Origin: Herbiconiux gentiana
GTDB taxonomy: Bacteria; Actinomycetota; Actinomycetes; Actinomycetales; Microbacteriaceae
Reading direction: 5' to 3'
Assembly (NCBI RefSeq): GCF_024978135.1
Contig: NZ_JANTEZ010000002.1
Span: forward strand, 310,001-374,000
DNA: 64,000 bases
The position numbers and the translations under genes are program-made. The notes under the pieces were generated by a model. The model did no database searches. It saw nothing but the letters and a program-made list of their open reading frames with translations, and had not been told where the DNA came from. Shown piece after piece: positions 1 through 64,000 of the stretch; positions within the stretch are counted from its first letter, which is position 1; each line of letters starts with the position of its first letter.

Positions 1-1722
1 GGCGATGATGGGGAGGTAGCGGCGCTGCAGGGCGGTGGGGGGCTCGTCCTCGAGGTCGCGGTGGTCGGTGGCGCGGGCGCGGCGGCGGAGGGGCTCGGCG
101 GGGGCGGCCGTGGCCGTGGCGGGGGCGGCGGCATGCGCGGCGTGCCCGGCGGGAACCGGTTCGGGCTGAGCATCCGTCGTCTCGGTCACCGCGGCGGCAG
201 CGGTCGCCCGCGCCTTCGGCGGCCGGATGAACCAGTACGCCAGCACCGGCACGATCGTGAGCGCGACCAGCAGCGACGCCAGCAGCGCGATCGTCACCGT
301 GAGCGCGAACGGCCGGAACAGCTCACCCGTGGTGTCGCCCACGAAGGCGAGCGGCAGGAACACCGCGACCGTCGTGATGGTCGACGCGGTGATCGCGCCG
401 GCCACCTCGCGCACGGCGTCGACGATCAGACCGGCCCGGGCGATGCCCGACTCCCGCGGCCCGAGCTCGGAGCCCGCGAGCGAGCCGAGGTGCCGCTTGA
501 TGTTCTCGATCACCACGATGGAGTCGTCGACCACGCGACCGATCGCGATCGTCAGCGCACCGAGGGTGATGATGTTGAGCGTGTAGCCCGAGGCCTGCAG
601 CCCGATGAAGGTGATCAGCACCGAGGTCGGGATGCTGATCGCGGTCACCAGCGTCGAGCGGATCGACAGCAGGAAGACGAACACCACGAGCACCGCGAAG
701 ACGAGCCCGAGCAGCCCCTCGGTCGCCAGCGACTCGATCGACTCCTGGATGAACGGCGCCTGGTCGAACACGATCGTGAAGGTCGCACCCGGCAGGTCGG
801 ACTCGAGCTGCGGCAGCAGGTCGCGCACGCCCTGCGAGACCTCGACCGTGTTGGCGCTCGGCAGCTTGGTCACCGAGATCGTCAGCGCGTCCTGCCCGTT
901 CACCCGCGAGATCGACGTCACCGGGTCCTCGACGAGGGCGACGGTCGCGACCTCGCCGATCGTGATCGGGCTGCCGTCGGCGTCGAGCCCGGGCAGCGGG
1001 AGGTTCGCGACGTCGTCGGTGCTGGCGAGCTTCGAGCCCGACTGCACGGCGTAGCTCTGGCCGTTCTCGGTCAGCGTCCCGGCCGGGATGAGGCGCCCGT
1101 TCGCGTCGACGGCGTCGGTGATGGCGGTGGAGGTGAGCCCCCGTGCGGCCAGCGCCCCCGTGTCGGGCGTGATGGTCACGCGCTGGCCGATCTGGCCGAG
1201 CACCTGCGCCTCGCGCACGCCCTCCACGTCCTCGAGCGCGGGCACCGCGGTGGTCTCGAGCTGCTGCGCGAGCGCCTTGGCGTCGTCGCCCGAGACGGCG
1301 ATCGAGATGATCGGCAGGTCGTCGATGCTGCCGCTCAGCACCTGCGGGTCGAGGTCGGCCGGCAGGGTCGACTTGATGCGGTTGATCGCCTGGGTCATCT
1401 TCTGCTCGGCCGTGGCGAGGTCGGTGCCGTAGGTGAAGGTCGCCGAGATGATGCTGAGGTTCGTGCTGGAGGTGGCGCTCGAGGTCTCGAGGCCCTCCAC
1501 CCCCGCGATCGCGGTCTCGATCGGTGTCGAGACGTCGTCGTTCACCACCTCGGGGCTCGCGCCCGGGTAGGTGGTCAGCACCGCGAGCTGCGGGAACTGG
1601 ATGCTCGGGATGAGCTCCTGCTTGAGGCTCGTCAGTGCCAGCCCGCCGAACACCGCGACGACGATCGTGACGAGCGCGATGAGCGCTCGGTTCTTCATGC
1701 TGAGCACAGCGAGGAAATGCAC
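1..1722 (-). CDS. RND (HAE1/AcrB-like) efflux transporter permease, 3' end cut by window edge
   Basis: Inner-membrane proton-driven drug or metabolite exporter of the RND superfamily. 574 codons are present; family members are usually about 1,000-1,050 residues, so roughly half is missing. The N-terminus has a first membrane helix after MKNRALIALV, then a periplasmic porter region, then a helix carrying VVDDSIVVIEN near residue 400; the paired Asp match the proton-relay Asp pair of AcrB. An Ala/Pro/Thr-rich cytoplasmic stretch of about 50 residues follows near residues 505-555. I chose GTG 1722 because family proteins carry residues before the MKNRA motif and a GAGAGAGA tract lies just upstream; ATG 1698 has no ribosome site. 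It lies 63 bases downstream of corA on the same strand, so co-transcription is possible. Substrate unknown. Confidence 0.85.
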   Translation of the reverse strand, partial: MHFLAVLSMKNRALIALVTIVVAVFGGLALTSLKQELIPSIQFPQLAVLTTYPGASPEVVNDDVSTPIETAIAGVEGLETSSATSSTNLSIISATFTYGTDLATAEQKMTQAINRIKSTLPADLDPQVLSGSIDDLPIISIAVSGDDAKALAQQLETTAVPALEDVEGVREAQVLGQIGQRVTITPDTGALAARGLTSTAITDAVDANGRLIPAGTLTENGQSYAVQSGSKLASTDDVANLPLPGLDADGSPITIGEVATVALVEDPVTSISRVNGQDALTISVTKLPSANTVEVSQGVRDLLPQLESDLPGATFTIVFDQAPFIQESIESLATEGLLGLVFAVLVVFVFLLSIRSTLVTAISIPTSVLITFIGLQASGYTLNIITLGALTIAIGRVVDDSIVVIENIKRHLGSLAGSELGPRESGIARAGLIVDAVREVAGAITASTITTVAVFLPLAFVGDTTGELFRPFALTVTIALLASLLVALTIVPVLAYWFIRPPKARATAAAAVTETTDAQPEPVPAGHAAHAAAPATATAAPAEPLRRRARATDHRDLEDEPPTALQRRYLPIIA

Positions 1723-1785
1723 GTGGGGGTCTCTCTCGGAGGGATCCGTCGCCCGGCAGATGCCTAGGCTCCTTAACTATCCCAC

Positions 1786-2751
1786 CTACAGCCAGCCCTT
1801 GCGTTTGAAGATCTTGTACAGCAGGAACCCGAGGGCCAGCATCAGCGCCAGCGCGAAGGGGTAGCCGAGCAGCCAGTGCAGTTCGGGCATGTACTCGAAG
1901 TTCATGCCGTAGATGGTGCCGACGAGCGTCGGGGTGAACAGGATGGCCGCCCAGGACGAGATCTTCTTGATCTCGTTGTTCTGGTCCTGCCCCACCAGGG
2001 TGGCGTGCGTCATCAGCGCGTTCTGCAGCAGCTGCCGGAACGAGTCGACCCGGTCGGTGATGCGCAGCACGTGGTCGTGCACGTCGCGGAAGTCGTCCCG
2101 CAGCTCCTCGTCGGCGGCGCCGAGCCCGTCGCGCAGGTTCTCGAGCACGTCGATCAGCGGATGCACGGCCCGCTGCAGCGCCATGACCTCCCGCGAGAGC
2201 TCGTAGATGCGCCGCGACACCTCCTGGTCGCCGTTGAACAGCTGGTCCTCGATTTCGTCGATGTCGTTCTCGACGCCGGCGACCACGGGAGCGTACTCGT
2301 CCACCACCTGGTCGAGCACCGCGTAGAGGGCGGCGAGCGGGCCCTTCGCGAGCAGCTCGGGGTCGGCCTCCATGCGCCGGCGTACCTCGGCGAGGTCGGG
2401 CGCCTCGGCGTGCCGCACCGAGATCAGGAAGTCGGCGCCGAGGAACAGGTGCACCTCGCCGAATTCCACCCGCTCGTCGGCGTCGAGGTAGCGGGCCGGC
2501 CGCAGCGCGAAGAAGGTCGCAGTGCCGTACTTCTCCATCTTCGCGCGCTGGTGCCCGGCCAGGGCGTCCTCGACGGCGAGCGCCGGCAGGTCGAACTCGC
2601 GCGCGACCGCGTCGAGCTCCTCGGCGGTGGGCCGGTAGAGGCCGATCCAGGCGAAGCCGTGCCGCGCCCGCAGCACCTCGAAGGTCTCGTCGAGCGACTC
2701 GGGGTCGGCGGTGCGGCGGCCGCCGACGTAGACCGCGTTGTCGACGATCAC
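1786..2751 (-). CDS. corA: CorA family magnesium/cobalt channel
   Basis: Pentameric membrane channel for Mg2+ (and Co2+) uptake. The 321-residue length fits. A long acidic, helical cytoplasmic N-terminal domain is followed by two C-terminal membrane helices; the signature GMN of the selectivity loop is at the end of the first helix (TIYGMNFEYMPEL), and the protein ends with a basic tail (KIFKRKGWL). Its ATG overlaps the TGA of the upstream nucleosidase gene by four bases, so the two are translationally coupled. Why a nucleosidase and an Mg channel share an operon is not evident from the sequence. Confidence 0.93.
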   Translation of the reverse strand: MIVDNAVYVGGRRTADPESLDETFEVLRARHGFAWIGLYRPTAEELDAVAREFDLPALAVEDALAGHQRAKMEKYGTATFFALRPARYLDADERVEFGEVHLFLGADFLISVRHAEAPDLAEVRRRMEADPELLAKGPLAALYAVLDQVVDEYAPVVAGVENDIDEIEDQLFNGDQEVSRRIYELSREVMALQRAVHPLIDVLENLRDGLGAADEELRDDFRDVHDHVLRITDRVDSFRQLLQNALMTHATLVGQDQNNEIKKISSWAAILFTPTLVGTIYGMNFEYMPELHWLLGYPFALALMLALGFLLYKIFKRKGWL

Positions 2752-3488
2752 GACACGGCCCGGATCAGCGCGAGCACGATCTCGGCGGAGCGCTCGGCGG
2801 TGAGCGCGGTGTTGTCGACGTGGTCGGTGGGGGCGTCGTCGGTGGCGAGGTCGGAGATGCCGCGCACCGAGGCGAAGCCGAGCCCGTTCGAGTAGCTGAC
2901 CTGCGCGATGGCGGAGGACTCCATGTCGACGGCCGCGGCGTCCGGGAAGCCGGCGCGGGCGATCGCGGCGCGGTCGGCGGTGACGAAGGAGTAGCTCGAC
3001 ACGATGGGGCCGGTGCGCAGGGCCCAGCCGGCGCCGGCGTCGGGGGCGAGCGCGGCGACGGCGGCGAGCATCCGCTCATCGGCGTCGTAGACCGCGGGCA
3101 TGCCGGGCACCTGGCCGAGGCGGTAGCCGAACACCCGCGCGTCGGCGTCGATGTTGATGTACGCGCTGCCGACCACCACGTCTCCGGCGGCCACCCCGGC
3201 GCCGAGACCGCCCGCGGTTCCCGCCGAGAGAACGAGCGGATGCCCGCCCCCCGCCTCGCGCGCCCGCACGATCGCCGTGGTGAGCGCCGACGCGGCGTTG
3301 ACGAACCCGATGCCGCTGTGCACGAGCAGCACCGGGAGGCCGTCGAGCACGACGTGGCGCAGCACGGCCTGCCCGACCCGCTCGCCCTCGCCGGCCGGCC
3401 CCTCGGCCCTGGCGAGGAACGGTGCCGCCTCGTCGGCCATGGCGACCTGCACGATCGCGAGGGGGGCTCTGCTGCTCTGCGTCTCCAT
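2748..3488 (-). CDS. 5'-methylthioadenosine/S-adenosylhomocysteine nucleosidase-type protein
   Basis: Phosphorylase/nucleosidase superfamily, 246 residues; MTAN enzymes split methylthioadenosine or S-adenosylhomocysteine into the base and a thioribose or homocysteine sugar. Visible landmarks are a Gly-rich beta strand (SAGTAGGLG), AVDMESSAIAQV carrying the conserved Glu that contacts the ribose, and GISDLATDD carrying the catalytic Asp. The start is ATG 3488; a TAGCGT hexamer (3496-3501) ends 7 bases upstream, pointing to a leaderless message. The gene overlaps corA by four bases. Substrate could differ within the superfamily (for example purine nucleosides), so the exact reaction is moderately sure. 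Confidence 0.82.
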   Translation of the reverse strand: METQSSRAPLAIVQVAMADEAAPFLARAEGPAGEGERVGQAVLRHVVLDGLPVLLVHSGIGFVNAASALTTAIVRAREAGGGHPLVLSAGTAGGLGAGVAAGDVVVGSAYINIDADARVFGYRLGQVPGMPAVYDADERMLAAVAALAPDAGAGWALRTGPIVSSYSFVTADRAAIARAGFPDAAAVDMESSAIAQVSYSNGLGFASVRGISDLATDDAPTDHVDNTALTAERSAEIVLALIRAVS

Positions 3489-3524
3489 CCGAGTGACGCT
3501 ACCAGCGCATCCGCCCCTCGCCGC

Positions 3525-4238
3525 CTACTCGGGCGAAGCGGACAGCTCGGGCGGGTCGGGCAGGAAGCGGTAGCCCATGCCCGCCTCGGTGACGAGGTAG
3601 CGGGGGCGGGCCGGGACGGGTTCGAGCTTCTTGCGCAGCTGGCCGAGGTAGAGGCGCAGGTAGCCCGTCTCCTTGACGCGGTGGGTGCCCCAGACCTCGG
3701 TGAGCAGCTCCTGGTGCGTGACGAGCCGGCCCGGGTTCCGCACGAGCAGCTCGAGCAGCTTCCACTCGGTCGGGGTCAGGCGCACCGGGCTGCGATCGTC
3801 GTCGTGGGTCACCTGGTGCGCCGCGAGGTCGACGGTCACCCCGCCGAAGGTCACCACCGGTTCCCCGCCCGCCGGCCCCGGGGCGCTGCGGCGGGTGAGG
3901 GCCCGGATGCGCGCCAGCAGCTCGTCCATTGCGAACGGCTTGGTGACGTAGTCGTCGGCGCCGGCGTCGAGGGCGTCGACCTTGTCGGCCGAGCCGGAGC
4001 GGCCCGAGACCACGAGGATCGGCACCGCCGACCAGCCGCGCACCGCCTCGATCACCTCGATGCCGTCGAGCCGCGGCATCCCGAGGTCGAGCATGATCAG
4101 GTCGGGCGAGCTCTGCGCGGCCGCCGCGATCGCCTCGGCGCCATCGGCCGCCGTCTGGATCTCGTAGCCCTGCGAGCCGAGCGTGATGCGCAGCGCCCGC
4201 AGGATCTGCGGGTCGTCGTCGGCGATCAGGATCTTCAT
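3525..4238 (-). CDS. kdpE: KdpE-type response regulator
   Basis: OmpR/PhoB-class DNA-binding response regulator, 237 residues, which in the Kdp system activates the high-affinity K+ pump genes. The receiver domain covers about 1-120, with acidic pocket ADDD at 7-9, phosphoacceptor Asp51 (LMLDLG-like LIMLDLGMP) and conserved Lys in VTKPF. The winged-helix output domain fills about 135-230 (LTPTEWKLLELLVRNPGRLV). The ATG overlaps the stop codon of kdpD by four bases, the usual kdpD-kdpE arrangement. No kdpFABC genes are present on either side. Confidence 0.92.
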   Translation of the reverse strand: MKILIADDDPQILRALRITLGSQGYEIQTAADGAEAIAAAAQSSPDLIMLDLGMPRLDGIEVIEAVRGWSAVPILVVSGRSGSADKVDALDAGADDYVTKPFAMDELLARIRALTRRSAPGPAGGEPVVTFGGVTVDLAAHQVTHDDDRSPVRLTPTEWKLLELLVRNPGRLVTHQELLTEVWGTHRVKETGYLRLYLGQLRKKLEPVPARPRYLVTEAGMGYRFLPDPPELSASPE

Positions 4239-6829
4239 TCGGGCGCCTCCTGCGCATCGTCGGTGCGGGCCACGGGCAGCGACACCACCATCGTCAGTCC
4301 TCCGCCGGGGGTGTCCTCGGCCTCGAGCGAGCCGCCCATGCCCTCGGCGAAGCCCTTCGACAGGGCGAGGCCGAGGCCCAGCCCGGTCGCGTTGTCGAGG
4401 TCGCCGAGCCGCTGGAACGGCACGAACACCTCGCTGCGCCGATCTGCCGGGATGCCCGGGCCGCGGTCGACCACGCGCAGCTCCACCCGCCCCGCGAACG
4501 CGCTGGCCGACACCACCACCCGCTCCCCCGCGGGCGAGAAGCGCAGCGCGTTCGAGAGCAGGTTCACCAGCACCCGCTCGAGCAGCACCGGATCGGCGTC
4601 GAAGGCCGGGAGGGCGGGCGGCAGCTCGAGCTCGAGCTGCTCGGGGCCGGCGCCCAGCTCGTCGAGCACCCCGGGCAGCACGTCGGCGAGCTCGACGGGG
4701 GCGAGCGAGACCCCGAGCACCCCGGCCTCGACGCGGCTCACGTCGAGCAGGTCGGTGAGCAGGCGGGTGAGGGATGCGAGGCTCTCCTCGGCCGTGGTGA
4801 GGAGCTCGTCGCGGTCGGCGGCGGGGAGCTCGGAGCGGAGGCCGGTGACGGCGGCGGTCGCGCTCGCGAGGGGGCGGCGCAGGTCGTGGCCGACGGCCGC
4901 GAGCAGGGCGGAGCGCACGCGGTCGGCGGCCGCGAGCGGGGCCAGGCCGCTGGCGGTCTCGGCCAGGCCCTGGTGCTCGAGCGCGGCGGCGAGCTGCGCC
5001 ACGATCACCGCGAGGAGACGGCGGTCGGCGGCGGAGAGGGGGCGGCCGTGCAGCTCGAGCTCCGCGGGATCGGCGGGCGGCCCGCCGGGCGCGGAGTCGG
5101 CGGCGGACACCGGGACCCGCAGCACGGCCTCGGCGGCGGCGCCGGTGCGGGCGGCTTCCTCGGCGGCGGTGTCGCGCGGCGCCGGTCGCGCATCCGTCGC
5201 ACCCGGCGACTCGTCGGCGTAGAGCACCTGACCCGAGCGCACCAGCCGCACCGCGCTCAGCCCGAAGGCCTCTCGGGTGACGGTCACGAGGGCCTGCAGC
5301 GCGTCCTGCCCGCGCAGCACGCTGCCGGCCACGGTGGCGAGCAGCTCCGACTCGGCGGCCGAACGGCGGGCGGCGCGGGCGCGGCGGGCGGCTCGGTCGA
5401 CCACGAGCGACACGAGCACCGCGATCACCACGTAGAGGCCGAGCGCGAGGGCGTGCAGCGGGTCGGCGATCGTCACGCTGTAGAGCGGCGCGACGAAGAA
5501 GTAGTCGAGCGTCAGCCCCGAGAGCACGGCCGAGAACAGCGCGGGCCCGAGGCCGCCGATCAGCGCCGCGATCACGACGAGCAGCTGGTACGCGAGCACC
5601 TCGGTGGTGATCGACTCGTCGCTCCGCACGGCCGAGAGCAGCCAGGTCAGGAGCGGCCCGGCCACGACCGCGAAGGCGAAGCCCGCGACCCGCCGGCGCA
5701 CCGTCAGCGATCCACGGGTGCCGGGCAGCCGGCGCCGCCCGCCGGCCGCCGCGTGCGTGACGATGTGCACGTCGATGTCGCCCGACTCGCGGATGACCGT
5801 CGCCCCGATGCCCGGCCCGGTGACCAGCGCGGCGAGACGGCTGCGCCGCGACGCGCCGAGCACGAGCTGCGTGGCGTTCGAGGCACGGGCGAACCCCACG
5901 AGCGCCCCCGGCACGTCGTCGTCGACGAGCTGGTGGAAGCTGCCCCCGAGCGACTCGACGAGCGAGCGCTGGCGGGCGAGGGCCTCGGGGTTCCGCTCCC
6001 GCAGCCCGTCGGGGGCGCTGACGTGCACCGCGAGCAGGCGGCCACCGGCCGAGCGGGCCGCGATGCGGGCGCCGCGGCGCAGCAGGGTCTCGCCCTCGGG
6101 GCCGCCGGTCAGGGCGACGACGACCCGCTCCCTGGCCTCCCAGGCGGCGCCGATCCCCTTGGCCTCGCGGTAGCGCTGCAGGGCGGAGTCGACCTCGTCG
6201 GCGAGCCAGAGCAGCGCCAGCTCGCGGAGCGCCGTGAGGTTGCCGAGGCGGAAGAAGTTGGACAGGGCGGCGTCCACGCGGGCGGCGGGGTATACCCGCC
6301 CGGCGGCGAGTCGCTCGCGGAGCGCGTCGGGGGCCAGGTCGATCAGCTCGACCTGGTCGGCGTCGCGCAGCACCGCATCCGGAACCGTCTCGTGCTGCGG
6401 CACGCCGGTGATCTGCTGCACCACGTCGTTCAGCGACTCGACGTGCTGGATGTTCACCGTCGAGATGACGTCGATGCCGGCGTCGCGGAGCGCCTCGACG
6501 TCGCGCCAGCGCTTCTCGTGGGCGAGGCCGGGCGCGTTCGTGTGCGCGAGCTCGTCGACCAGGGCGACCTCGGGGGCGCGCGCCAGCACCGCCTCGAGGT
6601 CGAGCTCGCCGAGGCCGAGGCCGCGGTGCTCGACGCCCCGCCGCGGCACGATCTCGAAGCCCTCGGCGGCGGCCTCGGTGGCGGCGCGCCCGTGCGACTC
6701 GACCACGGCGATCACGACGTCGCGGCCCTCGTCGGCGAGCCGCCGGCCCTCCTCGAGCATGGCGACGGTCTTGCCCACGCCGGGTGCGGCCCCCAGCAGC
6801 ACCCGCAGCGCACCCCGCCCCACGGGCAT
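4235..6829 (-). CDS. kdpD: KdpD-type sensor histidine kinase
   Basis: Membrane sensor kinase for K+ limitation or osmotic stress, 864 residues, full family length. In order: the KdpD cytoplasmic domain with Walker A PGVGKT (near residue 20) and Walker B-like VALVDELAHTN; a universal-stress-protein-like domain (about 240-370); a DUF4118-type block of four membrane helices (about 380-480); a GAF-like domain; then HisKA with the phosphoaccepting His in AVGHDLRRPLA, and an HATPase domain (GPGIP, GLGLGLALSKG). The start has a strong GGAGGAG site. The gene runs divergently from a lipoprotein gene; a TACGCT -10-like hexamer lies about 50 bases upstream. The expected kdpFABC operon is missing next door, so this is an orphan pair here. 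Confidence 0.92.
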   Translation of the reverse strand: MPVGRGALRVLLGAAPGVGKTVAMLEEGRRLADEGRDVVIAVVESHGRAATEAAAEGFEIVPRRGVEHRGLGLGELDLEAVLARAPEVALVDELAHTNAPGLAHEKRWRDVEALRDAGIDVISTVNIQHVESLNDVVQQITGVPQHETVPDAVLRDADQVELIDLAPDALRERLAAGRVYPAARVDAALSNFFRLGNLTALRELALLWLADEVDSALQRYREAKGIGAAWEARERVVVALTGGPEGETLLRRGARIAARSAGGRLLAVHVSAPDGLRERNPEALARQRSLVESLGGSFHQLVDDDVPGALVGFARASNATQLVLGASRRSRLAALVTGPGIGATVIRESGDIDVHIVTHAAAGGRRRLPGTRGSLTVRRRVAGFAFAVVAGPLLTWLLSAVRSDESITTEVLAYQLLVVIAALIGGLGPALFSAVLSGLTLDYFFVAPLYSVTIADPLHALALGLYVVIAVLVSLVVDRAARRARAARRSAAESELLATVAGSVLRGQDALQALVTVTREAFGLSAVRLVRSGQVLYADESPGATDARPAPRDTAAEEAARTGAAAEAVLRVPVSAADSAPGGPPADPAELELHGRPLSAADRRLLAVIVAQLAAALEHQGLAETASGLAPLAAADRVRSALLAAVGHDLRRPLASATAAVTGLRSELPAADRDELLTTAEESLASLTRLLTDLLDVSRVEAGVLGVSLAPVELADVLPGVLDELGAGPEQLELELPPALPAFDADPVLLERVLVNLLSNALRFSPAGERVVVSASAFAGRVELRVVDRGPGIPADRRSEVFVPFQRLGDLDNATGLGLGLALSKGFAEGMGGSLEAEDTPGGGLTMVVSLPVARTDDAQEAPE

Positions 6830-6952
6830 CCACTCCTCCGCCGCCCGCCGCTCGGCCGACCATCTGCCCTAGAGCGTATTCGCCCGCCCGCCCCCCGTCG
6901 ACACCCGCCCGTCTCGATCGCCCTCGTCGCGCACGCCGCCTAGGCTGAGGGC

Positions 6953-7615
6953 ATGCGGATGCGCGCCGGCACCACCCTCACGACCGCCCTGCTCGCGCTG
7001 GCCCTCGCCGGCTGCACCGCCGCCCCGGTCACCGTGTCACCCGCCCCGCCGCCGCCCGCAGCCGACGCGGCCGATGTCAGCGACACCCCGACCCCGTCGG
7101 CCCCGGTGACGGTCGATCTCCCGGCCACGGTGCCGGCCCCCGAACTGGCTCGGGAGACGGTGGGATCGGACGCCCCCGGCACCGACGCGCAGTTCGGGGA
7201 GCTGGTGACCGCACTGTTGCTCGCGTACCCCGCGCAGTACATCGAGGGCGAGTGGCGGGCCGACGAGGTGCCGCACGCGCGGGTCGTGCTACTCGGCCCG
7301 GTGACCGGGGAGCTGCGGCAGCTGCTCGAGGCCGCACCGCTCGCCGTCGAGGTGGTGACGACGGCCGGGCCGTCGCTCGAGGAGTCGAATGCGGCGATCG
7401 GGCGGGTGGTCGAGCTGGTGAAGACGCACGATGCGGGGATGTCGCTGTCGGGCGGATACGAGCAGCTCGAGCAGCGGTACTCGATCGACTACACCGCGGC
7501 CACGCCGATCGATGGGGCGCTGGTGTCGGATGCGCTCGGCGGGGCCGCGGTGAGGCTGAGCTGGCTCGGCACCGAGCCGGCCGTCGGGACCGGGGCCCAG
7601 GCCGAGGCGCTCTGA
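6953..7615 (+). CDS. Putative secreted lipoprotein of unknown function
   Basis: 220 residues. A classic lipoprotein signal peptide (ALLALALAGC, lipobox Cys near residue 21) is followed by a Pro/Ala/Thr-rich linker to about residue 70 and then a compact domain with no motif I recognise. The ATG is preceded by TAGGCT (6941-6946) with exactly six bases between, so the transcript is probably leaderless. It is divergent from kdpD; a role in sensing or envelope stress would be speculation. Confidence 0.75.
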   Translation: MRMRAGTTLTTALLALALAGCTAAPVTVSPAPPPPAADAADVSDTPTPSAPVTVDLPATVPAPELARETVGSDAPGTDAQFGELVTALLLAYPAQYIEGEWRADEVPHARVVLLGPVTGELRQLLEAAPLAVEVVTTAGPSLEESNAAIGRVVELVKTHDAGMSLSGGYEQLEQRYSIDYTAATPIDGALVSDALGGAAVRLSWLGTEPAVGTGAQAEAL

Positions 7616-7640
7616 CCGCAGCGCCGGGCGACCCGCGCCC

Positions 7641-8000
7641 CTAGCGCACCGTTGCGGGCCCGCCCGAGGCACCGCCGTGGGAGTGCCCGTTGCTGCCGCC
7701 CGAGCCCGGCTCCTCGGTGAACTGCAGGCCGCCCGAGCCGTTCGAGGAGGTCGTGAGGATGTCGAGCCACTCCCGGTTGATCGACGGCACACGCCCGCCC
7801 GCGAATTTGAAGTAGAGCGGGATGGACGCGTCGAGCCAGATGCTCGAGCGCCCGTCGCCGATCGCCGGGTCGTCCTTCCACGAGAAGAAGAAGCTCTCCT
7901 TGCGGCGGAGTTTCGCGGCGATCACGATCTGCAGATGGGTGAGAGTGCGGTCGTCGAACTCGATCTCGATGCCCGACGTGCCGTACAGCAGCTTGCCCAT
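7641..8000 (-). CDS. DUF7882-like small protein
   Basis: 119 residues beginning MGKLLYGTSGIEIEFDDRTL, with a conserved-looking core (FFFSWKDDP, SIWLDASIPLYFKF) and a Gly/Ser-rich tail. This matches my memory of a short Microbacteriaceae family now called DUF7882 and formerly mislabelled 'ATP-dependent DNA ligase'; there is no ligase motif here. A GGAGGAAT ribosome site precedes the ATG. Function is unknown. It lies between the lipoprotein and AI-2E transporter genes and is transcribed against both. Confidence 0.75.
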   Translation of the reverse strand: MGKLLYGTSGIEIEFDDRTLTHLQIVIAAKLRRKESFFFSWKDDPAIGDGRSSIWLDASIPLYFKFAGGRVPSINREWLDILTTSSNGSGGLQFTEEPGSGGSNGHSHGGASGGPATVR

Positions 8001-8107
8001 TGCCAGATTCCTCCCGCGCGCGTTGGTATGAGTCCATTAACGCACGGCGAGCCGCCCGGTGTGCGACGGGCTAGGGTTGCGATCACCAGATGAGATGAGG
8101 GCTCTTC

Positions 8108-9244
8108 GTGTTAAGGAAGAAATCGCCGCGCACCCCCGAGACGGCGGCGCTCCAGCCGGGTTCCGACCTCGAGGTGGAGGGCAGCGACAGCGTGCCCGGC
8201 GTGCGCATCAACGCATTCCGCATCGGCCTCGTCGGCGGCCTCGGTGTGCTGCTCTCGCTCGTGATCGGCGCCGCCGTCACGCAGCTCAGCACGGTGCTGA
8301 TCTACATCGGCGTCGCCCTCTTCCTCGCCCTCGGCCTCGACCCGCTGGTCTCGTGGCTCGAGCGCCGCATGCCGCGGCCGCTCGCCATCGTCATCGTCTT
8401 CGCCGCCGTGATCGGCCTGTTCGCCGGGCTGCTGTTCGCCGTCATCCCGCTCGTGGTCGACCAGGCCGGCAACCTGTTCCGGCAGTTCCCGCAGCTCGTC
8501 ACCGACTTCGAGCAGAGCGACTTCGTCGCCACCGTGCAGACCAACCTCGGCGACTTCGTCGACATCAACAAGGCCGTGCAGACCGCGACCGACTTCGTGC
8601 AGGACCCGAACAACCTGCTCGCCCTGGGCGGCGGCCTGCTCGCGGTCGGCACCGGCATCGCGAGCGGCCTCACCGGCTCGGTCATCGTGCTGATCCTCAC
8701 CCTGTACTTCCTCGCGTCGCTGCGCAGCATGAAGAAGGTCACCTACCGCTTCGTGCCGGCCAACAAGCGGGCCTCCTTCGCCTCGCTCACCGAGGACGTG
8801 ACGGGCGCCGTTGGCCGCTACGTCGTGGGGCAGATCGGCCTCGCCTCGATCAACGGCATCCTGAGCCTGATCTTCCTGACGATCATCGGCGCCCCGCTGC
8901 CGGTGCTGTTCGCCTTCGTCGCCTTCCTCGCCTCGCTCATCCCGCTCGTCGGCACGCTCAGCGGCTCGCTCATCATCGTGCTGGTCTGCCTGTTCGCCTC
9001 CCCGGTCACGGCGCTGGTCGCCCTGATCTACTACCTGATCTACATGCAGGTCGAGGCCTACTTCCTCAGCCCCCGCATCATGAACCGCGCGGTCTCGGTG
9101 CCCGGCTCGATCGTCGTGATCGCGGCGGTCGCCGGCGGCACGCTCGGCTCGGTGCTGGGCGCGCTCGTCGCGATCCCGGTCGCGGCGTCGGCCATCATCA
9201 TCGTGCAGAAGGTCGTCTTCCCGAAGCAGGACGCGAAGGTCTGA
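8108..9244 (+). CDS. AI-2E family (TqsA/PerM-like) transporter
   Basis: Polytopic inner-membrane protein of 378 residues in the AI-2E exporter family, whose members include signal exporters and Na+/H+ antiporters, so the substrate cannot be read from sequence. Hydrophobic helices appear at about residues 36-100, 210-235 and 265-370, with a hydrophilic extracytoplasmic stretch (about 110-180) between, as in the family. The family-typical PLVGTLSG segment lies near the C-terminal third. The GTG start follows GATGAGG at the proper distance; a TAGGGT hexamer (8072-8077) could be the -10 of a short-leader transcript. Confidence 0.88.
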   Translation: MLRKKSPRTPETAALQPGSDLEVEGSDSVPGVRINAFRIGLVGGLGVLLSLVIGAAVTQLSTVLIYIGVALFLALGLDPLVSWLERRMPRPLAIVIVFAAVIGLFAGLLFAVIPLVVDQAGNLFRQFPQLVTDFEQSDFVATVQTNLGDFVDINKAVQTATDFVQDPNNLLALGGGLLAVGTGIASGLTGSVIVLILTLYFLASLRSMKKVTYRFVPANKRASFASLTEDVTGAVGRYVVGQIGLASINGILSLIFLTIIGAPLPVLFAFVAFLASLIPLVGTLSGSLIIVLVCLFASPVTALVALIYYLIYMQVEAYFLSPRIMNRAVSVPGSIVVIAAVAGGTLGSVLGALVAIPVAASAIIIVQKVVFPKQDAKV

Positions 9245-9332
9245 CCGTCGCCCGCGAGTTCGCCGAGCACGGGGTGCGGATGTCGGGGGCCCGGCGTACG
9301 GTCGCTCTGGTCAGCGACGAAAGGATTCGTAA

Positions 9333-9881
9333 ATGACCAGCACCATCGAACGCACTGTCGAGGCACCCGCCGACGGCGGAGCCAAGACCACCCGACGCCA
9401 GAACGCCGAGAAGGGTTTCACGGCCTCGAAGCAGCTCACCGACAACCTCCAGAAGGTGCTCGTCGACCTGATCGAGCTGCACCTGCAGGGCAAGCAGGCG
9501 CACTGGAACGTGGTCGGCAAGAACTTCCGCGACCTGCACCTCCAGCTCGACGAGATCATCGACGCCGCCCGCGAGTTCTCCGACGTCGTCGCCGAGCGCC
9601 TGCGCGCGCTGCACGCCTCGCCCGACGGCCGGAGCGACACCGTGGCGGCCACCACGACGCTGCCCGAGTACCCGAACGGCGAGGTCGACACGGCCGAGAC
9701 GGTCGACCTCATCACGCAGCGCCTCGAGGCCACCGTGGGCACCATGCGCGAGGTGCACGACGAGGTCGACGACGAAGACCCGACGAGTGCCGACATCCTG
9801 CACGCGATCATCGACAAGCTCGAGCAGTACGCGTGGATGGTCTCGGCCGAGAACCGCAAGCCGAACCGCGCGAAGAAGTAG
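9333..9881 (+). CDS. dps: Dps-type DNA-binding ferritin-like protein
   Basis: Iron-storing, DNA-protecting dodecamer of the Dps family, 182 residues. The ferroxidase signature is visible: HLQGKQAHWNVVGKNFRDLHLQLDE (split here as KQAHWNV and LHLQLDEI), supplying the inter-subunit His, Asp and Glu ligands. The N-terminal about 30 residues are basic and flexible (TTRRQNAEK), and the C-terminus is Lys/Arg-rich (ENRKPNRAKK); such tails usually bind DNA. A GAAAGGA ribosome site precedes the ATG. A strong hairpin terminator follows directly. Expected role: stationary phase and oxidative stress protection. Confidence 0.93.
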   Translation: MTSTIERTVEAPADGGAKTTRRQNAEKGFTASKQLTDNLQKVLVDLIELHLQGKQAHWNVVGKNFRDLHLQLDEIIDAAREFSDVVAERLRALHASPDGRSDTVAATTTLPEYPNGEVDTAETVDLITQRLEATVGTMREVHDEVDDEDPTSADILHAIIDKLEQYAWMVSAENRKPNRAKK

Positions 9882-9892
9882 CAACGGCGCGA

Positions 9893-9935
9893 ACGACGAA
9901 GGCCCCCGCCCGACCAGGGTGGGGGCCTTCGTCGT
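9893..9935 (+). terminator. Bidirectional hairpin terminator after dps
   Basis: A perfect 15-bp inverted repeat (arms 9893-9907 and 9921-9935, ACGACGAAGGCCCCC and complement) with a 13-base loop. It sits between the convergent dps and MMPL genes and can serve both strands. No long T-tract follows, as is common in GC-rich Actinobacteria. Confidence 0.85.
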
Positions 9936-9952
9936 GAGAGCACGACGCGGGC

Positions 9953-12382
9953 TCAGTGCTGCGGCTGCGCCCCGGGATGCGTGCGCTCGAGCCCCGCACC
10001 CTCCACGTCGACGTTCGGCAGCGGCCGGTCGAGCCAGCGCGGCAGCCACCAGGCCGAGCGGCCGAGCAGGTGCATCAGCGCCGGCATCAGCAGCATGCGC
10101 ACCACGAAGGCGTCGAGCAGCACGCCGAAGGCCAGCCCGAATCCGATCGAGCGGATGATCGTCGACTCCGAGAAGATGAAGCCGCCGAACACCGCGATCA
10201 TGATCAGGGCCGCCGCGACCACGACCGAGCGCCCGGCCTGGAAGCCCTGCGCGACGGCGAGCCGCGCATCCGCCCCGTGCACGTACGCCTCACGCATGCC
10301 CGACGCGAGGAAGAGCTGGTAGTCCATCGCCAGCCCGAACAGGATCCCCACGAGGATGACCGGCAGGAAGCTCAGGATCGGCCCCGTGCTGTGCAGCCCG
10401 ATCAGCTCGGCGCCCCAGCCGAACTGGAACACCGACACGATCAACCCGTAGGTCGCGAACAGCGACAGCACGAACCCGCCGGTCGCGATCACCGGCACGA
10501 GCAGCGAGCGGAACACCAGCACCATGATCAGGAGCGACAGCCCCACGACCACCACGAGGTAGAGCGGCAGCACCGCGCTGAGCCCCTCCGAGATGTCGAT
10601 GTTCGTGGCCGCCTGGCCCGCCACGCCCAGGGTCATCGCGCCCGCTGCGGCGTCGCTCGTGACCGGCGGCAGGTTCCGGATGCTCTGCACGAGCTGTTCG
10701 GTGGAGACGCTGTTGGGCCCCTCCGCCGGCAGCACCTGGAACGCCAGCAGCGTCCCGTCGTCCGACGAAGCGATCGGCGCCACCGCCTCGACGTCGCTCT
10801 GCTCGCCGAGCACCCGGGCGACCGCGAGCTGCGCGTCGGTGAGCGCGTCCTCCGACACGCCCTGCTCGAGGGTGGCGGTGACGAGGAGCGGCCCGTTCGC
10901 GCCCTCGCCGAACTCCTCGTCGACGATCTGGAAGGCCCGGGCGCTGGTGGAGCCCTCGGGCTCGGTCGACCCGTCGGGCAGGCCGAGCCGCATCGACAGC
11001 GCCGGGATGGCGACGACCAGCAGCGCGACGACGGTCACGAGCACCGTCGTGACGGCGCGCACGGTCGACATCGGGCGGGCGGGCTTCAGCGCCTTCTGCC
11101 GGCCGATCGTCGCCCGGGCCTTCCGGCGCAGCAGCCGCTCACCGAGCAGGCCGAGGATGGCCGGTGCGAGCGTGACGGCGATCAGCACGGCGACCGCCAC
11201 GCAGACGGCTCCGACGGTGCCCATCAGGCCGAGGAAGGGGATGCCCGTGACGTTCAGCGCCAGCAGGGCGACGATCACGGTCGAGCCGGCGAACACGACG
11301 GCGGTGCCGGAGGTGCCGGTGGCGAGCCCGATCGACTCCCGCACCGGCACACCGGCGAGCACCTGCTTGCGGTGCCGGTTCACGATGAACAGGGAGTAGT
11401 CGATGCCGACCGCGAGGCCGAGCATCACTCCGAGCACCGGGGTGACCGAGGCCATGTCGATCGCGCCCGAGAGCGAGAGCGAGGCGGTGACGCCCACGCC
11501 GACACCCACGAGCGCGGTGACGATGGGCAGGGCCGCGGCGAGGAGCGATCCCAGCATGACAATCAGCACCACGGCGGCGAAGACGAGGCCCACCGCCTCG
11601 CCGACGCCGAAGATCTGCGGCACGCCCTGGGCGATGTCCGTGCCGAAGGCCACGGTCGTGCCCGGCACGGGCGAGTCGTCGAAGTGGTCGATCACACCCT
11701 GCTTGACCTCCTCCGAGAGCTCGAGGCGGGGATCGGTGAAGGAGACGTTCACGATCGCGGTCGAGCCGTCCTCCGAGACGACGCCGATGCCGTTCGAGAG
11801 CTCGAGCAGCTCGGCGCCGGTCGAGAGCTGCGCGGCCCCCGACTCGAGCTCGGTGCGCGAGGCGTCGAGCTGGGCTTGCTGGGCGTCGAGCGGGGCGAGC
11901 TGCTCGGGCCCGGCTCCGGCGGCCACCGCCTGGTCGCGCGCGGCGGTCAGCTGCTGCTGCCCGGCGTCGAGCTGCGCCCGCCCCTCGGTCAGCCGGGCCT
12001 CGGCGGTCGAGAGCCGGATGCCCTGATCCTGCTGCTGCTTCTGGGCGTCGAACGGGTCGATCACGGCGGCGACCCCGTCGAGCTCGGCGGCCGAGGCGGC
12101 GAGCTCGGCGATCGACTGCCGCTGCGCATCCGTGAAGGCCTCACCGTCGTCGGTCTGGTAGACCACCGTGCCCGTGCCGCCAGCGGTGTCGGGGAGCTTC
12201 TCGGCGAGCTGCTCGGTGACGGCGCCGGAGGCCGTGCCCGGTATGTCGAAGCTGTTCGTGAGCGTGCCGCCGAAGGCGAGGAACGCCCCGACCGAGAGGC
12301 CGAGCAGCACCACCCAGGTGATGACGACCCCCCACGCGCGACGCGCGGCGAACGATCCGAGCCGGAACAGCGATGACGCCAT
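9953..12382 (-). CDS. MMPL family transporter
   Basis: RND-superfamily membrane transporter of the MmpL type, 809 residues. It has an N-terminal helix (WGVVITWVVLLGLSVG), an extracytoplasmic domain with a long Gln/Ala/Leu-rich coiled region (about 110-190), a five-helix block with VGIDYSLFIVNRHRK, a second extracytoplasmic domain, and a second helix block with FGLAMDYQLFLASGMREAY; these two motifs are the MMPL hallmark. The ATG at 12382 follows GAGGGAG. The divergent TetR gene, 100 bp away, is its probable regulator. Cargo (lipid, drug or siderophore) cannot be determined. Confidence 0.92.
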   Translation of the reverse strand: MASSLFRLGSFAARRAWGVVITWVVLLGLSVGAFLAFGGTLTNSFDIPGTASGAVTEQLAEKLPDTAGGTGTVVYQTDDGEAFTDAQRQSIAELAASAAELDGVAAVIDPFDAQKQQQDQGIRLSTAEARLTEGRAQLDAGQQQLTAARDQAVAAGAGPEQLAPLDAQQAQLDASRTELESGAAQLSTGAELLELSNGIGVVSEDGSTAIVNVSFTDPRLELSEEVKQGVIDHFDDSPVPGTTVAFGTDIAQGVPQIFGVGEAVGLVFAAVVLIVMLGSLLAAALPIVTALVGVGVGVTASLSLSGAIDMASVTPVLGVMLGLAVGIDYSLFIVNRHRKQVLAGVPVRESIGLATGTSGTAVVFAGSTVIVALLALNVTGIPFLGLMGTVGAVCVAVAVLIAVTLAPAILGLLGERLLRRKARATIGRQKALKPARPMSTVRAVTTVLVTVVALLVVAIPALSMRLGLPDGSTEPEGSTSARAFQIVDEEFGEGANGPLLVTATLEQGVSEDALTDAQLAVARVLGEQSDVEAVAPIASSDDGTLLAFQVLPAEGPNSVSTEQLVQSIRNLPPVTSDAAAGAMTLGVAGQAATNIDISEGLSAVLPLYLVVVVGLSLLIMVLVFRSLLVPVIATGGFVLSLFATYGLIVSVFQFGWGAELIGLHSTGPILSFLPVILVGILFGLAMDYQLFLASGMREAYVHGADARLAVAQGFQAGRSVVVAAALIMIAVFGGFIFSESTIIRSIGFGLAFGVLLDAFVVRMLLMPALMHLLGRSAWWLPRWLDRPLPNVDVEGAGLERTHPGAQPQH

Positions 12383-12481
12383 GAGCGATCTCCCTCGAGA
12401 CGGGTCGCCGGCGGATCGGCGCGCCGTCGGACTTTGAGCATACGCTACGTCTCGTCTAGCTTCTGTCAGTATCCTGAGCGG

Positions 12482-13069
12482 ATGACCGAGCACCGCAGCG
12501 GACCCGTGCGCAGCGCGGCGGCGCGTGAGGCGATCCTCGCGGCCACCGCCCGGCTGCTCGTCGACGAGGGCTGGGACCGCCTCACGATCGAGGGCATCGC
12601 GCGCGACGCCGGGGTCGGCAAGCAGACCATCTACCGGTGGTGGCCCTCGAAGGGCGCGCTGGTGGCCGAGTGCCTGCTCGACGGCCGCTTCTTCCCGGTC
12701 GAGCCCGTCGTGCGCGACACGGGCGACCTGCGGCGGGACCTGCGCGAGTGGCTCACCCCCGTGCTGCACTTCCTGAACAGCCCCACCGGCCGTTCGCTGG
12801 TGAACTCTCTGGTGGCCGCCGCCACCGGGGAGGCCGGGGTGGGGGCGCATCTCAGCGAGGCGTTCGGCGCCGACCGCCTGCTGGCCGACCGGCTGCGCGC
12901 CGCCGTGGGAGCGGGCGAGCTGCCCCCCGACGCCCCGGTCGACGAGCTGGGGAACGCCGTGCTCGGCTTGCTCATCTTCGAGGTGCTGAGCAAGGACGAG
13001 ATCGACGTGACCGCCTTCCTGCGCCTGGTGGAGTACCTGCTCGGCCCCCGCAGGACGAGCGCCGGCTAG
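12482..13069 (+). CDS. TetR/AcrR family repressor
   Basis: 195 residues. The N-terminal helix-turn-helix is clear (LTIEGIARDAGVGKQTIYRWWPS, about residues 33-55), followed by a TetR_C-like ligand domain. The ATG at 12482 is fixed by a TATCCT hexamer (12470-12475) exactly six bases upstream, implying a leaderless mRNA. Because it is divergent from the MMPL pump with only a 99-base gap, it probably represses that pump and itself. I could not find a convincing symmetric operator in the gap. Confidence 0.88.
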   Translation: MTEHRSGPVRSAAAREAILAATARLLVDEGWDRLTIEGIARDAGVGKQTIYRWWPSKGALVAECLLDGRFFPVEPVVRDTGDLRRDLREWLTPVLHFLNSPTGRSLVNSLVAAATGEAGVGAHLSEAFGADRLLADRLRAAVGAGELPPDAPVDELGNAVLGLLIFEVLSKDEIDVTAFLRLVEYLLGPRRTSAG

Positions 13070-13104
13070 CGCGGCCGGCGTCGGCTGGCGCCGGCTGGCG
13101 TCGC

Positions 13105-14124
13105 CTAGGCCGAGTCCCGCCAGACGATCGTGGTCTCGAGGAAGCTGCCCTCGGCCTCGACCGAGCGGCCCTCGAGCTGCGCCAGCACCAACTCGGCTGC
13201 CCGCCGGCCGAGCAGGTCGGCCGGCTGGTGCACCGTCGACAGCGGCGGCTGCGTGCGCCGGGCCCAGGCGCTGTCATCGAAGCCGACCACGCCGATGTCG
13301 CCGGGGGCGCTCAGCCCCACGTCGCGCATCGCGTCGAGGGCGCCCGCCGCGATCGCGTCCGACGAGGCGAACACGCCGTCGACGCGGTCGTCGTGGGTGA
13401 GCAGCTCCCGCATCCCGGCGATGCCGCTGGAGTGCGCGAACAGCGGCACCTCCACGACGAGCCGTGGGTCGAAGCGGTCGCCCAGCGCATCCGTGAACCC
13501 CGCCAGCCTGTCCTGACCCGAGTCGCGGTCGAGGCCGGCGGCGATCATGCCGATGCGCTGCCGCCCGGTCGCCATCAGCCGCTCGGTGACGGCCCGGGCG
13601 GCGCTGCGGTTGTCGATGCCCACGTAGGGCACGCCCTCGATGTCCATCGGATGCCCGACGAACGCCGCGGGCAGCCCCGACCGCGCCACGGCGAGACCGA
13701 TGGGGTCGTTCTCGCGGGCCGAGATGATCACGACGCCGTCGACGTAGCCGCCGGTGAGGTAGGAGGCGACGCGGACGCCGTCGCGGTCGGAGTCGACGAC
13801 GAGCGACACGAGCTGGTAGTCGGCCTCGGAGAGCACGGCGTTGATGCCGAGGAGGATGCTGCCGATGTTGGGGTCTTCGAGGAAGAGCGAGTGCGGCTCG
13901 TGCACGATCAGGCCGATGGCGCCGGACTGCCGGGTGACGAGGTTGCGGGCGGCGGCGTTCCGCACGTAGCCCACCTCGGCGACGGCCGCCTCGACGGCGG
14001 TACGCGCCGCGTCGGAGACGTACGTCTCCCCGTTCAGGACGCGGGAGACCGTGCCCCGCGAGACGCCGGCCACCCGGGCGACATCGTTGATGGTCGCCCG
14101 CTGCACGGGCCGTCTGGGCGGCAT
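13105..14124 (-). CDS. LacI family transcriptional regulator of the galactoside operon
   Basis: 339 residues, typical LacI length. The N-terminal HTH is TINDVARVAGVSRGTVSRVL (about 11-30), followed by the hinge and a periplasmic-binding-protein-like sugar-sensing core with the family strand GVVGFDDS near residue 280. It is divergent from the beta-galactosidase operon whose promoter carries LacI-type boxes at 14189-14260, so it almost certainly represses that operon until a galactoside is present. On its own strand a TATAGG hexamer (14133-14138) ends eight bases before the ATG, suggesting a leaderless or near-leaderless transcript. It is convergent with the TetR gene; the 35-base gap is rich in GCCGGC repeats that could fold. 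Confidence 0.93.
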   Translation of the reverse strand: MPPRRPVQRATINDVARVAGVSRGTVSRVLNGETYVSDAARTAVEAAVAEVGYVRNAAARNLVTRQSGAIGLIVHEPHSLFLEDPNIGSILLGINAVLSEADYQLVSLVVDSDRDGVRVASYLTGGYVDGVVIISARENDPIGLAVARSGLPAAFVGHPMDIEGVPYVGIDNRSAARAVTERLMATGRQRIGMIAAGLDRDSGQDRLAGFTDALGDRFDPRLVVEVPLFAHSSGIAGMRELLTHDDRVDGVFASSDAIAAGALDAMRDVGLSAPGDIGVVGFDDSAWARRTQPPLSTVHQPADLLGRRAAELVLAQLEGRSVEAEGSFLETTIVWRDSA

Positions 14125-14161
14125 GCGACCACCCTATAGCGGTCGGGACGCGCATCCGGAG

Positions 14162-14190
14162 TTGACAGCGACAGGGTGCCTGCTTATTCT
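14162..14190 (+). promoter_or_regulatory. Consensus-like promoter of the galactoside operon
   Basis: TTGACA (14162-14167), a 17-base spacer, then TATTCT (14185-14190). This is the closest match to the housekeeping sigma consensus in the left part of the window. It is overlapped at its 3' side by LacI box 1, which suits a strong promoter held off by a repressor. Confidence 0.85.
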
Positions 14191-14260
14191 GGGAGCGTTC
14201 CCAGACTCTCGACGAGGAGTTGTCGGCGCCACATCTGGGAGCGTTCACAGAAACGCTCCC
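14189..14260 (+). promoter_or_regulatory. Two LacI-type operator boxes
   Basis: Box 1 is CTGGGAGCGTTCCCAG at 14189-14204 and overlaps the end of the -10. Box 2 is CTGGGAGCGTTCACAG at 14235-14250. Box 2 also forms a perfect 9-bp inverted repeat with AACGCTCCC at 14252-14260, so a third half-site is present. The sites resemble the TGGGAGCGCTCCCA class bound by CelR-type LacI proteins. Box spacing is 46 bp, allowing cooperative binding. Confidence 0.85.
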
Positions 14261-14315
14261 CGAGGCCGTCCCCCTCCCGAGACGACGGGCCCGACGAATG
14301 AGGAGCACCCGCACC

Positions 14316-16397
14316 GTGACGACCACCCCCGTGTCCGCGCTGATCGATCCGCAGCACCCGCGGTTCACCTACGGCGCCGACTACAACCCCGAGCAGTGGG
14401 GCCCCGAGGTCTGGCGCGAGGACGTGCGGCTGATGCGCGAGGCCGGGGTCAACCTGGTCGCGATCAACATCTTCGGCTGGGCCCAGCTCGAGCCGCTGCC
14501 CGGGCAGTACGACTTCAGTCGCCTCGACGCCGTGCTCGAGCTGCTGCACGAGAACGGCATCTCGGTGAACCTCGGCACGGGCACCGCCTCGCCGCCGCCG
14601 TGGCTCGCGGCCGAGCATCCGGAGACCCTGCCCGTCATGGTCGACGGAACCGTGCGGTACCCGGGCGGCCGTCAGGCCTTCTGCCCGAGCTCGCCGGTCT
14701 TCCGCGAGCGCTCGCTGGCCCTCGTCGAGCGGGTCGCCGAGCGCTACGGAAGCCACCCCGCCGTGAAGCTGTGGCACGTCTCGAACGAGATCGGCTGCCA
14801 CAACGCGCTCTGCTACTGCGACGTCTCGGCCGCCGCCTTCCGACGCTGGCTCGAGGCGCGCCACGGCACGCTCGACGCCCTCAACGCCGCGTGGGGCACC
14901 GCCTTCTGGAGCCAGCACTACGCCTCCTGGGAGCACATCCAGACGCCGCGGCTCACCGTCTCGACCGGCAACCCCGGCCAGGCCGTCGACTTCAGCCGGT
15001 TCAGCTCCGACGAGCTGCTCGGCCAGTACCGGGCCGAGGCCGAGGTCATCCGCCGGCACAGCAGCATCCCGGTCACCACCAACTTCATGGTCGCCGCGCA
15101 CATCAGGAACCAGGACTACTGGCAGTGGGCCGGCGACATGGATCTGATCGCCAACGACCACTACCTCGACCACCGCCTGGCCGACCCGCTGACCGAGCTC
15201 GCCTTCGCGGCCGACACCACCCGTGGTCTCGCGGGTGGCGCCCCGTGGCTGCTGATGGAGCAGGCGACGAGTGCCGTGAACTGGCAGCCGCACAACATCG
15301 CCAAGGAGCCCGGCCAGCTGCTGCGCGACACGATGATGCACGTGGCCCGCGGCGCCGACGGCGTGAGCTTCTTCCAGTGGCGCGCCTCGGTGCAGGGCAG
15401 CGAGCGCTTCCACTCCGCGATGCTGCCGCACGCCGGTACCGAGTCGAAGCTCTGGCGCGAGAGCGTCGAACTCGGCGCCACGCTCGATCGGCTGCAGCCC
15501 GTCGCCGGCTCGCGGGTCGTCGCGAGCGTCGCCCTCGTGTTCGGCTGGGAGCCCTGGTGGATCACCGACCTCGACTCCCACCCCAGCACCGAGGTGCGCT
15601 ACCTCGAGCAGGTGCACCGCGCCTACGCGGCCCTGCGCTCGCACGGCGTGACCGTCGACATCGTGCGCCCGGGCGCCGACCTCTCCGCCTACGCCCTCGT
15701 GGTGGTGCCCGCCCTGCACAGCGTGGCGGATGCGGTCGCCGACGGATTCGCCCGCTACACCGCCGCGGGCGGCCACCTCGTCGTCACCTTCTTCAGCGGC
15801 ATCACCGACGGCGACGACCGCGTGCGAACCGGCGGCTACCCCGGAGCCCTGCGCGACGTGCTCGGCATCAGCACCGAGGAGTTCTTCCCGCTGCACGCCG
15901 GCGAGAGCGTCGACCTCGACGACGGGTCGTCGGCCACGATCTGGACCGAGCTGCTGCACCCCCGCGGCGCGGAGGTCCTGGCCTCCTACCTCGACGGGCC
16001 GCTGCCCGGCGTCGCCGCCGTGACGCGCCACCGCCACGGGGACGGCACCGCCTGGTACCTCGCCACGAACCTCGACGCCTCCTCGCTCGCGCGCCACCTC
16101 GGCCGTGCCCTCGGCGAGGCGGGCGTGGAGCGCCCGCTGCCCGACGCGCATCCCGACCTCGAGGTGATCGAGCGACGCGGCGAGACCGGCCGCTTCCTGT
16201 TCGTGTTCAACACGGGCGGCGCGTCGCTCACCCTCGACCTGACCGGCCGCGACCTCGTCGCCGGCACCGCCGACACCACGCACCTGATCGCCCCCGGCGG
16301 CGTGGCCGTGCTGCAGCTCCGGCCCGAACTCGCCGACTCCGCCCCGTCCACCTCCCACGACCCGTCCACCTCCCACGAAAGGAGGGTCGCGCTGTGA
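14316..16397 (+). CDS. GH42 beta-galactosidase
   Basis: Family 42 glycoside hydrolase, about 693 residues, removing terminal beta-galactose from oligosaccharides. The N-terminal TIM barrel starts at FTYGADYNPEQW. The acid/base Glu is in HVSNEIGCHN (about residue 158) and the nucleophile Glu in WLLMEQATSAVNW (about 315). Cysteines in FCPSS and CHNALCYCD match the metal-binding cluster of the family. A trimerisation (GATase-like) domain and a small C-terminal beta domain follow. I favour GTG 14316 because GAGGAG precedes it by 10 bases; ATG 14298 is an alternative with no such site. There is no signal peptide, so it works on imported sugars. Confidence 0.92.
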   Translation: MTTTPVSALIDPQHPRFTYGADYNPEQWGPEVWREDVRLMREAGVNLVAINIFGWAQLEPLPGQYDFSRLDAVLELLHENGISVNLGTGTASPPPWLAAEHPETLPVMVDGTVRYPGGRQAFCPSSPVFRERSLALVERVAERYGSHPAVKLWHVSNEIGCHNALCYCDVSAAAFRRWLEARHGTLDALNAAWGTAFWSQHYASWEHIQTPRLTVSTGNPGQAVDFSRFSSDELLGQYRAEAEVIRRHSSIPVTTNFMVAAHIRNQDYWQWAGDMDLIANDHYLDHRLADPLTELAFAADTTRGLAGGAPWLLMEQATSAVNWQPHNIAKEPGQLLRDTMMHVARGADGVSFFQWRASVQGSERFHSAMLPHAGTESKLWRESVELGATLDRLQPVAGSRVVASVALVFGWEPWWITDLDSHPSTEVRYLEQVHRAYAALRSHGVTVDIVRPGADLSAYALVVVPALHSVADAVADGFARYTAAGGHLVVTFFSGITDGDDRVRTGGYPGALRDVLGISTEEFFPLHAGESVDLDDGSSATIWTELLHPRGAEVLASYLDGPLPGVAAVTRHRHGDGTAWYLATNLDASSLARHLGRALGEAGVERPLPDAHPDLEVIERRGETGRFLFVFNTGGASLTLDLTGRDLVAGTADTTHLIAPGGVAVLQLRPELADSAPSTSHDPSTSHERRVAL

Positions 16398-17329
16398 CCG
16401 CTCCCTCGATCGCGACCGCCGCGCCCGCCCGGGGCACGAGCCCGATCGCGAAGAAGCCCCGGCTGCGCGTGCCGCACGCGCGCTCCGTGCTGATCTTCCT
16501 GCTGCCGTTCGGCGTGCTGTTCGCGCTGTTCTACCTGCTGCCCATCGGCTACGCCGTCTACCAGTCGCTGCTCGTCGTCGAGCGCGACGGCACCTTCGGC
16601 CCTCCGGTGGAGGTGTTCGGCGGACTCACCCAGTACATCGCCGTGTTCCAGAACGAGGCGTTCTGGTCGTCGGTGGGCCGCGTGCTGGCCTTCGGCATCG
16701 TGCAGGTGCCGGTGATGCTCGGCGTGGCGCTGGTGCTCGCGCTGCTGCTGGACTCCCCGCTGGTGAAGGGCAAGAAGTTCTTCCGGCTGGCCTACTTCGT
16801 GCCGTACGCGGTGCCCGGTGTCATCGCCGCGATCATGTGGGGCTACCTCTACTCGCCGAACCTCTCGCCGTTCTCGGCTCTGACGAGCGAGGTCTCGTTC
16901 CTCTCGCCCGACTTCGTGCTGTGGTCGATCGCGAACGTCGTGACCTGGGTCTACGTGGGCTACAACATGCTCATCATCTACAGCTCGCTGCTGTCGATCC
17001 CGGGTGAGATCTACGAGGCCGCGAAGCTCGACGGCGCGAGCCAGCTGCAGATCGCGCTGCGCATCAAGATCCCGCTCGTGGTGCCGGCCATCACGCTGAC
17101 CGCGATCTTCTCCATCATCGGCACGCTGCAGCTGCTCGCCGAGCCGCAGGTGTTCCGCAGCTTCACCTCCTCGGTGTCGAGCACCTTCACCCCCAACATG
17201 GCGGTCTACGCCACCTCGGCCGTGCCGAACGTGAACCTCGCGGCCGCCATGTCGGTGGTGCTGGCCCTCGCCACCTTCGCGATGTCGTTCGCGTTCCTCA
17301 AGTTCACCCAGCGGAAGGCCGAGAAATGA
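16394..17329 (+). CDS. ABC sugar transporter permease (MalF-like)
   Basis: 311-residue inner-membrane subunit of a carbohydrate ABC importer. Six hydrophobic helices are evident, beginning at SVLIFLLPFGVLFALFYLLP. The cytoplasmic EAA loop that docks the ATPase is EIYEAAKLDGASQLQIALRI. It starts with GTG 16394 overlapping the stop of the GH42 gene (GTGA) behind a strong GGAGG, so translation is coupled. It pairs with the next permease and the binding protein. Confidence 0.92.
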   Translation: MTAPSIATAAPARGTSPIAKKPRLRVPHARSVLIFLLPFGVLFALFYLLPIGYAVYQSLLVVERDGTFGPPVEVFGGLTQYIAVFQNEAFWSSVGRVLAFGIVQVPVMLGVALVLALLLDSPLVKGKKFFRLAYFVPYAVPGVIAAIMWGYLYSPNLSPFSALTSEVSFLSPDFVLWSIANVVTWVYVGYNMLIIYSSLLSIPGEIYEAAKLDGASQLQIALRIKIPLVVPAITLTAIFSIIGTLQLLAEPQVFRSFTSSVSSTFTPNMAVYATSAVPNVNLAAAMSVVLALATFAMSFAFLKFTQRKAEK

Positions 17330-18252
17330 GCGCGACCCTGAGCGCCCCCGCCCGTCGTGGCGACGAGGACGGCACCCCCGACGCCTCGCGATCGGGCCGC
17401 AAGCCGCGTGCTCCGCGCGAGAAGCTGATGTCGCGCACCGCCGCGATGATCGTGATGGTCGTCTCGTGCTTCTACTTCCTGCTGCCGGTGTGGTGGCTGT
17501 TCGTCTCGTCGACGAAGAGCCGCGAGCAGTTCGGCTCCACCAACGGCTTCCTGCTCGCCGACTTCAACCTGTTCCAGAACATCGGCGACCTGTTCGCCTA
17601 CAACGACGGCATCTACCTGCGCTGGATGCTCAACAGCGTGCTCTACGCCGGAGCCGGCGCCCTGATCGGCACCCTCATCTCAGCGATGGCGGGCTACGCC
17701 CTGGCGAAGTACCGCTTCCCCGGCCGGGAGCTCGTGTTCAACGTGGTGCTCGGCGGAGTGCTCGTGCCGGCCACCGCCCTGGCGCTGCCGCTGTTCCTGA
17801 TCTTCAGCCAGGTCGGCGCGACCAACACCTTCTGGTCGGTCTTCCTGCCGAGCCTCGTCAACCCGTTCGGCGTCTACCTCGCCCGCATCTATGCCTCAGC
17901 GAGCGTGCCCGACGAGCTGCTGGAGGCCTCGCGCCTGGACGGCTCGGGGGAGGTGCGCACCTTCTTCACCATCGCCCGCAAGCTCATGACGCCGGCTCTC
18001 GTGACGATCTTCCTGTTCCAGTTCGTCGCGATCTGGAACAACTTCTTCCTGCCGCTGATCATGCTGCGCGACGAGTCGCTGTTCCCGGTGACCCTCGGCC
18101 TCTACACCTGGAACTCGCAGGTCAACCAGATCCCCGAGATCCGCACCTACGTCATCATCGGCGCCTTCGTCTCGATCATCCCGCTGGTCATCGCCTTCCT
18201 CAGCCTGCAGCGCTTCTGGCAGAGCGGCCTCGGCTCGGGCAGCGTCAAGTAA
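17326..18252 (+). CDS. ABC sugar transporter permease (MalG-like)
   Basis: Second membrane subunit of the sugar importer, 308 residues, with an N-terminal basic, hydrophilic leader (about 40 residues) and six helices. The EAA loop is ELLEASRLDGSGEVRTFFTI. Its ATG overlaps the previous stop (ATGA). As in most actinobacterial sugar operons no ATPase gene is present, so a shared MsiK/MalK-type ATPase encoded elsewhere is expected. Confidence 0.92.
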   Translation: MSATLSAPARRGDEDGTPDASRSGRKPRAPREKLMSRTAAMIVMVVSCFYFLLPVWWLFVSSTKSREQFGSTNGFLLADFNLFQNIGDLFAYNDGIYLRWMLNSVLYAGAGALIGTLISAMAGYALAKYRFPGRELVFNVVLGGVLVPATALALPLFLIFSQVGATNTFWSVFLPSLVNPFGVYLARIYASASVPDELLEASRLDGSGEVRTFFTIARKLMTPALVTIFLFQFVAIWNNFFLPLIMLRDESLFPVTLGLYTWNSQVNQIPEIRTYVIIGAFVSIIPLVIAFLSLQRFWQSGLGSGSVK

Positions 18253-18300
18253 CCGACTTCCCTCCCTGCATCACCACCCCACCCCACAGAAAGAGAAACC

Positions 18301-19632
18301 ATGATCCGCAAGAACAGCATGCGCATCGCCGCGCTCGGTGTGCTCAGCGCCTTGGCGCTCACCGGCTGCGCGTCCAACAGCGGCAGCGGCAGCAGCTCGG
18401 CCGCCGCCGACTGCGCTCCCGCCGACGGGAAGGTGGAGCTGAGCTTCACCTCCTGGATCCCCGGCATCGACAAGGTCGTCGACCTCTGGAACGAGAAGAA
18501 CCCCGACATCCAGGTCACCGTGCAGACCGGCCCGAACGGCAACGGCGGCACGTACAAGAACTTCTTCAACCAGCTCGAGGCCGGCAACGCGCCCGACCTC
18601 GGCCAGATCGAGTACGACGCCCTGCCGAACTTCCGCGTGCAGGACGGCCTCGAGAACATCGCGGCCTGCGACGGCGTGCTCGACTCGAAGGACCAGTTCA
18701 TCGACTGGACCTGGAACCAGGTCACCTTCGGCGAGGACGACGCCGTCTACGCCGTGCCGCAGGACACCGGCCCCATGGCGATGTACTACCGCAAGGACCT
18801 GTTCGAAAAGGCCGGCATCCCCGTGCCCACCACCTGGGAGGAGTACGCGGCGGCCGCCGAGACGATCCGCGCCCAGGGCGGCTACATCACCAACTTCCCG
18901 CAGAACGACGTGAACTGGTTCGCCGGTCTCGTCTGGCAGGCCGGCGGTCAGTGGTTCAGCAACACCGACGACGCCTGGAAGGTGACCCTCGACTCCCCCG
19001 AGTCGACCAAGGTCGCCGACTACTGGCAGGGACTGATCGGCGACGGCCTCGTCTCGAAGGTGCCCGCCTGGACCGACGAGTGGAACAACGCCTACAACAC
19101 CGGCTCCGACTGGACCTGGATCTCGGCCGTCTGGGGTGCCAACAGCATCTCGACCGGCGCCCCCGACACCTCGGGCAACTGGGCCGTCGCGCCCATGCCG
19201 CAGTGGAACGCCGGCGAGAACGCCGCGGGCAACTGGGGTGGATCCTCGACCGCCGTCCTGAAGGGCAGCAAGCACCCCTACGAGGCCTCGAAGTTCGCCC
19301 TGTGGCTGAACACCGACCCCGAGGCGCTGACCGCGCTGAACCAGGAGGCCAATCTCTACCCCGCCACGAAGGACGGCCTGACGCTCCCCGTGCTGGCTGA
19401 CGGCGTGCCGTTCTACGGCGACCAGGCCATCTACGACGTCTTCGCCGACGCGTCGGGTGAGGTGAACCCCGACTTCACCTGGGGCCCCACCATGACCCAG
19501 ACCTACGCCGACGTCGCCGACGGCTTCGGTGGCGTGCTCGGCGGCTCCGGCACCCTCACCGAGGCGCTGGAGACCGGTCAGGAGAAGACGATCTCCGCAC
19601 TCGAGGCGCAGAGCATCCCCGTCGCGAAGTGA
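18301..19632 (+). CDS. ABC sugar transporter extracellular binding lipoprotein
   Basis: 443-residue solute-binding protein of the family-1 type (MalE-like), delivering sugar to the two upstream permeases. A lipoprotein signal with lipobox LALTGC (Cys near 23) and a Ser/Gly linker precede the mature domain, which begins at VELSFTSWIPGIDKVVDLWN. Aromatic clusters such as WTDEWNNAYNTGSDWTW are typical of sugar-contacting loops. AGAAAGAG serves as ribosome site. Neighbouring alpha- and beta-galactosidases suggest galacto-oligosaccharides or raffinose-type sugars as ligand; this is inference. Confidence 0.92.
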   Translation: MIRKNSMRIAALGVLSALALTGCASNSGSGSSSAAADCAPADGKVELSFTSWIPGIDKVVDLWNEKNPDIQVTVQTGPNGNGGTYKNFFNQLEAGNAPDLGQIEYDALPNFRVQDGLENIAACDGVLDSKDQFIDWTWNQVTFGEDDAVYAVPQDTGPMAMYYRKDLFEKAGIPVPTTWEEYAAAAETIRAQGGYITNFPQNDVNWFAGLVWQAGGQWFSNTDDAWKVTLDSPESTKVADYWQGLIGDGLVSKVPAWTDEWNNAYNTGSDWTWISAVWGANSISTGAPDTSGNWAVAPMPQWNAGENAAGNWGGSSTAVLKGSKHPYEASKFALWLNTDPEALTALNQEANLYPATKDGLTLPVLADGVPFYGDQAIYDVFADASGEVNPDFTWGPTMTQTYADVADGFGGVLGGSGTLTEALETGQEKTISALEAQSIPVAK

Positions 19633-21845
19633 CCTCTGCCCTCCATCACCTCCGTGCCGCGGGCTCCAGCATCGTGCTGGACGCCCGCGGCACGGGCGTG
19701 CCCTCCCTGCTGCACTGGGGCGCCGACCTGGGCGCCCTCTCCCCCGCCGAGCTCGAGTCGTTCGCCGACTCGCTCGTGCCGGCCGTGGGCCCGAGCTCGA
19801 TCGACGAGCCGGCCCGGCCCACCCTTCTCCCGATGGCGGTCGACGGATGCTCGTCCCGCCCCGGTCTCGCAGGCTTCGGCCTGGGCGGCGAGCCCGCTGC
19901 GGCGGCCGCACCCGCTGCAACCGCTGCACCCGCTGCACCCGCTGCACCCGCTGCACCCGCATCGTCCGCCGCGGCGGCCGCCCACGCTCCGGCCGCGCTG
20001 CGCCTGGATGCCTTCGAACTCCTCGGCCCCGCCGCGGTGCGCATCGTGCTCGTGCCCCGCGGTGCCGTCGGGCATCCGCTGCGGGTGGAGCTCGACCTCG
20101 AGCTGACCCCGCACGGCGTGCTGCAGAGCCGCGCCGCCGTGCAGAACCTCGGCGCGACCCCGTTCGCGCTCGACACCCTCGAACTCGCGCTGCCGCTGCC
20201 CGGCCGCGCCCGCGAGCTGCTCGACTTCACCGGACGCTGGCCGCGCGAACGGCAGCCCCAGCGCCGCGCCATCGAGCACGGCACGTGGCTTCGCGAGAGC
20301 CGGCACGGCCGGCCCGGGCACGACGACGCCTTCCTGCTGGTGGCCGGCACGCCCGGCTTCGGCTTCCGCTCGGGCGAGGTCTGGGCCGTGCACCTGGCCT
20401 GGTCGGGCGACAAGCGGCTGTTCGCCGAGGCCTCGGCCACCGGGCGGCAGGCGCTCGGCGGCGGCGAGCTGCTGGCCCCCGGCGAGATCGTGCTGGCCCC
20501 GGGCGAGCGCTACCGCTCCCCGGCGCTCGTCGCGGCGCACTCCGTCGACGGCCTCGACGGGCTCACCGCGAGGCTGCACGGGTACGCCCGCGCCCAGTCG
20601 CCCACCGGCCCCGAACCGCGCAAGGTGATGCTCAATACCTGGGAGGCCGTCTACTTCGACCACGACCTCGAGCGCCTCGAGGCCCTGGCCGACGCGGCCG
20701 CCTCGGTGGGGGTCGAGCGCTTCGTGCTCGACGACGGCTGGATGCTCGGCCGCACCGACGACCGTCGCGCCCTCGGCGACTGGGTCGTCGACCCCGAGAA
20801 GTGGCCCGCCGGGCTGCACCCGCTGATCGACCACGTGACGACCCTCGGCATGGACTTCGGGCTCTGGGTCGAGCCCGAGATGGTCAGCCTCGACTCCGAG
20901 GTCGCCCGCGCGCATCCGGAGTGGGTGGTGGGGCTCGAACCCGACGCCGACCCGCCCGTCTCGTGGCGCTGGCAGCACGTGCTCGACCTCGCGAACCCCG
21001 AGGCGTTCGAGCACGTGCTCGGGCAGCTCGTGGCGCTGCTGCGGGAGTACCCGATCGCCTACCTCAAGTGGGACCAGAACCGCGACCTGCTCGGTGGCTC
21101 GGCCCATCGGCAGACGGCGGCGACGTACCGGCTGATGGACGTGCTGCGCGAGCGCTTCCCGGGCCTCGAGATCGAGTCCTGCTCCTCGGGCGGAGGCCGC
21201 GTCGACCTCGGCGTGATGGCGCGCACCGACCGCGTCTGGCCGAGCGACACCAACGACCCGCTGGAGCGGCAGGGCATCCAGCGCTTCACCTCGCTGGTGG
21301 TGCCGCCGGAGTACTTCGGCGCCCATCTCGGGGCCGCGACCGCGCACACCACGGGGCGCACGCACGCGCTGTCGTTCCGGCTGGCGACCGCGCTCTTCGG
21401 CCACGCCGGCATCGAGTGGGACCTGACGCGCGCGACCGCCGACGAGCTGGCGGCCGTGGCCGAGTGGATCGAGCTGTACAAGGCCTCGCGCGAGATGCTG
21501 CGCTCCGGCACGACGGTGCGGGCCGACGGCCCCGACCCGGCGCTCTGGACGCACGGCGTCGTCGCCGCCGACCGCTCGGACGCGCTGTTCGCGGTGGTGA
21601 CCGTCGCGGCCACGCGCCAGGCGGTTCCGGCGCCGGTGACGCTGCCGGGGCTCGACGATTCGCGCCGCTACCGGGTCGAGCCGGTGCTGCTCGGCGGCGG
21701 TCCGCGGGTGATCCAGGATGCTCCGCCGCCCTGGTGGGCCGAGGGCGGCGTCACGGCCGGCGGCCGGCAGCTCGCGATCGTGGGGCTGCCGATGCCGCTG
21801 CTCGCGCCGGAGCAGTCGCTCGTGCTGCGGGTGACGAGCGCCTAG
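19629..21845 (+). CDS. GH36 alpha-galactosidase
   Basis: 738-residue family 36 hydrolase cleaving alpha-galactosyl units (melibiose, raffinose, stachyose). The N-terminal beta-sandwich is followed by the barrel with VERFVLDDGWMLGR, the nucleophile Asp482 in YLKWDQNRDL, ESCSSGGGRVDLG, and the acid/base Asp540 in VWPSDTNDPLER. No signal peptide, so cytoplasmic. GTG 19629 overlaps the stop of the binding-protein gene (GTGA). An unusual Ala/Pro/Thr stretch (about residues 88-122), made by a 9-bp tandem repeat, interrupts the N-terminal domain between conserved strands; it probably forms a loose surface loop. Confidence 0.92.
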   Translation: MTSALHHLRAAGSSIVLDARGTGVPSLLHWGADLGALSPAELESFADSLVPAVGPSSIDEPARPTLLPMAVDGCSSRPGLAGFGLGGEPAAAAAPAATAAPAAPAAPAAPASSAAAAAHAPAALRLDAFELLGPAAVRIVLVPRGAVGHPLRVELDLELTPHGVLQSRAAVQNLGATPFALDTLELALPLPGRARELLDFTGRWPRERQPQRRAIEHGTWLRESRHGRPGHDDAFLLVAGTPGFGFRSGEVWAVHLAWSGDKRLFAEASATGRQALGGGELLAPGEIVLAPGERYRSPALVAAHSVDGLDGLTARLHGYARAQSPTGPEPRKVMLNTWEAVYFDHDLERLEALADAAASVGVERFVLDDGWMLGRTDDRRALGDWVVDPEKWPAGLHPLIDHVTTLGMDFGLWVEPEMVSLDSEVARAHPEWVVGLEPDADPPVSWRWQHVLDLANPEAFEHVLGQLVALLREYPIAYLKWDQNRDLLGGSAHRQTAATYRLMDVLRERFPGLEIESCSSGGGRVDLGVMARTDRVWPSDTNDPLERQGIQRFTSLVVPPEYFGAHLGAATAHTTGRTHALSFRLATALFGHAGIEWDLTRATADELAAVAEWIELYKASREMLRSGTTVRADGPDPALWTHGVVAADRSDALFAVVTVAATRQAVPAPVTLPGLDDSRRYRVEPVLLGGGPRVIQDAPPPWWAEGGVTAGGRQLAIVGLPMPLLAPEQSLVLRVTSA
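19911..19960 (+). repeat. 9-bp tandem repeat inside the GH36 gene
   Basis: About five and a half in-frame copies of CCCGCTGCA (one copy begins with A), encoding Pro-Ala-Ala or Thr-Ala-Ala. It is part of a longer Ala/Pro-rich segment of the protein. Such a repeat could change length by slippage without shifting the frame. Confidence 0.9.
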
Positions 21846-23314
21846 ACCACCTCGGCGTAGAGATCGCTCGGCGCGTAGCGCGGGGCTCGGGAGACCGAGC
21901 CCCAGGCCGCGCGCAGCGCCTGCACGCCGCGCTCGATGTCGCCCGGGCGGTGGATGATCGGCACCCGCAGGAAGCGCTCGAAGGCCCCGTCGATCCCGAA
22001 GCGCGGGCCGGCCGTGATGAGCAGCCCCTCCGCGCGGGCCGCGAGCGCCAGCTGCGAGCTGACAGGGGCGCCGAGGTTGACCCAGGCGGCGAGGCCGCCG
22101 TCGACGGGCGGCACCTGCCAGGTGGGGAAGTGCTGGGCGAGCATCCGCAGCAGGGTGTCGCGGCCCTCACGCAGCTGCGCCGAGCGCCCGGCGAGCACCT
22201 GGTCGAAGTCGCGCAGCAGCTCGGCGACGATCAGCTGCTCGAGCACGGGCGTGCCGAGGTCGCCCGCGAACCGCACGCCCGCCAGCTTGCGGATGATCGC
22301 CGGCTCGGCCCGCACCCAGCCCACCCGGAGCCCCGCCCAGACCGTCTTGCCGACCGAGCCGATGAGCACGGCCGAGGCGGCGGTGGCGGCGTCGCCGTAG
22401 GCCGCGAACGGGAGGTACGACCCCGGCCGGTCGATGTCGAGCTCGGCGGTGGTCTCGTCGACGAGCACGAGCGTGCCCTGCCGGGTGGCGTCGGCCAGCA
22501 CCTTCGAGCGCAGCTCGGCCGGCATCGACTCGCCGGTGGGGTTGTGGAAGTCGGGCATCAGGTAGGCCAGCGTCGGGCTGGTGCGGGCGAAGGCCTGTTC
22601 GAGCCCGGGCGCGTCCCAGCCGTGCAGGCCGTCGGGGGCCGCTCCGCTGCCGCGCGCGGCGACCGACACGGGAACGAAGCGGGCCCCCGCCGCGCGCAGC
22701 GCCTCGTAGGCGTGCGGGTAGCTCGGCAGCTCCACCACGGTGCGGTCGCCGCGCGAGAGCAGGGTGCGGGCGAGCAGCGAGATCGCGTGCTGGGCGCCGA
22801 TGGTGATCATCACCTGCTCGACGCTCGTGGGCAGACCCCGCGCGGTGTAGCGGTCGGCGACCGCCTGCCGCAGGGTCATCGCGCCGAACGGGTCGATGCC
22901 CGTGCCGCCGAGCTCGCGCGCGAACTCGTCCATCACCCGCAGGGTGGCCCCGTGCAGCGCCGGGTGCGCCGGAGCCGTGGCCTTCGAGAAGTCGATCAGG
23001 TCGCCCGGCTCGTCGGCACCGGCCACGGGCGTGCGGCTCGGCAGGCGGGTGACGCTGCCCGACCCCCGCAGGCTGGAGGTGTAGCCGGCGTCGCGGAGTT
23101 CGCGGTACGCACCCGAGACCATCGTGCGGCTGACGCCGAGCGCCTGGGCGAGGTCGCGTTCGGCCGGCAGCCGGGTGCCGGTGGCGATGCGGCCGTCGAG
23201 CACGAGCAGCCGGATGCGGTCGAACAGCGCGAGGTACGACGGACCGGTCGAGGTGCCACGCCAGTCGCCCAGCAGCTGGATGAGGCCACGGGTGCCAATT
23301 CTCGGATCTGTCAT
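21842..23314 (-). CDS. MocR/PdxR-family GntR regulator with aminotransferase-like domain
   Basis: 490 residues. The first about 85 form a GntR winged helix (TRLPAERDLAQALGVSRTMV), and the rest is a fold-type I aminotransferase-like domain. The expected PLP-binding Lys is Lys323 in GSVGKTVWAGLRVGW, and NPTG is present, so cofactor binding is likely intact. MocR proteins use PLP or an adduct as effector. It is divergent from yczE, the arrangement known for YczR-YczE pairs, and GATTGG motifs lie between. TAAAGT (23321-23326) ends six bases before the ATG, suggesting a leaderless transcript. The last codons overlap the stop of the GH36 gene, transcribed convergently. Confidence 0.92.
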   Translation of the reverse strand: MTDPRIGTRGLIQLLGDWRGTSTGPSYLALFDRIRLLVLDGRIATGTRLPAERDLAQALGVSRTMVSGAYRELRDAGYTSSLRGSGSVTRLPSRTPVAGADEPGDLIDFSKATAPAHPALHGATLRVMDEFARELGGTGIDPFGAMTLRQAVADRYTARGLPTSVEQVMITIGAQHAISLLARTLLSRGDRTVVELPSYPHAYEALRAAGARFVPVSVAARGSGAAPDGLHGWDAPGLEQAFARTSPTLAYLMPDFHNPTGESMPAELRSKVLADATRQGTLVLVDETTAELDIDRPGSYLPFAAYGDAATAASAVLIGSVGKTVWAGLRVGWVRAEPAIIRKLAGVRFAGDLGTPVLEQLIVAELLRDFDQVLAGRSAQLREGRDTLLRMLAQHFPTWQVPPVDGGLAAWVNLGAPVSSQLALAARAEGLLITAGPRFGIDGAFERFLRVPIIHRPGDIERGVQALRAAWGSVSRAPRYAPSDLYAEVV

Positions 23315-23330
23315 GTTACCACTTTAGATC

Positions 23331-23367
23331 GATTGGCATTCGTGGTCCAGACCAATCCTGCGATTGG
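23331..23367. promoter_or_regulatory. GATTGG motifs between the MocR gene and yczE
   Basis: GATTGG at 23331-23336 and 23362-23367 (31 bp apart, three helical turns) with an inverted copy CCAATC at 23352-23357. Two spaced direct repeats are the usual target of MocR regulators. Their position between the divergent starts suits control of both genes. Binding itself is inferred. Confidence 0.6.
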
Positions 23368-23375
23368 ATCGGACT

Positions 23376-24032
23376 ATGACCTACCGCGTGCTCCGCCTCC
23401 TCGTCGGCCTGATGCTCTACGGCTTCGCCGAGGCCCTGATGATCCGGGGTGCCGTCGGCATCGACCCGTGGACCGTGTTCGCCCAAGGGCTCTCGCGCAG
23501 CACCGGACTGTCGATCGGTCTTCTCACCAACCTGATCGGGCTCGCGGTGCTGCTCGCCTGGATCCCGCTGCGGCAGCGGCCGGGGCTCGGCACCGTGCTG
23601 AACGTGCTGCTGCTCGGCCCGTTCATGGAGCTCGGGCTGTGGCTCCTGCCCGTTCCGGGCTCGCTTCCGCTGCAGGTGCTCTCGTTCGCCGCCGGGCTGC
23701 TGCTGCTCGCGGTGGCGAGCGGCGTCTACATCGGGGCGAGGCTGGGGCCCGGCCCGCGCGACGGCCTGATGACGGGGCTGCACGCCCGGCTGGGCTGGCC
23801 GATCTGGCTCGGTCGCACGCTCGTGGAGGCGACGGTGCTCGGCGCCGGGTGGCTGCTCGGCGGCGACGTCGGGTTCGGCACGCTCGCGTTCGCGCTGCTG
23901 ATCGGGCCGCTCTGCGGGGTGACGCTGCCGCTGCTCGCGGGGCGGCCGCGCATCCGGCCGATCAGCCCTTCGACGCCTTCGCCTGCTTCGCCTCCGCCTT
24001 CGCGGCCCGCTTCGTCTCGCGCACCAGCGTGA
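23376..24032 (+). CDS. YczE/YyaS/YitT-like membrane protein
   Basis: 218 residues with about five hydrophobic helices and the family start VGLMLYGFAEALMIRGAVGIDPW. GPRDGLMTGL is another family landmark. YczE proteins are poorly understood; the Bacillus member has been linked to lipopeptide production, and pairing with a divergent MocR regulator is a recognised arrangement. ATG 23376 was chosen over an ATG four codons upstream because the conserved region begins there; no clear ribosome site is visible. The last about 24 residues are Ser/Pro/Ala-rich and overlap the 3' end of the convergent repair gene, suggesting that this tail arose by read-through. Confidence 0.8.
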   Translation: MTYRVLRLLVGLMLYGFAEALMIRGAVGIDPWTVFAQGLSRSTGLSIGLLTNLIGLAVLLAWIPLRQRPGLGTVLNVLLLGPFMELGLWLLPVPGSLPLQVLSFAAGLLLLAVASGVYIGARLGPGPRDGLMTGLHARLGWPIWLGRTLVEATVLGAGWLLGGDVGFGTLAFALLIGPLCGVTLPLLAGRPRIRPISPSTPSPASPPPSRPASSRAPA

Positions 24033-24552
24033 GCGAATCGGCGTCGACGATGTCGGCGACCGAGCGGTGCGAGCCCTCCTCGCCGTAGGGCCCCGCGGCC
24101 TCGCGCCAGCCCTCGGGGGTCACCCCGTACTGCTTGCCGAGCAGCGCCACGAAGATGCGGGCCTTCTGCGCCCCGTAGCCGGGCAGCGCCTCGAGCCGCT
24201 TCAGCAGGGTCTTCCCGTCGGGCACGTCCGTCCAGAGCGCCGCCGCGTCGCCGTTCCAGTCGTCGACGAGGGCCGCGGCGAGCGCCTGCACCCGCCCGGC
24301 CATCGAGCCGGGGTAGCGATGCACGGCGGGGGTCTCGCGGAAGACCTCGACCAGGGCATCCGGATCGTAGGACGCGAGATTCGTCGCGGTGAACGTGCCG
24401 TCGATGCGGTCGCGGATCTTCTTCGGCCCCTCGAAGGCCGCCTCCATGGCGATCTGCTGGTCGAGCAGCATGCCCACGAGCAGGGCGAGCGGGTCGGTCG
24501 AGAGCAGCTCGTCGGCGGCGGCGTCTCCGGTGATGTGCAGTGCGGGGCTCAT
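23962..24552 (-). CDS. HhH-GPD-type base excision repair protein
   Basis: 196 residues. The region resembles the actinobacterial 'HhH-GPD-type base excision DNA repair' family: DPLALLVGMLLDQQIAMEAAF near the N-terminus and the helix-hairpin-helix LEALPGYGAQKARIFVALLG at about 120-140. There is no Fe-S cysteine cluster. Enzymatic activity and lesion are unknown. The tail is Lys/Ala-rich (KRAAKAEAKQAKASKG), plausible for DNA contact. GGAGG precedes the ATG. Its 3' end overlaps yczE by 71 bases on the other strand. Confidence 0.85.
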   Translation of the reverse strand: MSPALHITGDAAADELLSTDPLALLVGMLLDQQIAMEAAFEGPKKIRDRIDGTFTATNLASYDPDALVEVFRETPAVHRYPGSMAGRVQALAAALVDDWNGDAAALWTDVPDGKTLLKRLEALPGYGAQKARIFVALLGKQYGVTPEGWREAAGPYGEEGSHRSVADIVDADSLTLVRETKRAAKAEAKQAKASKG

Positions 24553-24620
24553 GCCTCCATCATGACGGCCCGGCCGGCAGGCTGCGAGCCGTCGTCGGCG
24601 GAACGCCCTAGGGTCGGAGC

Positions 24621-25151
24621 ATGCTCTCCACCGCGGTCGCCGTGCCGGCCGGCCTGACGATCCGCCGCACGGTCGAGAGCGACTGGCGCGAGGTGCGGCG
24701 GCTCCGGCTCGAGATGCTCGAGGACACGCCTCTCGCCTACCTCGAGACGCTCGCGCACGCCCGTCGACGCGGCGAGGCCGAGTGGCGCGCCAAGGCCCGT
24801 GAGGGGTCGTCGCGCCGGGCGATCACGGTTGTCGCCGAGACCCCCGAGGGGCGTTTCGTGGCCACGATGATCTCGTCGGTGCCGCCCGGAGCATCCGGGG
24901 CCTACCTCTTCGGTGTCTACGTGGCCCCCTCGCACCGCGGTGCCGCCGGGGTGACGGATGCTCTGCTCACCCGCATCGAGGACTGGGCCCTCGGGCGCGG
25001 CGACACCCTCACCCTCGAGGTGCATGAGGACAACGCCCGCGCCATCGCCGCGTACCGGAAGCGGGGGTTCGTGGAGACGGGGGTCACGGTGCCGTATCCG
25101 CTCGATCCGAGTCGGCGGGAGCTCGAGATGCGCAAGGAGCTGCGGTCGTGA
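24621..25151 (+). CDS. GNAT family N-acetyltransferase
   Basis: 176 residues, single GNAT domain. The acetyl-CoA pyrophosphate loop is VAPSHRGAAGVTDAL (about 96-110), followed by LEVHEDNARAIAAYRKRGF, the usual motif B. The acceptor substrate is unknown. TAGGGT (24609-24614) ends exactly six bases before the ATG, indicating a leaderless transcript. It is the first gene of a three-gene unit in which each stop overlaps the next GTG (GTGA). Confidence 0.88.
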   Translation: MLSTAVAVPAGLTIRRTVESDWREVRRLRLEMLEDTPLAYLETLAHARRRGEAEWRAKAREGSSRRAITVVAETPEGRFVATMISSVPPGASGAYLFGVYVAPSHRGAAGVTDALLTRIEDWALGRGDTLTLEVHEDNARAIAAYRKRGFVETGVTVPYPLDPSRRELEMRKELRS

Positions 25152-25999
25152 GCGGCGGTCGCGCCTACGGCGAGGTGCTCGTCGGGCCCACCGCGCCGCC
25201 CGAGCTGCACGTCATGACGTACAACCTGCGGCGCCCCGTCGCGCACGTCATGCCGCACAGCCCCGACCGCTGGGAGACACGGCGGCCGTTCCTGGCGGCC
25301 CTGCTCGCGGCGGAGCGTCCGAGCATCCTGGGTACGCAGGAGGCCATGCCGCAGACGGCCGGCTTCGTACGCCACAGCCTGGGCCGGCATTACCGCTCGG
25401 TCGGCCACGGTCGCTCGGCGAACGGACGCGGCGAGGGCTGCCCGCTGTTCTACGACACCGAGCGGCTCGAGCGGCTCGACTGGACCCAGCGGGCGCTCTC
25501 GCCCACCCCCGAGGTGCCGGGGTCGACCGGCTGGGGCAACCGGGTGCCGCGCATCCTGGTGGCGGCGACCTTCCGCGACCGGGCGACGTCGGTGCGGTTC
25601 CTCGTGGTCAACACGCACTTCGATCACCTCTCCCGCCGCGCCCGGGTGCTCGCGGCGGGCTCCGTGCGGGCGTTCGTGGCCTCGCGCGGCCTGCCCGCGA
25701 TCGTGACCGGCGACCTCAACAGCGGCGAGGCGACGACTCCGCTGCAGGAGCTGCTGCGCGACGGCGGGCTGCTCGACGCCTACTCGATCGCGTCGTCGCG
25801 GCTGACGCCGGAGTGGGGCAGCTTCCCGAACTACGGCACGCCGCGCCTGGACCGCAAGCGGATCGACTGGATCGCCACCACACCCGACATCGAGGTGGTC
25901 GAGGCCGGCATCAACCCGCACCGGTACGCGGGCGGCTTCGGCTCCGACCACCTGCCGGTGCAGGCCGTGCTGCGGATGCCCGTGCCCGCCGCCCCGTGA
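25148..25999 (+). CDS. Endonuclease/exonuclease/phosphatase (EEP) family protein
   Basis: 283 residues. Hallmarks of the EEP fold are MTYNLRR at the start, GTQEAMP carrying the metal-binding Glu, NTHFDHLSRRAR, GDLNSG, and the C-terminal GSDHLPV with the catalytic Asp-His pair. Substrate may be a nucleic acid or a phosphoester; family members range widely. No signal peptide. Starts with GTG overlapping the GNAT stop and ends overlapping the next GTG. Confidence 0.88.
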   Translation: MSGGRAYGEVLVGPTAPPELHVMTYNLRRPVAHVMPHSPDRWETRRPFLAALLAAERPSILGTQEAMPQTAGFVRHSLGRHYRSVGHGRSANGRGEGCPLFYDTERLERLDWTQRALSPTPEVPGSTGWGNRVPRILVAATFRDRATSVRFLVVNTHFDHLSRRARVLAAGSVRAFVASRGLPAIVTGDLNSGEATTPLQELLRDGGLLDAYSIASSRLTPEWGSFPNYGTPRLDRKRIDWIATTPDIEVVEAGINPHRYAGGFGSDHLPVQAVLRMPVPAAP

Positions 26000-26592
26000 T
26001 CCAGAACTTCCTCCGCCCGCCCCACGGCGCCGCCGAGTGGGCCGCCGACGCGGTGCGGGTGCTCGCGCTGCTCAGCGTCGTCGCGGCGTTCGTCTGGTGG
26101 GAACCGACGGACGCCGGGGTGCTGGCGCTGGTGTTCCCGGGGGTGGTGCTGCCTCGCTTCGTGGGCGTGCATCCGCTCTTCGACATCGGGTACGGGGTCG
26201 TGCTGCTCGTCGCCGCCTGGAGCAACGTGTTCGACCTGTACACGCGCATCTGGTGGTGGGACATCGCGGTGCATCTCGTCGCCACCGGGGTCGTGGCGGT
26301 GCTGGCGTTCTTACTGGTCGCACGGCTGGGGCTCGTCGCTTTGTCGCCTGGCGCCCGCGTGGTGCTGTGCGCGGCGTTCGGGCTGGCGGCGAGCGCGCTG
26401 TGGGAGATGGTGGAGTGGCTCGGGAAGACCTTCGTCAGCTCGTCGATCTTCGTGACGTACGACGACACGATCGGGGACATGGCTGTGGGTGGGGTGGGGG
26501 CGCTGGGGGCGGGCGTGGTGCTGGCGGTTCTGTCGGCTCGTGGGTCGGCGCGTCGGCCGGCTCGCCCGTCGGTTGAAACTAAACATTCATGA
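25996..26592 (+). CDS. Integral membrane protein, DUF2238/YjdF-like
   Basis: 198 residues with about five hydrophobic helices. WWWDIAVHLVATG, ALWEMVEWLGK and YDDTIGDMAVGGVGALG are charged or polar residues set within helices, a pattern I associate with the DUF2238/YjdF family of unknown function. The GTG start overlaps the stop of the EEP gene. The final codons run into the promoter palindrome of the next gene, so the MFS promoter lies partly inside this coding sequence. Confidence 0.75.
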   Translation: MIQNFLRPPHGAAEWAADAVRVLALLSVVAAFVWWEPTDAGVLALVFPGVVLPRFVGVHPLFDIGYGVVLLVAAWSNVFDLYTRIWWWDIAVHLVATGVVAVLAFLLVARLGLVALSPGARVVLCAAFGLAASALWEMVEWLGKTFVSSSIFVTYDDTIGDMAVGGVGALGAGVVLAVLSARGSARRPARPSVETKHS

Positions 26593-26602
26593 ATGTATAG
26601 TT
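26573..26602 (+). promoter_or_regulatory. Promoter with embedded 26-bp near-palindromic operator for the MFS-TetR unit
   Basis: TTGAAA (26573-26578) and TATAGT (26596-26601) are separated by 17 bases. The stretch 26577-26602 is a 26-bp dyad centred on ATTCATGAAT, with only one mismatched pair (the A/T at the sixth position from each end). A repressor bound here would cover the whole promoter. The TetR gene that ends this unit is the natural candidate. This AT-rich element stands out sharply from the surrounding GC-rich DNA. Confidence 0.88.
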
Positions 26603-26625
26603 AGGGATCTCACCCGGAGGTCTCC

Positions 26626-28047
26626 ATGTCTGTCGTCACGCCCGCGCGCACCTCGTCGTCGCGGCGCTGGATCCTGCTCGCCGTCGTCTCGGCCGGGCTG
26701 CTGCTCATCACCATCGACAACTCGGTGCTGTACACGGCCCTGCCCACGCTCACCCGCGAGCTCGGCGCGACCGGTTCGGAGAGCCTGTGGGTCGTCAACG
26801 CCTACCCCCTCGTGATGGCCGGCCTGCTGCTCGGCGCCGGCACGCTCGGCGACCGGGTGGGGCACCGGCGGCTGTTCCTGATCGGGCTCGTCGTCTTCGG
26901 CCTCGCATCTCTGCTCGCCGCGTTCTCGCCCGCCGCCGCCGTGCTGATCGCCGCCCGCGCCCTGCTCGCCGTCGGTGCGGCGGCGATGATGCCCGCCACG
27001 CTCGCGCTCATCCGCCTCGGCTTCTCCGACGTGCGGGAGCGCAACCTCGCGATCGGCATCTGGGGCAGCGTCGCGGTCGTCGGCGCCGCTGCCGGGCCGA
27101 TCCTCGGCGGGCTGCTGCTGGAGTGGTTCTGGTGGGGGTCGGTGTTCCTGATCAACGTGCCGATCGTGGTCGCGGCGCTCGTGGCGACCCCCTTCGTGGC
27201 GCCGCACACGCCGGGCGACCGCAGCCGGCCGTGGGACCTGGCGTCATCCGTGCTCGCCATGCTCGGGCTGTCGGGGGTCGTCGTGGCGCTCAAGGAGGTG
27301 ACGAAGGCGGGGCCGTCGTGGCTCGTCGTCGGCGTGGCCCTCGTCGTCGGGGTCGTCGGGCTGGGGCTGTTCGTGCGCCGGCAGCGACGGCTGCCCTACC
27401 CGCTGCTCGACCTGTCGCTGTTCAGGCGGCCCGCGCTGTCGGCGGGCGTTCTCGCCGCCGGGGTGGCCCTGTTCGCCATCGCCGGCGCGGAGCTCGTGAC
27501 GGCGCAGCGCTTCCAGACCGTGGAGCAGTTCAGCCCGCTGTCGGCGGGGCTCGTCGTGGCGTCGCTCGCGCTGGGCTCGCTGCCGAGCGCACTGGCGGCC
27601 GGGGCGCTGCTGCACCGGGTCGGGCCGCGTCCGCTGATCGCGGGCGGGCTGGGGCTCGCCGCGATCGGCGCGGCCGCCACGCCGGTGCTGCTGAACCTCG
27701 GATGGGGCGGGGTCGTGGCCGGGCTCGCCGTCGCGGGCGTGGGGCTCGGGTTCGTGATGGCGTCGGCGTCGGCCGCGATCATCGGGAGCGCGCCCGCCCA
27801 CCGCGCGGGCATGGCGTCGTCGGTGGAGGAGGTGTCGTACGAGCTGGGCGGGCTGGTGGCGATCGCGGTGCTCGGGGGGTTGATCACGTCGACGTATGCG
27901 CCGTCGGCGGGTCCCGCGGCAGATTCCGCGGCGGATCCCGCGTTCACCACGGTGCTGCTCGTGATCGCTGCGGTACTGGCGCTGAGCTCGCTCGCCACGG
28001 CGCGCCTGCTGCGGCACACACCGGCGTCGGCACTGTCCGGGCACTGA
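26626..28047 (+). CDS. MFS transporter, DHA2 (EmrB/QacA) type
   Basis: 473-residue proton-coupled drug exporter with about 14 membrane helices. Recognisable are ITIDNSVLYTALPTL in helix 1 (the DHA2 motif D1 region), GDRVGHRR (motif A loop) and GPILGGLLLEW (motif C). CCGGAGG precedes the ATG. It is followed 74 bases later by a TetR gene, and its promoter is covered by a palindrome, so expression is probably induced by a compound that releases the repressor. Quaternary ammonium or dye export is the family norm; the actual substrate is unknown. Confidence 0.92.
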   Translation: MSVVTPARTSSSRRWILLAVVSAGLLLITIDNSVLYTALPTLTRELGATGSESLWVVNAYPLVMAGLLLGAGTLGDRVGHRRLFLIGLVVFGLASLLAAFSPAAAVLIAARALLAVGAAAMMPATLALIRLGFSDVRERNLAIGIWGSVAVVGAAAGPILGGLLLEWFWWGSVFLINVPIVVAALVATPFVAPHTPGDRSRPWDLASSVLAMLGLSGVVVALKEVTKAGPSWLVVGVALVVGVVGLGLFVRRQRRLPYPLLDLSLFRRPALSAGVLAAGVALFAIAGAELVTAQRFQTVEQFSPLSAGLVVASLALGSLPSALAAGALLHRVGPRPLIAGGLGLAAIGAAATPVLLNLGWGGVVAGLAVAGVGLGFVMASASAAIIGSAPAHRAGMASSVEEVSYELGGLVAIAVLGGLITSTYAPSAGPAADSAADPAFTTVLLVIAAVLALSSLATARLLRHTPASALSGH

Positions 28048-28121
28048 GCCCCGGCGTTCCGGCGCCTCGGGCGGGCCGGGCATCCTGAACCCACCCCGCA
28101 CCCGTCTACCCTGGAGGGACC

Positions 28122-28676
28122 ATGCGCCCGAACAACCGCACCGCGATCTTGGACGCCGCCGTGCGGGTCGTCACCCGCGACGGCCTGCGCGGCCTGACCC
28201 TCGAGGCCACCGCCGAGGAGGCCGGCCTCACCCGCGGCGGCATGATGTACCACTTCCGCGACCGCGGCGCCCTCGTGCACGCGCTCAACGAGCACCTCGC
28301 CCGCGAGTGGGACGCCCGCCTCGAGGCCGCCGCCGGCAAACCCGCCGAGGCCTGCACGCCGAACGAGCGCGCCGTCGCCTACACGGTCGTCACCGCATCG
28401 GAGGAGACGAACCCGGCGGAGCTCGCCCTGCTGCTCGAGGCGTCGAAGAGCCCGACCGACTCGGCCCTCTGGGACGAGGTCCAACGCCGCTGGACCCCCA
28501 CCCCGGCCGAGGCGGAGGCGGACCCGGCGGCGCTCGACCGCTTCGTCCTGCGCCTGGCGGCGGACGGCCTCTGGGCCTACGACGCCCTCAGCGGCGACCC
28601 CCTCCCGCCCGCCCTCCGCCACCGCCTCGCGGCCCGCATCACGACCCTCCTCGCCGACCCACCCTGGCATACCTGA
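28122..28676 (+). CDS. TetR/AcrR family regulator, probable repressor of the MFS pump
   Basis: 184 residues. The HTH is LTLEATAEEAGLTRGGMMYHF (about 27-46), followed by a C-terminal ligand domain. GGAGGG precedes the ATG. It is encoded downstream of the pump on the same strand with no distinct promoter seen, so it likely forms an autoregulated bicistronic unit controlled at 26573-26602. Ligand unknown. Confidence 0.88.
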   Translation: MRPNNRTAILDAAVRVVTRDGLRGLTLEATAEEAGLTRGGMMYHFRDRGALVHALNEHLAREWDARLEAAAGKPAEACTPNERAVAYTVVTASEETNPAELALLLEASKSPTDSALWDEVQRRWTPTPAEAEADPAALDRFVLRLAADGLWAYDALSGDPLPPALRHRLAARITTLLADPPWHT

Positions 28677-28700
28677 GCATTCCTCTGCTACTCTTCTCCG

Positions 28701-30683
28701 ATGAAACGTCATCATCGGATCGCGACGGCCTCGGCACTCCTCTCGGCAGTCGCCATCGCCGCGCCGGTGGCGGCGGCACCGACATGGGCGTCAAACGTGC
28801 AAGTGGACCACTTCGTCGTCACCGACGCGCCGTTCGGTGTCAGCAACGGTGTCGCGTTCGACTCGGAGTCGGGCCGGTTGCTCGCGACCGAACGCGAGAC
28901 CGACAGCGTCGTCGTCATCGACGCGACGACGGAACGCGTGATCCGCACGGTCGACGTCGGCATTAACAGCGTGAAGGACTGGCCGCAGGCGATCGGCATA
29001 GACGAGGCCGGCCGCCGGGCCTACGTCCTGAATTCTCAGTCCGACTCGGTCTCCGTAATCGACCTGACCTCGTTCACGGTCGTTCGGGAGATCGCACATG
29101 ACGTTGTTCGCGGCATCGGTGACTCGCCGGGCTCGATCGCGTTCGATCGCACGCGCCACCTGGCTTACGTCACGAATTTCGGGAACGGACCGGGTCAAGG
29201 GTCGGTCTCCGTCATCGACACCATGACCATGACGGTCGTGACCGTGATCCCACACGATTCGGCCAGCGGGATCGGCAGCGGGGTGCGGGACATCGCGGTC
29301 GACGAGACCCTGCATCGCGCCTTCGCGGCCAATGGGCAGGACGGCACGGTCTCAGTCATCGACACCACCACGAACACCGTGATGAAAGTCATTCCGAAAG
29401 GACCGACGTCGATTCCCACGCCGCCCCATTCGATCGCCGTCGACCAGGAACGACATCGTGCATTCGTCGCCAACACCATCGACGGCACCATCTCGGTCAT
29501 CGACACCTCGACCCTGACCGTCGAGACCGTGCTGCACGACGTCATCTCAGCGGAACCGGGGGATCTCGTCGTCGACCCCGTCGGAGATCAGCTCTGGGTC
29601 ACCTCGAATATGCCCGGCAACTCCGGGGAGGCCTCAGCGATCGATCTGCGGTCTTTGAAGGTGCTCGCCCGGGTCGGCGTCACCGCGGCGACCCGATCGA
29701 TCACGATCGATGCCGACGACCGGCGGGCCTTCGCGGTCCATGGCACCCGGCTCGGATCTGTCTGGGATTTGGATACGACGGCGGCGGTGTCGCGGCGGAG
29801 TGGGACGGATCGGTTCGGGACGTCGGCGGCGCTGTCGGCGTCGGAGTTCGCAGTCGGGGTGGGGGTCGTGTACGTGACCTCGGGGGAGAACTTCCCGGAC
29901 GCGCTGTCGGCCTCGGCGGCGGCAGGACGGTGGCAGGGCCCGGTGCTGCTCGCGACGCGGGACGGGATCCCGCCGGCGGTGGGGGTCGAGCTCGCTCGAC
30001 TGAAGCCCAAGAGGATCGTGGTGGTCGGCGGCACCAGCGCCATCGGCGCCGAGGTCGAGCGACAGCTCGGCACGTACGGCCCGGTGACACGCTTAGCGGG
30101 GGCCGATCGGTTCGAGGTGTCGGCGGCGGTGTCGAAAGATGCTTTCAAGGACGGCGCCGCCATCGTCACGATCGCGTCGGGCGAGAACTTTCCCGATGCG
30201 CTGTCGGGGGGAGCGGTGGCCGGGCATGACGGTGGGCCGCTGCTGCTCGTGCGGCGGGACGGCATCCCCGCCGCGATCAAGACGGAGCTGGCGCGGTTCA
30301 AGCCTGACAAGATCCGAGTGCTCGGGGGCGTCAACGCCGTCGGGGAGGCGGTGGCGGCGGAGCTGGCGACGATCGCGCCCGTCGTCCGCAGCAGTGGGGC
30401 CGACCGGTTCGCGACGTCGGCCGCCGCGTCCGCCGACGCCTTCCCCGCGAACACCGATGTCGTCTACGTCGCCGCGGGAACGGCCTTCCCCGATGCGCTC
30501 TCCGGGGGCCCGGTCGCCGCACCGCACCTCGCCCCTGTGCTGCTCGTGCGACCCGACGCGATCCCGTCGGCGATCGACACCGAGCTGAAACGCCTGAACC
30601 CGAAGCGCATCGTGGTGCTCGGCGGGCCCAACGCCGTCACCGGCGCCGTCTACGAACAGCTCCGCGCCTACACCGGGCACTGA
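28701..30683 (+). CDS. Secreted YncE-like beta-propeller protein with three CWB2 cell-wall-binding repeats
   Basis: 660 residues. A Sec signal peptide (residues 1 to about 29, cleavage near APTWA) is followed by about seven blades of the YncE/NHL-like type (about 35-355), each showing a phrase like SVSVIDTTTNTV. Three CWB2 repeats fill about 362-660; each starts with a phrase like RRSGTDRFGTSAAL and contains GENFPDALSA. CWB2 repeats anchor proteins to anionic cell-wall polymers, so this is a surface propeller, perhaps for adhesion or ligand binding. TACTCT (28689-28694) ends exactly six bases before the ATG. The first half is less GC-rich than its neighbours. Confidence 0.88.
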   Translation: MKRHHRIATASALLSAVAIAAPVAAAPTWASNVQVDHFVVTDAPFGVSNGVAFDSESGRLLATERETDSVVVIDATTERVIRTVDVGINSVKDWPQAIGIDEAGRRAYVLNSQSDSVSVIDLTSFTVVREIAHDVVRGIGDSPGSIAFDRTRHLAYVTNFGNGPGQGSVSVIDTMTMTVVTVIPHDSASGIGSGVRDIAVDETLHRAFAANGQDGTVSVIDTTTNTVMKVIPKGPTSIPTPPHSIAVDQERHRAFVANTIDGTISVIDTSTLTVETVLHDVISAEPGDLVVDPVGDQLWVTSNMPGNSGEASAIDLRSLKVLARVGVTAATRSITIDADDRRAFAVHGTRLGSVWDLDTTAAVSRRSGTDRFGTSAALSASEFAVGVGVVYVTSGENFPDALSASAAAGRWQGPVLLATRDGIPPAVGVELARLKPKRIVVVGGTSAIGAEVERQLGTYGPVTRLAGADRFEVSAAVSKDAFKDGAAIVTIASGENFPDALSGGAVAGHDGGPLLLVRRDGIPAAIKTELARFKPDKIRVLGGVNAVGEAVAAELATIAPVVRSSGADRFATSAAASADAFPANTDVVYVAAGTAFPDALSGGPVAAPHLAPVLLVRPDAIPSAIDTELKRLNPKRIVVLGGPNAVTGAVYEQLRAYTGH

Positions 30684-30700
30684 CCGCGGTCGGCCCGGCG

Positions 30701-31510
30701 TCAGGCGAGGGTGTCGGCGTAGGACCTGAGGGCGTCGCGCACGAACGCCGCGCCCGCGGGGCCGCCGTAGTTGGCGGCGAAGCGGTCGTCGGCGACGTAG
30801 AGGTCGGCGAGACCGCGGAAGTAGTCGAGGTCGGGGTGAGCGGGGGCGCCGGGGTGGGATGCGTCGTCGGGCTGGGCTGTGTCGCCGGGGTGGGTGGAGG
30901 CGCCGGGGGTGCCCGAGATGGTGGCGAGCCAGGCGACGTGGCGGCGGGCCAGGGTCTGCGCCTCCGGGCCCGTGGGGTCGAGGGCGCGGGCCGCCGCGGC
31001 GCGCCAGTCGGCGTTCAGGGTGGCGAGACGCTGCTGCCAGGCGGCGCGCGCATCCGGGGTCATCGACGACCACCAACCGCTTCCCGCCGCGGCCGCCGGG
31101 GCGCCCCAGCGCGACTCCACCTCCTCCTCGTAGCGGGTGGGGTCGAAGCCGTCGAACATCGTCTCGGGCATGAGGGTTCCTCCTTCGTCCAGGGTGTCGA
31201 TGGTGGTCTGCACCGACGCGATCTGCCGGTCGAGCCGGGAGCGTTCGCGTCGCAGGTGGTCGAGGTGACGGCGGAGGGCGGCGGGAGCATCCGTCGACTG
31301 ATCGAGCAGCCGGGCCACCTCGCCGAGCCCGACGCCGAGCCCGCGCAGCAGCAGCACACGCTGCAGGCGCACGAGGGCCGCCTCGTCGTAGTGGCGGTAA
31401 CCGTTCGCGCCGATGCGGCTCGGCCGCAGCAGGCCGATGCGATCGTAGTGCCGCAGCGTGCGGCTGGTGATGCCGGTGAGGCGGGCCACCTCGGTGATCG
31501 ACCTGTCCAT
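30701..31510 (-). CDS. MerR family regulator with TipAS-like effector domain
   Basis: 269 residues. The MerR HTH occupies 1-70 (ITSRTLRHYDRIGLLRPSR), a coiled coil follows (about 75-110), and the C-terminal about 125-265 resembles the TipAS drug-binding domain. In TipA-type regulators this domain captures thiopeptides or other peptides and activates the protein's own promoter. A 27-residue Thr/Pro/His/Gly/Asp insert (about 200-226) with short repeats interrupts the domain. GGAGG precedes the ATG. Its promoter has the 19-bp spacer and palindrome expected for MerR autoregulation. Convergent with the propeller gene. Confidence 0.85.
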   Translation of the reverse strand: MDRSITEVARLTGITSRTLRHYDRIGLLRPSRIGANGYRHYDEAALVRLQRVLLLRGLGVGLGEVARLLDQSTDAPAALRRHLDHLRRERSRLDRQIASVQTTIDTLDEGGTLMPETMFDGFDPTRYEEEVESRWGAPAAAAGSGWWSSMTPDARAAWQQRLATLNADWRAAAARALDPTGPEAQTLARRHVAWLATISGTPGASTHPGDTAQPDDASHPGAPAHPDLDYFRGLADLYVADDRFAANYGGPAGAAFVRDALRSYADTLA

Positions 31511-31541
31511 CGGATGCTCCTCCCGCCGGTCTCGTGAACCG

Positions 31542-31572
31542 ACTGTAGAAGCTGACGCCGCGTCAAGGTCAA
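31542..31572 (-). promoter_or_regulatory. MerR-type promoter with 19-bp spacer and palindrome
   Basis: On the minus strand TTGACC (31567-31572) and TACAGT (31542-31547) are separated by 19 bases, longer than the usual 17 and diagnostic of MerR-activated promoters. The spacer holds the perfect 13-bp palindrome TGACGCSGCGTCA at 31553-31565. It lies about 32 bases upstream of the TipA-like gene's ATG, so autoregulation is the simplest reading. Confidence 0.85.
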
Positions 31573-31648
31573 GCCGAAGGTCGAGCGGGCGCCTAGCCCG
31601 CGGCAACCTGACCGTGAAACTGTCGGAGGTTGGCGGTAACGTCGGATC

Positions 31649-33511
31649 ATGGCCCCCTTCCGCCGCCGTCGACGTGACGACGATCAGCGTGAGCCCCTGC
31701 ATCCGAGCCCCGCGGCCCCCGATGCGGCGGGCGCGGTCGCGTCGCGCCGCGCGTTCCTCAAGGCCGCCGCCATGGGAGCCGCCGGAGCAGCCGCCGCGGG
31801 CATCGGCGGAGCGGCCATCGGCGCGGGCGTCTACGCGCAGGAGTCGAACCTCGATTTCGCGCCCGAGACGCAGCAGCAGAAGCCCGGCTTCGAGCACCTC
31901 GTGGTGCTGATGTACGAGAACCGCTCCTTCGACAACGTGCTCGGCTGGCTCTACAAGAACGAAGAGCTGAAGGCCGGCCAGACGTTCGAGGGCCTGCACC
32001 AGGGCCGCCGCTCGAACCCCGTGCCCGGCACCGACGACGAGGTCGAGGCGCGCCCCTACTCGGGCTCCACCGACGAGATCATGCAGAGCCCCAACCCCGA
32101 CCCCGGCGAGGAGTACTCGCACGTCAACACCCAGCTCTTTCAGCGCGTCGACCCCGTCGACAACCGCGACCTGCACGCGAACGGCCTGAGCTACCCCTAC
32201 AACGCGCCCGGCCCGAACGACCAGCCCACCATGAAGGGCTTCGTCGAGGACTACATCATCAACTACCGCGAGATCACGAAGAACAAGAAGGAGCCCGGCC
32301 GCAAGGAGTACGAGACGGCGATGGGCGGCTTCACGCCCGAGATGCTGCCGGTCTTCTCGACGCTCGCGAAGAACTTCGCCGTCTTCGACCACTGGCACAG
32401 CGCCGTCCCGTCGCAGACCTTCTGCAACCGCCTGTTCTTTCACGCCTCCACCTCGCACGGCTACGTCACCAACAAGGGCGACGGCGGCTACGACAAGTGG
32501 CTCGACGCCTCGAAGGCCGACGCGCCCACCATCTTCAACCGGCTTCAGGATGCGGGGCTCACCTGGCGCGTCTACTACGACGCCGCGCAGCTGGTCTCCA
32601 TGACGGGCGTGCTGCACGCGCCCGTGCTCGAGCCGTACTGGAAGTCGCACTTCCGCGTGATGGAGCAGTTCTACGACGACGTGGCGAACGGCGACCTGCC
32701 CGACTACGCGTTCATCGAGCCGCGCATGGTCTACAACCACAACGACATGCACCCGCCGCACGGCACCCTGCGCGAGAGCGACGACGTCACCGACGACGGC
32801 GACGTGGTGATCGACGGTGCGCTGTCGGATGCTCGGGCCGCCGATGCCCTGTTGCACGCCGTCTACTCGGCCATCCGCACGAGCGACTCGGCCTCGGGGT
32901 CGAACGCGATGAACACGATGCTCTTCGTCACCTTCGACGAGCACGGCGGCACCTTCGACCACGTGCCGCCGCCCTCGGCGGTGCCGCCGTCGACCGGCGA
33001 CCCGGGCGAGATGAACTTCACGTTCGACCGCCTCGGCTGCCGTGTGCCGGCCATCGCGATCTCGGCGTACACGGCGAAGAACACCATCGTGAACGAGCAG
33101 ATGGATCATGGCTCGGTGATCGCCACCCTGACGAAGCTGCACGGGCTGAAGCCGCTGACCCGGCGCGACGCCGCGTCGCGCGACATGTTCGACGCCGTGA
33201 ACCTTACGGCGCCGCGGCCGGCCGCCGAGTGGCCGCAGACCATGCCGCAGTACTCGCCGCCGAACCCCGAGGTCAGCTTCGACGGAACATCCGAGGCGCA
33301 GCGCATCAAGCCGATCAGCAATCCGGCGAAGGGGCTGCTCGGGCTGCTGATCGCGAAGTTCGGCGTCAAGGGCCAGGCCGAGCCGCAGACCTACGCCGAG
33401 GCGTACGCGACGCTGATGGAGACGCAGAACGCCCAGGGCCAGCTCTTCGGCACCCTCGACGCGGTCGACGGCACACCCCGAGCCACGCCCACCCCCGCCC
33501 CCACGTCCTAG
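31649..33511 (+). CDS. Tat-exported phosphoesterase (phospholipase C / acid phosphatase family)
   Basis: 620 residues. The twin-arginine signal is SRRAFLK at 32-38, followed by an Ala/Gly-rich hydrophobic stretch. The phosphoesterase domain starts with VVLMYENRSFDNVLG, the family's metal-site signature, and contains FVTFDEHGGTFDHVPPP near residue 430 with further metal ligands. Family members hydrolyse phosphatidylcholine, sphingomyelin or simple phosphomonoesters, so the substrate is open. Exported folded via Tat. TAACGT (31637-31642) ends six bases before the ATG, consistent with a leaderless transcript. A large hairpin follows the stop. Confidence 0.9.
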   Translation: MAPFRRRRRDDDQREPLHPSPAAPDAAGAVASRRAFLKAAAMGAAGAAAAGIGGAAIGAGVYAQESNLDFAPETQQQKPGFEHLVVLMYENRSFDNVLGWLYKNEELKAGQTFEGLHQGRRSNPVPGTDDEVEARPYSGSTDEIMQSPNPDPGEEYSHVNTQLFQRVDPVDNRDLHANGLSYPYNAPGPNDQPTMKGFVEDYIINYREITKNKKEPGRKEYETAMGGFTPEMLPVFSTLAKNFAVFDHWHSAVPSQTFCNRLFFHASTSHGYVTNKGDGGYDKWLDASKADAPTIFNRLQDAGLTWRVYYDAAQLVSMTGVLHAPVLEPYWKSHFRVMEQFYDDVANGDLPDYAFIEPRMVYNHNDMHPPHGTLRESDDVTDDGDVVIDGALSDARAADALLHAVYSAIRTSDSASGSNAMNTMLFVTFDEHGGTFDHVPPPSAVPPSTGDPGEMNFTFDRLGCRVPAIAISAYTAKNTIVNEQMDHGSVIATLTKLHGLKPLTRRDAASRDMFDAVNLTAPRPAAEWPQTMPQYSPPNPEVSFDGTSEAQRIKPISNPAKGLLGLLIAKFGVKGQAEPQTYAEAYATLMETQNAQGQLFGTLDAVDGTPRATPTPAPTS

Positions 33512-33526
33512 CGCGCATCCGTCGCT

Positions 33527-33590
33527 CGATCGAGCCGTCGCAAATCGCCCTCTGGCGGGCCTGAGAGGGCGATTATCGACGGCTCGATCG
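33527..33590. terminator. Large intergenic hairpin between convergent genes
   Basis: Arms 33527-33553 and 33564-33590 pair over 27 positions with two mismatches, leaving a 10-base loop. It separates the phosphoesterase and glyS stops and probably ends transcription from both sides. Its length, beyond a normal terminator, suggests a REP-like repeated palindrome. Confidence 0.8.
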
Positions 33591-33615
33591 CGCGCGGCGG
33601 GGGTGCGCCCGTGGG

Positions 33616-34998
33616 CTACGCCCCGACGAGGCGCTCGGCGAGGTAGCCCGTGAGGCGGTCGAGCGAGACCCGCTCCTGCGCCATCGAGTCGCGCTCGCGC
33701 ACGGTCACCGCGTTGTCCTCGAGCGAGTCGAAGTCGACGGTGATGCAGAAGGGCGTGCCGATCTCGTCCTGGCGACGGTAGCGGCGGCCGATGGCGCCGG
33801 CGTCGTCGAAGTCGACGTTCCAGTTCTTGCGCAGGTCGGCCGCGAGGCTGCGCGCGAGCGGCGACAGCGCCTCGTTCCGCGACAGCGGCAGCACGGCGGC
33901 CTTGACCGGAGACAGGCGCGGGTCGAGCTTCAGCACGGTGCGCTTGTCGACGCCGCCCTTGGTGTTCGGTGCCTCGTCCTCGTGGAACGAGTCGACCAGG
34001 AACGCCATCAGCGACCGCGTCAGACCGGCGGCCGGCTCGATGACGTAGGGCGTCCAGCGCTCGCCCGTGGTCTGGTCGAAGTACGACAGGTCGGTACCCG
34101 AGGCCTTCGAGTGCGTGGTGAGGTCGAAGTCGGTGCGGTTCGCGACACCCTCGAGCTCCCCGAACGCGCTGCCCGTGAAGCCGAAGCGGTACTCGATGTC
34201 GACCGTGCGCTTGGAGTAGTGCGACAGCTTCTCCTGCGGGTGCTCGAACAGACGCAGGTTCTCGGGGTCGATGCCGAGGTCGGTGTACCAGCTGAAGCGC
34301 TCGTCGATCCAGTACTGGTGCCACTGTTCGTCTTCACCCGGCTTGACGAAGAACTCCATCTCCATCTGCTCGAACTCGCGGGTGCGGAAGATGAAGTTGC
34401 CGGGCGTGATCTCGTTGCGGAAGCTCTTGCCGATCTGGCCGATGCCGAACGGCGGCTTCTGCCGCGAGCTGTTCAGCACGGCGTTGAAGTCGACGAAGAT
34501 GCCCTGCGCGGTCTCGGGCCGCAGGTAGGCCATGCCGCCCTCGTCGTCGACGGCGCCGAGGTAGGTCTTCATCAGCCCCGAGAAGTTCTTCGGCTCGGTC
34601 CACGAGCCGGGCTGGCCGGTGTCGGGGTCGCGAATGTCGGCGAGGCCGTTGACCGGCGGATGCCCGTGCTTCTCCTCGTAGGCCTCGAGGAGGTGATCGG
34701 CGCGATAGCGCTTGTGCGTGTGCAACGACTCGACCAGGGGGTCGGAGAACACCTCGACGTGGCCCGAGGCCTCCCACACCTGGCGCGGCAGGATGACCGC
34801 TGAGTCGAGCCCCACGACGTTGTCGCGCGACTGCACCATGAACTTCCACCACTGGCGCTTGATGTTCTCCTTCAGCTCCACGCCGAGGGGGCCGTAGTCC
34901 CAGGCCGACCTGGTGCCGCCGTAGATCTCTCCGGTCGGGAAGACGAAGCCCCGGCGCTTGGCGAGGGCGATGACGGAATCGAGACGGGATGCAGGCAT
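33616..34998 (-). CDS. glyS: Glycyl-tRNA synthetase (class II, eukaryote-like single chain)
   Basis: Charges tRNA-Gly with glycine in the cytoplasm. 460 residues, the usual size of the dimeric actinobacterial form. Class II motif 2 is visible as [21 protein letters not shown] and motif 3 as [14 protein letters not shown]; an anticodon-binding domain occupies the last about 110 residues ([14 protein letters not shown]). I chose ATG 34998 ([18 protein letters not shown]) because homologues begin there; upstream in-frame codons are not conserved-looking. Confidence 0.95.
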
Positions 34999-35077
34999 GA
35001 AGGCTCCGGGATATCTCCGCGCGGCCGGCTGCTCGCGCTGGATCGCCACCGATTCTACCGGGGAGCCACGGGGCACC

Positions 35078-35100
35078 CCGAACTCAGGAGGCCTTGGAGG
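35078..35100. repeat. Direct repeat, left copy (duplicate of the ku 3' end)
   Basis: CCGAACTCAGGAGGCCTTGG continuing to AGG. It matches 35676-35698 at 22 of 23 positions. Read on the minus strand it still spells the last codons of ku, Ser-Lys-Ala-Ser-stop, although the ku gene itself lies 600 bases away. Confidence 0.88.
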
Positions 35101-35104
35101 TCCC

Positions 35105-35674
35105 ATCCGATTACTCATTCCGCTGGCTGTCGCTTCAAACTACGCTTCCGACATAATTGATGAATTCTCAGGCGTCACGTGGGTGCACTATGCCCAGGCG
35201 TACGTTCAATCCGACGACGACACCGAGCTCGACGTCGACGGAGCCTTCGCCGACCAGAAGAATGGCCTCTGTGGGGCGGCCGTCGCCGGATCGGTCGTCC
35301 TCACGACGGGACTCCAGACCGGTGACGTCGGGCTCCGGGTCCTGATCCACGATTCCGAGCCTCCTGCGCCGGATCCCACCTGGGAGGACGTGGTCGAATT
35401 CCCATTCACCGCGACAGGTGCGACGGTCGAGCTCGTCGACTTCGAGGGAGATGTCGTCTGCGTAATCCCCCTCGACACGGGAGATTTCCGCGCCCGATGC
35501 AGCGCGACGGGTATGGACGAGGGACATGCGCTCGACACGACAGAGGAGGATGAGATCTCCCCGGACCATTACCTTCTCGAGTTCTGGCCGCACCCCACCG
35601 AACCCGATCGCGTCCTCCGCACCGCGAGCGCCCTTGCCAGGAGGTGGAACTCGACTCGGGGAACTGCTGAGTGA
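35105..35674 (+). CDS. Hypothetical protein in a segment flanked by direct repeats; start codon unclear
   Basis: About 189 residues if read from the first codon after the left repeat. The core ([20 protein letters not shown], then WEDVVEF, and the ending [16 protein letters not shown]) recalls small acidic actinobacterial proteins of unknown function that I have seen near toxin or mobile loci. No ATG, GTG or TTG exists where the protein should begin: in-frame ATC 35105 is preceded by GGAGG, the next conventional codon is GTG 35183, and ATG 34997 lies across the glyS start. The gene may use a rare start or have lost its 5' end. It is less GC-rich than its neighbours. The stop lies one base before the right repeat. 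Possibly an immunity- or defence-type orphan; unproven. Confidence 0.5.
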
Positions 35675-35675
35675 A

Positions 35676-35698
35676 CCGAACTCAGGAAGCCTTGGAGG
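35676..35698. repeat. Direct repeat, right copy (3' end of ku)
   Basis: The genuine 3' end of ku with its stop codon, matching 35078-35100 except at one base. The pair brackets the hypothetical gene almost exactly. Confidence 0.88.
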
Positions 35699-36587
35699 CC
35701 TTCTTCGCGGCGGGCTTCTTCTTCGCGGGGGCCTTGGCAGTGGCTTTCTTCGCGGGCGCGTCCTCGGAGTCGTCGGAAGCATCCGCCTTCGGCCCCGCCG
35801 CACCGCGGCTCTTGTCGACCGACCGCCTCAGCGCCTCCATCAGATCCAGCACCTCGCCGCCATCCCCGTCGTCGGGCGAGCGCCCGAACGTCTCGTCGGT
35901 GTCGACCGAGTCGCCCTGCGCCAGCTTCGCGTCGATCAGCGTGCGCAGCTGCTCCTGGTAGTCGTCGGTGAACTTCTCGGGCTCGAAGTCGCCCGCGAAC
36001 TGGTCCACCAGCGACATCGCCATGTCGAGCTCCTGCGACGACACCCGCGTCGGCTCGTCAAGCGCCGGGAACGCGGCCTCGCGCACCTCGTCGCCCCAGA
36101 GCAGCGTCTGCAGCACCAGCACGTCGCCGCGCACCCGCAGCGCCGCCAGCCGCGTCTTCTGCCGCAGCGCGAAGTGCACCACGGCCGTGCGGTCGGTGGT
36201 CTCGAGCGTCTTGCGCAGCAGCGCGTAGGCCTTCGGAGACTTCGAGTCGGGCTCGAGGTAGTAGCTCTTGTCGAACATGATCGGGTCGATCTGTTCGCTC
36301 GGCACGAACTCCACGACCTCGATCTCGCGGCTCTTCTCCTCGGGCAGCGACGCCAAGTCGTCCTTGGTCAGGATGACCGTGCGCTCCCCGTCGTCGTAGG
36401 CCCGCGCGATGTTCTGGTACTCGATGATCTCGCCGTCGATCTCGCACCGCCGCTGGTACCGGATGCGCCCGCCGTCGGCGTCGTGCACCTGGTGCAGCGC
36501 GATGTCATGGTCCTCGGTCGCGCTGTAGACCTTCACCGGCACGTTGACGAGGCCGAACGTGATGGCGCCCTTCCAGATCGATCTCAT
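35682..36587 (-). CDS. ku: Ku protein, non-homologous end joining
   Basis: Homodimeric ring protein that binds DNA double-strand ends and recruits LigD. 301 residues; the beta-barrel core spans about 1-260 (MRSIWKGAITFGLVNVPVK at the start), and the C-terminus is a flexible Lys/Ala-rich tail (PAKKKPAAKK) like those that help Ku bind or thread DNA in other Actinobacteria. It is divergent from ligD, with 45 bases between the starts. TCTAAT on its strand ends five bases before the ATG, suggesting a leaderless message. Its last codons are duplicated 600 bases downstream. Confidence 0.95.
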   Translation of the reverse strand: MRSIWKGAITFGLVNVPVKVYSATEDHDIALHQVHDADGGRIRYQRRCEIDGEIIEYQNIARAYDDGERTVILTKDDLASLPEEKSREIEVVEFVPSEQIDPIMFDKSYYLEPDSKSPKAYALLRKTLETTDRTAVVHFALRQKTRLAALRVRGDVLVLQTLLWGDEVREAAFPALDEPTRVSSQELDMAMSLVDQFAGDFEPEKFTDDYQEQLRTLIDAKLAQGDSVDTDETFGRSPDDGDGGEVLDLMEALRRSVDKSRGAAGPKADASDDSEDAPAKKATAKAPAKKKPAAKKASKAS

Positions 36588-36632
36588 ACCTGATTAGACC
36601 GCGGATCGGGGCTTTCCGGCTAGGGGCGCGCA

Positions 36633-39179
36633 ATGCAGGATGAAGGCATGGCGACCTCGAGCGCGAACGAGCAGACCGTGACGGTGGGCGGCCACCGCCT
36701 GCGCATCTCCAATCTCGACAAGGTGCTCTACCCCGAGACGGGCACCACGAAGGCGGATGTCCTGCGGTACTACGCCGAGATCGCGACCGTGCTCGTCCCC
36801 CACGCCCGCAACCGGCCGGCCACGCGCAAGCGCTGGGTGCACGGGGTGGGCAGTGACGAGCATCCGGGTCAGGTGTTCTTTCAGAAGAACCTCGACGAGG
36901 GCACCCCCGACTGGGTGCGGCGGGTCGAGGTGCAGCACTCCGACCACGTGAACGTCTACCCGCTCGTCAACAACGCCGCCACGCTCGCGTGGCTGGCGCA
37001 GATCGCGGCGCTCGAGATCCACGTGCCGCAGTGGCGGGTGGATGCGCACGGCCGCCGCAAGAACCCCGACCGTTTCGTGATCGACCTCGACCCGGGTGAG
37101 GGCGCGGGTCTGCCCGAGTGCGTCGAGGTCGCGAAGCTGGCGCGCGCGATCCTCACCGGCATGGGACTCGACCCGGTTCCGGTGACGAGCGGCAGCAAGG
37201 GCATCCACCTCTACGCGGCGCTCGACGGCTCGCAGACCTCCGACCAGGTGTCGGCCGTGGCGCACGAGCTGGCGCGCGCACTGGAGGCCGATCATCCGGA
37301 GCTCGTCGTCAGCGACATGAAGAAGTCGCTGCGCACGGGCAAGGTGCTGGTCGACTGGAGCCAGAACAACGGCAACAAGACGACCATCTGCCCGTACTCG
37401 CTGCGCGGGCGGTCGCGGCCGACGGTCGCGGTGCCGCGCACCTGGCGCGAACTGGCGTCGAAGAACCTGCGCCAGCTCGAACTCGACGAGGTGCTGAAGC
37501 GGATGCGCACCCGGGACGATCCCCTGGCCGAAAGCGCTGAGGCACCCGGCGCCGTCGAAGCGCCCGCGGGCGAATGGCACTCGAACAGATCCGCCGATGA
37601 CCAGCCTGATGCGCATCCCACCGCCTCGTCGGCCACCGACCGCCTCACCACCTACCGGGCCAAACGCGACGGCACCAAGACCCCCGAGCCGGTGCCGGCG
37701 GACACCCCCGCGTCGACCGACGGCCGCAGCTTCGTCATCCAGGAGCACCACGCCCGCCGGCTGCACTGGGACTTCCGGCTGGAGCACGACGGAGTGCTCG
37801 TCTCCTGGGCGCTGCCGAAGGGCGTACCCGACGACCCTGGCCAGAACCACCTCGCCGTGCAGACCGAGGACCACCCGCTCGAGTACGGCACCTTCGAGGG
37901 CAGTATTCCCGCCAGGGAATACGGTGCGGGCACGGTGACGATCTGGGACTTCGGGAAGTACGAGCTCGAGAAGTGGCGCGACGGCAAGGAGATCATCGTC
38001 TCGCTGCACGGGCAGCCGTCGGGCGGGCTGGGCGAACCGCGCAAGGTGGTGCTCATCCACACCGGGGGTGAGCGGGGGAAGGACAACTGGTTGATCCATC
38101 GCATGCGCGCTGGAGCTGAAAGCGACGATCCGGCGGATCGTCGCCGCGACGCCAGCGCCGAGCGGCCAGCCGCTCGGGCTCGCCAGAACGCCTCGTCGCC
38201 TGAACGACCAGGCCGGGAGATCAAGCCGATGCTCGCCACCCTGGCGGCCCCGGCCGACGTCGAATCCGACGAAGATGCCTACGCGTTCGAGATGAAGTGG
38301 GACGGCATCCGCGCCATCGCTCGCGTCGACCGCGGCGCCGTCACCCTGCACACCCGGAACGGCAACGACGTGACCCCGGCCTACCCCGAGATCACCGAGG
38401 CGCTGGCGCAGCTCTACCCCGACCGCTCGCTCGTGCTCGACGGCGAGGTCGTCGCCCTCGACAAGGCGGGCCGGCCGAGCTTCGGTCGCCTGCAGCAGCG
38501 CATGGGCCTGTCGAAGCCGCGCGACGTCACCGCGGCGCGCGCGCAGGTCGCGGTCGACCTGATGGCCTTCGACCTGCTCGAGCTCGACGGCACCTCGCTC
38601 GTGAAAGAGGGCTACGACGAACGGCGACGGATGCTCGCCGACACCCTGCCCGCCGACGAGGGCCCCCTGCACCTCCCGCCCGCGGTCGACGGCGATCTCC
38701 AGCATGCGCTCGACGCGAGCCGCACTCTCGGCCTCGAGGGCGTGATGGCGAAGCGCCGCGACAGCACCTACTCGACGACCCGCTCGCGCGCCTGGTTGAA
38801 GCTCAAGCACCACCTCGCGCAGGAGGTCGTGATCGGCGGCTGGCGCCCCGGGCAGGGTCGCCGGGCCGCCCAGATCGGCTCGCTGCTCGTCGGTGTGCCC
38901 GACGCCGACGGGGTGCTGCAGTACGTCGGCCGGGTCGGCACGGGCTTCTCCGACCGCGACCTGACGGCGATCGCGTCGCGCCTGTCGCCGCTCACCCGTA
39001 AGACCTCCCCCTTCGCCGACGTGCCCGCAGCGGATGCCCGCGACGCCGTCTGGGTCACGCCCTCCCTCGTCGGCGAGGTCTCCTTCGCCGAGTGGACCTC
39101 CACGGGCCGGCTCCGCCAGCCCTCCTGGCGCGGCTTCCGCTCCGACAAGTCCCCCGCCGAGGTGGCGCGGGAGGGGTGA
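36633..39179 (+). CDS. ligD: Multifunctional ATP-dependent DNA ligase LigD (POL-PE-LIG)
   Basis: End-processing and sealing enzyme of bacterial NHEJ, 848 residues with all three domains in the mycobacterial order. The polymerase/primase domain (about 15-290) has the metal pair DLDPGEG (Asp151, Asp153) and SGSKGIHLYA. The 3'-phosphoesterase domain (about 365-490) shows EHHARRLHWDFRLEHDG. The ligase domain (about 530-848) has adenylated Lys555 in EMKWDG and the OB-fold part near VVIGGWRPGQGRR. Linkers at about 295-360 and 492-530 are low-complexity. ATG 36633 has TAGGGG six bases upstream; ATG 36648 preceded by GAAGG is an alternative. Partner of the divergent ku gene. Confidence 0.95.
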   Translation: MQDEGMATSSANEQTVTVGGHRLRISNLDKVLYPETGTTKADVLRYYAEIATVLVPHARNRPATRKRWVHGVGSDEHPGQVFFQKNLDEGTPDWVRRVEVQHSDHVNVYPLVNNAATLAWLAQIAALEIHVPQWRVDAHGRRKNPDRFVIDLDPGEGAGLPECVEVAKLARAILTGMGLDPVPVTSGSKGIHLYAALDGSQTSDQVSAVAHELARALEADHPELVVSDMKKSLRTGKVLVDWSQNNGNKTTICPYSLRGRSRPTVAVPRTWRELASKNLRQLELDEVLKRMRTRDDPLAESAEAPGAVEAPAGEWHSNRSADDQPDAHPTASSATDRLTTYRAKRDGTKTPEPVPADTPASTDGRSFVIQEHHARRLHWDFRLEHDGVLVSWALPKGVPDDPGQNHLAVQTEDHPLEYGTFEGSIPAREYGAGTVTIWDFGKYELEKWRDGKEIIVSLHGQPSGGLGEPRKVVLIHTGGERGKDNWLIHRMRAGAESDDPADRRRDASAERPAARARQNASSPERPGREIKPMLATLAAPADVESDEDAYAFEMKWDGIRAIARVDRGAVTLHTRNGNDVTPAYPEITEALAQLYPDRSLVLDGEVVALDKAGRPSFGRLQQRMGLSKPRDVTAARAQVAVDLMAFDLLELDGTSLVKEGYDERRRMLADTLPADEGPLHLPPAVDGDLQHALDASRTLGLEGVMAKRRDSTYSTTRSRAWLKLKHHLAQEVVIGGWRPGQGRRAAQIGSLLVGVPDADGVLQYVGRVGTGFSDRDLTAIASRLSPLTRKTSPFADVPAADARDAVWVTPSLVGEVSFAEWTSTGRLRQPSWRGFRSDKSPAEVAREG

Positions 39180-39267
39180 GTGCACGTTCGTGCGGATTCC
39201 TGGTCACGACCGGGGCGGAGTGGTAGCTTCACGACAGATTCAAGGCCAGACAATCGAGGAGGATCTC

Positions 39268-39414
39268 ATGACCGACAAGCACCACGAGCACCACGACCAC
39301 GAGGCGCGCGGCGAGCGCGACGGCGAGTACACCGACACCGAGAAGGAGAACGTCAACGTTCCCGAGCCGGAGTCGGGCGAGTACACCGACAGCGTCATCC
39401 CCGGCGACGAGTAG
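39268..39414 (+). CDS. Small acidic, His-rich protein of unknown function
   Basis: 48 residues, starting MTDKHHEHHDHEARGERDG, with GEYTD occurring twice and a net strongly negative charge. The start is supported by an excellent GAGGAGG site eight bases ahead of the ATG. A palindromic hairpin follows the stop. Homologues in related Microbacteriaceae seem likely from memory but I cannot verify this. The His cluster could bind metal. It follows ligD but has its own ribosome site. Confidence 0.7.
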   Translation: MTDKHHEHHDHEARGERDGEYTDTEKENVNVPEPESGEYTDSVIPGDE

Positions 39415-39444
39415 ATAACACGCCCCACCGAAAAGACGTTTAAC

Positions 39445-39469
39445 GAGGGGCGGGAATATCCCGCCCCTC
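39445..39469 (+). terminator. Hairpin after the small acidic gene
   Basis: Perfect 10-bp stem, GAGGGGCGGG and its complement, with loop AATAT. No T-tract follows. It lies just before the promoter of the APC permease, so it would insulate that gene. Confidence 0.75.
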
Positions 39470-39476
39470 ACTCGAC

Positions 39477-39504
39477 TTGACAGTGGGTTGCCCGCGAGTA
39501 GTGT
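39477..39504 (+). promoter_or_regulatory. Promoter of the APC permease
   Basis: TTGACA (39477-39482), 16-base spacer, TAGTGT (39499-39504). Transcription would begin at about 39511, essentially at GTG 39513, so there is no room for a leader. Confidence 0.8.
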
Positions 39505-39512
39505 TCTCACTC

Positions 39513-41546
39513 GTGGTCAACGAAACCCGCTCGGCGAAACGCTGGTTGATCGGCGATCCACTGCCGAGCGACAAGCTCGAAGGCCAGCTCCTCCCTAAGC
39601 GCCTCGCGCTCCCCATCTTCGCCAGCGACCCGCTCTCCTCCGTGGCCTACGCGCCGCAGGAGCTGCTGATGATCCTGCTGATCGGCGGCCTGGCGTTCCT
39701 CACGCTCGCCCCCTGGGTCGCGGCGGCGGTCATCCTGCTGCTCGTGGTCGTGGTGGCCTCCTACCGGCAGCTGGTCAAGGCCTACCCGAGCGGTGGCGGC
39801 GACTACGAGGTCGCGCACAAGAACCTCGGCGAGAAGGCCGGCCTCGTGGTCGCCTCGGCCCTGCTCGTCGACTACGTGCTCACCGTGGCCGTCTCGGTCG
39901 CCTCGGGCGTCGACAACATCATCAGCGCCATCCCGCAGCTGAACCCGTTCCGGGTCGAGCTCGCGGTCGGCTTCGTCATCCTGCTGATGGCGGTGAACCT
40001 CCGCGGTGTGCGCGAGTCGAGCAAGGCCTTCGCCATCCCGACCTACATCTTCGTGGGCAGCGTCGCCCTGATGATCGTCACCGGCCTCGTGCGCACCGCC
40101 CTCGGCGACGCCCCCGTGGCCGAGTCGGCCGGCTTCGACGTCAAGGCCGAGCAGCTCACCCAGGCCGCGATGGTGCTGCTGCTCCTCCGCGCCTTCTCGA
40201 GCGGATGCTCGGCCCTCACCGGTGTCGAGGCCATCTCCAACGGCGTGCCCGCGTTCCGCACCCCCAAGATCAAGAACGCCCAGCGCACGCTGGTGCTGAT
40301 GGGCTCCATCGCCATCTGCCTGTTCGCCGGACTCACCGCGATGGCGCTGATCTCGAACGTGCACTACGCCGAGAACGCCTGCCACCTGATCGGCTTCGCC
40401 GACTGCGCCACCACTCCCCAGCGCAGCCTCATGGCCCAGGTCGCGGCGGCCACCTTCGGCAACAACTCGATCCTGTTCTTCGTCATCCAGGCCGCCACCG
40501 CCGCCGTGCTGCTGCTGGCGGCCAACACCGCCTTCAACGGCTTCCCGCTGCTCGGCTCGGTGCTGGCGAAGGACGCGTACGCCCCCAAGGCCATGCTCAC
40601 CCGCGGCGACCGCCTCGTCTTCTCCAACGGCATGATCCTGCTGGCCCTGGCGGCGACCGCCATCCTCGTGGTCTACCAGGCCAGCCTCACGCAGCTCATC
40701 CAGCTCTACATCATCGGCGTCTTCGTCTCGTTCACCCTGGGCCAGACCGGCATGGTGAAGCACTGGCTGACGATGCTGAAGAACGGATGCGCGGACCGCG
40801 GTGCCGTCTACCGCTCCCTCGCGATCAACGCCGTCGGCGCCGTCTTCACCGCCGTGGTGCTGATCGTCGTCACGATCACGAAGTTCACCCACGGCGCCTG
40901 GCTGGTGTTCGCGATCATGCCGGTGCTGTTCATCCTGATGATGGGCGTGAACCGTTACTACCGCGACGTTAACAAGGAGGTGGAGGTCGACCCCACCACC
41001 ACCTTCGGCTCCTCGGGCGACCACGCGATCGTGCTGGTCGGCCGTATGCAGAAGCCCGTTCTCAAGGCCCTCGACTACGCGATCGCCGCCCGCCACGACT
41101 CGATCGAGGCGGTGCACCTCTCGATCGACGAGGAGCAGACCTCGCAGCTCGAGCAGGACTGGCAGAACATGAACATCGAGGTGCCGCTCAACATCATCGA
41201 GTCGCCCTACCGCGACGTGGCGGTGCCGCTGGCGAAGTACATCATGAAGCACCGGGCCGAGCACGGCTCCGAGGTCGTCACGGTGTACACACCCATCTAC
41301 ATCGTGGGCCACTGGTGGGAGTCGATGCTGCACAACCACAAGGCCCGCCGCATCCGCAAGAAGCTGATGCTCGTGCACGGCGTGACCATCGCCCTCGTGC
41401 CATGGCTGCTCGACTCCTCCGAGCTGCTCTACGGCCGCCGTTCGCGCCCGCTGCCGGGCCAGGAGCGACGCGGGGAGCCCGTGCGTCCGGTGCCCAGGCG
41501 ACCCCACTCGGGCGAGCCCGCGGCGCACAAGCGGATGCGCGGCTGA
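39513..41546 (+). CDS. APC superfamily permease, KimA-like
   Basis: 677 residues: about twelve membrane helices (about 30-480), then a long cytoplasmic domain containing HAIVLVGRMQKPVLKALDYA, a universal-stress-like fold. The N-terminal LALPIFASDPLSSVAYAPQE is typical of the APC group that includes KimA (YdaO), a K+/H+ symporter in Bacillus. K+ uptake is therefore plausible but amino acid transport cannot be excluded. GTG 39513 is chosen because the promoter places the transcript start at or next to it. The C-terminus is basic and Pro/Arg-rich. The orphan kdpDE pair elsewhere in the window adds to a K+ theme. Confidence 0.82.
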   Translation: MVNETRSAKRWLIGDPLPSDKLEGQLLPKRLALPIFASDPLSSVAYAPQELLMILLIGGLAFLTLAPWVAAAVILLLVVVVASYRQLVKAYPSGGGDYEVAHKNLGEKAGLVVASALLVDYVLTVAVSVASGVDNIISAIPQLNPFRVELAVGFVILLMAVNLRGVRESSKAFAIPTYIFVGSVALMIVTGLVRTALGDAPVAESAGFDVKAEQLTQAAMVLLLLRAFSSGCSALTGVEAISNGVPAFRTPKIKNAQRTLVLMGSIAICLFAGLTAMALISNVHYAENACHLIGFADCATTPQRSLMAQVAAATFGNNSILFFVIQAATAAVLLLAANTAFNGFPLLGSVLAKDAYAPKAMLTRGDRLVFSNGMILLALAATAILVVYQASLTQLIQLYIIGVFVSFTLGQTGMVKHWLTMLKNGCADRGAVYRSLAINAVGAVFTAVVLIVVTITKFTHGAWLVFAIMPVLFILMMGVNRYYRDVNKEVEVDPTTTFGSSGDHAIVLVGRMQKPVLKALDYAIAARHDSIEAVHLSIDEEQTSQLEQDWQNMNIEVPLNIIESPYRDVAVPLAKYIMKHRAEHGSEVVTVYTPIYIVGHWWESMLHNHKARRIRKKLMLVHGVTIALVPWLLDSSELLYGRRSRPLPGQERRGEPVRPVPRRPHSGEPAAHKRMRG

Positions 41547-41679
41547 GCTTCGGCTGGACGCCACCCGTCGCCCGCCCGGATGCGGGATGGCCGCGTGCTA
41601 AACTCGCATTCGATTTCGTAGTTTATTCGTCTCATCCCGGGCGGCAGAGCCCCCGGCCCGAATCGTGAGGGGGTCTCGC

Positions 41680-41892
41680 ATGGGGCGTGGCCGTCAGAAA
41701 GCCAAGCACACGAAGGTCGCTCGCGAGCTGAAGTACTTCAGCCCCGACACGAACTACTCGGCGCTGGAACGCGAGCTCACGGGCAAAGCCGGTGAGCCCG
41801 ACTACTCGAAGTGGATCGAGGAGGACGACGACTCCGACGACGCGTTCGAGCCGACGGCCTACGAGGCGACCGACGAGCAGAAGCTCGCGTAG
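41680..41892 (+). CDS. DUF3073 family protein
   Basis: 70 residues beginning MGRGRQKAKHTKVARELKYF, the conserved signature of DUF3073, with an acidic C-terminal half (WIEEDDDSDDAFEP). Widespread in Actinobacteria; function unknown. AGGGGG precedes the ATG, and a rho-independent-like hairpin follows. Confidence 0.92.
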   Translation: MGRGRQKAKHTKVARELKYFSPDTNYSALERELTGKAGEPDYSKWIEEDDDSDDAFEPTAYEATDEQKLA

Positions 41893-41928
41893 CGCCCTAG
41901 CCAGCTCTCGAAGCACCCAGGCATCGAG

Positions 41929-41954
41929 GAAAGTCCGACTCCGGTCGGGCTTTC
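41929..41954 (+). terminator. Terminator hairpin after the DUF3073 gene
   Basis: GAAAGTCCGAC (41929-41939) pairs with GTCGGGCTTTC (41944-41954), one G-U pair, four-base loop, followed by GTCGTTT. It lies between convergent genes. Confidence 0.85.
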
Positions 41955-41972
41955 GTCGTTTAAGGCGCTTGG

Positions 41973-42356
41973 CTAGGCCCGCGGGCCCTCGTCGCGAACC
42001 TGCACGAACTCCACGTCGTCGCCCGGCTCGGGCGCGTCGTGCTCCTCGTACTCGGCGGCGACCGTGCGCGCCCGCTTCGAGCTGGCCCGGTCGACCAGGA
42101 TGGCCGCGAGCGCACCCAGCGCCACGAACACCGCCGCGAGGAAGATGCCGGTGAAGCCGAACACCTGCAGCTGTGTGAACTGCTCCGTCTCGGGGAACGC
42201 GAAGGTGAGGATGAGCGCGACGATCACGCCGACCACGAGGCCGACGAGCATGAAGCGGTAGTAGCGCGGGGCGCGCCGCACCGTCACCGAGGACTCGGCG
42301 CTCGGGGCGCCGGTCGGCCGGGCGGATGCGGTGCTGTCGTCGGGCTGCTGACTCAC
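41973..42356 (-). CDS. Small membrane protein of unknown function
   Basis: 127 residues with two predicted helices (FMLVGLVVGVIVALILTFAF and a second at about 70-90), an N-terminal Ser/Thr/Pro-rich region and an acidic C-terminal tail. No family recognised with certainty; similar two-helix proteins sit beside purD in related genomes as far as I recall. GTG 42356 is favoured because GACAAT (42363-42368) ends six bases upstream; GGAGG overlaps that spacer and is too close to act as a normal ribosome site. Confidence 0.75.
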   Translation of the reverse strand: MSQQPDDSTASARPTGAPSAESSVTVRRAPRYYRFMLVGLVVGVIVALILTFAFPETEQFTQLQVFGFTGIFLAAVFVALGALAAILVDRASSKRARTVAAEYEEHDAPEPGDDVEFVQVRDEGPRA

Positions 42357-42411
42357 CCCTCCATTGTCCCCCACCCGGCTGGGCGCGGGGCGCGAAACGG
42401 CCGATCCGGGT

Positions 42412-42771
42412 TCAGCGCACCGGCACGTGCGCCGAGAGGTCGGCCCGCTGCCCCGAGGCGTGGATGCGCGCGGTCGCGAGACCGTCGGCCCACGCGAGCG
42501 CGCCGGTGGCGAGCTGCAGCCAGGTCCGCGCATCCATCTCGACCACGTTGGGCGGGGTGCCCCGGGTGTGGCCCGGCCCCTCGATGCACTGCACGGCCCC
42601 GAACGGCGGCACCCGCACCTCGACCGAGTTGCCCGGTGCCTCGTCGGCGAGGCGCTGCAGCAGGTAGCGGACAGCGGATGCCCGGGTGTCCCGGCTCGCG
42701 CCGTCGAAGTCGCCCGTGGCGGCGCTGACCGCCGCGGCCCCCAGCTCGTCGGAAATGCGTGCCTTGCCCAT
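42412..42771 (-). CDS. Sterol-carrier-type (SCP2-like) family protein
   Basis: 119 residues. VEVRVPPFGAVQCIEGPGHTRGTPPNVVEMDARTW (shown in part: PPFGAVQCIEG, PNVVEMDARTWLQLATG) matches the short actinobacterial 'sterol carrier family' protein commonly encoded next to purD. A lipid-binding role is assumed from the family name only. TAGCGT (42778-42783) ends six bases before the ATG. Divergent from purD. Confidence 0.8.
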   Translation of the reverse strand: MGKARISDELGAAAVSAATGDFDGASRDTRASAVRYLLQRLADEAPGNSVEVRVPPFGAVQCIEGPGHTRGTPPNVVEMDARTWLQLATGALAWADGLATARIHASGQRADLSAHVPVR

Positions 42772-42825
42772 GCCCCCACGCTAGCCCGACCCGCGGCCGT
42801 CGGCGGTGCTCGGTAGGCTGTGGGC

Positions 42826-44139
42826 GTGAAGATCCTGGTTCTCGGCTCCGGCGCGCGCGAGCACGCCATCATCACGGCGCTGCGGCGCGAGGGCGACGGG
42901 CCGGAGGGCACGGTGCACGACATCGTCGCGGCCCCGGGCAACGCGGGCATCGCCGCCGACGTGCCGGTGGTCGCGCTCGACGCGAACGATCCCCGCGCCG
43001 TCACCGCGTACGTTTTCGAGAACGACGTGCAGTTCGTCGTGATCGGGCCCGAGGCGCCGCTGGTAGCCGGGGTGGCCGACGCACTGCGCACGCGGGGCAT
43101 CCCCGTCTTCGGGCCCGGCCGCGCCGCCGCCGCCCTCGAGGGCAGCAAGGCCTTCGCGAAGCGCGTGATGGACGAGGCGGGCGTGCCGACGGGCGGAGCC
43201 TCGACGGCGTCCACCCTCGCCGAGGCCGAGGCCGCCCTCGCCGCGTTCGGCGCCCCCTACGTCGTCAAGGCCGACGGTCTCGCCGCGGGCAAGGGCGTGC
43301 TCGTCACGAGCGACCTCGTGGCGGCCACCGCGCACGCCCGGCACTGGCTGCAGCACGGCGACGTGCTGATCGAGGAGTTCCTCGACGGCGAGGAGGTGTC
43401 CCTCTTCCTGCTCTCCGACGGCCACTCGGTCGCCCCGCTCTCGCCCGCGCAGGACTACAAGCGGCTCGCCGACGGCGACGAGGGCCCGAACACCGGCGGC
43501 ATGGGCGCCTACTCGCCGCTGCCCTGGCTCGCCGAGCGCTTCGGCAGCGAGACCGCGTTCGTCGACGAGGTGATCGAGACCATCGCCTTGCCGACGGTGC
43601 GCCGGCTGGCCGCCGAAGACACCCCGTTCATCGGCCTGCTCTACTGCGGCCTCATCCTCACGCCCGGGGGCATCCGCGTGATCGAGTTCAACGCGCGCTT
43701 CGGCGACCCCGAGACGCAGGTCGTGCTGCCCCGGCTCGAGACGCCGCTCAGCACCCTGCTGCTCGCCGCCGCGACCGGCACGCTCGAGGCGCAGCCGCGC
43801 CCCGTCTTCTCCGACGAGGTGGCGGTCACCGTCGTGCTCGCCAGCGAGAACTACCCCGGCTCGCCCGTCACCGGCCGCGCCATCACGGGGCTCGAGAACG
43901 CCACAGGCGCCGAGGGCGTGAGCGTGCTGCACGCGGCCACCGAGCTCGACGAGGTTCCGGATGCGCAGGGTCGGCCCGTGCTCCGGGCCACCGGCGGGCG
44001 GGTTCTGAACGTGGTGGCCTCCGGGCCCTCGTTCGCCGTGGCGCGTGATCGCGTGTACGGGGTGCTGGAGGGCATCCACCTCGAGGGCGCGCAGTACCGC
44101 CGCGACATCGCGGCCCGCGTCGCCGAGGAGGTGCGGTGA
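42826..44139 (+). CDS. purD: Phosphoribosylamine-glycine ligase (GAR synthetase)
   Basis: Second step of purine synthesis: joins phosphoribosylamine and glycine with ATP. 437 residues. It starts with KILVLGSGAREHAI and has the ATP-grasp core with KADGLAAGKGV, SPAQDYKRLADGDEGPNTGGMGAYSP (in part) and EFNARFGDPETQ. GTG 42826 is preferred over GTG 42820 because TAGGCT (42814-42819) then sits exactly six bases upstream and the protein begins at the conserved KILVLG. It is coupled to purC through TGATG. Confidence 0.96.
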   Translation: MKILVLGSGAREHAIITALRREGDGPEGTVHDIVAAPGNAGIAADVPVVALDANDPRAVTAYVFENDVQFVVIGPEAPLVAGVADALRTRGIPVFGPGRAAAALEGSKAFAKRVMDEAGVPTGGASTASTLAEAEAALAAFGAPYVVKADGLAAGKGVLVTSDLVAATAHARHWLQHGDVLIEEFLDGEEVSLFLLSDGHSVAPLSPAQDYKRLADGDEGPNTGGMGAYSPLPWLAERFGSETAFVDEVIETIALPTVRRLAAEDTPFIGLLYCGLILTPGGIRVIEFNARFGDPETQVVLPRLETPLSTLLLAAATGTLEAQPRPVFSDEVAVTVVLASENYPGSPVTGRAITGLENATGAEGVSVLHAATELDEVPDAQGRPVLRATGGRVLNVVASGPSFAVARDRVYGVLEGIHLEGAQYRRDIAARVAEEVR

Positions 44140-45047
44140 TGGTCTCGGTGAGCAGCGCATCCGGCCCTGCAGCGGGCCCGGTCGCACCCGGCTGGCGGCA
44201 CGTCTACAGCGGCAAGGTGCGCGACCTGTTCGTGCCCGACGACACGGCTCCGGATGCCCGTCCCGCCGCGCTGCTCGTCGTCGCGAGCGATCGCGTGAGC
44301 GCGTTCGATCACGTGCTCGAGCCGGGCATCCCCGGCAAGGGCGAGCTGCTCACCGGGCTGAGCCGCTGGTGGTTCCACCAGCTGCGCACGGTGCCGAACC
44401 ATCTCATCGCCTCGCGCGACGGGCTGCCGCCGGTGCCCGAGGAGCTCGAGGCGCGGTCGATGGTGGTCGAGTCGCTCGAGATGTTCCCGGTGGAGTGCGT
44501 CGTGCGCGGCTACCTCTCGGGCAGCGGCTGGAAGGAATATCAGGCGTCGCAGAGCGTGTGCGGCATCGAGCTGCCGGCCGGGCTGCACGACGGCGACCGG
44601 CTGCCGCAGCCCATCTACACGCCCGCCTACAAGGCGCCGCTCGGCGAGCACGACGAGAACATCAGCTTCGAGCGCACGGTGGAGCTGATCGGGCTCGCCG
44701 ACGCCACCGCGCTGCAGGAGCTGTCGCTGGAGCTCTACGAGCGGGCGGCGGCGATCGCCGAGGCGCGGGGGGTCATCCTGGCCGACACGAAGTTCGAGTT
44801 CGGGCGCAGCCCCTCGACGGGCGCGATCACGCTGGCCGACGAGGTGCTCACGAGCGACTCGTCGCGCTACTGGGATGCGGCGGCCTACGACTCGGGCGAG
44901 CGCACCGCGAGCTTCGACAAGCAGATCGTGCGCAACTGGCTGGCAGCGAACTGGGACCAGGTGGGCCCGCCGCCGACGCTGCCGCAGGAGATCGTGGAGC
45001 GCACCTCGGCGCGGTACGCCGAGCTGCTGGAGCGCCTGACGGCCTGA
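44139..45047 (+). CDS. purC: Phosphoribosylaminoimidazole-succinocarboxamide (SAICAR) synthase
   Basis: Ligates aspartate to CAIR in purine synthesis. 302 residues, close to the long (fungal/actinobacterial) form. Landmarks are YSGKVRDLF, SDRVSAFDHVL, ECVVRGYLSGSGWKEY, and DTKFEFG with FDKQIVRNWL. ATG 44139 overlaps the purD stop (TGATG); GTG one codon earlier is also possible. GAGGAG upstream within purD serves as ribosome site. Confidence 0.96.
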   Translation: MVSVSSASGPAAGPVAPGWRHVYSGKVRDLFVPDDTAPDARPAALLVVASDRVSAFDHVLEPGIPGKGELLTGLSRWWFHQLRTVPNHLIASRDGLPPVPEELEARSMVVESLEMFPVECVVRGYLSGSGWKEYQASQSVCGIELPAGLHDGDRLPQPIYTPAYKAPLGEHDENISFERTVELIGLADATALQELSLELYERAAAIAEARGVILADTKFEFGRSPSTGAITLADEVLTSDSSRYWDAAAYDSGERTASFDKQIVRNWLAANWDQVGPPPTLPQEIVERTSARYAELLERLTA

Positions 45048-45106
45048 GCCGCCGGGCCCTCCCCCGGCCCTTCTCCGTTGTCGGTGGTGGCGGGTAGCGT
45101 CGCTGC

Positions 45107-45811
45107 ATGGACCTCATCCTCATCCCCGGCTTCTGGTTGAACGGCGACTCGTGGAACGACGTGGCGCGCCCCCTGCGCGACGACGGCTTCACGGTGCACA
45201 CCCCCACCCTGGCCGGGCTGCACTCGGTCGACGACGACCGCAGCGGCGTGACCCTGGCCACGCAGATCGCCGAGGTCGTGGCCCTCGTCGACTCGATCGA
45301 GGCGCCGAGCGAGGTCGTTCTCGTGGGGCACTCCGGAGGCGGGTCGATCATCCATGCGGTGGTGGATGCGCGGCCCGACCGCATCCGGCGGGCGATCTAC
45401 GTCGACAGCTGGCCGACGGCCGAGGGCGTCGCCGTCAACGAGGAGCTCGAGGCGGTGGGCGACGAGGTGCCCCTGCCCGGCTGGGGCGAGTTCGGCGAGG
45501 CCGACCTGCGGGGGCTCACCGACGATCTGCGGGCGTGGTTCCGGCGCATCGCGATCCCGCAGCCGGTGCGGGTGGCGCGTGACCCGCAGCGGCTGCACGA
45601 TCCCCGGCGCTGGGCGGTTCCGGTCACGCTCATCGCCAGCACGTTCACCCGCGAAGAGCTCGACGGGTACCGGGCGTCGGGTCACCCGTACTTCGCCGAG
45701 TTCCCGCATCTGTCGTCGCTGACCGTCGTCGAACTGCCCACCGGCCACTGGCCCCAGTTCACCCGGCCGGTCGAGCTCGCGGCGGCCATCGCGGAGGCGG
45801 CGCGCGCCTGA
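45107..45811 (+). CDS. Alpha/beta hydrolase
   Basis: 234 residues. The nucleophile elbow is LVGHSGGG (Ser near 70), the oxyanion region LIPGFWLNGDSW, and the C-terminal His lies in PTGHWPQF. Members act as esterases, amidases or lactonases; no specific substrate can be named. TAGCGT (45095-45100) ends six bases before the ATG. It follows purC but has its own promoter. Confidence 0.88.
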   Translation: MDLILIPGFWLNGDSWNDVARPLRDDGFTVHTPTLAGLHSVDDDRSGVTLATQIAEVVALVDSIEAPSEVVLVGHSGGGSIIHAVVDARPDRIRRAIYVDSWPTAEGVAVNEELEAVGDEVPLPGWGEFGEADLRGLTDDLRAWFRRIAIPQPVRVARDPQRLHDPRRWAVPVTLIASTFTREELDGYRASGHPYFAEFPHLSSLTVVELPTGHWPQFTRPVELAAAIAEAARA

Positions 45812-45863
45812 CGGCAGGGCCTGCGCTGTCACCAGCCGGGCGTCAGGCGTCAGGCATCGGGCG

Positions 45864-46703
45864 TCAGGCGTCGGGTGCCCCGGCGGGCGACGCGATCCCG
45901 GCCGCCACGACGCGGGCCATGGGCTTGCGGATCATGTGGTCGCTGGCGGCGACGACGTGCGTGGTGACGCCGCGCATCCGCTCGATGATGGCCAGGTTGG
46001 CCGGCACGAGGAACTCGTCGAGTCGCCCGTAGACCACCTCGATCGGTCGCTCGACCCGCGCGAGGTCGCTGATCACGGTCTGCGACTCGATGCAGTGCTC
46101 CAGCGACTTCACGAACGGCGTCCAGTTCTGCTCGGTGATCTCCATCACGTGCTGCACCGGCAGCAGCTTCGACACCACCGCCGCCCGGGCGATCGTGAAG
46201 TCCTTGTTGGCGCGGAAGAACTGGTACGCCTGCAGGTAGCCCGCCATCCGCAGCCGCACCCGCGGGTCGCCGATCTCGGCCGGCGAGAGGTACACCGGCG
46301 GGCTGACGAGCACGAGCTTCGCGACGTGCGCGAGATGGGTCGCGGCGTAGCGGGCGCCGATCAGGCAGCCGAGCGAGTGCCCCACCAGCACGAACGGCTC
46401 GGCGAGATGCAGCGAGCGGATCGTGCGGGCGAGCGCCGCGACATGCTCCTCGAGCGTGTACTCGGCGCCCTCGGGCTGCGGGCTGCCGCCGAACCCGAGC
46501 AGCTCGATCGCGATCACGCGCTGCTGCGGTTCCACCAGGGGCACCACGAAGTGGAAGGTGGCGGCGCTCGAGGCGATCCCGTGCACCATCACGACGACGG
46601 GCCCCGGATGCTCGACCGCCGGCTCCCCCGTGTCGATCGCCACGTGCAGCAACGGGGCCTTCGGGTCGTGCAGCCCCTCGATCAGATCGCCGACCCGGCC
46701 CAT
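45864..46703 (-). CDS. Alpha/beta hydrolase
   Basis: 279 residues. VMVHGIASSAATF supplies the oxyanion region, VGHSLGCL the nucleophile Ser, and ASDHMIRK the C-terminal His. It starts three bases after the stop of the alcohol dehydrogenase gene, so the two form an operon and may share a pathway. The stop lies in a run of imperfect CGTCAGG repeats (45841-45868). Substrate unknown. Confidence 0.88.
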   Translation of the reverse strand: MGRVGDLIEGLHDPKAPLLHVAIDTGEPAVEHPGPVVVMVHGIASSAATFHFVVPLVEPQQRVIAIELLGFGGSPQPEGAEYTLEEHVAALARTIRSLHLAEPFVLVGHSLGCLIGARYAATHLAHVAKLVLVSPPVYLSPAEIGDPRVRLRMAGYLQAYQFFRANKDFTIARAAVVSKLLPVQHVMEITEQNWTPFVKSLEHCIESQTVISDLARVERPIEVVYGRLDEFLVPANLAIIERMRGVTTHVVAASDHMIRKPMARVVAAGIASPAGAPDA

Positions 46704-46706
46704 GCG

Positions 46707-47750
46707 CTACGCGATCGTCGAGGCGTCGATCACGAAGCGGTAGCGCACGTCGGAGTTCAGCACGCGCTCGTAGGCCTCGTTGATGTAGTCGGCCGAGATG
46801 AGCTCGGTCTCGGGGGCGATGCCGTGCTCGGCGCAGAAGTCGAGCATCTCCTGGGTCTCGCCGATGCTGCCGATGCCGGAGCCTGCGAAGGAGCGACGGT
46901 TGCCGAACAGCGTGAACACGTGCAACGGCAGCGGCTGGCCGGGAGCACCGACGTTCACCATGGTGCCGTCGAGCGCGAGCAGCGAGAGGTAGGCGTCGAG
47001 GTCGATGACCGCGCTGACCGTGTTGATGATCAGGTCGAAGGAGTTCTTCAGGTCGCGGAAGGTCGCCTCGTCCTTCGTGGCGTAGTAGTGGTCGGCGCCG
47101 AGCTTCAGGCCGTCGTCCTTCTTGCTGAGCGTCTGCGAGAGCACGGTGACCTCGGCGCCCATGGCGTGGGCGATCTTCACGGCCATGTGGCCGAGCCCGC
47201 CGAGGCCGACGACGGCGACGCGCTTGCCGGGGCCGGCGTTCCAGTGGCTGAGCGGCGAGTAGGTCGTGATGCCGGCGCAGAGCAGCGGCGCGGCCTTCTC
47301 GAACGGGATCGACTCGGGCACGCGCAGCACGAAGTCCTCGACGACCACGACGTGGGTGGAGTAGCCGCCCTGCGTGATGGTGCCGTCGCGGTCGACGCTG
47401 GCGTAGGTTCCGGTGTTGCCCTTCAGGCAGTACTGCTGCTGACCGGCGAGGCAGTTCTCGCACTCGCGGCACGAGTTCACCATGCAGCCCACGCCGACGC
47501 GGTCGCCGACCTGGTGCAGGCTGACGTCGGAGCCGACCTCGGTGACCGTTCCGACGATCTCGTGGCCGACGGTCAGCGGGTACTTCTGGGAGCCCCAGTC
47601 GCCGCGCACGGTGTGGATGTCGGAGTGGCAGATGCCCGAGTAGGCGATCTCGATCAGCACATCGTTCGGGCCGAGGTCGCGGCGCTCGATGGTGGTCTTG
47701 ACGAGCGGCTCGGTGGCAGAGGGGGCGGCGTAGGCGTCGACGGTCAGCAT
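46707..47750 (-). CDS. Zinc-dependent NAD(P) alcohol dehydrogenase (CAD/YahK type)
   Basis: 347 residues. The catalytic zinc region is [15 protein letters not shown] and [15 protein letters not shown]; the structural zinc is held by four Cys in [15 protein letters not shown]; the Rossmann motif is [15 protein letters not shown]. This layout fits the cinnamyl-alcohol-dehydrogenase-like group, which reduces aldehydes with NADPH. ATG 47750 follows AGGAGA. The 3-base gap to the hydrolase gene implies co-transcription. Confidence 0.92.
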
Positions 47751-47903
47751 GGGTCTCCTGTTCGGGTGGGGCCTGTCCAGCATGGCACCCTCGGGTGGGG
47801 GCCGCCCGTGCGCGGCGCCCGATCGTCGACCACAGGCTCCGGATGCCCGCCCCGGCCGGGCGCGGCGGCGAACCCGCCCGGGCCGACCCCGGCCGCGCCC
47901 TGG

Positions 47904-48542
47904 TCACGCCGACTGGGTGGCGGCCCACTCCGCGACGCGGCGCGCGCTCTCCTCGGGCGAGACGTCCTCGACCCGGGTCATGATCGACCAGCGCACCCCG
48001 AACGGATCGAGGATCGACGCGAAGCGGTCACCCGAGACGAAGGTCGCGGGCTGCTCGCGCACGGTCGCCCCGGCCGCCTCCGCCGCCGCGGTCACGGCGT
48101 CGACGTCGGGCCGGTAGAGCGCGAGCGAGAACGACGACCCCGCGGCCGGGTCGGGCGCGACGAGGCCGTAGTCGGGCAGGGCGTCGCCCAGGGTGAGCTG
48201 TCCGGTTCCGAAGTCGAGCACCACGTGGGCGACGAGCTCGCTGCCGTCGGGCGCCGCGAACCGGGTGACGTCGACGACGCGCGCGCCGAGGACGTCACGG
48301 TAGAAGGTCAGCGCGGCCTCGGCCGGCGACACCACGAGGTGCGGGGTGAGGGAGGTCGAGCCGTGCGGCAGTCCATGGGTGGTGTACAGGCCGGTGGCCG
48401 CACTCGCAGCCGCGCCGGTAGTCGGGGTGGGGGTCGGGGTGGCCGCACTCGGAGCCGTGCCGGTGGTCGGGGCGGTCGGGGTGGCCGCACTCGGAGCCGT
48501 GCCGGTGGTCGGGGCGGTCGGGGTGGTCGTGTCGTCGCTCAT
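47904..48542 (-). CDS. VOC (glyoxalase/PhnB-like) protein with repeat-rich N-terminus
   Basis: 212 residues. The VOC domain (about 58-205) shows LTPHLVVSPAEAALTFYRDVLGA and FGVRWSIMTRVED, close to PhnB/DUF1428-type proteins; enzymatic activity is uncertain. Residues about 8-50 are three tandem copies of a Thr/Pro/Ala unit (TAPTTGTAPSAATP), an addition not expected in this family. TAGCAT (48549-48554) ends six bases before the ATG, which supports translation of the repeats. Confidence 0.85.
   Translation of the reverse strand: MSDDTTTPTAPTTGTAPSAATPTAPTTGTAPSAATPTPTPTTGAAASAATGLYTTHGLPHGSTSLTPHLVVSPAEAALTFYRDVLGARVVDVTRFAAPDGSELVAHVVLDFGTGQLTLGDALPDYGLVAPDPAAGSSFSLALYRPDVDAVTAAAEAAGATVREQPATFVSGDRFASILDPFGVRWSIMTRVEDVSPEESARRVAEWAATQSA
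48394..48522 (-). repeat. Three tandem 42-45 bp repeats in the VOC gene
   Basis: Copies at 48394-48438 (45 bp, diverged), 48439-48480 and 48481-48522 (42 bp each, identical by eye). They keep the frame. Identity of two copies suggests a recent duplication. Confidence 0.92.
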
Positions 48543-48613
48543 GCCGCCATGCTAGGAAGCGCGGCCCGGCCGCGTCTTGTACTTCCACGACAGAGCTCGA
48601 CCGAGGGGGCCGG

Positions 48614-49411
48614 ATGCCCGAGCCGCACTCGAAGGGTCATCTCAACCCCGGGGCGGCGGGCGTCGCCTTCGACCGCTTCGAGCTCGGTCCCGGCCTCGGC
48701 GAGCTGGTGCGGCACGTCTGGGTCGCGCACTGGAACCTCCCCGACGGAGTCGAGCTGCCGCAGCGCGTGCTGGCCTACCCTGCGGTGAACGTCGTCATCG
48801 AGCCGCAGCGGGCCGTGCTCGCGGGCCCCGATCCGCGGCTCTCGGTTCAGCGTCTGACCGGGACGTCCTGGGCGGTCGGGGTGCTGTTCCGCCCCGCGGC
48901 CGCCGTGCTGCTCTCCGCCGATCCGCCGGCCGTCGCCGTCGGACGGCAGCTGCCCTTCGAGGGAGGACCCCGGCAGGACGTGCGCACGCTCATGACGGAT
49001 GCGCCCGCCGAGAGCGCCCGGCAGGGCCTCGTCGACGTGCTGCGTCGCTGGCTGCTGCCGCTGGCGGCCGGCGTCGACGAGCGCGGCCGGCTGGTGAACG
49101 AGGTCTGCCGGCGGGCGGAGGAGGACGCCACGATCCTGCGGGCCGCCGAGCTGGCCGAGCTCGCGGGGGTGTCGCTGCGCACGCTGGAGCGGCTGCTCCG
49201 GGAGCGGGTGGGGGTGGGCCCGAAGTGGCTGATCGAGTGCCGCCGACTGCAGGAGGCCGCGACCCGGCTGCACGCGCATCCGGAGACCTCGCTCAGCGAC
49301 CTCGCCGCCGAGCTCGGCTACACCGACTACCCGCACTTCTCGCGCCGCTACGCCGCCGTGCTCGGCGAGACCCCCGAGAACACCCGCCGCTCGGGCCGCC
49401 CCACCCCCTGA
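48614..49411 (+). CDS. AraC-type helix-turn-helix regulator
   Basis: 265 residues. The C-terminal AraC domain has two HTH elements (LAELAGVSLRTLERLL and LSDLAAELGYTDYPHFSRRY). The N-terminal about 140 residues resemble the DUF6597 sensor region (HVWVAHWNL). It is divergent from the VOC gene, so regulating that gene is possible. A GAGGGGG site precedes ATG 48614. Confidence 0.88.
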   Translation: MPEPHSKGHLNPGAAGVAFDRFELGPGLGELVRHVWVAHWNLPDGVELPQRVLAYPAVNVVIEPQRAVLAGPDPRLSVQRLTGTSWAVGVLFRPAAAVLLSADPPAVAVGRQLPFEGGPRQDVRTLMTDAPAESARQGLVDVLRRWLLPLAAGVDERGRLVNEVCRRAEEDATILRAAELAELAGVSLRTLERLLRERVGVGPKWLIECRRLQEAATRLHAHPETSLSDLAAELGYTDYPHFSRRYAAVLGETPENTRRSGRPTP

Positions 49412-49440
49412 CCCACGCCGCCCGCACGAGCGGGCGCGCC

Positions 49441-49494
49441 CGGGTCGCGCAAAAGCACCTTCGAGCCGCCGCAGAGCGTCTTTTGTGCGACCCG
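49441..49494. terminator. Intergenic hairpin between convergent genes
   Basis: CGGGTCGCGCAAAAG (49441-49455) pairs with CTTTTGTGCGACCCG (49480-49494), one G-U pair, 24-base loop. It lies between the AraC and oxygenase stops and can work for both strands. Confidence 0.8.
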
Positions 49495-49532
49495 GCAGGG
49501 TGGGGGCTGTGGGCGCGGGGGCATGGGCGCGG

Positions 49533-50582
49533 TCAGCGGGCCGCGGCCGCCGCGAGCACGCGGGCCGCTTCGCGAGCCGCGCCCGCGTTGCTGATGCCCG
49601 CTCGGGAGCCCGCGAGCTTCGCCGCGATGTGCTCGCCCACCGTGACCGGCTCGTAGAGGTTCGGATGCTCGGCCGAGACGCACGACGGAAGCGTCGCGAT
49701 CACGGCGTCGACGTCGCCGTCGTGGAAGAACGCGGCCGAGCGGCGCCGCTCGATCGTGCCGTCCACGATCGGCGGCTTCACGCGGTGCAGGGTCGACATC
49801 CAGCGCTCGTTCGTCCAGCGGGCGGTGAGGTCGCCGAGGTTGATCAGGAGCGCGCCGTCGGCCGGGCTGACGTCGTTCCACGACCCGTCGGATCCGAGCA
49901 CCTGCAGCCCGCGCACCTGGTCGGCCCAGAGCACCGTCACGATGCCGTAGTCGGTGTGCTCGCCCATCCCGGTGAGCTCGCCGTCGAGGTCGACGGTGCC
50001 GGGCGGGAGTGCGTAGTTGTTCATGCGCAACACGTCGAGGGAGTGGCCCGTGAAGGCGTCGAAGAAGCCCGCGGGGAGGCCCAGGGCATCCGCGAAGATG
50101 TCGGTCATCGTGTTCGCGACGCGCCTGGCCTCGGCGAAGTAGGACTGCACGCGCGGCTCGAAGCCCGGTGCCTCGGCGCCCGGCCAGAGGTTCTCGGCGT
50201 AGTTCTCGGCGTCGAGCTCGACGCCCGGGTAGTCGCTCCGCGCGGCCCCGACGTTGAAGGCCTCGAAGAAGTCGTTCATGCGGCTGGCCGACTCGACGCC
50301 GAGGCTGAGGCTCAGCGACTCGGACTTCGGCGCCGAGTAGCCGCGGTTGATGCCGGGCGGGGTGCGGAAGGTCTTCTTCGTCTCGATGTCGAGGGCGAAG
50401 AACTCGTCGAGCGCGTCGGCGAGGCCCTGCTGCACCGACGGCGCGATGCCGTGCCCGAGGATCTGGATGAAGCCGACCTCGGAGCACGCCGCATCGATCG
50501 CCCGGGCGACGGCAGCACGCTCCTCGGAGCTGCCGCCTGCCACATAGGGCGCGATGTCGACGACGGGTACCTGGAACGTCAT
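49533..50582 (-). CDS. 2-oxoglutarate/Fe(II) oxygenase, isopenicillin N synthase family
   Basis: 349 residues. The N-terminal DIOX_N region begins VPVVDIAPYV. Iron ligands are His and Asp in GEHTDYGIVTVL and a distal His in TLHRVKPP; the Arg-x-Ser that binds the 2-oxoglutarate carboxylate is in RRRSAAFF. The fold and motifs suit oxidation of small molecules; a natural-product role cannot be inferred because no biosynthetic genes are nearby. GAGGAGG precedes the ATG. Confidence 0.9.
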   Translation of the reverse strand: MTFQVPVVDIAPYVAGGSSEERAAVARAIDAACSEVGFIQILGHGIAPSVQQGLADALDEFFALDIETKKTFRTPPGINRGYSAPKSESLSLSLGVESASRMNDFFEAFNVGAARSDYPGVELDAENYAENLWPGAEAPGFEPRVQSYFAEARRVANTMTDIFADALGLPAGFFDAFTGHSLDVLRMNNYALPPGTVDLDGELTGMGEHTDYGIVTVLWADQVRGLQVLGSDGSWNDVSPADGALLINLGDLTARWTNERWMSTLHRVKPPIVDGTIERRRSAAFFHDGDVDAVIATLPSCVSAEHPNLYEPVTVGEHIAAKLAGSRAGISNAGAAREAARVLAAAAAR

Positions 50583-50682
50583 GGCGGGCCTCCTCGACCG
50601 GCCCGCGAGAGGTCTCGTCGGGGCCCGGGCTTCGAGGCTAGCGGCCCGCCGTTACAGGCGTATTACGCGAGGAGCGCTCGGC

Positions 50683-50925
50683 TCAGAGGTTCGTCTCGGG
50701 GCGGATCTCGTCGTACTCGCCCTGGTTCAGGATCTCGGAGACCTCGGCGAACCGGTACTGCGCGGTCGCGGGGCCCTCGGCCTCGGGGGCGTCGGGGACG
50801 AGGTGGTAGACGACCTGGCCGTCGCTGTAGGGGAGCACGAGCTCCTCGGGGGCTCCGTCGTCGAGCGGGATGGTCTGGTCGTCGAGCGGGCCGCCCGAGA
50901 GGTGGGCGAGTGCGGGTGTAGTCAT
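50683..50925 (-). CDS. Small protein of unknown function
   Basis: 80 residues beginning MTTPALAHLSGGPLDDQTIPL, acidic, with VLPYSDGQVVYHLVP. I have no family name for it. ATG 50925 is fixed by TACCCT (50932-50937) six bases upstream, with no ribosome site, so a leaderless message is predicted. The -10 overlaps a -10-like hexamer facing the divergent glycosylase gene. Confidence 0.72.
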   Translation of the reverse strand: MTTPALAHLSGGPLDDQTIPLDDGAPEELVLPYSDGQVVYHLVPDAPEAEGPATAQYRFAEVSEILNQGEYDEIRPETNL

Positions 50926-50930
50926 GCGAC

Positions 50931-50937
50931 CAGGGTA
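50931..50937. promoter_or_regulatory. Overlapping divergent -10 elements
   Basis: CAGGGT (50931-50936) on the plus strand and TACCCT (50937-50932) on the minus strand share five base pairs. Each has six bases to a start codon (ATG 50943 and ATG 50925). Confidence 0.55.
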
Positions 50938-50942
50938 CCCGG

Positions 50943-52046
50943 ATGCCTGGGGTGGGCGCTCGTCGTCTGGGTGTCGGCTGGGCATCCGGTGTGGGCAGGT
51001 GGTGCTCGGGCACACTGGTCGCGAGCGAGGGGGCGCTTCGCGAGCACGGGGCGCGCAGCGTGAGCGAGGGGGACGCTGTGGTCGAGCGAGGGGGCGCCGT
51101 GGGTGAGCAGACGGGCGGGAAGACGGGCGGGCGCGGAGGCGCCGAGCTGCGCGGATCGGTGCGGGTCGAGCCGCGCGGGCCGTTCTCGTTGACGGCGGGC
51201 ATCCGCTTTCTGGAGGGCTTCACGCCCGCGGCGCGGGAAGCGGCGGGCGCGGACTCGCTCGAGGCGGCCTTCGCGCTCGAGGGGTCGTGGAGAACGGTGG
51301 GCGTCTCGGTCGCCCAGGATGCCGCCGGCACCGTGCGCGGGCGGCTGTTCGCGGAGCGGGCGCTCGGCCGGGCGGAGCTCTCGGCGGCCACGGCGCAGCT
51401 CACGCGCATCCTGTCGCTCGACGTCGACGGCAGCGGATTCGCCGCGGTCGGCGAGCGCGACCCGGTGATCGGGGCGCTGCAGCGGCGCTACCCGGGACTC
51501 CGGCCGGTGGCGTTCTGGTCGTGGTACGAGGCGGCGGCGTGGTCGATCATCGGGCAGCGCACCCGCATGACGCAGGCGGCGGCGCTGAAGCAGCGGATGG
51601 CCGCCGAGCTGGGCGAGACCGTCGTCGTCAACGGCGGCCCGCAGCAGGCGTTCCCGGCACCGCGGGTGCTGGCCGGGCTGGGGTCGTTCCCGGGGCTGCC
51701 GGCGCCGAAGGTCGAGCGGCTGCGGGCGCTCGGCGAGGCGGCGGCCGCGAACCGGTTCGACAGCGCCGGGCTGCGCGCGCTGCCCCGGGAGGAGGCGCTG
51801 GCCGCGCTTCAGGAGTTGCCGGGGATCGGGCCCTTCTCGGCCGAGCTGATCCTGCTGCGGGGGGCCGGCGACCCCGATCACGCTCCGCTGCACGAGGGGC
51901 GGCTGGCGGATGCGGTGCAGCACGCGTACGGGCTGGCGACGCGTCCGACGCCGGACGAGCTGGAGCGGCTGTCGGCCGGGTGGGCGCCGTACCGCACCTG
52001 GGTCACGCTGCTGCTGCGGGTGGCGCTCGACGAGGCGTCGCGCTAG
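50943..52046 (+). CDS. DNA-3-methyladenine glycosylase II (AlkA-like)
   Basis: Removes alkylated bases from DNA. About 367 residues from ATG 50943. The N-terminal AlkA-type sheet starts at RGSVRVEPRGPFSL, and the helix-hairpin-helix is LQELPGIGPFSAELILLRGAG with the catalytic Asp in the following GDPDHAP. The first about 65 residues are low-complexity with repeated GAGCGAGGGGG bases, so the real start may be lower down (GTG 51060 or GTG 51099). ATG 50943 is supported only by CAGGGT six bases upstream. Divergent from the small unknown gene. Confidence 0.85.
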   Translation: MPGVGARRLGVGWASGVGRWCSGTLVASEGALREHGARSVSEGDAVVERGGAVGEQTGGKTGGRGGAELRGSVRVEPRGPFSLTAGIRFLEGFTPAAREAAGADSLEAAFALEGSWRTVGVSVAQDAAGTVRGRLFAERALGRAELSAATAQLTRILSLDVDGSGFAAVGERDPVIGALQRRYPGLRPVAFWSWYEAAAWSIIGQRTRMTQAAALKQRMAAELGETVVVNGGPQQAFPAPRVLAGLGSFPGLPAPKVERLRALGEAAAANRFDSAGLRALPREEALAALQELPGIGPFSAELILLRGAGDPDHAPLHEGRLADAVQHAYGLATRPTPDELERLSAGWAPYRTWVTLLLRVALDEASR

Positions 52047-52100
52047 CCGCACCGCCGTCCGCCCGCGCCCTGCGCCCGTGCCCGCACCGGGGATCGCCGC

Positions 52101-52439
52101 TCAGGCCGGCCGCACCCCGTCGAGCGCGTCGGCCGCGAAGCGCGGCCAGAGGGCCGTGTGCTCGAGCGGCAGCGCCACCCAGTCCTTGAACGGCCGCCCC
52201 TTGCCGCCCGGGTCGAGCAGCCCGGCGCCGTCGAGGGCGCGGGCCTCGGCGAAGACGTCCGACCCCGCGCCGAGCTTCAGCCCCAGCGCGTCGCCGTTCA
52301 GCACGGCGAACATGGTGCCCGCGAGCGTGAGCACGGGCCGTCCCATCATGCGCGACCGCCGGATGCCCGGATCGCCGAGCTCCGCCACCACGAGGTCGAG
52401 GGCCTTGAGGGCCTCCTGAGAGCTGACCGGCGCCGCCAT
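52101..52439 (-). CDS. TfoX N-terminal-domain-like protein
   Basis: 112 residues. RRSRMMGRPVLTLAGTMFAVLNGDALGLKL resembles the TfoX_N domain (in part: MFAVLNGDALGLKLG). In most Actinobacteria these proteins have no proven competence role. TAGCAT (52446-52451) ends six bases before the ATG, again leaderless. Confidence 0.78.
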   Translation of the reverse strand: MAAPVSSQEALKALDLVVAELGDPGIRRSRMMGRPVLTLAGTMFAVLNGDALGLKLGAGSDVFAEARALDGAGLLDPGGKGRPFKDWVALPLEHTALWPRFAADALDGVRPA

Positions 52440-52514
52440 GAGGGGATGCTACTCCCCGGCCCCCGCGAGCGGACGGCGCCGCGCGAGCGGACGGCGCCCG
52501 GCGCGAGACCGGCG

Positions 52515-53939
52515 CTACGCGACCGGCGGGCCCTCCGCGCGCGGCGGCCGCTCCGCCAGCAGCAGCCCCGCGCGCTCGGCGAGCGCCGCCACCGCGAGCG
52601 TCGTGCGGTCGCCGAGGTACGGCCCGATCAGCTGCGCCCCCACGGGCAGCCCCGTGCGACGGCCGAGCCCCACCGGCACCGCGGTCGCGGGGTTCCGCCC
52701 GATAGCCGCGAGCCGGCTCCAGTCGCCCACGAGCGACGAGGGATGCGCCTGCCCGTCCACGACGATCGTGCGCGAGGCCGCGGGCACCGTCGAGTGCTCC
52801 TGCGCGGTCGTCGGCGCGATCGGAGCGAGCACGACGTCGACACCGTCGGGCCGCCCGGCCCCGCGGAACATCGCGCTCCACCGCTCGGTGACGCCCCGCT
52901 GCCGCTCCCAGGCCCGCCAGGCGTCGCCGATGACGACGGCGGAATCGCCCGGCGCATCAGCGACCGTGTTCGCCAACTCGATCTCCTGCAGCAGCGCGAA
53001 GAACTCCAGCCCCTCGGTGCCCGCGACCGGCGGATGCTCGAGCTCCACGACCTCGCAGCCCTCCCGCTCGAGGCGGCCGGCGAAGGACTCGATGGCCTCC
53101 GCCGTCTCGGCGTCGATCGGCAGCGCCTCGTCGCGCCAGAGCGCCACCCGGATGCCGGAGAGCGTGGACACCCGGCTCGGCGGCAGCGCGAGGCGCCAGC
53201 CGGCGTCGTCGGGTGCCGCCGCACCGGCCAGCACGTCCATCAGCAGCGCCAGGTCGCGCGCCGACCGGGCGAGCGGCCCCGAGGCCGACAGCGGCGGCTC
53301 GATCAGTCCGCCGTCGGGCCAGGGCAGATGCCCGCGCTTGGAGACGGTGCCCGTGCTCGGCCGGTGCCCGAACACCCCGCACCAGGCGGCCGGGATGCGG
53401 ATCGACCCGGCGAGATCGCTGCCGAGCTCACCGGCCGCGAAGCCCGCCGCCACGGAAGCCGCCGACCCTCCCGAGGAACCACCCGGCGTGCGGGCGGCGT
53501 CCCAGGGATTGACCGTGCGACCGAAGTCGTCGTTGGCCGATTGGCTGTCGGCGAGCATCAGCGGCACGTTGCTCTTGCCGAGCAGCACGGCGCCGGCGTC
53601 GCGCAGCCGGGCCACCGCCGGGGCGTCACCCGCGGCGATGCGGGAGTCGCTCAGCCGGCCCTGGCTCGTGCGCAGCCCGCGCACGTCGAAGGAGTCCTTG
53701 ATCGTCATGGGCACCCCGGCGAGCGCCCCGAGAAGCTCCCCGGCCGCCCGACGACGGTCGACCTCGGCCGCCTGGGCGCGCGCGCCGTCGGCGTCGACCG
53801 TCACCAGCGCGACCAGCTCGGCATTCTCCCGCCCGATCAGGGCGAGGTGCTCGTCCACGAGCTCGACGGCCGACACCTCCCGGCGCCGGAGCGCCCCCAG
53901 CAGGTCATAGGCGTCGAGGGAGTTCAGCGGGGCATCCAC
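52515..53939 (-). CDS. Amidase (amidase signature family)
   Basis: 474 residues. The Ser-cisSer-Lys triad is visible: Lys in MTIKDSFDV, cis-Ser in TPGGSSGGSAA, and nucleophile Ser in DLAGSIRIPAAWCG. Family members hydrolyse diverse amides; the GatCAB type is unlikely because no gatB or gatC is near. GTG 53939 has CAGGAT six bases upstream and gives DAPLNSLDAYDLL as start; ATG 53963 is an alternative. It precedes purM in the opposite orientation of no obvious pathway link. Confidence 0.9.
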   Translation of the reverse strand: MDAPLNSLDAYDLLGALRRREVSAVELVDEHLALIGRENAELVALVTVDADGARAQAAEVDRRRAAGELLGALAGVPMTIKDSFDVRGLRTSQGRLSDSRIAAGDAPAVARLRDAGAVLLGKSNVPLMLADSQSANDDFGRTVNPWDAARTPGGSSGGSAASVAAGFAAGELGSDLAGSIRIPAAWCGVFGHRPSTGTVSKRGHLPWPDGGLIEPPLSASGPLARSARDLALLMDVLAGAAAPDDAGWRLALPPSRVSTLSGIRVALWRDEALPIDAETAEAIESFAGRLEREGCEVVELEHPPVAGTEGLEFFALLQEIELANTVADAPGDSAVVIGDAWRAWERQRGVTERWSAMFRGAGRPDGVDVVLAPIAPTTAQEHSTVPAASRTIVVDGQAHPSSLVGDWSRLAAIGRNPATAVPVGLGRRTGLPVGAQLIGPYLGDRTTLAVAALAERAGLLLAERPPRAEGPPVA

Positions 53940-54014
53940 CGCGCCATCCTGCCCCACCCGCATTGCGCGCGTGTTTCGGGCCCACGGCGGAGCCCTGCGG
54001 CGCAGCCCTGCGGC

Positions 54015-55124
54015 TCAGCCCGCGTACGCCCCCACGAGCCGCACCGCTCCGCCGTCGACACCCTTGGCGCCCTGCTCGAACCCGTCGGCCGCCGAGAACG
54101 CCCGGGTCGCGGTCGAGACCGTGCCGACCGGCCAGGTGCGGATGCCCTCCGCCTCGATCGCCCCGGCCACCGCCGACGCCGACGACGCCGCGACCACCGC
54201 GAAGAACCCGATACCGAGGTTCCAGGTGCCCTCTGCCGACTCGAGCGTCGAGCCCGCGAGCGACGACAGCACGCGGAAGACCGGCGCCGGCGACCAGGTC
54301 GACCGGTCGACCTCGACCCATGCGCCGCGCGGCAGCACGCGCGCCAGGTTCGCCGCGATGCCACCCCCGGTCACGTGCGAGAGCGAGTGGATGGCGCCCG
54401 ACAGCGCCGGCTGCGCGAGCACCCGCACGAGCGGCCCCGAGTACAGCCGGGTCGGCTCGAGCAGCACCTCGCCCACGACCCCGCCGAGGTCGTCGGAGCG
54501 GTCGGTGTAGCCCAGCGAGGCGTCGGCGAGGATCTTGCGCACCAGCGAGTACCCGTTCGAGTGCAGCCCCGACGACTCCAGTGCGAGCACCACGTCCCCG
54601 TCCTGCACCCGCTCGGCCCCGAGCAGCGAGTCGGCCTCGACCGCGCCCACCGCGGCCCCGGCGACGTCGTAGTCGTCGTCGCCCATGAGCCCCGGATGCT
54701 CGGCCGTCTCTCCCCCGACGAGCGCCGTGCCGGTCTCGGCACAGGCCGCGGCGATGCCCGCGACGATCGTGGCGATGCGCTCGGGCACCACCTTGCCGCA
54801 GGCGATGTAGTCGGTCATGAACAGCGGCCGCGCACCCACGACGACGATGTCGTCGACGACCATGCCCACGAGGTCCTGACCGATGGTGTCGTGCTTGTCG
54901 AGGGCCTGCGCGATGGCGATCTTGGTGCCGACCCCGTCGGTCGAGGTGGCGAGCAGCGGATGCTCGAACTGCTTCAGTGCCGACACGTCGAACATCCCGG
55001 CGAACCCGCCCACTCCGCCCAGCACCTCGGGGCCGTGGGTGCGCTGCACCGCCGCCTTCATCAGCTCGACCGCGCGGTCGCCCGCCTCGGTGTCGACTCC
55101 GGCGGCGGCGTAACTGTTGCTCAT
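54015..55124 (-). CDS. purM: Phosphoribosylformylglycinamidine cyclo-ligase (AIR synthetase)
   Basis: Closes the imidazole ring in purine synthesis. 369 residues. Landmarks are NSYAAAGVDTEAGDRAV, DGVGTKIAIAQALDKH, DDIVVVGARPLFMTDYIACG and the C-terminal HVTGGGIAANLARVLP. GAGAAT (55131-55136) ends six bases before the ATG, suggesting a leaderless transcript. It is separated from purF by two proteases and a lipoprotein gene. Confidence 0.96.
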   Translation of the reverse strand: MSNSYAAAGVDTEAGDRAVELMKAAVQRTHGPEVLGGVGGFAGMFDVSALKQFEHPLLATSTDGVGTKIAIAQALDKHDTIGQDLVGMVVDDIVVVGARPLFMTDYIACGKVVPERIATIVAGIAAACAETGTALVGGETAEHPGLMGDDDYDVAGAAVGAVEADSLLGAERVQDGDVVLALESSGLHSNGYSLVRKILADASLGYTDRSDDLGGVVGEVLLEPTRLYSGPLVRVLAQPALSGAIHSLSHVTGGGIAANLARVLPRGAWVEVDRSTWSPAPVFRVLSSLAGSTLESAEGTWNLGIGFFAVVAASSASAVAGAIEAEGIRTWPVGTVSTATRAFSAADGFEQGAKGVDGGAVRLVGAYAG

Positions 55125-55154
55125 GCGCTCATTCTCCCAGTCCGGGCGCCGCGA

Positions 55155-57506
55155 TCAGAAACCGCAGGCAGCGAGCTCCTGCACCGCGGGCTTCAGCGCG
55201 GTGGTGCCGCCGAGCAGCACCACGTCGGTGGCACCGAGATCGGCGATGCCCTCGAGCACCCCGCGCGGCACGCAGTCGCCGGGCACCACGTACAGCGGCG
55301 CGTCGCGGAGACCCGCGAGCACGCCTCCCGCCAGGGCGTCGGGGAAGTTCAGTCCGGTCGCGAGGTAGACCGTGTCGGCCGAGTCGAAGGCGTCGGCGTT
55401 CAGCGCGATCGACGTCGCGTAGCGGTCGTCGCCGCTGACCCGGGAGACGGCGGCCGGCACTCCCGTGCCGAGCGAGTCGGCCACCCCCTGCGAGACGCTG
55501 AAGGGGCCGCCCGCGACGGTGAGCGAGCCGCTCTTCAGGCCTCGGAAGAGGTCGAGGGTGGGCGCATCCGCCGTCGCCGCCGGGCCGTTCACGAGCACGA
55601 CCGGCTCGCCCTTCGAGCCCGCGGCGCCGCCGGCCGAGAGGGCGTCGGCGAAGCCTCCGCCGGTGGCGACGTAGGCGTGGGGCTCGGTCGTGAAGGCGTC
55701 GGCCACGACGGCGCGGCTCGCCTCGTAGCGGTCGGCTCCGGCCAGACGGTCGATCCGGGCATCCGGAACCAGCTGGGCGAGCGTCGAGCGCACCGAGTCG
55801 CGCACCGAGTCGGTGCCGCCGACGACGACGATGCGCGCGGGCTTCAGCGCGGCGATCTTCGCCGCCACGACGTCGGGAACGGCATCGGGGAGCACCGGCA
55901 GCAGCGGGCCGCCCTGCGCGACGGCGGCGGGGCCGGCGCTCAGCGCATCCGGGTAGTTGGTGCCCGTCGCCACGTAGACCACGGGCGCGGTGCCCGGGAA
56001 GGCCTCGTCGGCGACGGCCACCGCCACGTCGAACCGGGTGGCGCCGTCGAGGCGGCTGACGGCCGGGCGGTCGGCGACGAGCACGGTGCCGGTGACCGTC
56101 TTCGAGCGCTGGATGCCCTCGCCGTAGCTCGCGAAGAGGCTGACGCTGTGGCTGCCGGCGCCGATGCCCGCCGCATCGGGGATCGACCAGCGCCCGTCGG
56201 CGCCGACCGGGACGAGCGTCTCGGGGCCGCCGTCCACCGAGAGGTGCACCGTGTGACGGAGGCCGCCGCCCGGCACCGTGCCGGCCGCCGCCTCACCGCG
56301 GTACAGCGGCACTCCGCCGAGGAGCGCCTCGCTCACGGGAGCGGCGACGTCGACCAGGGGCTCCCACGACGTCTGCACCTCGAGGGCGTCCTCGAAGAAC
56401 GGCGAGTCGATCGGGAACGAGCCGGTGGTGCGACCGCTCTCGCCGCAGCCCGTCTTGTAGTCGCCGAACGAGATGACGCCCACGGCGTAGGAACCGGCGA
56501 TGACCGCTCCGCCGCTGTCGCCGCCCAGGGCGCAGATGTTCGAGAGGAAGGCGTTGACGTCGGTCGAGCCGATCTTCGAGGCGATGTCGACGGACTTGAC
56601 CGTGCCGCAGGTCCAGCCGGTCTTGCGACCCGATTTGCAGATGCTCTGGCCCACGACCGCGCGGGTGTAATCGCGCACCGTCGCGCGCTCTCCCGACTCG
56701 GCCGAACCCTGGTTGCCACCCCAGCTGCCGACGGCGGGCTGCGGGGTCCAGGCCGGGGCCGTGGCGTAGAGGGCGGTGTCGTACCAGCTGCCGAACTTCA
56801 GCGAGGCCGGCAGCGGCGAACCGAGGGTGGTGCCGGCCACGGTCGGGTCCTGACCGGGTCTCGGCTGCTCGAGCGAGAACACCCGGCCGCTGTACTCGGC
56901 CCCGGGGGTGACGCAGTGCCCGGCCGTGAGGAACTGCGCGGCGCCGGTCGAGCCGTCGATGCCGTTGAAGCCGACGGAGCAGAAGTAGTCGTAGAGACCC
57001 TTGTGGTTGTAGTACCCCTGACCGCCGACGAGATCGCGGAGGAACTCGGCGTCGGGGAGGTCGGCGCTCTGGCGGCTCGGCGTGGTCTCGGTCGAACCGC
57101 CCACCTCGGCGAGCGCGCCGGCCTGCCGCGCCGCCGCCGCGTCGGACTCTGTGGGCACCGTCACGACGAGTTCGGTGCCCTCGAGCCGCGACCCGAGCAC
57201 CACGGTGCCCGTCGCCTGCAGGGCGTCGACGACCTCGGACGCGGTGGCCGCCGCGTCGGCCTGCGCGTAGAACTGCTCGGGGGTGATGCCGAGGTCGCGC
57301 TCGAGGGCGGCGGCGAGCTCGGGCGGGGTGCCCGCCGCTTCGGCGCCGTAGGCCTCGAGCGGGAAGCCGCCCATCACGACGGGGCCGGGGGCGACCGGCT
57401 CGGGGCCGGGGTCGGCGAGGGCGGCGGAGGCGGGTGCTCCCAGGAGGGCGCCGGCCGCGAGGGCGAGGGCGGTCAGCGACCCGGTGACGGCGGTGCGGAC
57501 GGTCAT
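55155..57506 (-). CDS. Secreted S1E (streptogrisin/alpha-lytic-like) protease with three CWB2 repeats
   Basis: 783 residues: Sec signal (1 to about 31), an alpha-lytic-type propeptide (about 55-140, LERDLGITPEQFYAQADAAA), a chymotrypsin-fold protease (about 160-375), a Gly-rich Ig-like linker (about 400-475) and three CWB2 repeats (about 484-783, each with NYPDALSAG-like text). The triad is His197 (FLTAGHC), Asp243 (WYDTALY) and Ser331 (GGDSGGAV). Cys pairs 176/198, 290/300 and 325/354 match streptogrisin disulfides. The product is probably a wall-anchored extracellular protease. A GAGAGG site precedes ATG 57506. The gene has a full-length tandem paralogue just upstream. Confidence 0.93.
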   Translation of the reverse strand: MTVRTAVTGSLTALALAAGALLGAPASAALADPGPEPVAPGPVVMGGFPLEAYGAEAAGTPPELAAALERDLGITPEQFYAQADAAATASEVVDALQATGTVVLGSRLEGTELVVTVPTESDAAAARQAGALAEVGGSTETTPSRQSADLPDAEFLRDLVGGQGYYNHKGLYDYFCSVGFNGIDGSTGAAQFLTAGHCVTPGAEYSGRVFSLEQPRPGQDPTVAGTTLGSPLPASLKFGSWYDTALYATAPAWTPQPAVGSWGGNQGSAESGERATVRDYTRAVVGQSICKSGRKTGWTCGTVKSVDIASKIGSTDVNAFLSNICALGGDSGGAVIAGSYAVGVISFGDYKTGCGESGRTTGSFPIDSPFFEDALEVQTSWEPLVDVAAPVSEALLGGVPLYRGEAAAGTVPGGGLRHTVHLSVDGGPETLVPVGADGRWSIPDAAGIGAGSHSVSLFASYGEGIQRSKTVTGTVLVADRPAVSRLDGATRFDVAVAVADEAFPGTAPVVYVATGTNYPDALSAGPAAVAQGGPLLPVLPDAVPDVVAAKIAALKPARIVVVGGTDSVRDSVRSTLAQLVPDARIDRLAGADRYEASRAVVADAFTTEPHAYVATGGGFADALSAGGAAGSKGEPVVLVNGPAATADAPTLDLFRGLKSGSLTVAGGPFSVSQGVADSLGTGVPAAVSRVSGDDRYATSIALNADAFDSADTVYLATGLNFPDALAGGVLAGLRDAPLYVVPGDCVPRGVLEGIADLGATDVVLLGGTTALKPAVQELAACGF

Positions 57507-57567
57507 GGCTGGTGCCTCTCGTTCGACCGAGGGCGCGTGCCGCCGCCCGAGGGCGTCACGATGATCG

Positions 57568-57595
57568 GAGTCCCCCCGGCTCGATCCTGTTCATC
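57568..57595 (-). promoter_or_regulatory. Conserved leader/promoter block of the downstream protease gene
   Basis: Read on the minus strand: GATGAACAGGATC then GAGCCGGGGGGACTC. A near-identical block lies at 60125-60152 upstream of the paralogue. CAGGAT would be the -10. Confidence 0.6.
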
Positions 57596-57633
57596 GTACG
57601 TCGTCGACTCGCGCGGGTCGACCCGGCCGCCTT

Positions 57634-57693
57634 GCCGGGTCGGCCCGGCCGGCTCGCCAGGTCGGCCCGGGCGGCTCCCCGGGCCGACCCGGC
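57634..57693 (-). terminator. GC-rich hairpin between the two protease genes
   Basis: GCCGGGTCGGCCCGG (57634-57648) and its exact complement (57679-57693) flank a 30-base loop that holds a further near-copy (57658-57672), so alternative folds are possible. It lies directly behind the stop of the upstream paralogue. Confidence 0.7.
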
Positions 57694-57696
57694 CGC

Positions 57697-60060
57697 TCAG
57701 AACGCGCAGGGCGTCAGGTCGGCCACCGCCGGCTTCAGGGCGTTGTCGCCGCCCAGCAGCACGACCTCGCTCGCTCCCATCGACGTGATGCTGCCGAGCA
57801 CCGCCCGCGGCACGCAGTCGGTCGGCACGACGAACAGGGGCGAGTCGCTGATGCCGGCGAGCACCCCGCCGGCCAGCGCATCCGGGAAGTTGTAGCCGGT
57901 GGCGAGGTAGACCGTGCCGGCCGTCTGGAAGGCGCCCGTGTTCAGTGCGACCGAGGTGGCGAAGCGGTCGCTGCCCGTGAAGCGGTCGACCGCGGCCGGC
58001 ACGCCCGTGCGCAGCGACCCCTCGACGCCGGTCGACACCGAGTTCGGACCGCCGACGATCGACAGCGACGTGGTCTTCAGGCCGCCGAGGAGCTTCACCG
58101 TGGCGGCGTCCGCCGAGGCCGCTCCTCCGTTCACGAGCACGACCGGCTCGCCCTTCGACCCGGCCGCCCCGCCCGCGGACAGCGCGTCGGGGAAGTTGCC
58201 GCCCGTGCTGACGTAGGCGTGCGCGGCAGTGCCGAACGCGTTCTTGACCACCGCGCGGCTGACCGCGTAGCGGTCGGCTCCGGCGATCCGCTCGACGGTC
58301 GCGGTCGGCACCAGGCTCTTCAGGGTCGTCTCCACCGAGGCGTTCACGGCGTTGACCCCGCCGACGATCACGATGCGCTGCGGCTTCAGCGCGGTGAGCT
58401 TCGCGGCCACGACGTCGGGCACGCCGTCGGTGAGCACCGTCAGCAGCGGGCCGCCCTGGGTGGTCGCGGCGGGACCGGCGCTCAGCGCATCCGGGTAGTT
58501 GTAGCCCGTGGCGACGTAGACGACGGGAGCCGTCGTCGGGAAGGCGGCGTCGGCGATCGCGACGGCGACGTCGAAGCGCGTGGCGCCGCCGATGCGGGAG
58601 ACGGCCGGCCGCTCGGCCACGAGGAACGAGCCCGAGACCGCGCCCGTCTGCTGGCGGCCGTCGAGGTAGCTGGTGCGCATGCTGAAGGTGTGGGTGCCCG
58701 GGGTGAGCCCGACGGTCGATGGCGCCGAGAAGACGCCCGTCTTCGACACGGGCAGGGCCTCGGCGTCGCCTCCGTCGATCGTGAGCAGCACGCTGTGGTG
58801 CGGTCCGCCGCCGGCGACCGTGCCGGTGACCGGCGATCCGGCGTACAGCGGTGCACCGCCGCCGAGCACCGGGCTCGCCGGCTTGGCCAGCTCGACCAGC
58901 GGCTGCCAGCCGGGAGCGATGTCGAAGGCGTTCTCGTAGGGCGAGTCGATCGGGAACGACCCCGTGAGCTTGCCGCTCTCGGAGCAGCTCTGCTCGAACT
59001 GACCGAGCGAGAGCACGCCGAGGGCGTTGGAACCCGACATCACGGCGCCGCCGCTGTCGCCCGGCAGCGCGCACATCGTCGAGGTGAACGCGTTGACGAT
59101 CGCGCCGGTGCTCGACTCCTCCCAGTACTCGTCGACCGCGGTGACCGTGCCGCAGGTCCAGCCGCTGGTGCGGCCCGACTTGCAGATGCCCTGACCGACG
59201 ACCGCCCGGGAGTAGTCGCGCACGGTGACGGGCGTGCCGGAGGTGACCGAGCCCCGGTTCAGCTTCCAGGTGCCGACGGCCGCCCGCGGGGTGAAGTTGG
59301 AGGTGTAGGTCTCGAACGCACTGACGTCGTAACCCTCACCGAACCGCGTCTCGGCGGCGATCGGATTGCCGAGCGGGTCGCCCCAGCCGGGCTCGTCCTG
59401 ATCGGGCCGGTTCTGCTCCAGGAAGTTGACGTAATGACCCGACTGTCCGCAGTGGCCCGCGCTCAGGAACTCGGCCGACGACGACTCCGACAGTCCGTTG
59501 ACCCCCACCGAGCAGTAGTAGACCCAGGTGCCGTCGACCCAGTAGTACCCCTGGCCGCCCACGAGGTCGCGGAGGGCGGTGCCCGACTCGACCGGCTGCG
59601 CCGACCGGACGGGCGCGGAGCCGAGCTCGGCGACGGCCCCGGTCTCGGCGACCGCGGCGGCGGCGGTCTCGTCGGCCACCGTCAGCACGAGCTGCGTGCC
59701 CTCCAGCCGCGACGCGAGCACGTCGACGCCCGAGGCCCGTAGCTCGTCGACGACCTCGACGCCCGTCGCCGCGGCATCGGCCTGCGCGTAGTACTCCGCC
59801 GGGCTGAGGCCGAGGCCGGCCTGGAGCGCGTCGGCGAGCTCCGGCGGGGTGGCCGCGGCCTGCGCCGCATAGGCCTCGGCCGAGAAGGCGCCCATCACGG
59901 TGCGCCCGGCGGGAGCGGTCGTCGTGGGCTCGGGGGTCGGCGGCTCGTCGGCCCCGGCGGCTGGGGCTCCGAGGAGCGCGCCCGCGGCGAGGGCGGAGAC
60001 GGTGAACACGCCGAGCACGCCGAGGCGGCGGACACGGGGACGGGGAGCAGGACGCAGCAC
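57697..60060 (-). CDS. Secreted S1E protease with three CWB2 repeats (paralogue)
   Basis: 787 residues with the same plan as its downstream neighbour: signal peptide (about 1-38, preceded by an Arg/Pro-rich start), propeptide (LQAGLGLSPAEYYAQADAAA), protease, linker and three CWB2 repeats. The triad is His203 (FLSAGHC), Asp245 (GYDVSAF) and Ser336 (LPGDSGGAV). Similarity runs through the whole length, so this is a tandem duplication that has diverged. The substrate-pocket segment differs from the neighbour (CALPGD versus CALGGD), so specificity may differ. GTG 60060 follows GAGAGG. Its leader shares a conserved block with the neighbour. Confidence 0.93.
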   Translation of the reverse strand: MLRPAPRPRVRRLGVLGVFTVSALAAGALLGAPAAGADEPPTPEPTTTAPAGRTVMGAFSAEAYAAQAAATPPELADALQAGLGLSPAEYYAQADAAATGVEVVDELRASGVDVLASRLEGTQLVLTVADETAAAAVAETGAVAELGSAPVRSAQPVESGTALRDLVGGQGYYWVDGTWVYYCSVGVNGLSESSSAEFLSAGHCGQSGHYVNFLEQNRPDQDEPGWGDPLGNPIAAETRFGEGYDVSAFETYTSNFTPRAAVGTWKLNRGSVTSGTPVTVRDYSRAVVGQGICKSGRTSGWTCGTVTAVDEYWEESSTGAIVNAFTSTMCALPGDSGGAVMSGSNALGVLSLGQFEQSCSESGKLTGSFPIDSPYENAFDIAPGWQPLVELAKPASPVLGGGAPLYAGSPVTGTVAGGGPHHSVLLTIDGGDAEALPVSKTGVFSAPSTVGLTPGTHTFSMRTSYLDGRQQTGAVSGSFLVAERPAVSRIGGATRFDVAVAIADAAFPTTAPVVYVATGYNYPDALSAGPAATTQGGPLLTVLTDGVPDVVAAKLTALKPQRIVIVGGVNAVNASVETTLKSLVPTATVERIAGADRYAVSRAVVKNAFGTAAHAYVSTGGNFPDALSAGGAAGSKGEPVVLVNGGAASADAATVKLLGGLKTTSLSIVGGPNSVSTGVEGSLRTGVPAAVDRFTGSDRFATSVALNTGAFQTAGTVYLATGYNFPDALAGGVLAGISDSPLFVVPTDCVPRAVLGSITSMGASEVVLLGGDNALKPAVADLTPCAF

Positions 60061-60124
60061 GCGATGCCTCTCAGTGGGGCCGAGAGCGGACGTCGCCTTC
60101 CGGGGTGTCGTCGCTGACGCTCAC

Positions 60125-60152
60125 GAGTCCCCCGGCTCGGATCTAGCTCATC
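60125..60152 (-). promoter_or_regulatory. Conserved leader/promoter block of the upstream protease gene
   Basis: Read on the minus strand: GATGAGCTAGATCC then GAGCCGGGGGACTC, about 65 bases before GTG 60060. TAGATC would be the -10, so the GAGCCGGGGGACTC part would begin the mRNA. Confidence 0.6.
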
Positions 60153-60205
60153 CTAGGGCGGCGGAGGCGCAGGATCCGGGCCGCGCCGGGGTCCCAGTTC
60201 GGGGG

Positions 60206-61645
60206 TCAGTCCTCCGACTCCAGCAGCGCCGCCGCGTCGGCGACCTGGCCGAAGAAGAGCGCCTGGTCGGCGAGCTCGGCCGGGTCGCCCGACGAGCCCT
60301 GGATCGTGATCGTGAAGGCGCGGCCGTCGGATCGCTCGAGGTACCAGGAGCCCGCCAGCACGCCGACCGAGCTGCCGCCCTTGAAGGCGATGTACGACCA
60401 GGTGTCGCCGCCGGTGAGCTCCTCGCCGAGCCCCGGGTTGATCGCGAGGATCTCGCGCACCGGCGCACCCGTCGGCGCCTTCGCCTTCTGCTGCAGCCCG
60501 CGGTGCACGGCGACGAGGTCGTCGGGGGTGGTGAACCAGTCGAGCCCCTGCTCCCAGACCGGGGTGGTGACCGCGGCCGCGTCGACGTCGAGCAGGCCGG
60601 TGGGGAGTCCGGCGAGGAGAGCCCGCCGCCCGTCCTGGTCGGCCGCCTGCCAGGCGTCGGCCGACGACGGCGTGCCCCAGCCGAGCTGGAACAGCGCGCG
60701 GGTGGTCAGCAGCGGGGTGTTCTCGGCGGGGTCGTGGTGGCCGAGCTCGGCGAACGACCTCTCGACGGCCTCCGGCCCCACCGTCGCGACGAGCAGGTCG
60801 GTGGCCGTGTTGTCGCTCTGCGAGATCATCGCGGCAGCAGCATCCTGAACCGTGATCGTCGTGCCGCTCGGCTCGAGCCGCAGATCGCCCGAGGGCAGGC
60901 TCTTGACGGCGTCGGTGAGGGTGAGCGGCGAGTCCCAGGCGAGCGTGCCGGCCGCGACCGCGTCGGCCACCGCGCCGAGCACGTAGAGCTTGAACATCGA
61001 GCCCGAGGGCTTCGACTCGTCGGCATCGGCCTGCCCCGGGCTCGTGGCCTCGAGGATGCGCTCCCCGCTCGCCACGTCGGTGACGACGAGCGTGGTGTCG
61101 GCGGCGAACCCGGCGATCGCGTCGTCGAGCTCCTGCCACGACGCCGCCGGCACCCGGTCGGCGGCCGAAGGGCTGAACAGGATGCCGTTGATCAGCTCGT
61201 CGGCGTCGAGCGAGAGCTGCAGGTCGAGCCTCTGCCCGTCGCGGTCGACGATTGTCACGAGCGCCTGGCCCTCGGCTGACTGCACCGAGGTGGGCACCCA
61301 CGGGCCGGAGGCGCGGAGGCCCGTGAACACCTCGGCCAGCTGGGCGGGCGTGAGCTGCGAGGCCACGGTGGGCGACAGGCGCTCGGTCACCTGGCCCTCG
61401 ATCTGGTTCGGCTCGGTCGGTTCACTGCTGATCGACTCGATCACCCAGGCGGCGTGCTCGCCGACGGCGGTGTCGGGCAGGGCGACGGGGGTGGGTGCTG
61501 CGGTGGAAGCGTACGACGAGGCCGGGCCCGTGCCCGCACCGGTGCCCGCGCCGCTCCCGGTGCAGCCCGCGAGCACGGCGGCGGTCGTGAGGGCGAGGGC
61601 GGCGAGCGCCGTTCGGGCCGGGGCGGTGCGCGGTGAGAGAGTCAT
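60206..61645 (-). CDS. Lipoprotein with class A beta-lactamase-like serine hydrolase domain
   Basis: 479 residues. Lipobox VLAGC (Cys near 28) and a Gly/Ala/Ser/Thr linker are followed by an N-terminal domain (about 60-170, possibly Cpe/LpqF-like) and a penicillin-binding fold. Visible active-site motifs are SGSMFKLYVLG (Ser-x-x-Lys), SQSDNTATD (SDN) and FKGGSSVG (in place of KTG). The layout resembles mycobacterial LpqF and related non-lactamase proteins, so resistance should not be assumed. GGAG precedes the ATG. Divergent from purF. Confidence 0.85.
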   Translation of the reverse strand: MTLSPRTAPARTALAALALTTAAVLAGCTGSGAGTGAGTGPASSYASTAAPTPVALPDTAVGEHAAWVIESISSEPTEPNQIEGQVTERLSPTVASQLTPAQLAEVFTGLRASGPWVPTSVQSAEGQALVTIVDRDGQRLDLQLSLDADELINGILFSPSAADRVPAASWQELDDAIAGFAADTTLVVTDVASGERILEATSPGQADADESKPSGSMFKLYVLGAVADAVAAGTLAWDSPLTLTDAVKSLPSGDLRLEPSGTTITVQDAAAAMISQSDNTATDLLVATVGPEAVERSFAELGHHDPAENTPLLTTRALFQLGWGTPSSADAWQAADQDGRRALLAGLPTGLLDVDAAAVTTPVWEQGLDWFTTPDDLVAVHRGLQQKAKAPTGAPVREILAINPGLGEELTGGDTWSYIAFKGGSSVGVLAGSWYLERSDGRAFTITIQGSSGDPAELADQALFFGQVADAAALLESED

Positions 61646-61736
61646 GGCTCCAGCCTTTCGAGCGGGCTCCGGATGCGCATCCGGCGGCCGGGGGACCGCC
61701 CTCCCCCTGGCGGCGGAACCCGCCGCGCCGGAGCGG

Positions 61737-61775
61737 CGGAACCGCCCGACCAGCAGCGGCCGAACCGCCCGACCA
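61737..61775 (+). repeat. Direct repeat pair upstream of purF
   Basis: CGGAACCGCCCGACCA (61737-61752) and CCGAACCGCCCGACCA (61760-61775), 15 of 16 identical, 23 bases apart. They lie about 20-60 bases upstream of the purF -10. Confidence 0.7.
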
Positions 61776-61807
61776 CCGGGGCCCGATCGACCGGTAGAAT
61801 CGTTGCA

Positions 61808-63268
61808 ATGTGCGGCATCGTGGGCATCGTTTCGGCTGAGCCCGTCAACCAACTCGTCTACGACTCCCTCCTGCTGCTGCAGCACCGCGGGCAGGACTCC
61901 ACCGGCATCGCCACCGCCGAGGGCAGCGTCTTCCACATCGTGAAGGCGAAGGGCCAGGTGCGCGAGGCGTTCCGCACCCGCGACATGCGCTCGCTGCTCG
62001 GCACCATGGGTCTCGGCCACGTGCGCTACGCCACCCAGGGCCAGGCCTCGCAGGAGCAGGAGGCGCAGCCCTTCTACGTGAACGCGCCGTACGGCATCAT
62101 CCTGGTTCACAACGGCAACCTCACGAACACCCGCGAGCTCACGAACGAGCTGTACAACATCGACCGCCGGCACCTGAACACCAGCTCCGACACCGAGGTG
62201 CTGCTGAACGTGTTCGCCAACGAGCTGCAGTCGCAGATCACCGGCCTCTCGCTCGACCCCGATCAGGTCTTCACCGCCGTCGAGCGGGTGCACGAGCGCG
62301 TCGAGGGCTCATACGCCACCATCGCGATGATCGCCGGGCACGGGCTGCTCGCGTTCCGCGACCCGTTCGGCATCCGCCCCCTCACCATCGGCAGCCGCCT
62401 GCTGCAGAGCGGTCAGATGGAGTACGTCGTCGCCTCCGAGTCGCTGGTGATGGAGAGCCTCGGCTACCAGATCGTGCGCGACGTCGAGCCCGGCGAGGCC
62501 GTGTTCATCACCCTCGACGGCGAGCTGATCTCAAAGCAGTGCGCGCCGAACGCCCGGCTCATCCCGTGCTCGTTCGAGTACGTCTACCTCGCCCGGCCCG
62601 ACTCGGTGCTCTCGGGCATCTCGGTCTACGAGGCCCGGCTGCGGCTCGGCGACTACCTCGCCGACACGGTCGCCCGCTACACGCCGATGGGCGACATCGA
62701 CGTGGTCATGCCCATCCCCGACTCCTCCAGGCCGGCCGCGATGCAGGTGGCCCAGAAGCTCGGCGTCGAGTACCGCGAGGGCTTCTACAAGAACCGCTAC
62801 GTCGGCCGCACGTTCATCATGCCGGGCCAGGCGGCGCGCAAGAAGTCGGTGCGTCAGAAGCTGAACGCCATGTCGAGCGAGTTCAAGGGCAAGAACATCC
62901 TGATCGTCGACGACTCGATCGTGCGCGGCACCACCTCGAAGGAGATCGTCGACATGGCCCGCCAGGCCGGGGCGAACAAGGTCACCTTCGCATCGGCGGC
63001 GCCGCCCGTGCGCTACCCGCACGTCTACGGCATCAACATGCCGTCGCGGCACGAGCTCGTCGCGCACGACCGCAAGATCCCCGAGATCGCGGCGGCCATC
63101 GGCGCCGACCACCTCATCTACCAGGAGGTGGAGGACATGCGGAAGGCCATCACGCAGGGCTCACCCCTCGTGCACGACCTCGAGATGAGCTGCTTCACGG
63201 GCGAGTACGTCACGGGCACCGTCACGCCCGAGTACCTCGCGTGGGTGGAGAAGAACCAGCTCTCCTAG
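61808..63268 (+). CDS. purF: Amidophosphoribosyltransferase
   Basis: First committed step of purine synthesis, making phosphoribosylamine from PRPP and glutamine. 486 residues. It begins MCGIVGIVSAEP, placing the glutaminase nucleophile at Cys2 after Met removal; this fixes ATG 61808. The PRPP loop is ILIVDDSIVRGTTSKE, and the glutaminase part has GHVRYATQGQ. TAGAAT (61795-61800) ends seven bases before the ATG, so a leaderless transcript is likely. No Fe-S-type propeptide precedes the Cys. Confidence 0.97.
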   Translation: MCGIVGIVSAEPVNQLVYDSLLLLQHRGQDSTGIATAEGSVFHIVKAKGQVREAFRTRDMRSLLGTMGLGHVRYATQGQASQEQEAQPFYVNAPYGIILVHNGNLTNTRELTNELYNIDRRHLNTSSDTEVLLNVFANELQSQITGLSLDPDQVFTAVERVHERVEGSYATIAMIAGHGLLAFRDPFGIRPLTIGSRLLQSGQMEYVVASESLVMESLGYQIVRDVEPGEAVFITLDGELISKQCAPNARLIPCSFEYVYLARPDSVLSGISVYEARLRLGDYLADTVARYTPMGDIDVVMPIPDSSRPAAMQVAQKLGVEYREGFYKNRYVGRTFIMPGQAARKKSVRQKLNAMSSEFKGKNILIVDDSIVRGTTSKEIVDMARQAGANKVTFASAAPPVRYPHVYGINMPSRHELVAHDRKIPEIAAAIGADHLIYQEVEDMRKAITQGSPLVHDLEMSCFTGEYVTGTVTPEYLAWVEKNQLS

Positions 63269-63277
63269 GCTGGGCAC

Positions 63278-63787
63278 ATGCCGACTCCTGACTTCGTCCT
63301 GTCCCTGCGCGAGAAGATCGGGCACGAGCAGCTCTGGCTCACGGGGGTGACCGCCGTGGTGCTGCGGGCGGCGTCGGGTCAGGATGCTCGCGCCGATGTG
63401 CCGGGTTCGGTGGCCGACGTGCTGCTCGTGCGGCGCAGCGACAACGGCGCCTGGACGCCGGTGACCGGCATCATCGACCCGGGCGAGGAGCCCGCGGTGG
63501 CGGGTGCGCGCGAGGTGCTCGAGGAGGCGGACGTGGTCGCCGAGCCCGTCAGCCTCGCCTGGGTGCACACGCTGCCCGAGGTCGTCTACGACAACGGCGA
63601 CCGCACGCTGTACCTCGACCTCTGCTTCCTGTTCCGCTACGTGTCGGGCGAGCCGTTCCCGGCCGACGGCGAGAACACCGAGGCGGCGTGGTTCCCGCTG
63701 GACGCGCTGCCTGTCATGAGCACCGAGATGCGCGCGCGGATCGACGCGGCGGTCGCGGGCGAGGCCGCGGCCCGGTTCGAGTTCTAG
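63278..63787 (+). CDS. NUDIX hydrolase
   Basis: 169 residues. The Nudix box is GIIDPGEEPAVAGAREVLEE, with the expected REVLEE; the final Gly of the consensus is Asp here (ADV). It hydrolyses some nucleoside diphosphate linked to another group; substrate not inferable. TAGGCT (63266-63271), which overlaps the purF stop codon, ends six bases before the ATG. Thus it likely has its own leaderless promoter within the end of purF. Confidence 0.9.
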   Translation: MPTPDFVLSLREKIGHEQLWLTGVTAVVLRAASGQDARADVPGSVADVLLVRRSDNGAWTPVTGIIDPGEEPAVAGAREVLEEADVVAEPVSLAWVHTLPEVVYDNGDRTLYLDLCFLFRYVSGEPFPADGENTEAAWFPLDALPVMSTEMRARIDAAVAGEAAARFEF

Positions 63788-63877
63788 GCGCGAGCTCTTC
63801 CGCCTTCTCGCACTCGCGCCGGGGCGTCGCTTGGCGCTTTCAGGCACTTCCGAAGCATCCGCCGTAATCTGGCCCAT

Positions 63878-64000
63878 ATGCCCGAAGCACCACACCGCCT
63901 CACCAGTGCGTTCCAGCGCCTGATCGACGGCACCAAGCGCCCCGTCGGCATGATGCTCGCCCTCGGCGTGGCCTCTGCCCTGCTCGTCACCGTGATGGCC
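63878..64000 (+). CDS. Start of an unidentified membrane protein, cut by window end
   Basis: Forty-one codons, MPEAPHRLTSAFQRLIDGTK then a hydrophobic run (MMLALGVASALLVTVMA) that looks like a first membrane helix. TAATCT (63865-63870) ends seven bases before the ATG. Too little is present to name a family. Confidence 0.6.
   Translation, partial: MPEAPHRLTSAFQRLIDGTKRPVGMMLALGVASALLVTVMA

Follow-up and report, generated by a model that had tools for sequence, protein, structure and literature searches.

A ComJ-fold gene between direct copies of the ku 3' end in Herbiconiux gentiana, a putative orphan immunity gene

The insert and its neighbours

The window, by which we mean the whole 64-kb stretch of Herbiconiux gentiana DNA that was analysed, carries a gene referred to here as X between glyS (33616–34998, minus strand) and ku (35682–36587, minus strand). 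Gene X lies on the plus strand (35153–35674; 173 codons at 35153–35671 and a TGA at 35672–35674), divergent from glyS and convergent with ku, which is intact (301 aa) and whose stop codon is separated from that of X by 7 bp. The products of ku, glyS and ligD match solved proteins of those names (Ku, glycyl-tRNA ligase and LigD, the last with polymerase, phosphoesterase-like and ligase parts), and the genome holds one match to Ku. X is bracketed by two direct copies of a 23-bp sequence, CCGAACTCAGGAGGCCTTGGAGG (35078–35100) and CCGAACTCAGGAAGCCTTGGAGG (35676–35698), neither assigned to a strand, which agree at 22 of 23 positions and differ by a single change that is synonymous in ku. The left copy consists of 6 bp of intergenic DNA and 17 bp of the ku end, the right copy belongs to the working ku (stop codon at 35682–35684), and direct repeats of the gene end are therefore present on both sides of X. 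The 575 bp between the copies comprise a 52-bp leader upstream of the homologous start (35101–35152, plus strand), the X frame with its stop and one further base. The frame is free of stops from before the left copy down to the TGA, and X is the sole gene-sized frame with relatives inside the insert.

Scored at +1/−2 with 400-nt flanks, the repeat pair reaches 20, against at most 12 in 54 control comparisons of randomly drawn stretches. It ranks 14th among the direct-repeat pairs lying 150–5000 bp apart in the window, where 12 of the 13 higher-ranked pairs come from one duplicated region at 55–60 kb; the long direct repeats at 55253–60003 are spaced ~2.5 kb apart and apparently reflect related genes duplicated in tandem. 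The GC content of the insert is 62.8% compared with 71.8% for the window, a value equally low being found in 0.06% of 575-nt windows, and its GC3 is 0.74, compared with 0.95 in ku, 0.96 in glyS and 0.92 in ligD. The initial annotation had described 23-bp copies of the ku end enclosing one low-GC, foreign-looking gene in a segment devoid of an integrase, and all of this is borne out: the copies score above every control, the composition is as given, and no integrase or site-specific recombinase is encoded in the insert, which has no space for a transposase either. Terminal inverted repeats were likewise not found (no inverted pair of at least 16 bp; close to the ends, exact inverted matches do not exceed 5 bp), nor was a further copy of the insert elsewhere in the genome. 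Rfam at gathering thresholds gave no match between 33000 and 38000, ARAGORN placed no tRNA within the window, and a leftover end of a nuclease gene was not seen in the 52-bp leader (three frames, by eye).

The same site in related genomes

The comparison set consisted of 16 genomes of the genus, 15 of them with ku. In the sister species (G003), the two flanks of the insert (33614–35100 and 35676–46710) overlap by exactly 23 bp, and this genome thus represents an empty site with a single ku end where the window has two; glyS and ku are adjacent without a gene between them in G003 and in one other relative (G012). A search for the 23-mer with up to two mismatches returned two copies in the window's genome, one copy with one mismatch in G003 and none in the other 14 genomes of the genus. 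The exact 23-bp overlap, together with the presence of the 23-mer twice here and once there, indicates a one-gene insertion with target duplication, so that the insertion claimed in the initial annotation to have duplicated the ku end is upheld by the very empty site that it proposed looking for at the glyS–ku junction. The left copy is one base apart from the G003 site, in the intergenic part; CCGAAC occurs in both window copies and CCGAAG in G003. The codons used for the ku tail KKASKAS are confined to the window and G003 among the 15 genomes. Because the G003 mismatch is shared by both copies and the tail codons are limited to these two genomes, the duplicated letters are the host's own, and the doubling of the 23 bp would most simply have arisen after the split from G003. 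Placed on the G003 empty site, the left joint bisects a palindrome, AGG|CCT.

Larger inserts bounded by the same repeat, a further expectation for this junction, did not turn up. Neither a second ku end within ~15 kb nor any other repeat-bounded element at the ku end was found in the 14 relatives with ku (0/14, with 3 kb only covered in G008), the best scores of 8–14 being on a par with those of reversed controls (9–14), and none of these relatives has X beside ku. The distance between glyS and ku is 2.4–12.5 kb in 11 other relatives with both genes (L136, L139 and L141–L149). A rough gene caller, which may miss genes, placed 41 open reading frames in these intervals, and 22 Pfam families were matched at E ≤ 1e-4, including esterase, lactonase and beta-propeller families and no recombinase. 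Since the content and length of the interval differ among the 11 relatives, the glyS–ku site is variable within the genus. As far as can be told, the choice of ku as the target is a coincidence. The window differs from G003 at other places as well: 8.8 kb at 13050–21842 stand where G003 has ~54 bp, with no exact flanking repeat longer than 10 bp, and 2 kb at 28657–30706 are absent from G003 and lack flanking repeats, exact matches reaching 7 bp at most.

Gene X, its fold and its relatives

X had been described as a gene of unknown function, and a search against toxin, immunity and defence families had been proposed; that search was fruitless, X having no match in Pfam, PADLOC or NCBIfam at E ≤ 10, and the first description now needs amending to the extent that a ComJ fold is recognized. 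The fold of X is shared with that of ComJ (PDB 4mqd) over 129 of 133 residues, and CgnJ (PDB 6i86) fits it equally well at 10% identity. At the level of sequence the likeness is lost: the ComJ model PF11033 gave no match to X at E ≤ 10 and none in the 16 genus genomes (0/16), its curated cut-off was not reached, 30 relatives of X yielded one match to it (E 0.053), and sequence profiles compared with PDB chains missed ComJ. One scan confirmed 199 of 323 candidate stretches as members of the X family, which, judged from these sequences, is large, actinobacterial and named in neither Pfam nor NCBIfam; no description of it was found in titles and abstract openings of an open-access library. No relatives were found in phage records and viral contigs, and X by itself, used as the query against species genomes in a first scan, returned none. 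At 26 other homolog loci, some with weak homologs, no flanking repeat scores above 13, compared with 20 at X, so that flanking repeats of this kind are not a general mark of the family's movement. Among the homologs at L046–L135, those of 66 of 90 loci are extended at the C-terminus by 115 residues or more, and four plasmid homologs with such an extension have no Pfam match at E ≤ 1.

The initial annotation held that the junction had cut the gene, since its frame begins directly after the left copy, and here the homologs tell otherwise. They start at residue 18 of the junction frame, 52 bp into the insert, where they have ATG and X has ATA, i.e. the start codon was changed rather than truncated. 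In four Microbacteriaceae homologs (L021–L024) the closest ATG is found 12 codons ahead of a conserved tyrosine, and in a fifth (L035) it is equally far from the histidine that replaces this tyrosine; the spacing is 11 to 13 codons in more distant relatives. X has no internal stop and retains the length and the end of the family. Of 39 columns with a conservation of at least 90% among the other rows (six divergent rows excluded), 7 are altered in X; L049 comes next with 7 of 37, and most rows have 0–3 such changes. X may be decaying, because its start codon is ATA, or it may use a rare start, and its departures at conserved columns may likewise reflect decay or another role. In the tree its branch is 1.28 long (median 0.34) and has no firm place; constraining X to either of the two Microbacteriaceae groups gave p-AU values of 0.255 and 0.409, neither of which is rejected.

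A possible role is indicated by the distant homologs. ComJ inhibits the nuclease NucA, and PMC3482391 assigns homologs of ComJ the role of immunity proteins for toxins of the ComI (NucA) type. We viewed the surroundings of X homologs in 25 of 39 plasmid records, a non-random choice, one of them without annotation. A NucA/NucB gene precedes the homolog on the same strand in 12 of the 24 annotated regions; in 11 of these no other annotated gene intervenes, and in one an IS5 transposase gene and a small gene of opposite orientation do. All 12 nuclease genes pass the cut-off of PF14040, including one annotated only as hypothetical, and the 12 cases amount to about six groups (from identities among ten aligned cases, one shared protein accession and one unaligned case). 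SMI1/KNR4 genes occur in three of the plasmid regions viewed. By profile comparison, the nuclease-linked homologs and the X family form one superfamily (probability 99.9, E 4e-31), and a search with the nuclease-linked profile recovers X at 84.7 bits. On Streptomyces plasmids, NucA/NucB domains occupy the C-terminal part of proteins of widely differing length (70–478 aa) ahead of ComJ-like genes (L158:652–1992, L162:536–1972, L159:967–1902 and L161:1637–1849, one of which adjoins an RHS gene), an arrangement of the toxin–immunity type.

Closer to X this pairing is not seen. NucA/NucB is absent beside the closest homologs (0/7 annotated regions among the best hits H1–H9); only two of 26 close upstream neighbours match it, both from nuclease-linked plasmids; and PF14040 is absent from the best 25 of 42 families listed for 20 neighbours of Microbacteriaceae homologs. 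PF14040 was found in 0 of the 16 genus genomes, with no nuclease upstream of X in the window, and X would therefore be an orphan. In one genus of Microbacteriaceae (L025, L030 and L031), the homolog overlaps the preceding gene by 4 bp; this gene is a response regulator in two of the three, with a histidine kinase next upstream, each domain being found in two scanned neighbours, and such two-component neighbours suggest another role there. Taking the fold, the homologs and the absence of PF14040 together, X is most likely a putative orphan protein that would bind and block a NucA/NucB-type nuclease. For other systems, PMC10539506 reports orphan immunity proteins with a possible protective effect against incoming effectors. 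It is conceivable, and we hold this view only tentatively, that X kept the ComJ fold while serving as another kind of binding protein. Against this speaks that distant homologs, linked by profile to the X family, are paired with nucleases in about six groups. Such a change of function competes with the proposed function only and not with the insertion, and the probabilities of the two questions overlap.

Arrival of the insert and comparison with known systems

We consider it probable, with moderate confidence, that the locus as a whole reflects the insertion of a foreign one-gene piece of 575 bp at the ku end, bearing an orphan ComJ-fold immunity gene and acquired by capture at a break or by template switching. 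Once the lineage had separated from G003, a foreign piece with a single gene would have entered at the ku 3' end, and 23 bp of target were duplicated on insertion, as the empty site shows. The piece would have had no mobile element of its own and could have been captured at a staggered double-strand break, where fill-in of the overhangs would produce the duplication; alternatively, a polymerase may have switched templates. The length of the duplication counts against capture, 23 bp being long for fill-in. No donor sequence was found.

The direct repeats also invite the view, proposed in the initial annotation, that they are the footprint of integrase-type integration: X would be what is left of an integrative element that had the ku 3' end as the attB of its tyrosine recombinase, the copies being attL and attR and the integrase lost or acting in trans. 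Such an element would account for exact direct repeats that include the 3' end of a gene with its stop while the gene stays intact, and the variability of the glyS–ku interval (2.4–12.5 kb in 11 relatives) would fit it as well. The claim nevertheless finds no support in the insert, which encodes no recombinase, nor among the 41 glyS–ku reading frames of the 11 relatives as found by the rough caller, nor in the 14 relatives, which have no second ku end; the repeat letters are moreover those of the host and G003 alone, and X takes up almost the whole insert, leaving 52 bp ahead of its start and 1 bp past its stop, a fit hardly to be expected of a shrunken island. We thus regard integration as unlikely. 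Transposition in trans by a transposase making a long target duplication is compatible with the cleanness of the duplication and is highly improbable, given that terminal inverted repeats and a second genomic copy of the insert are missing; 23 bp exceeds any transposase target duplication known to us.

Homology-facilitated recombination with DNA from a close relative in which X already stood next to ku is another way of obtaining two ku ends, the left copy being the recipient's leftover. The one synonymous difference between the copies speaks for it, and the identities between G003 and G012 (89.8% in ku and 97.2% in glyS) hint that ku was exchanged, with the caveat that its tail also evolves fast. 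The 3' end of ku, however, retains the tail common only to the window and G003, no donor with X at ku exists among the 14 relatives, and the first insertion would merely be shifted to another strain, so that we judge this route rather improbable. The locus is of wider interest: a clean transfer of one gene, with an empty site, an exact target duplication and no visible machinery, makes single-gene entry into bacterial chromosomes testable, and a large actinobacterial family that neither Pfam nor NCBIfam names is now pointed to as ComJ-like, its members being likely, putative nuclease inhibitors. A more general version, to which we give little credence at present, is that bare immunity genes are captured at breaks in actinobacterial chromosomes through Ku/LigD end joining and long overhang fill-in. 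If this were true, defence genes would spread without mobile elements, target duplications of ~20 bp would be the signature, and the ComJ-like family would be one cargo.

Among known proteins of this fold, CgnJ acts in crocagin biosynthesis and is, to our knowledge, not a nuclease inhibitor; X differs from it (PDB 6i86; 10% identity) and stands alone between glyS and ku. The equally good fit of CgnJ counts against the immunity reading, as does the failure of X to match any ComJ model. For the mode of entry, the nearest likeness is the capture of DNA by non-homologous end joining (NHEJ) in Streptomyces, where, according to PMC5869714, Ku and ligase join DNA at a break, the inserts at repair scars are endogenous and range from 30 bp to 18.8 kb, and fill-ins are 1–4 nt. 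The window's genome likewise has Ku and LigD, but in contrast to the scars described there, a whole foreign gene and a 23-bp duplication are found here.

For the gene itself, the comparison is with ComJ (Nin) of Bacillus subtilis, the inhibitor of the competence nuclease NucA (PDB 4mqd, PF11033), with which X shares its fold over 129 of 133 residues. The operon order given for ComJ in PMC3482391, nuclease and then inhibitor, is also that at distant members of the X family, whereas X itself is too far in sequence for the ComJ model and its genome lacks a nuclease partner. The Imm-ComJ family of polymorphic toxin systems, as outlined in the same source, combines a mostly beta fold with pairing to a competence-type nuclease, as in the X superfamily, and the SMI1/KNR4 immunity genes near some plasmid homologs of X add to the likeness. 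The table row for Imm-ComJ in PMC3482391 names no Actinobacteria, whereas the row of its nuclease, Tox-ComI, includes them, and the X family is actinobacterial; by this comparison, the X family could be the missing actinobacterial partner of Tox-ComI.
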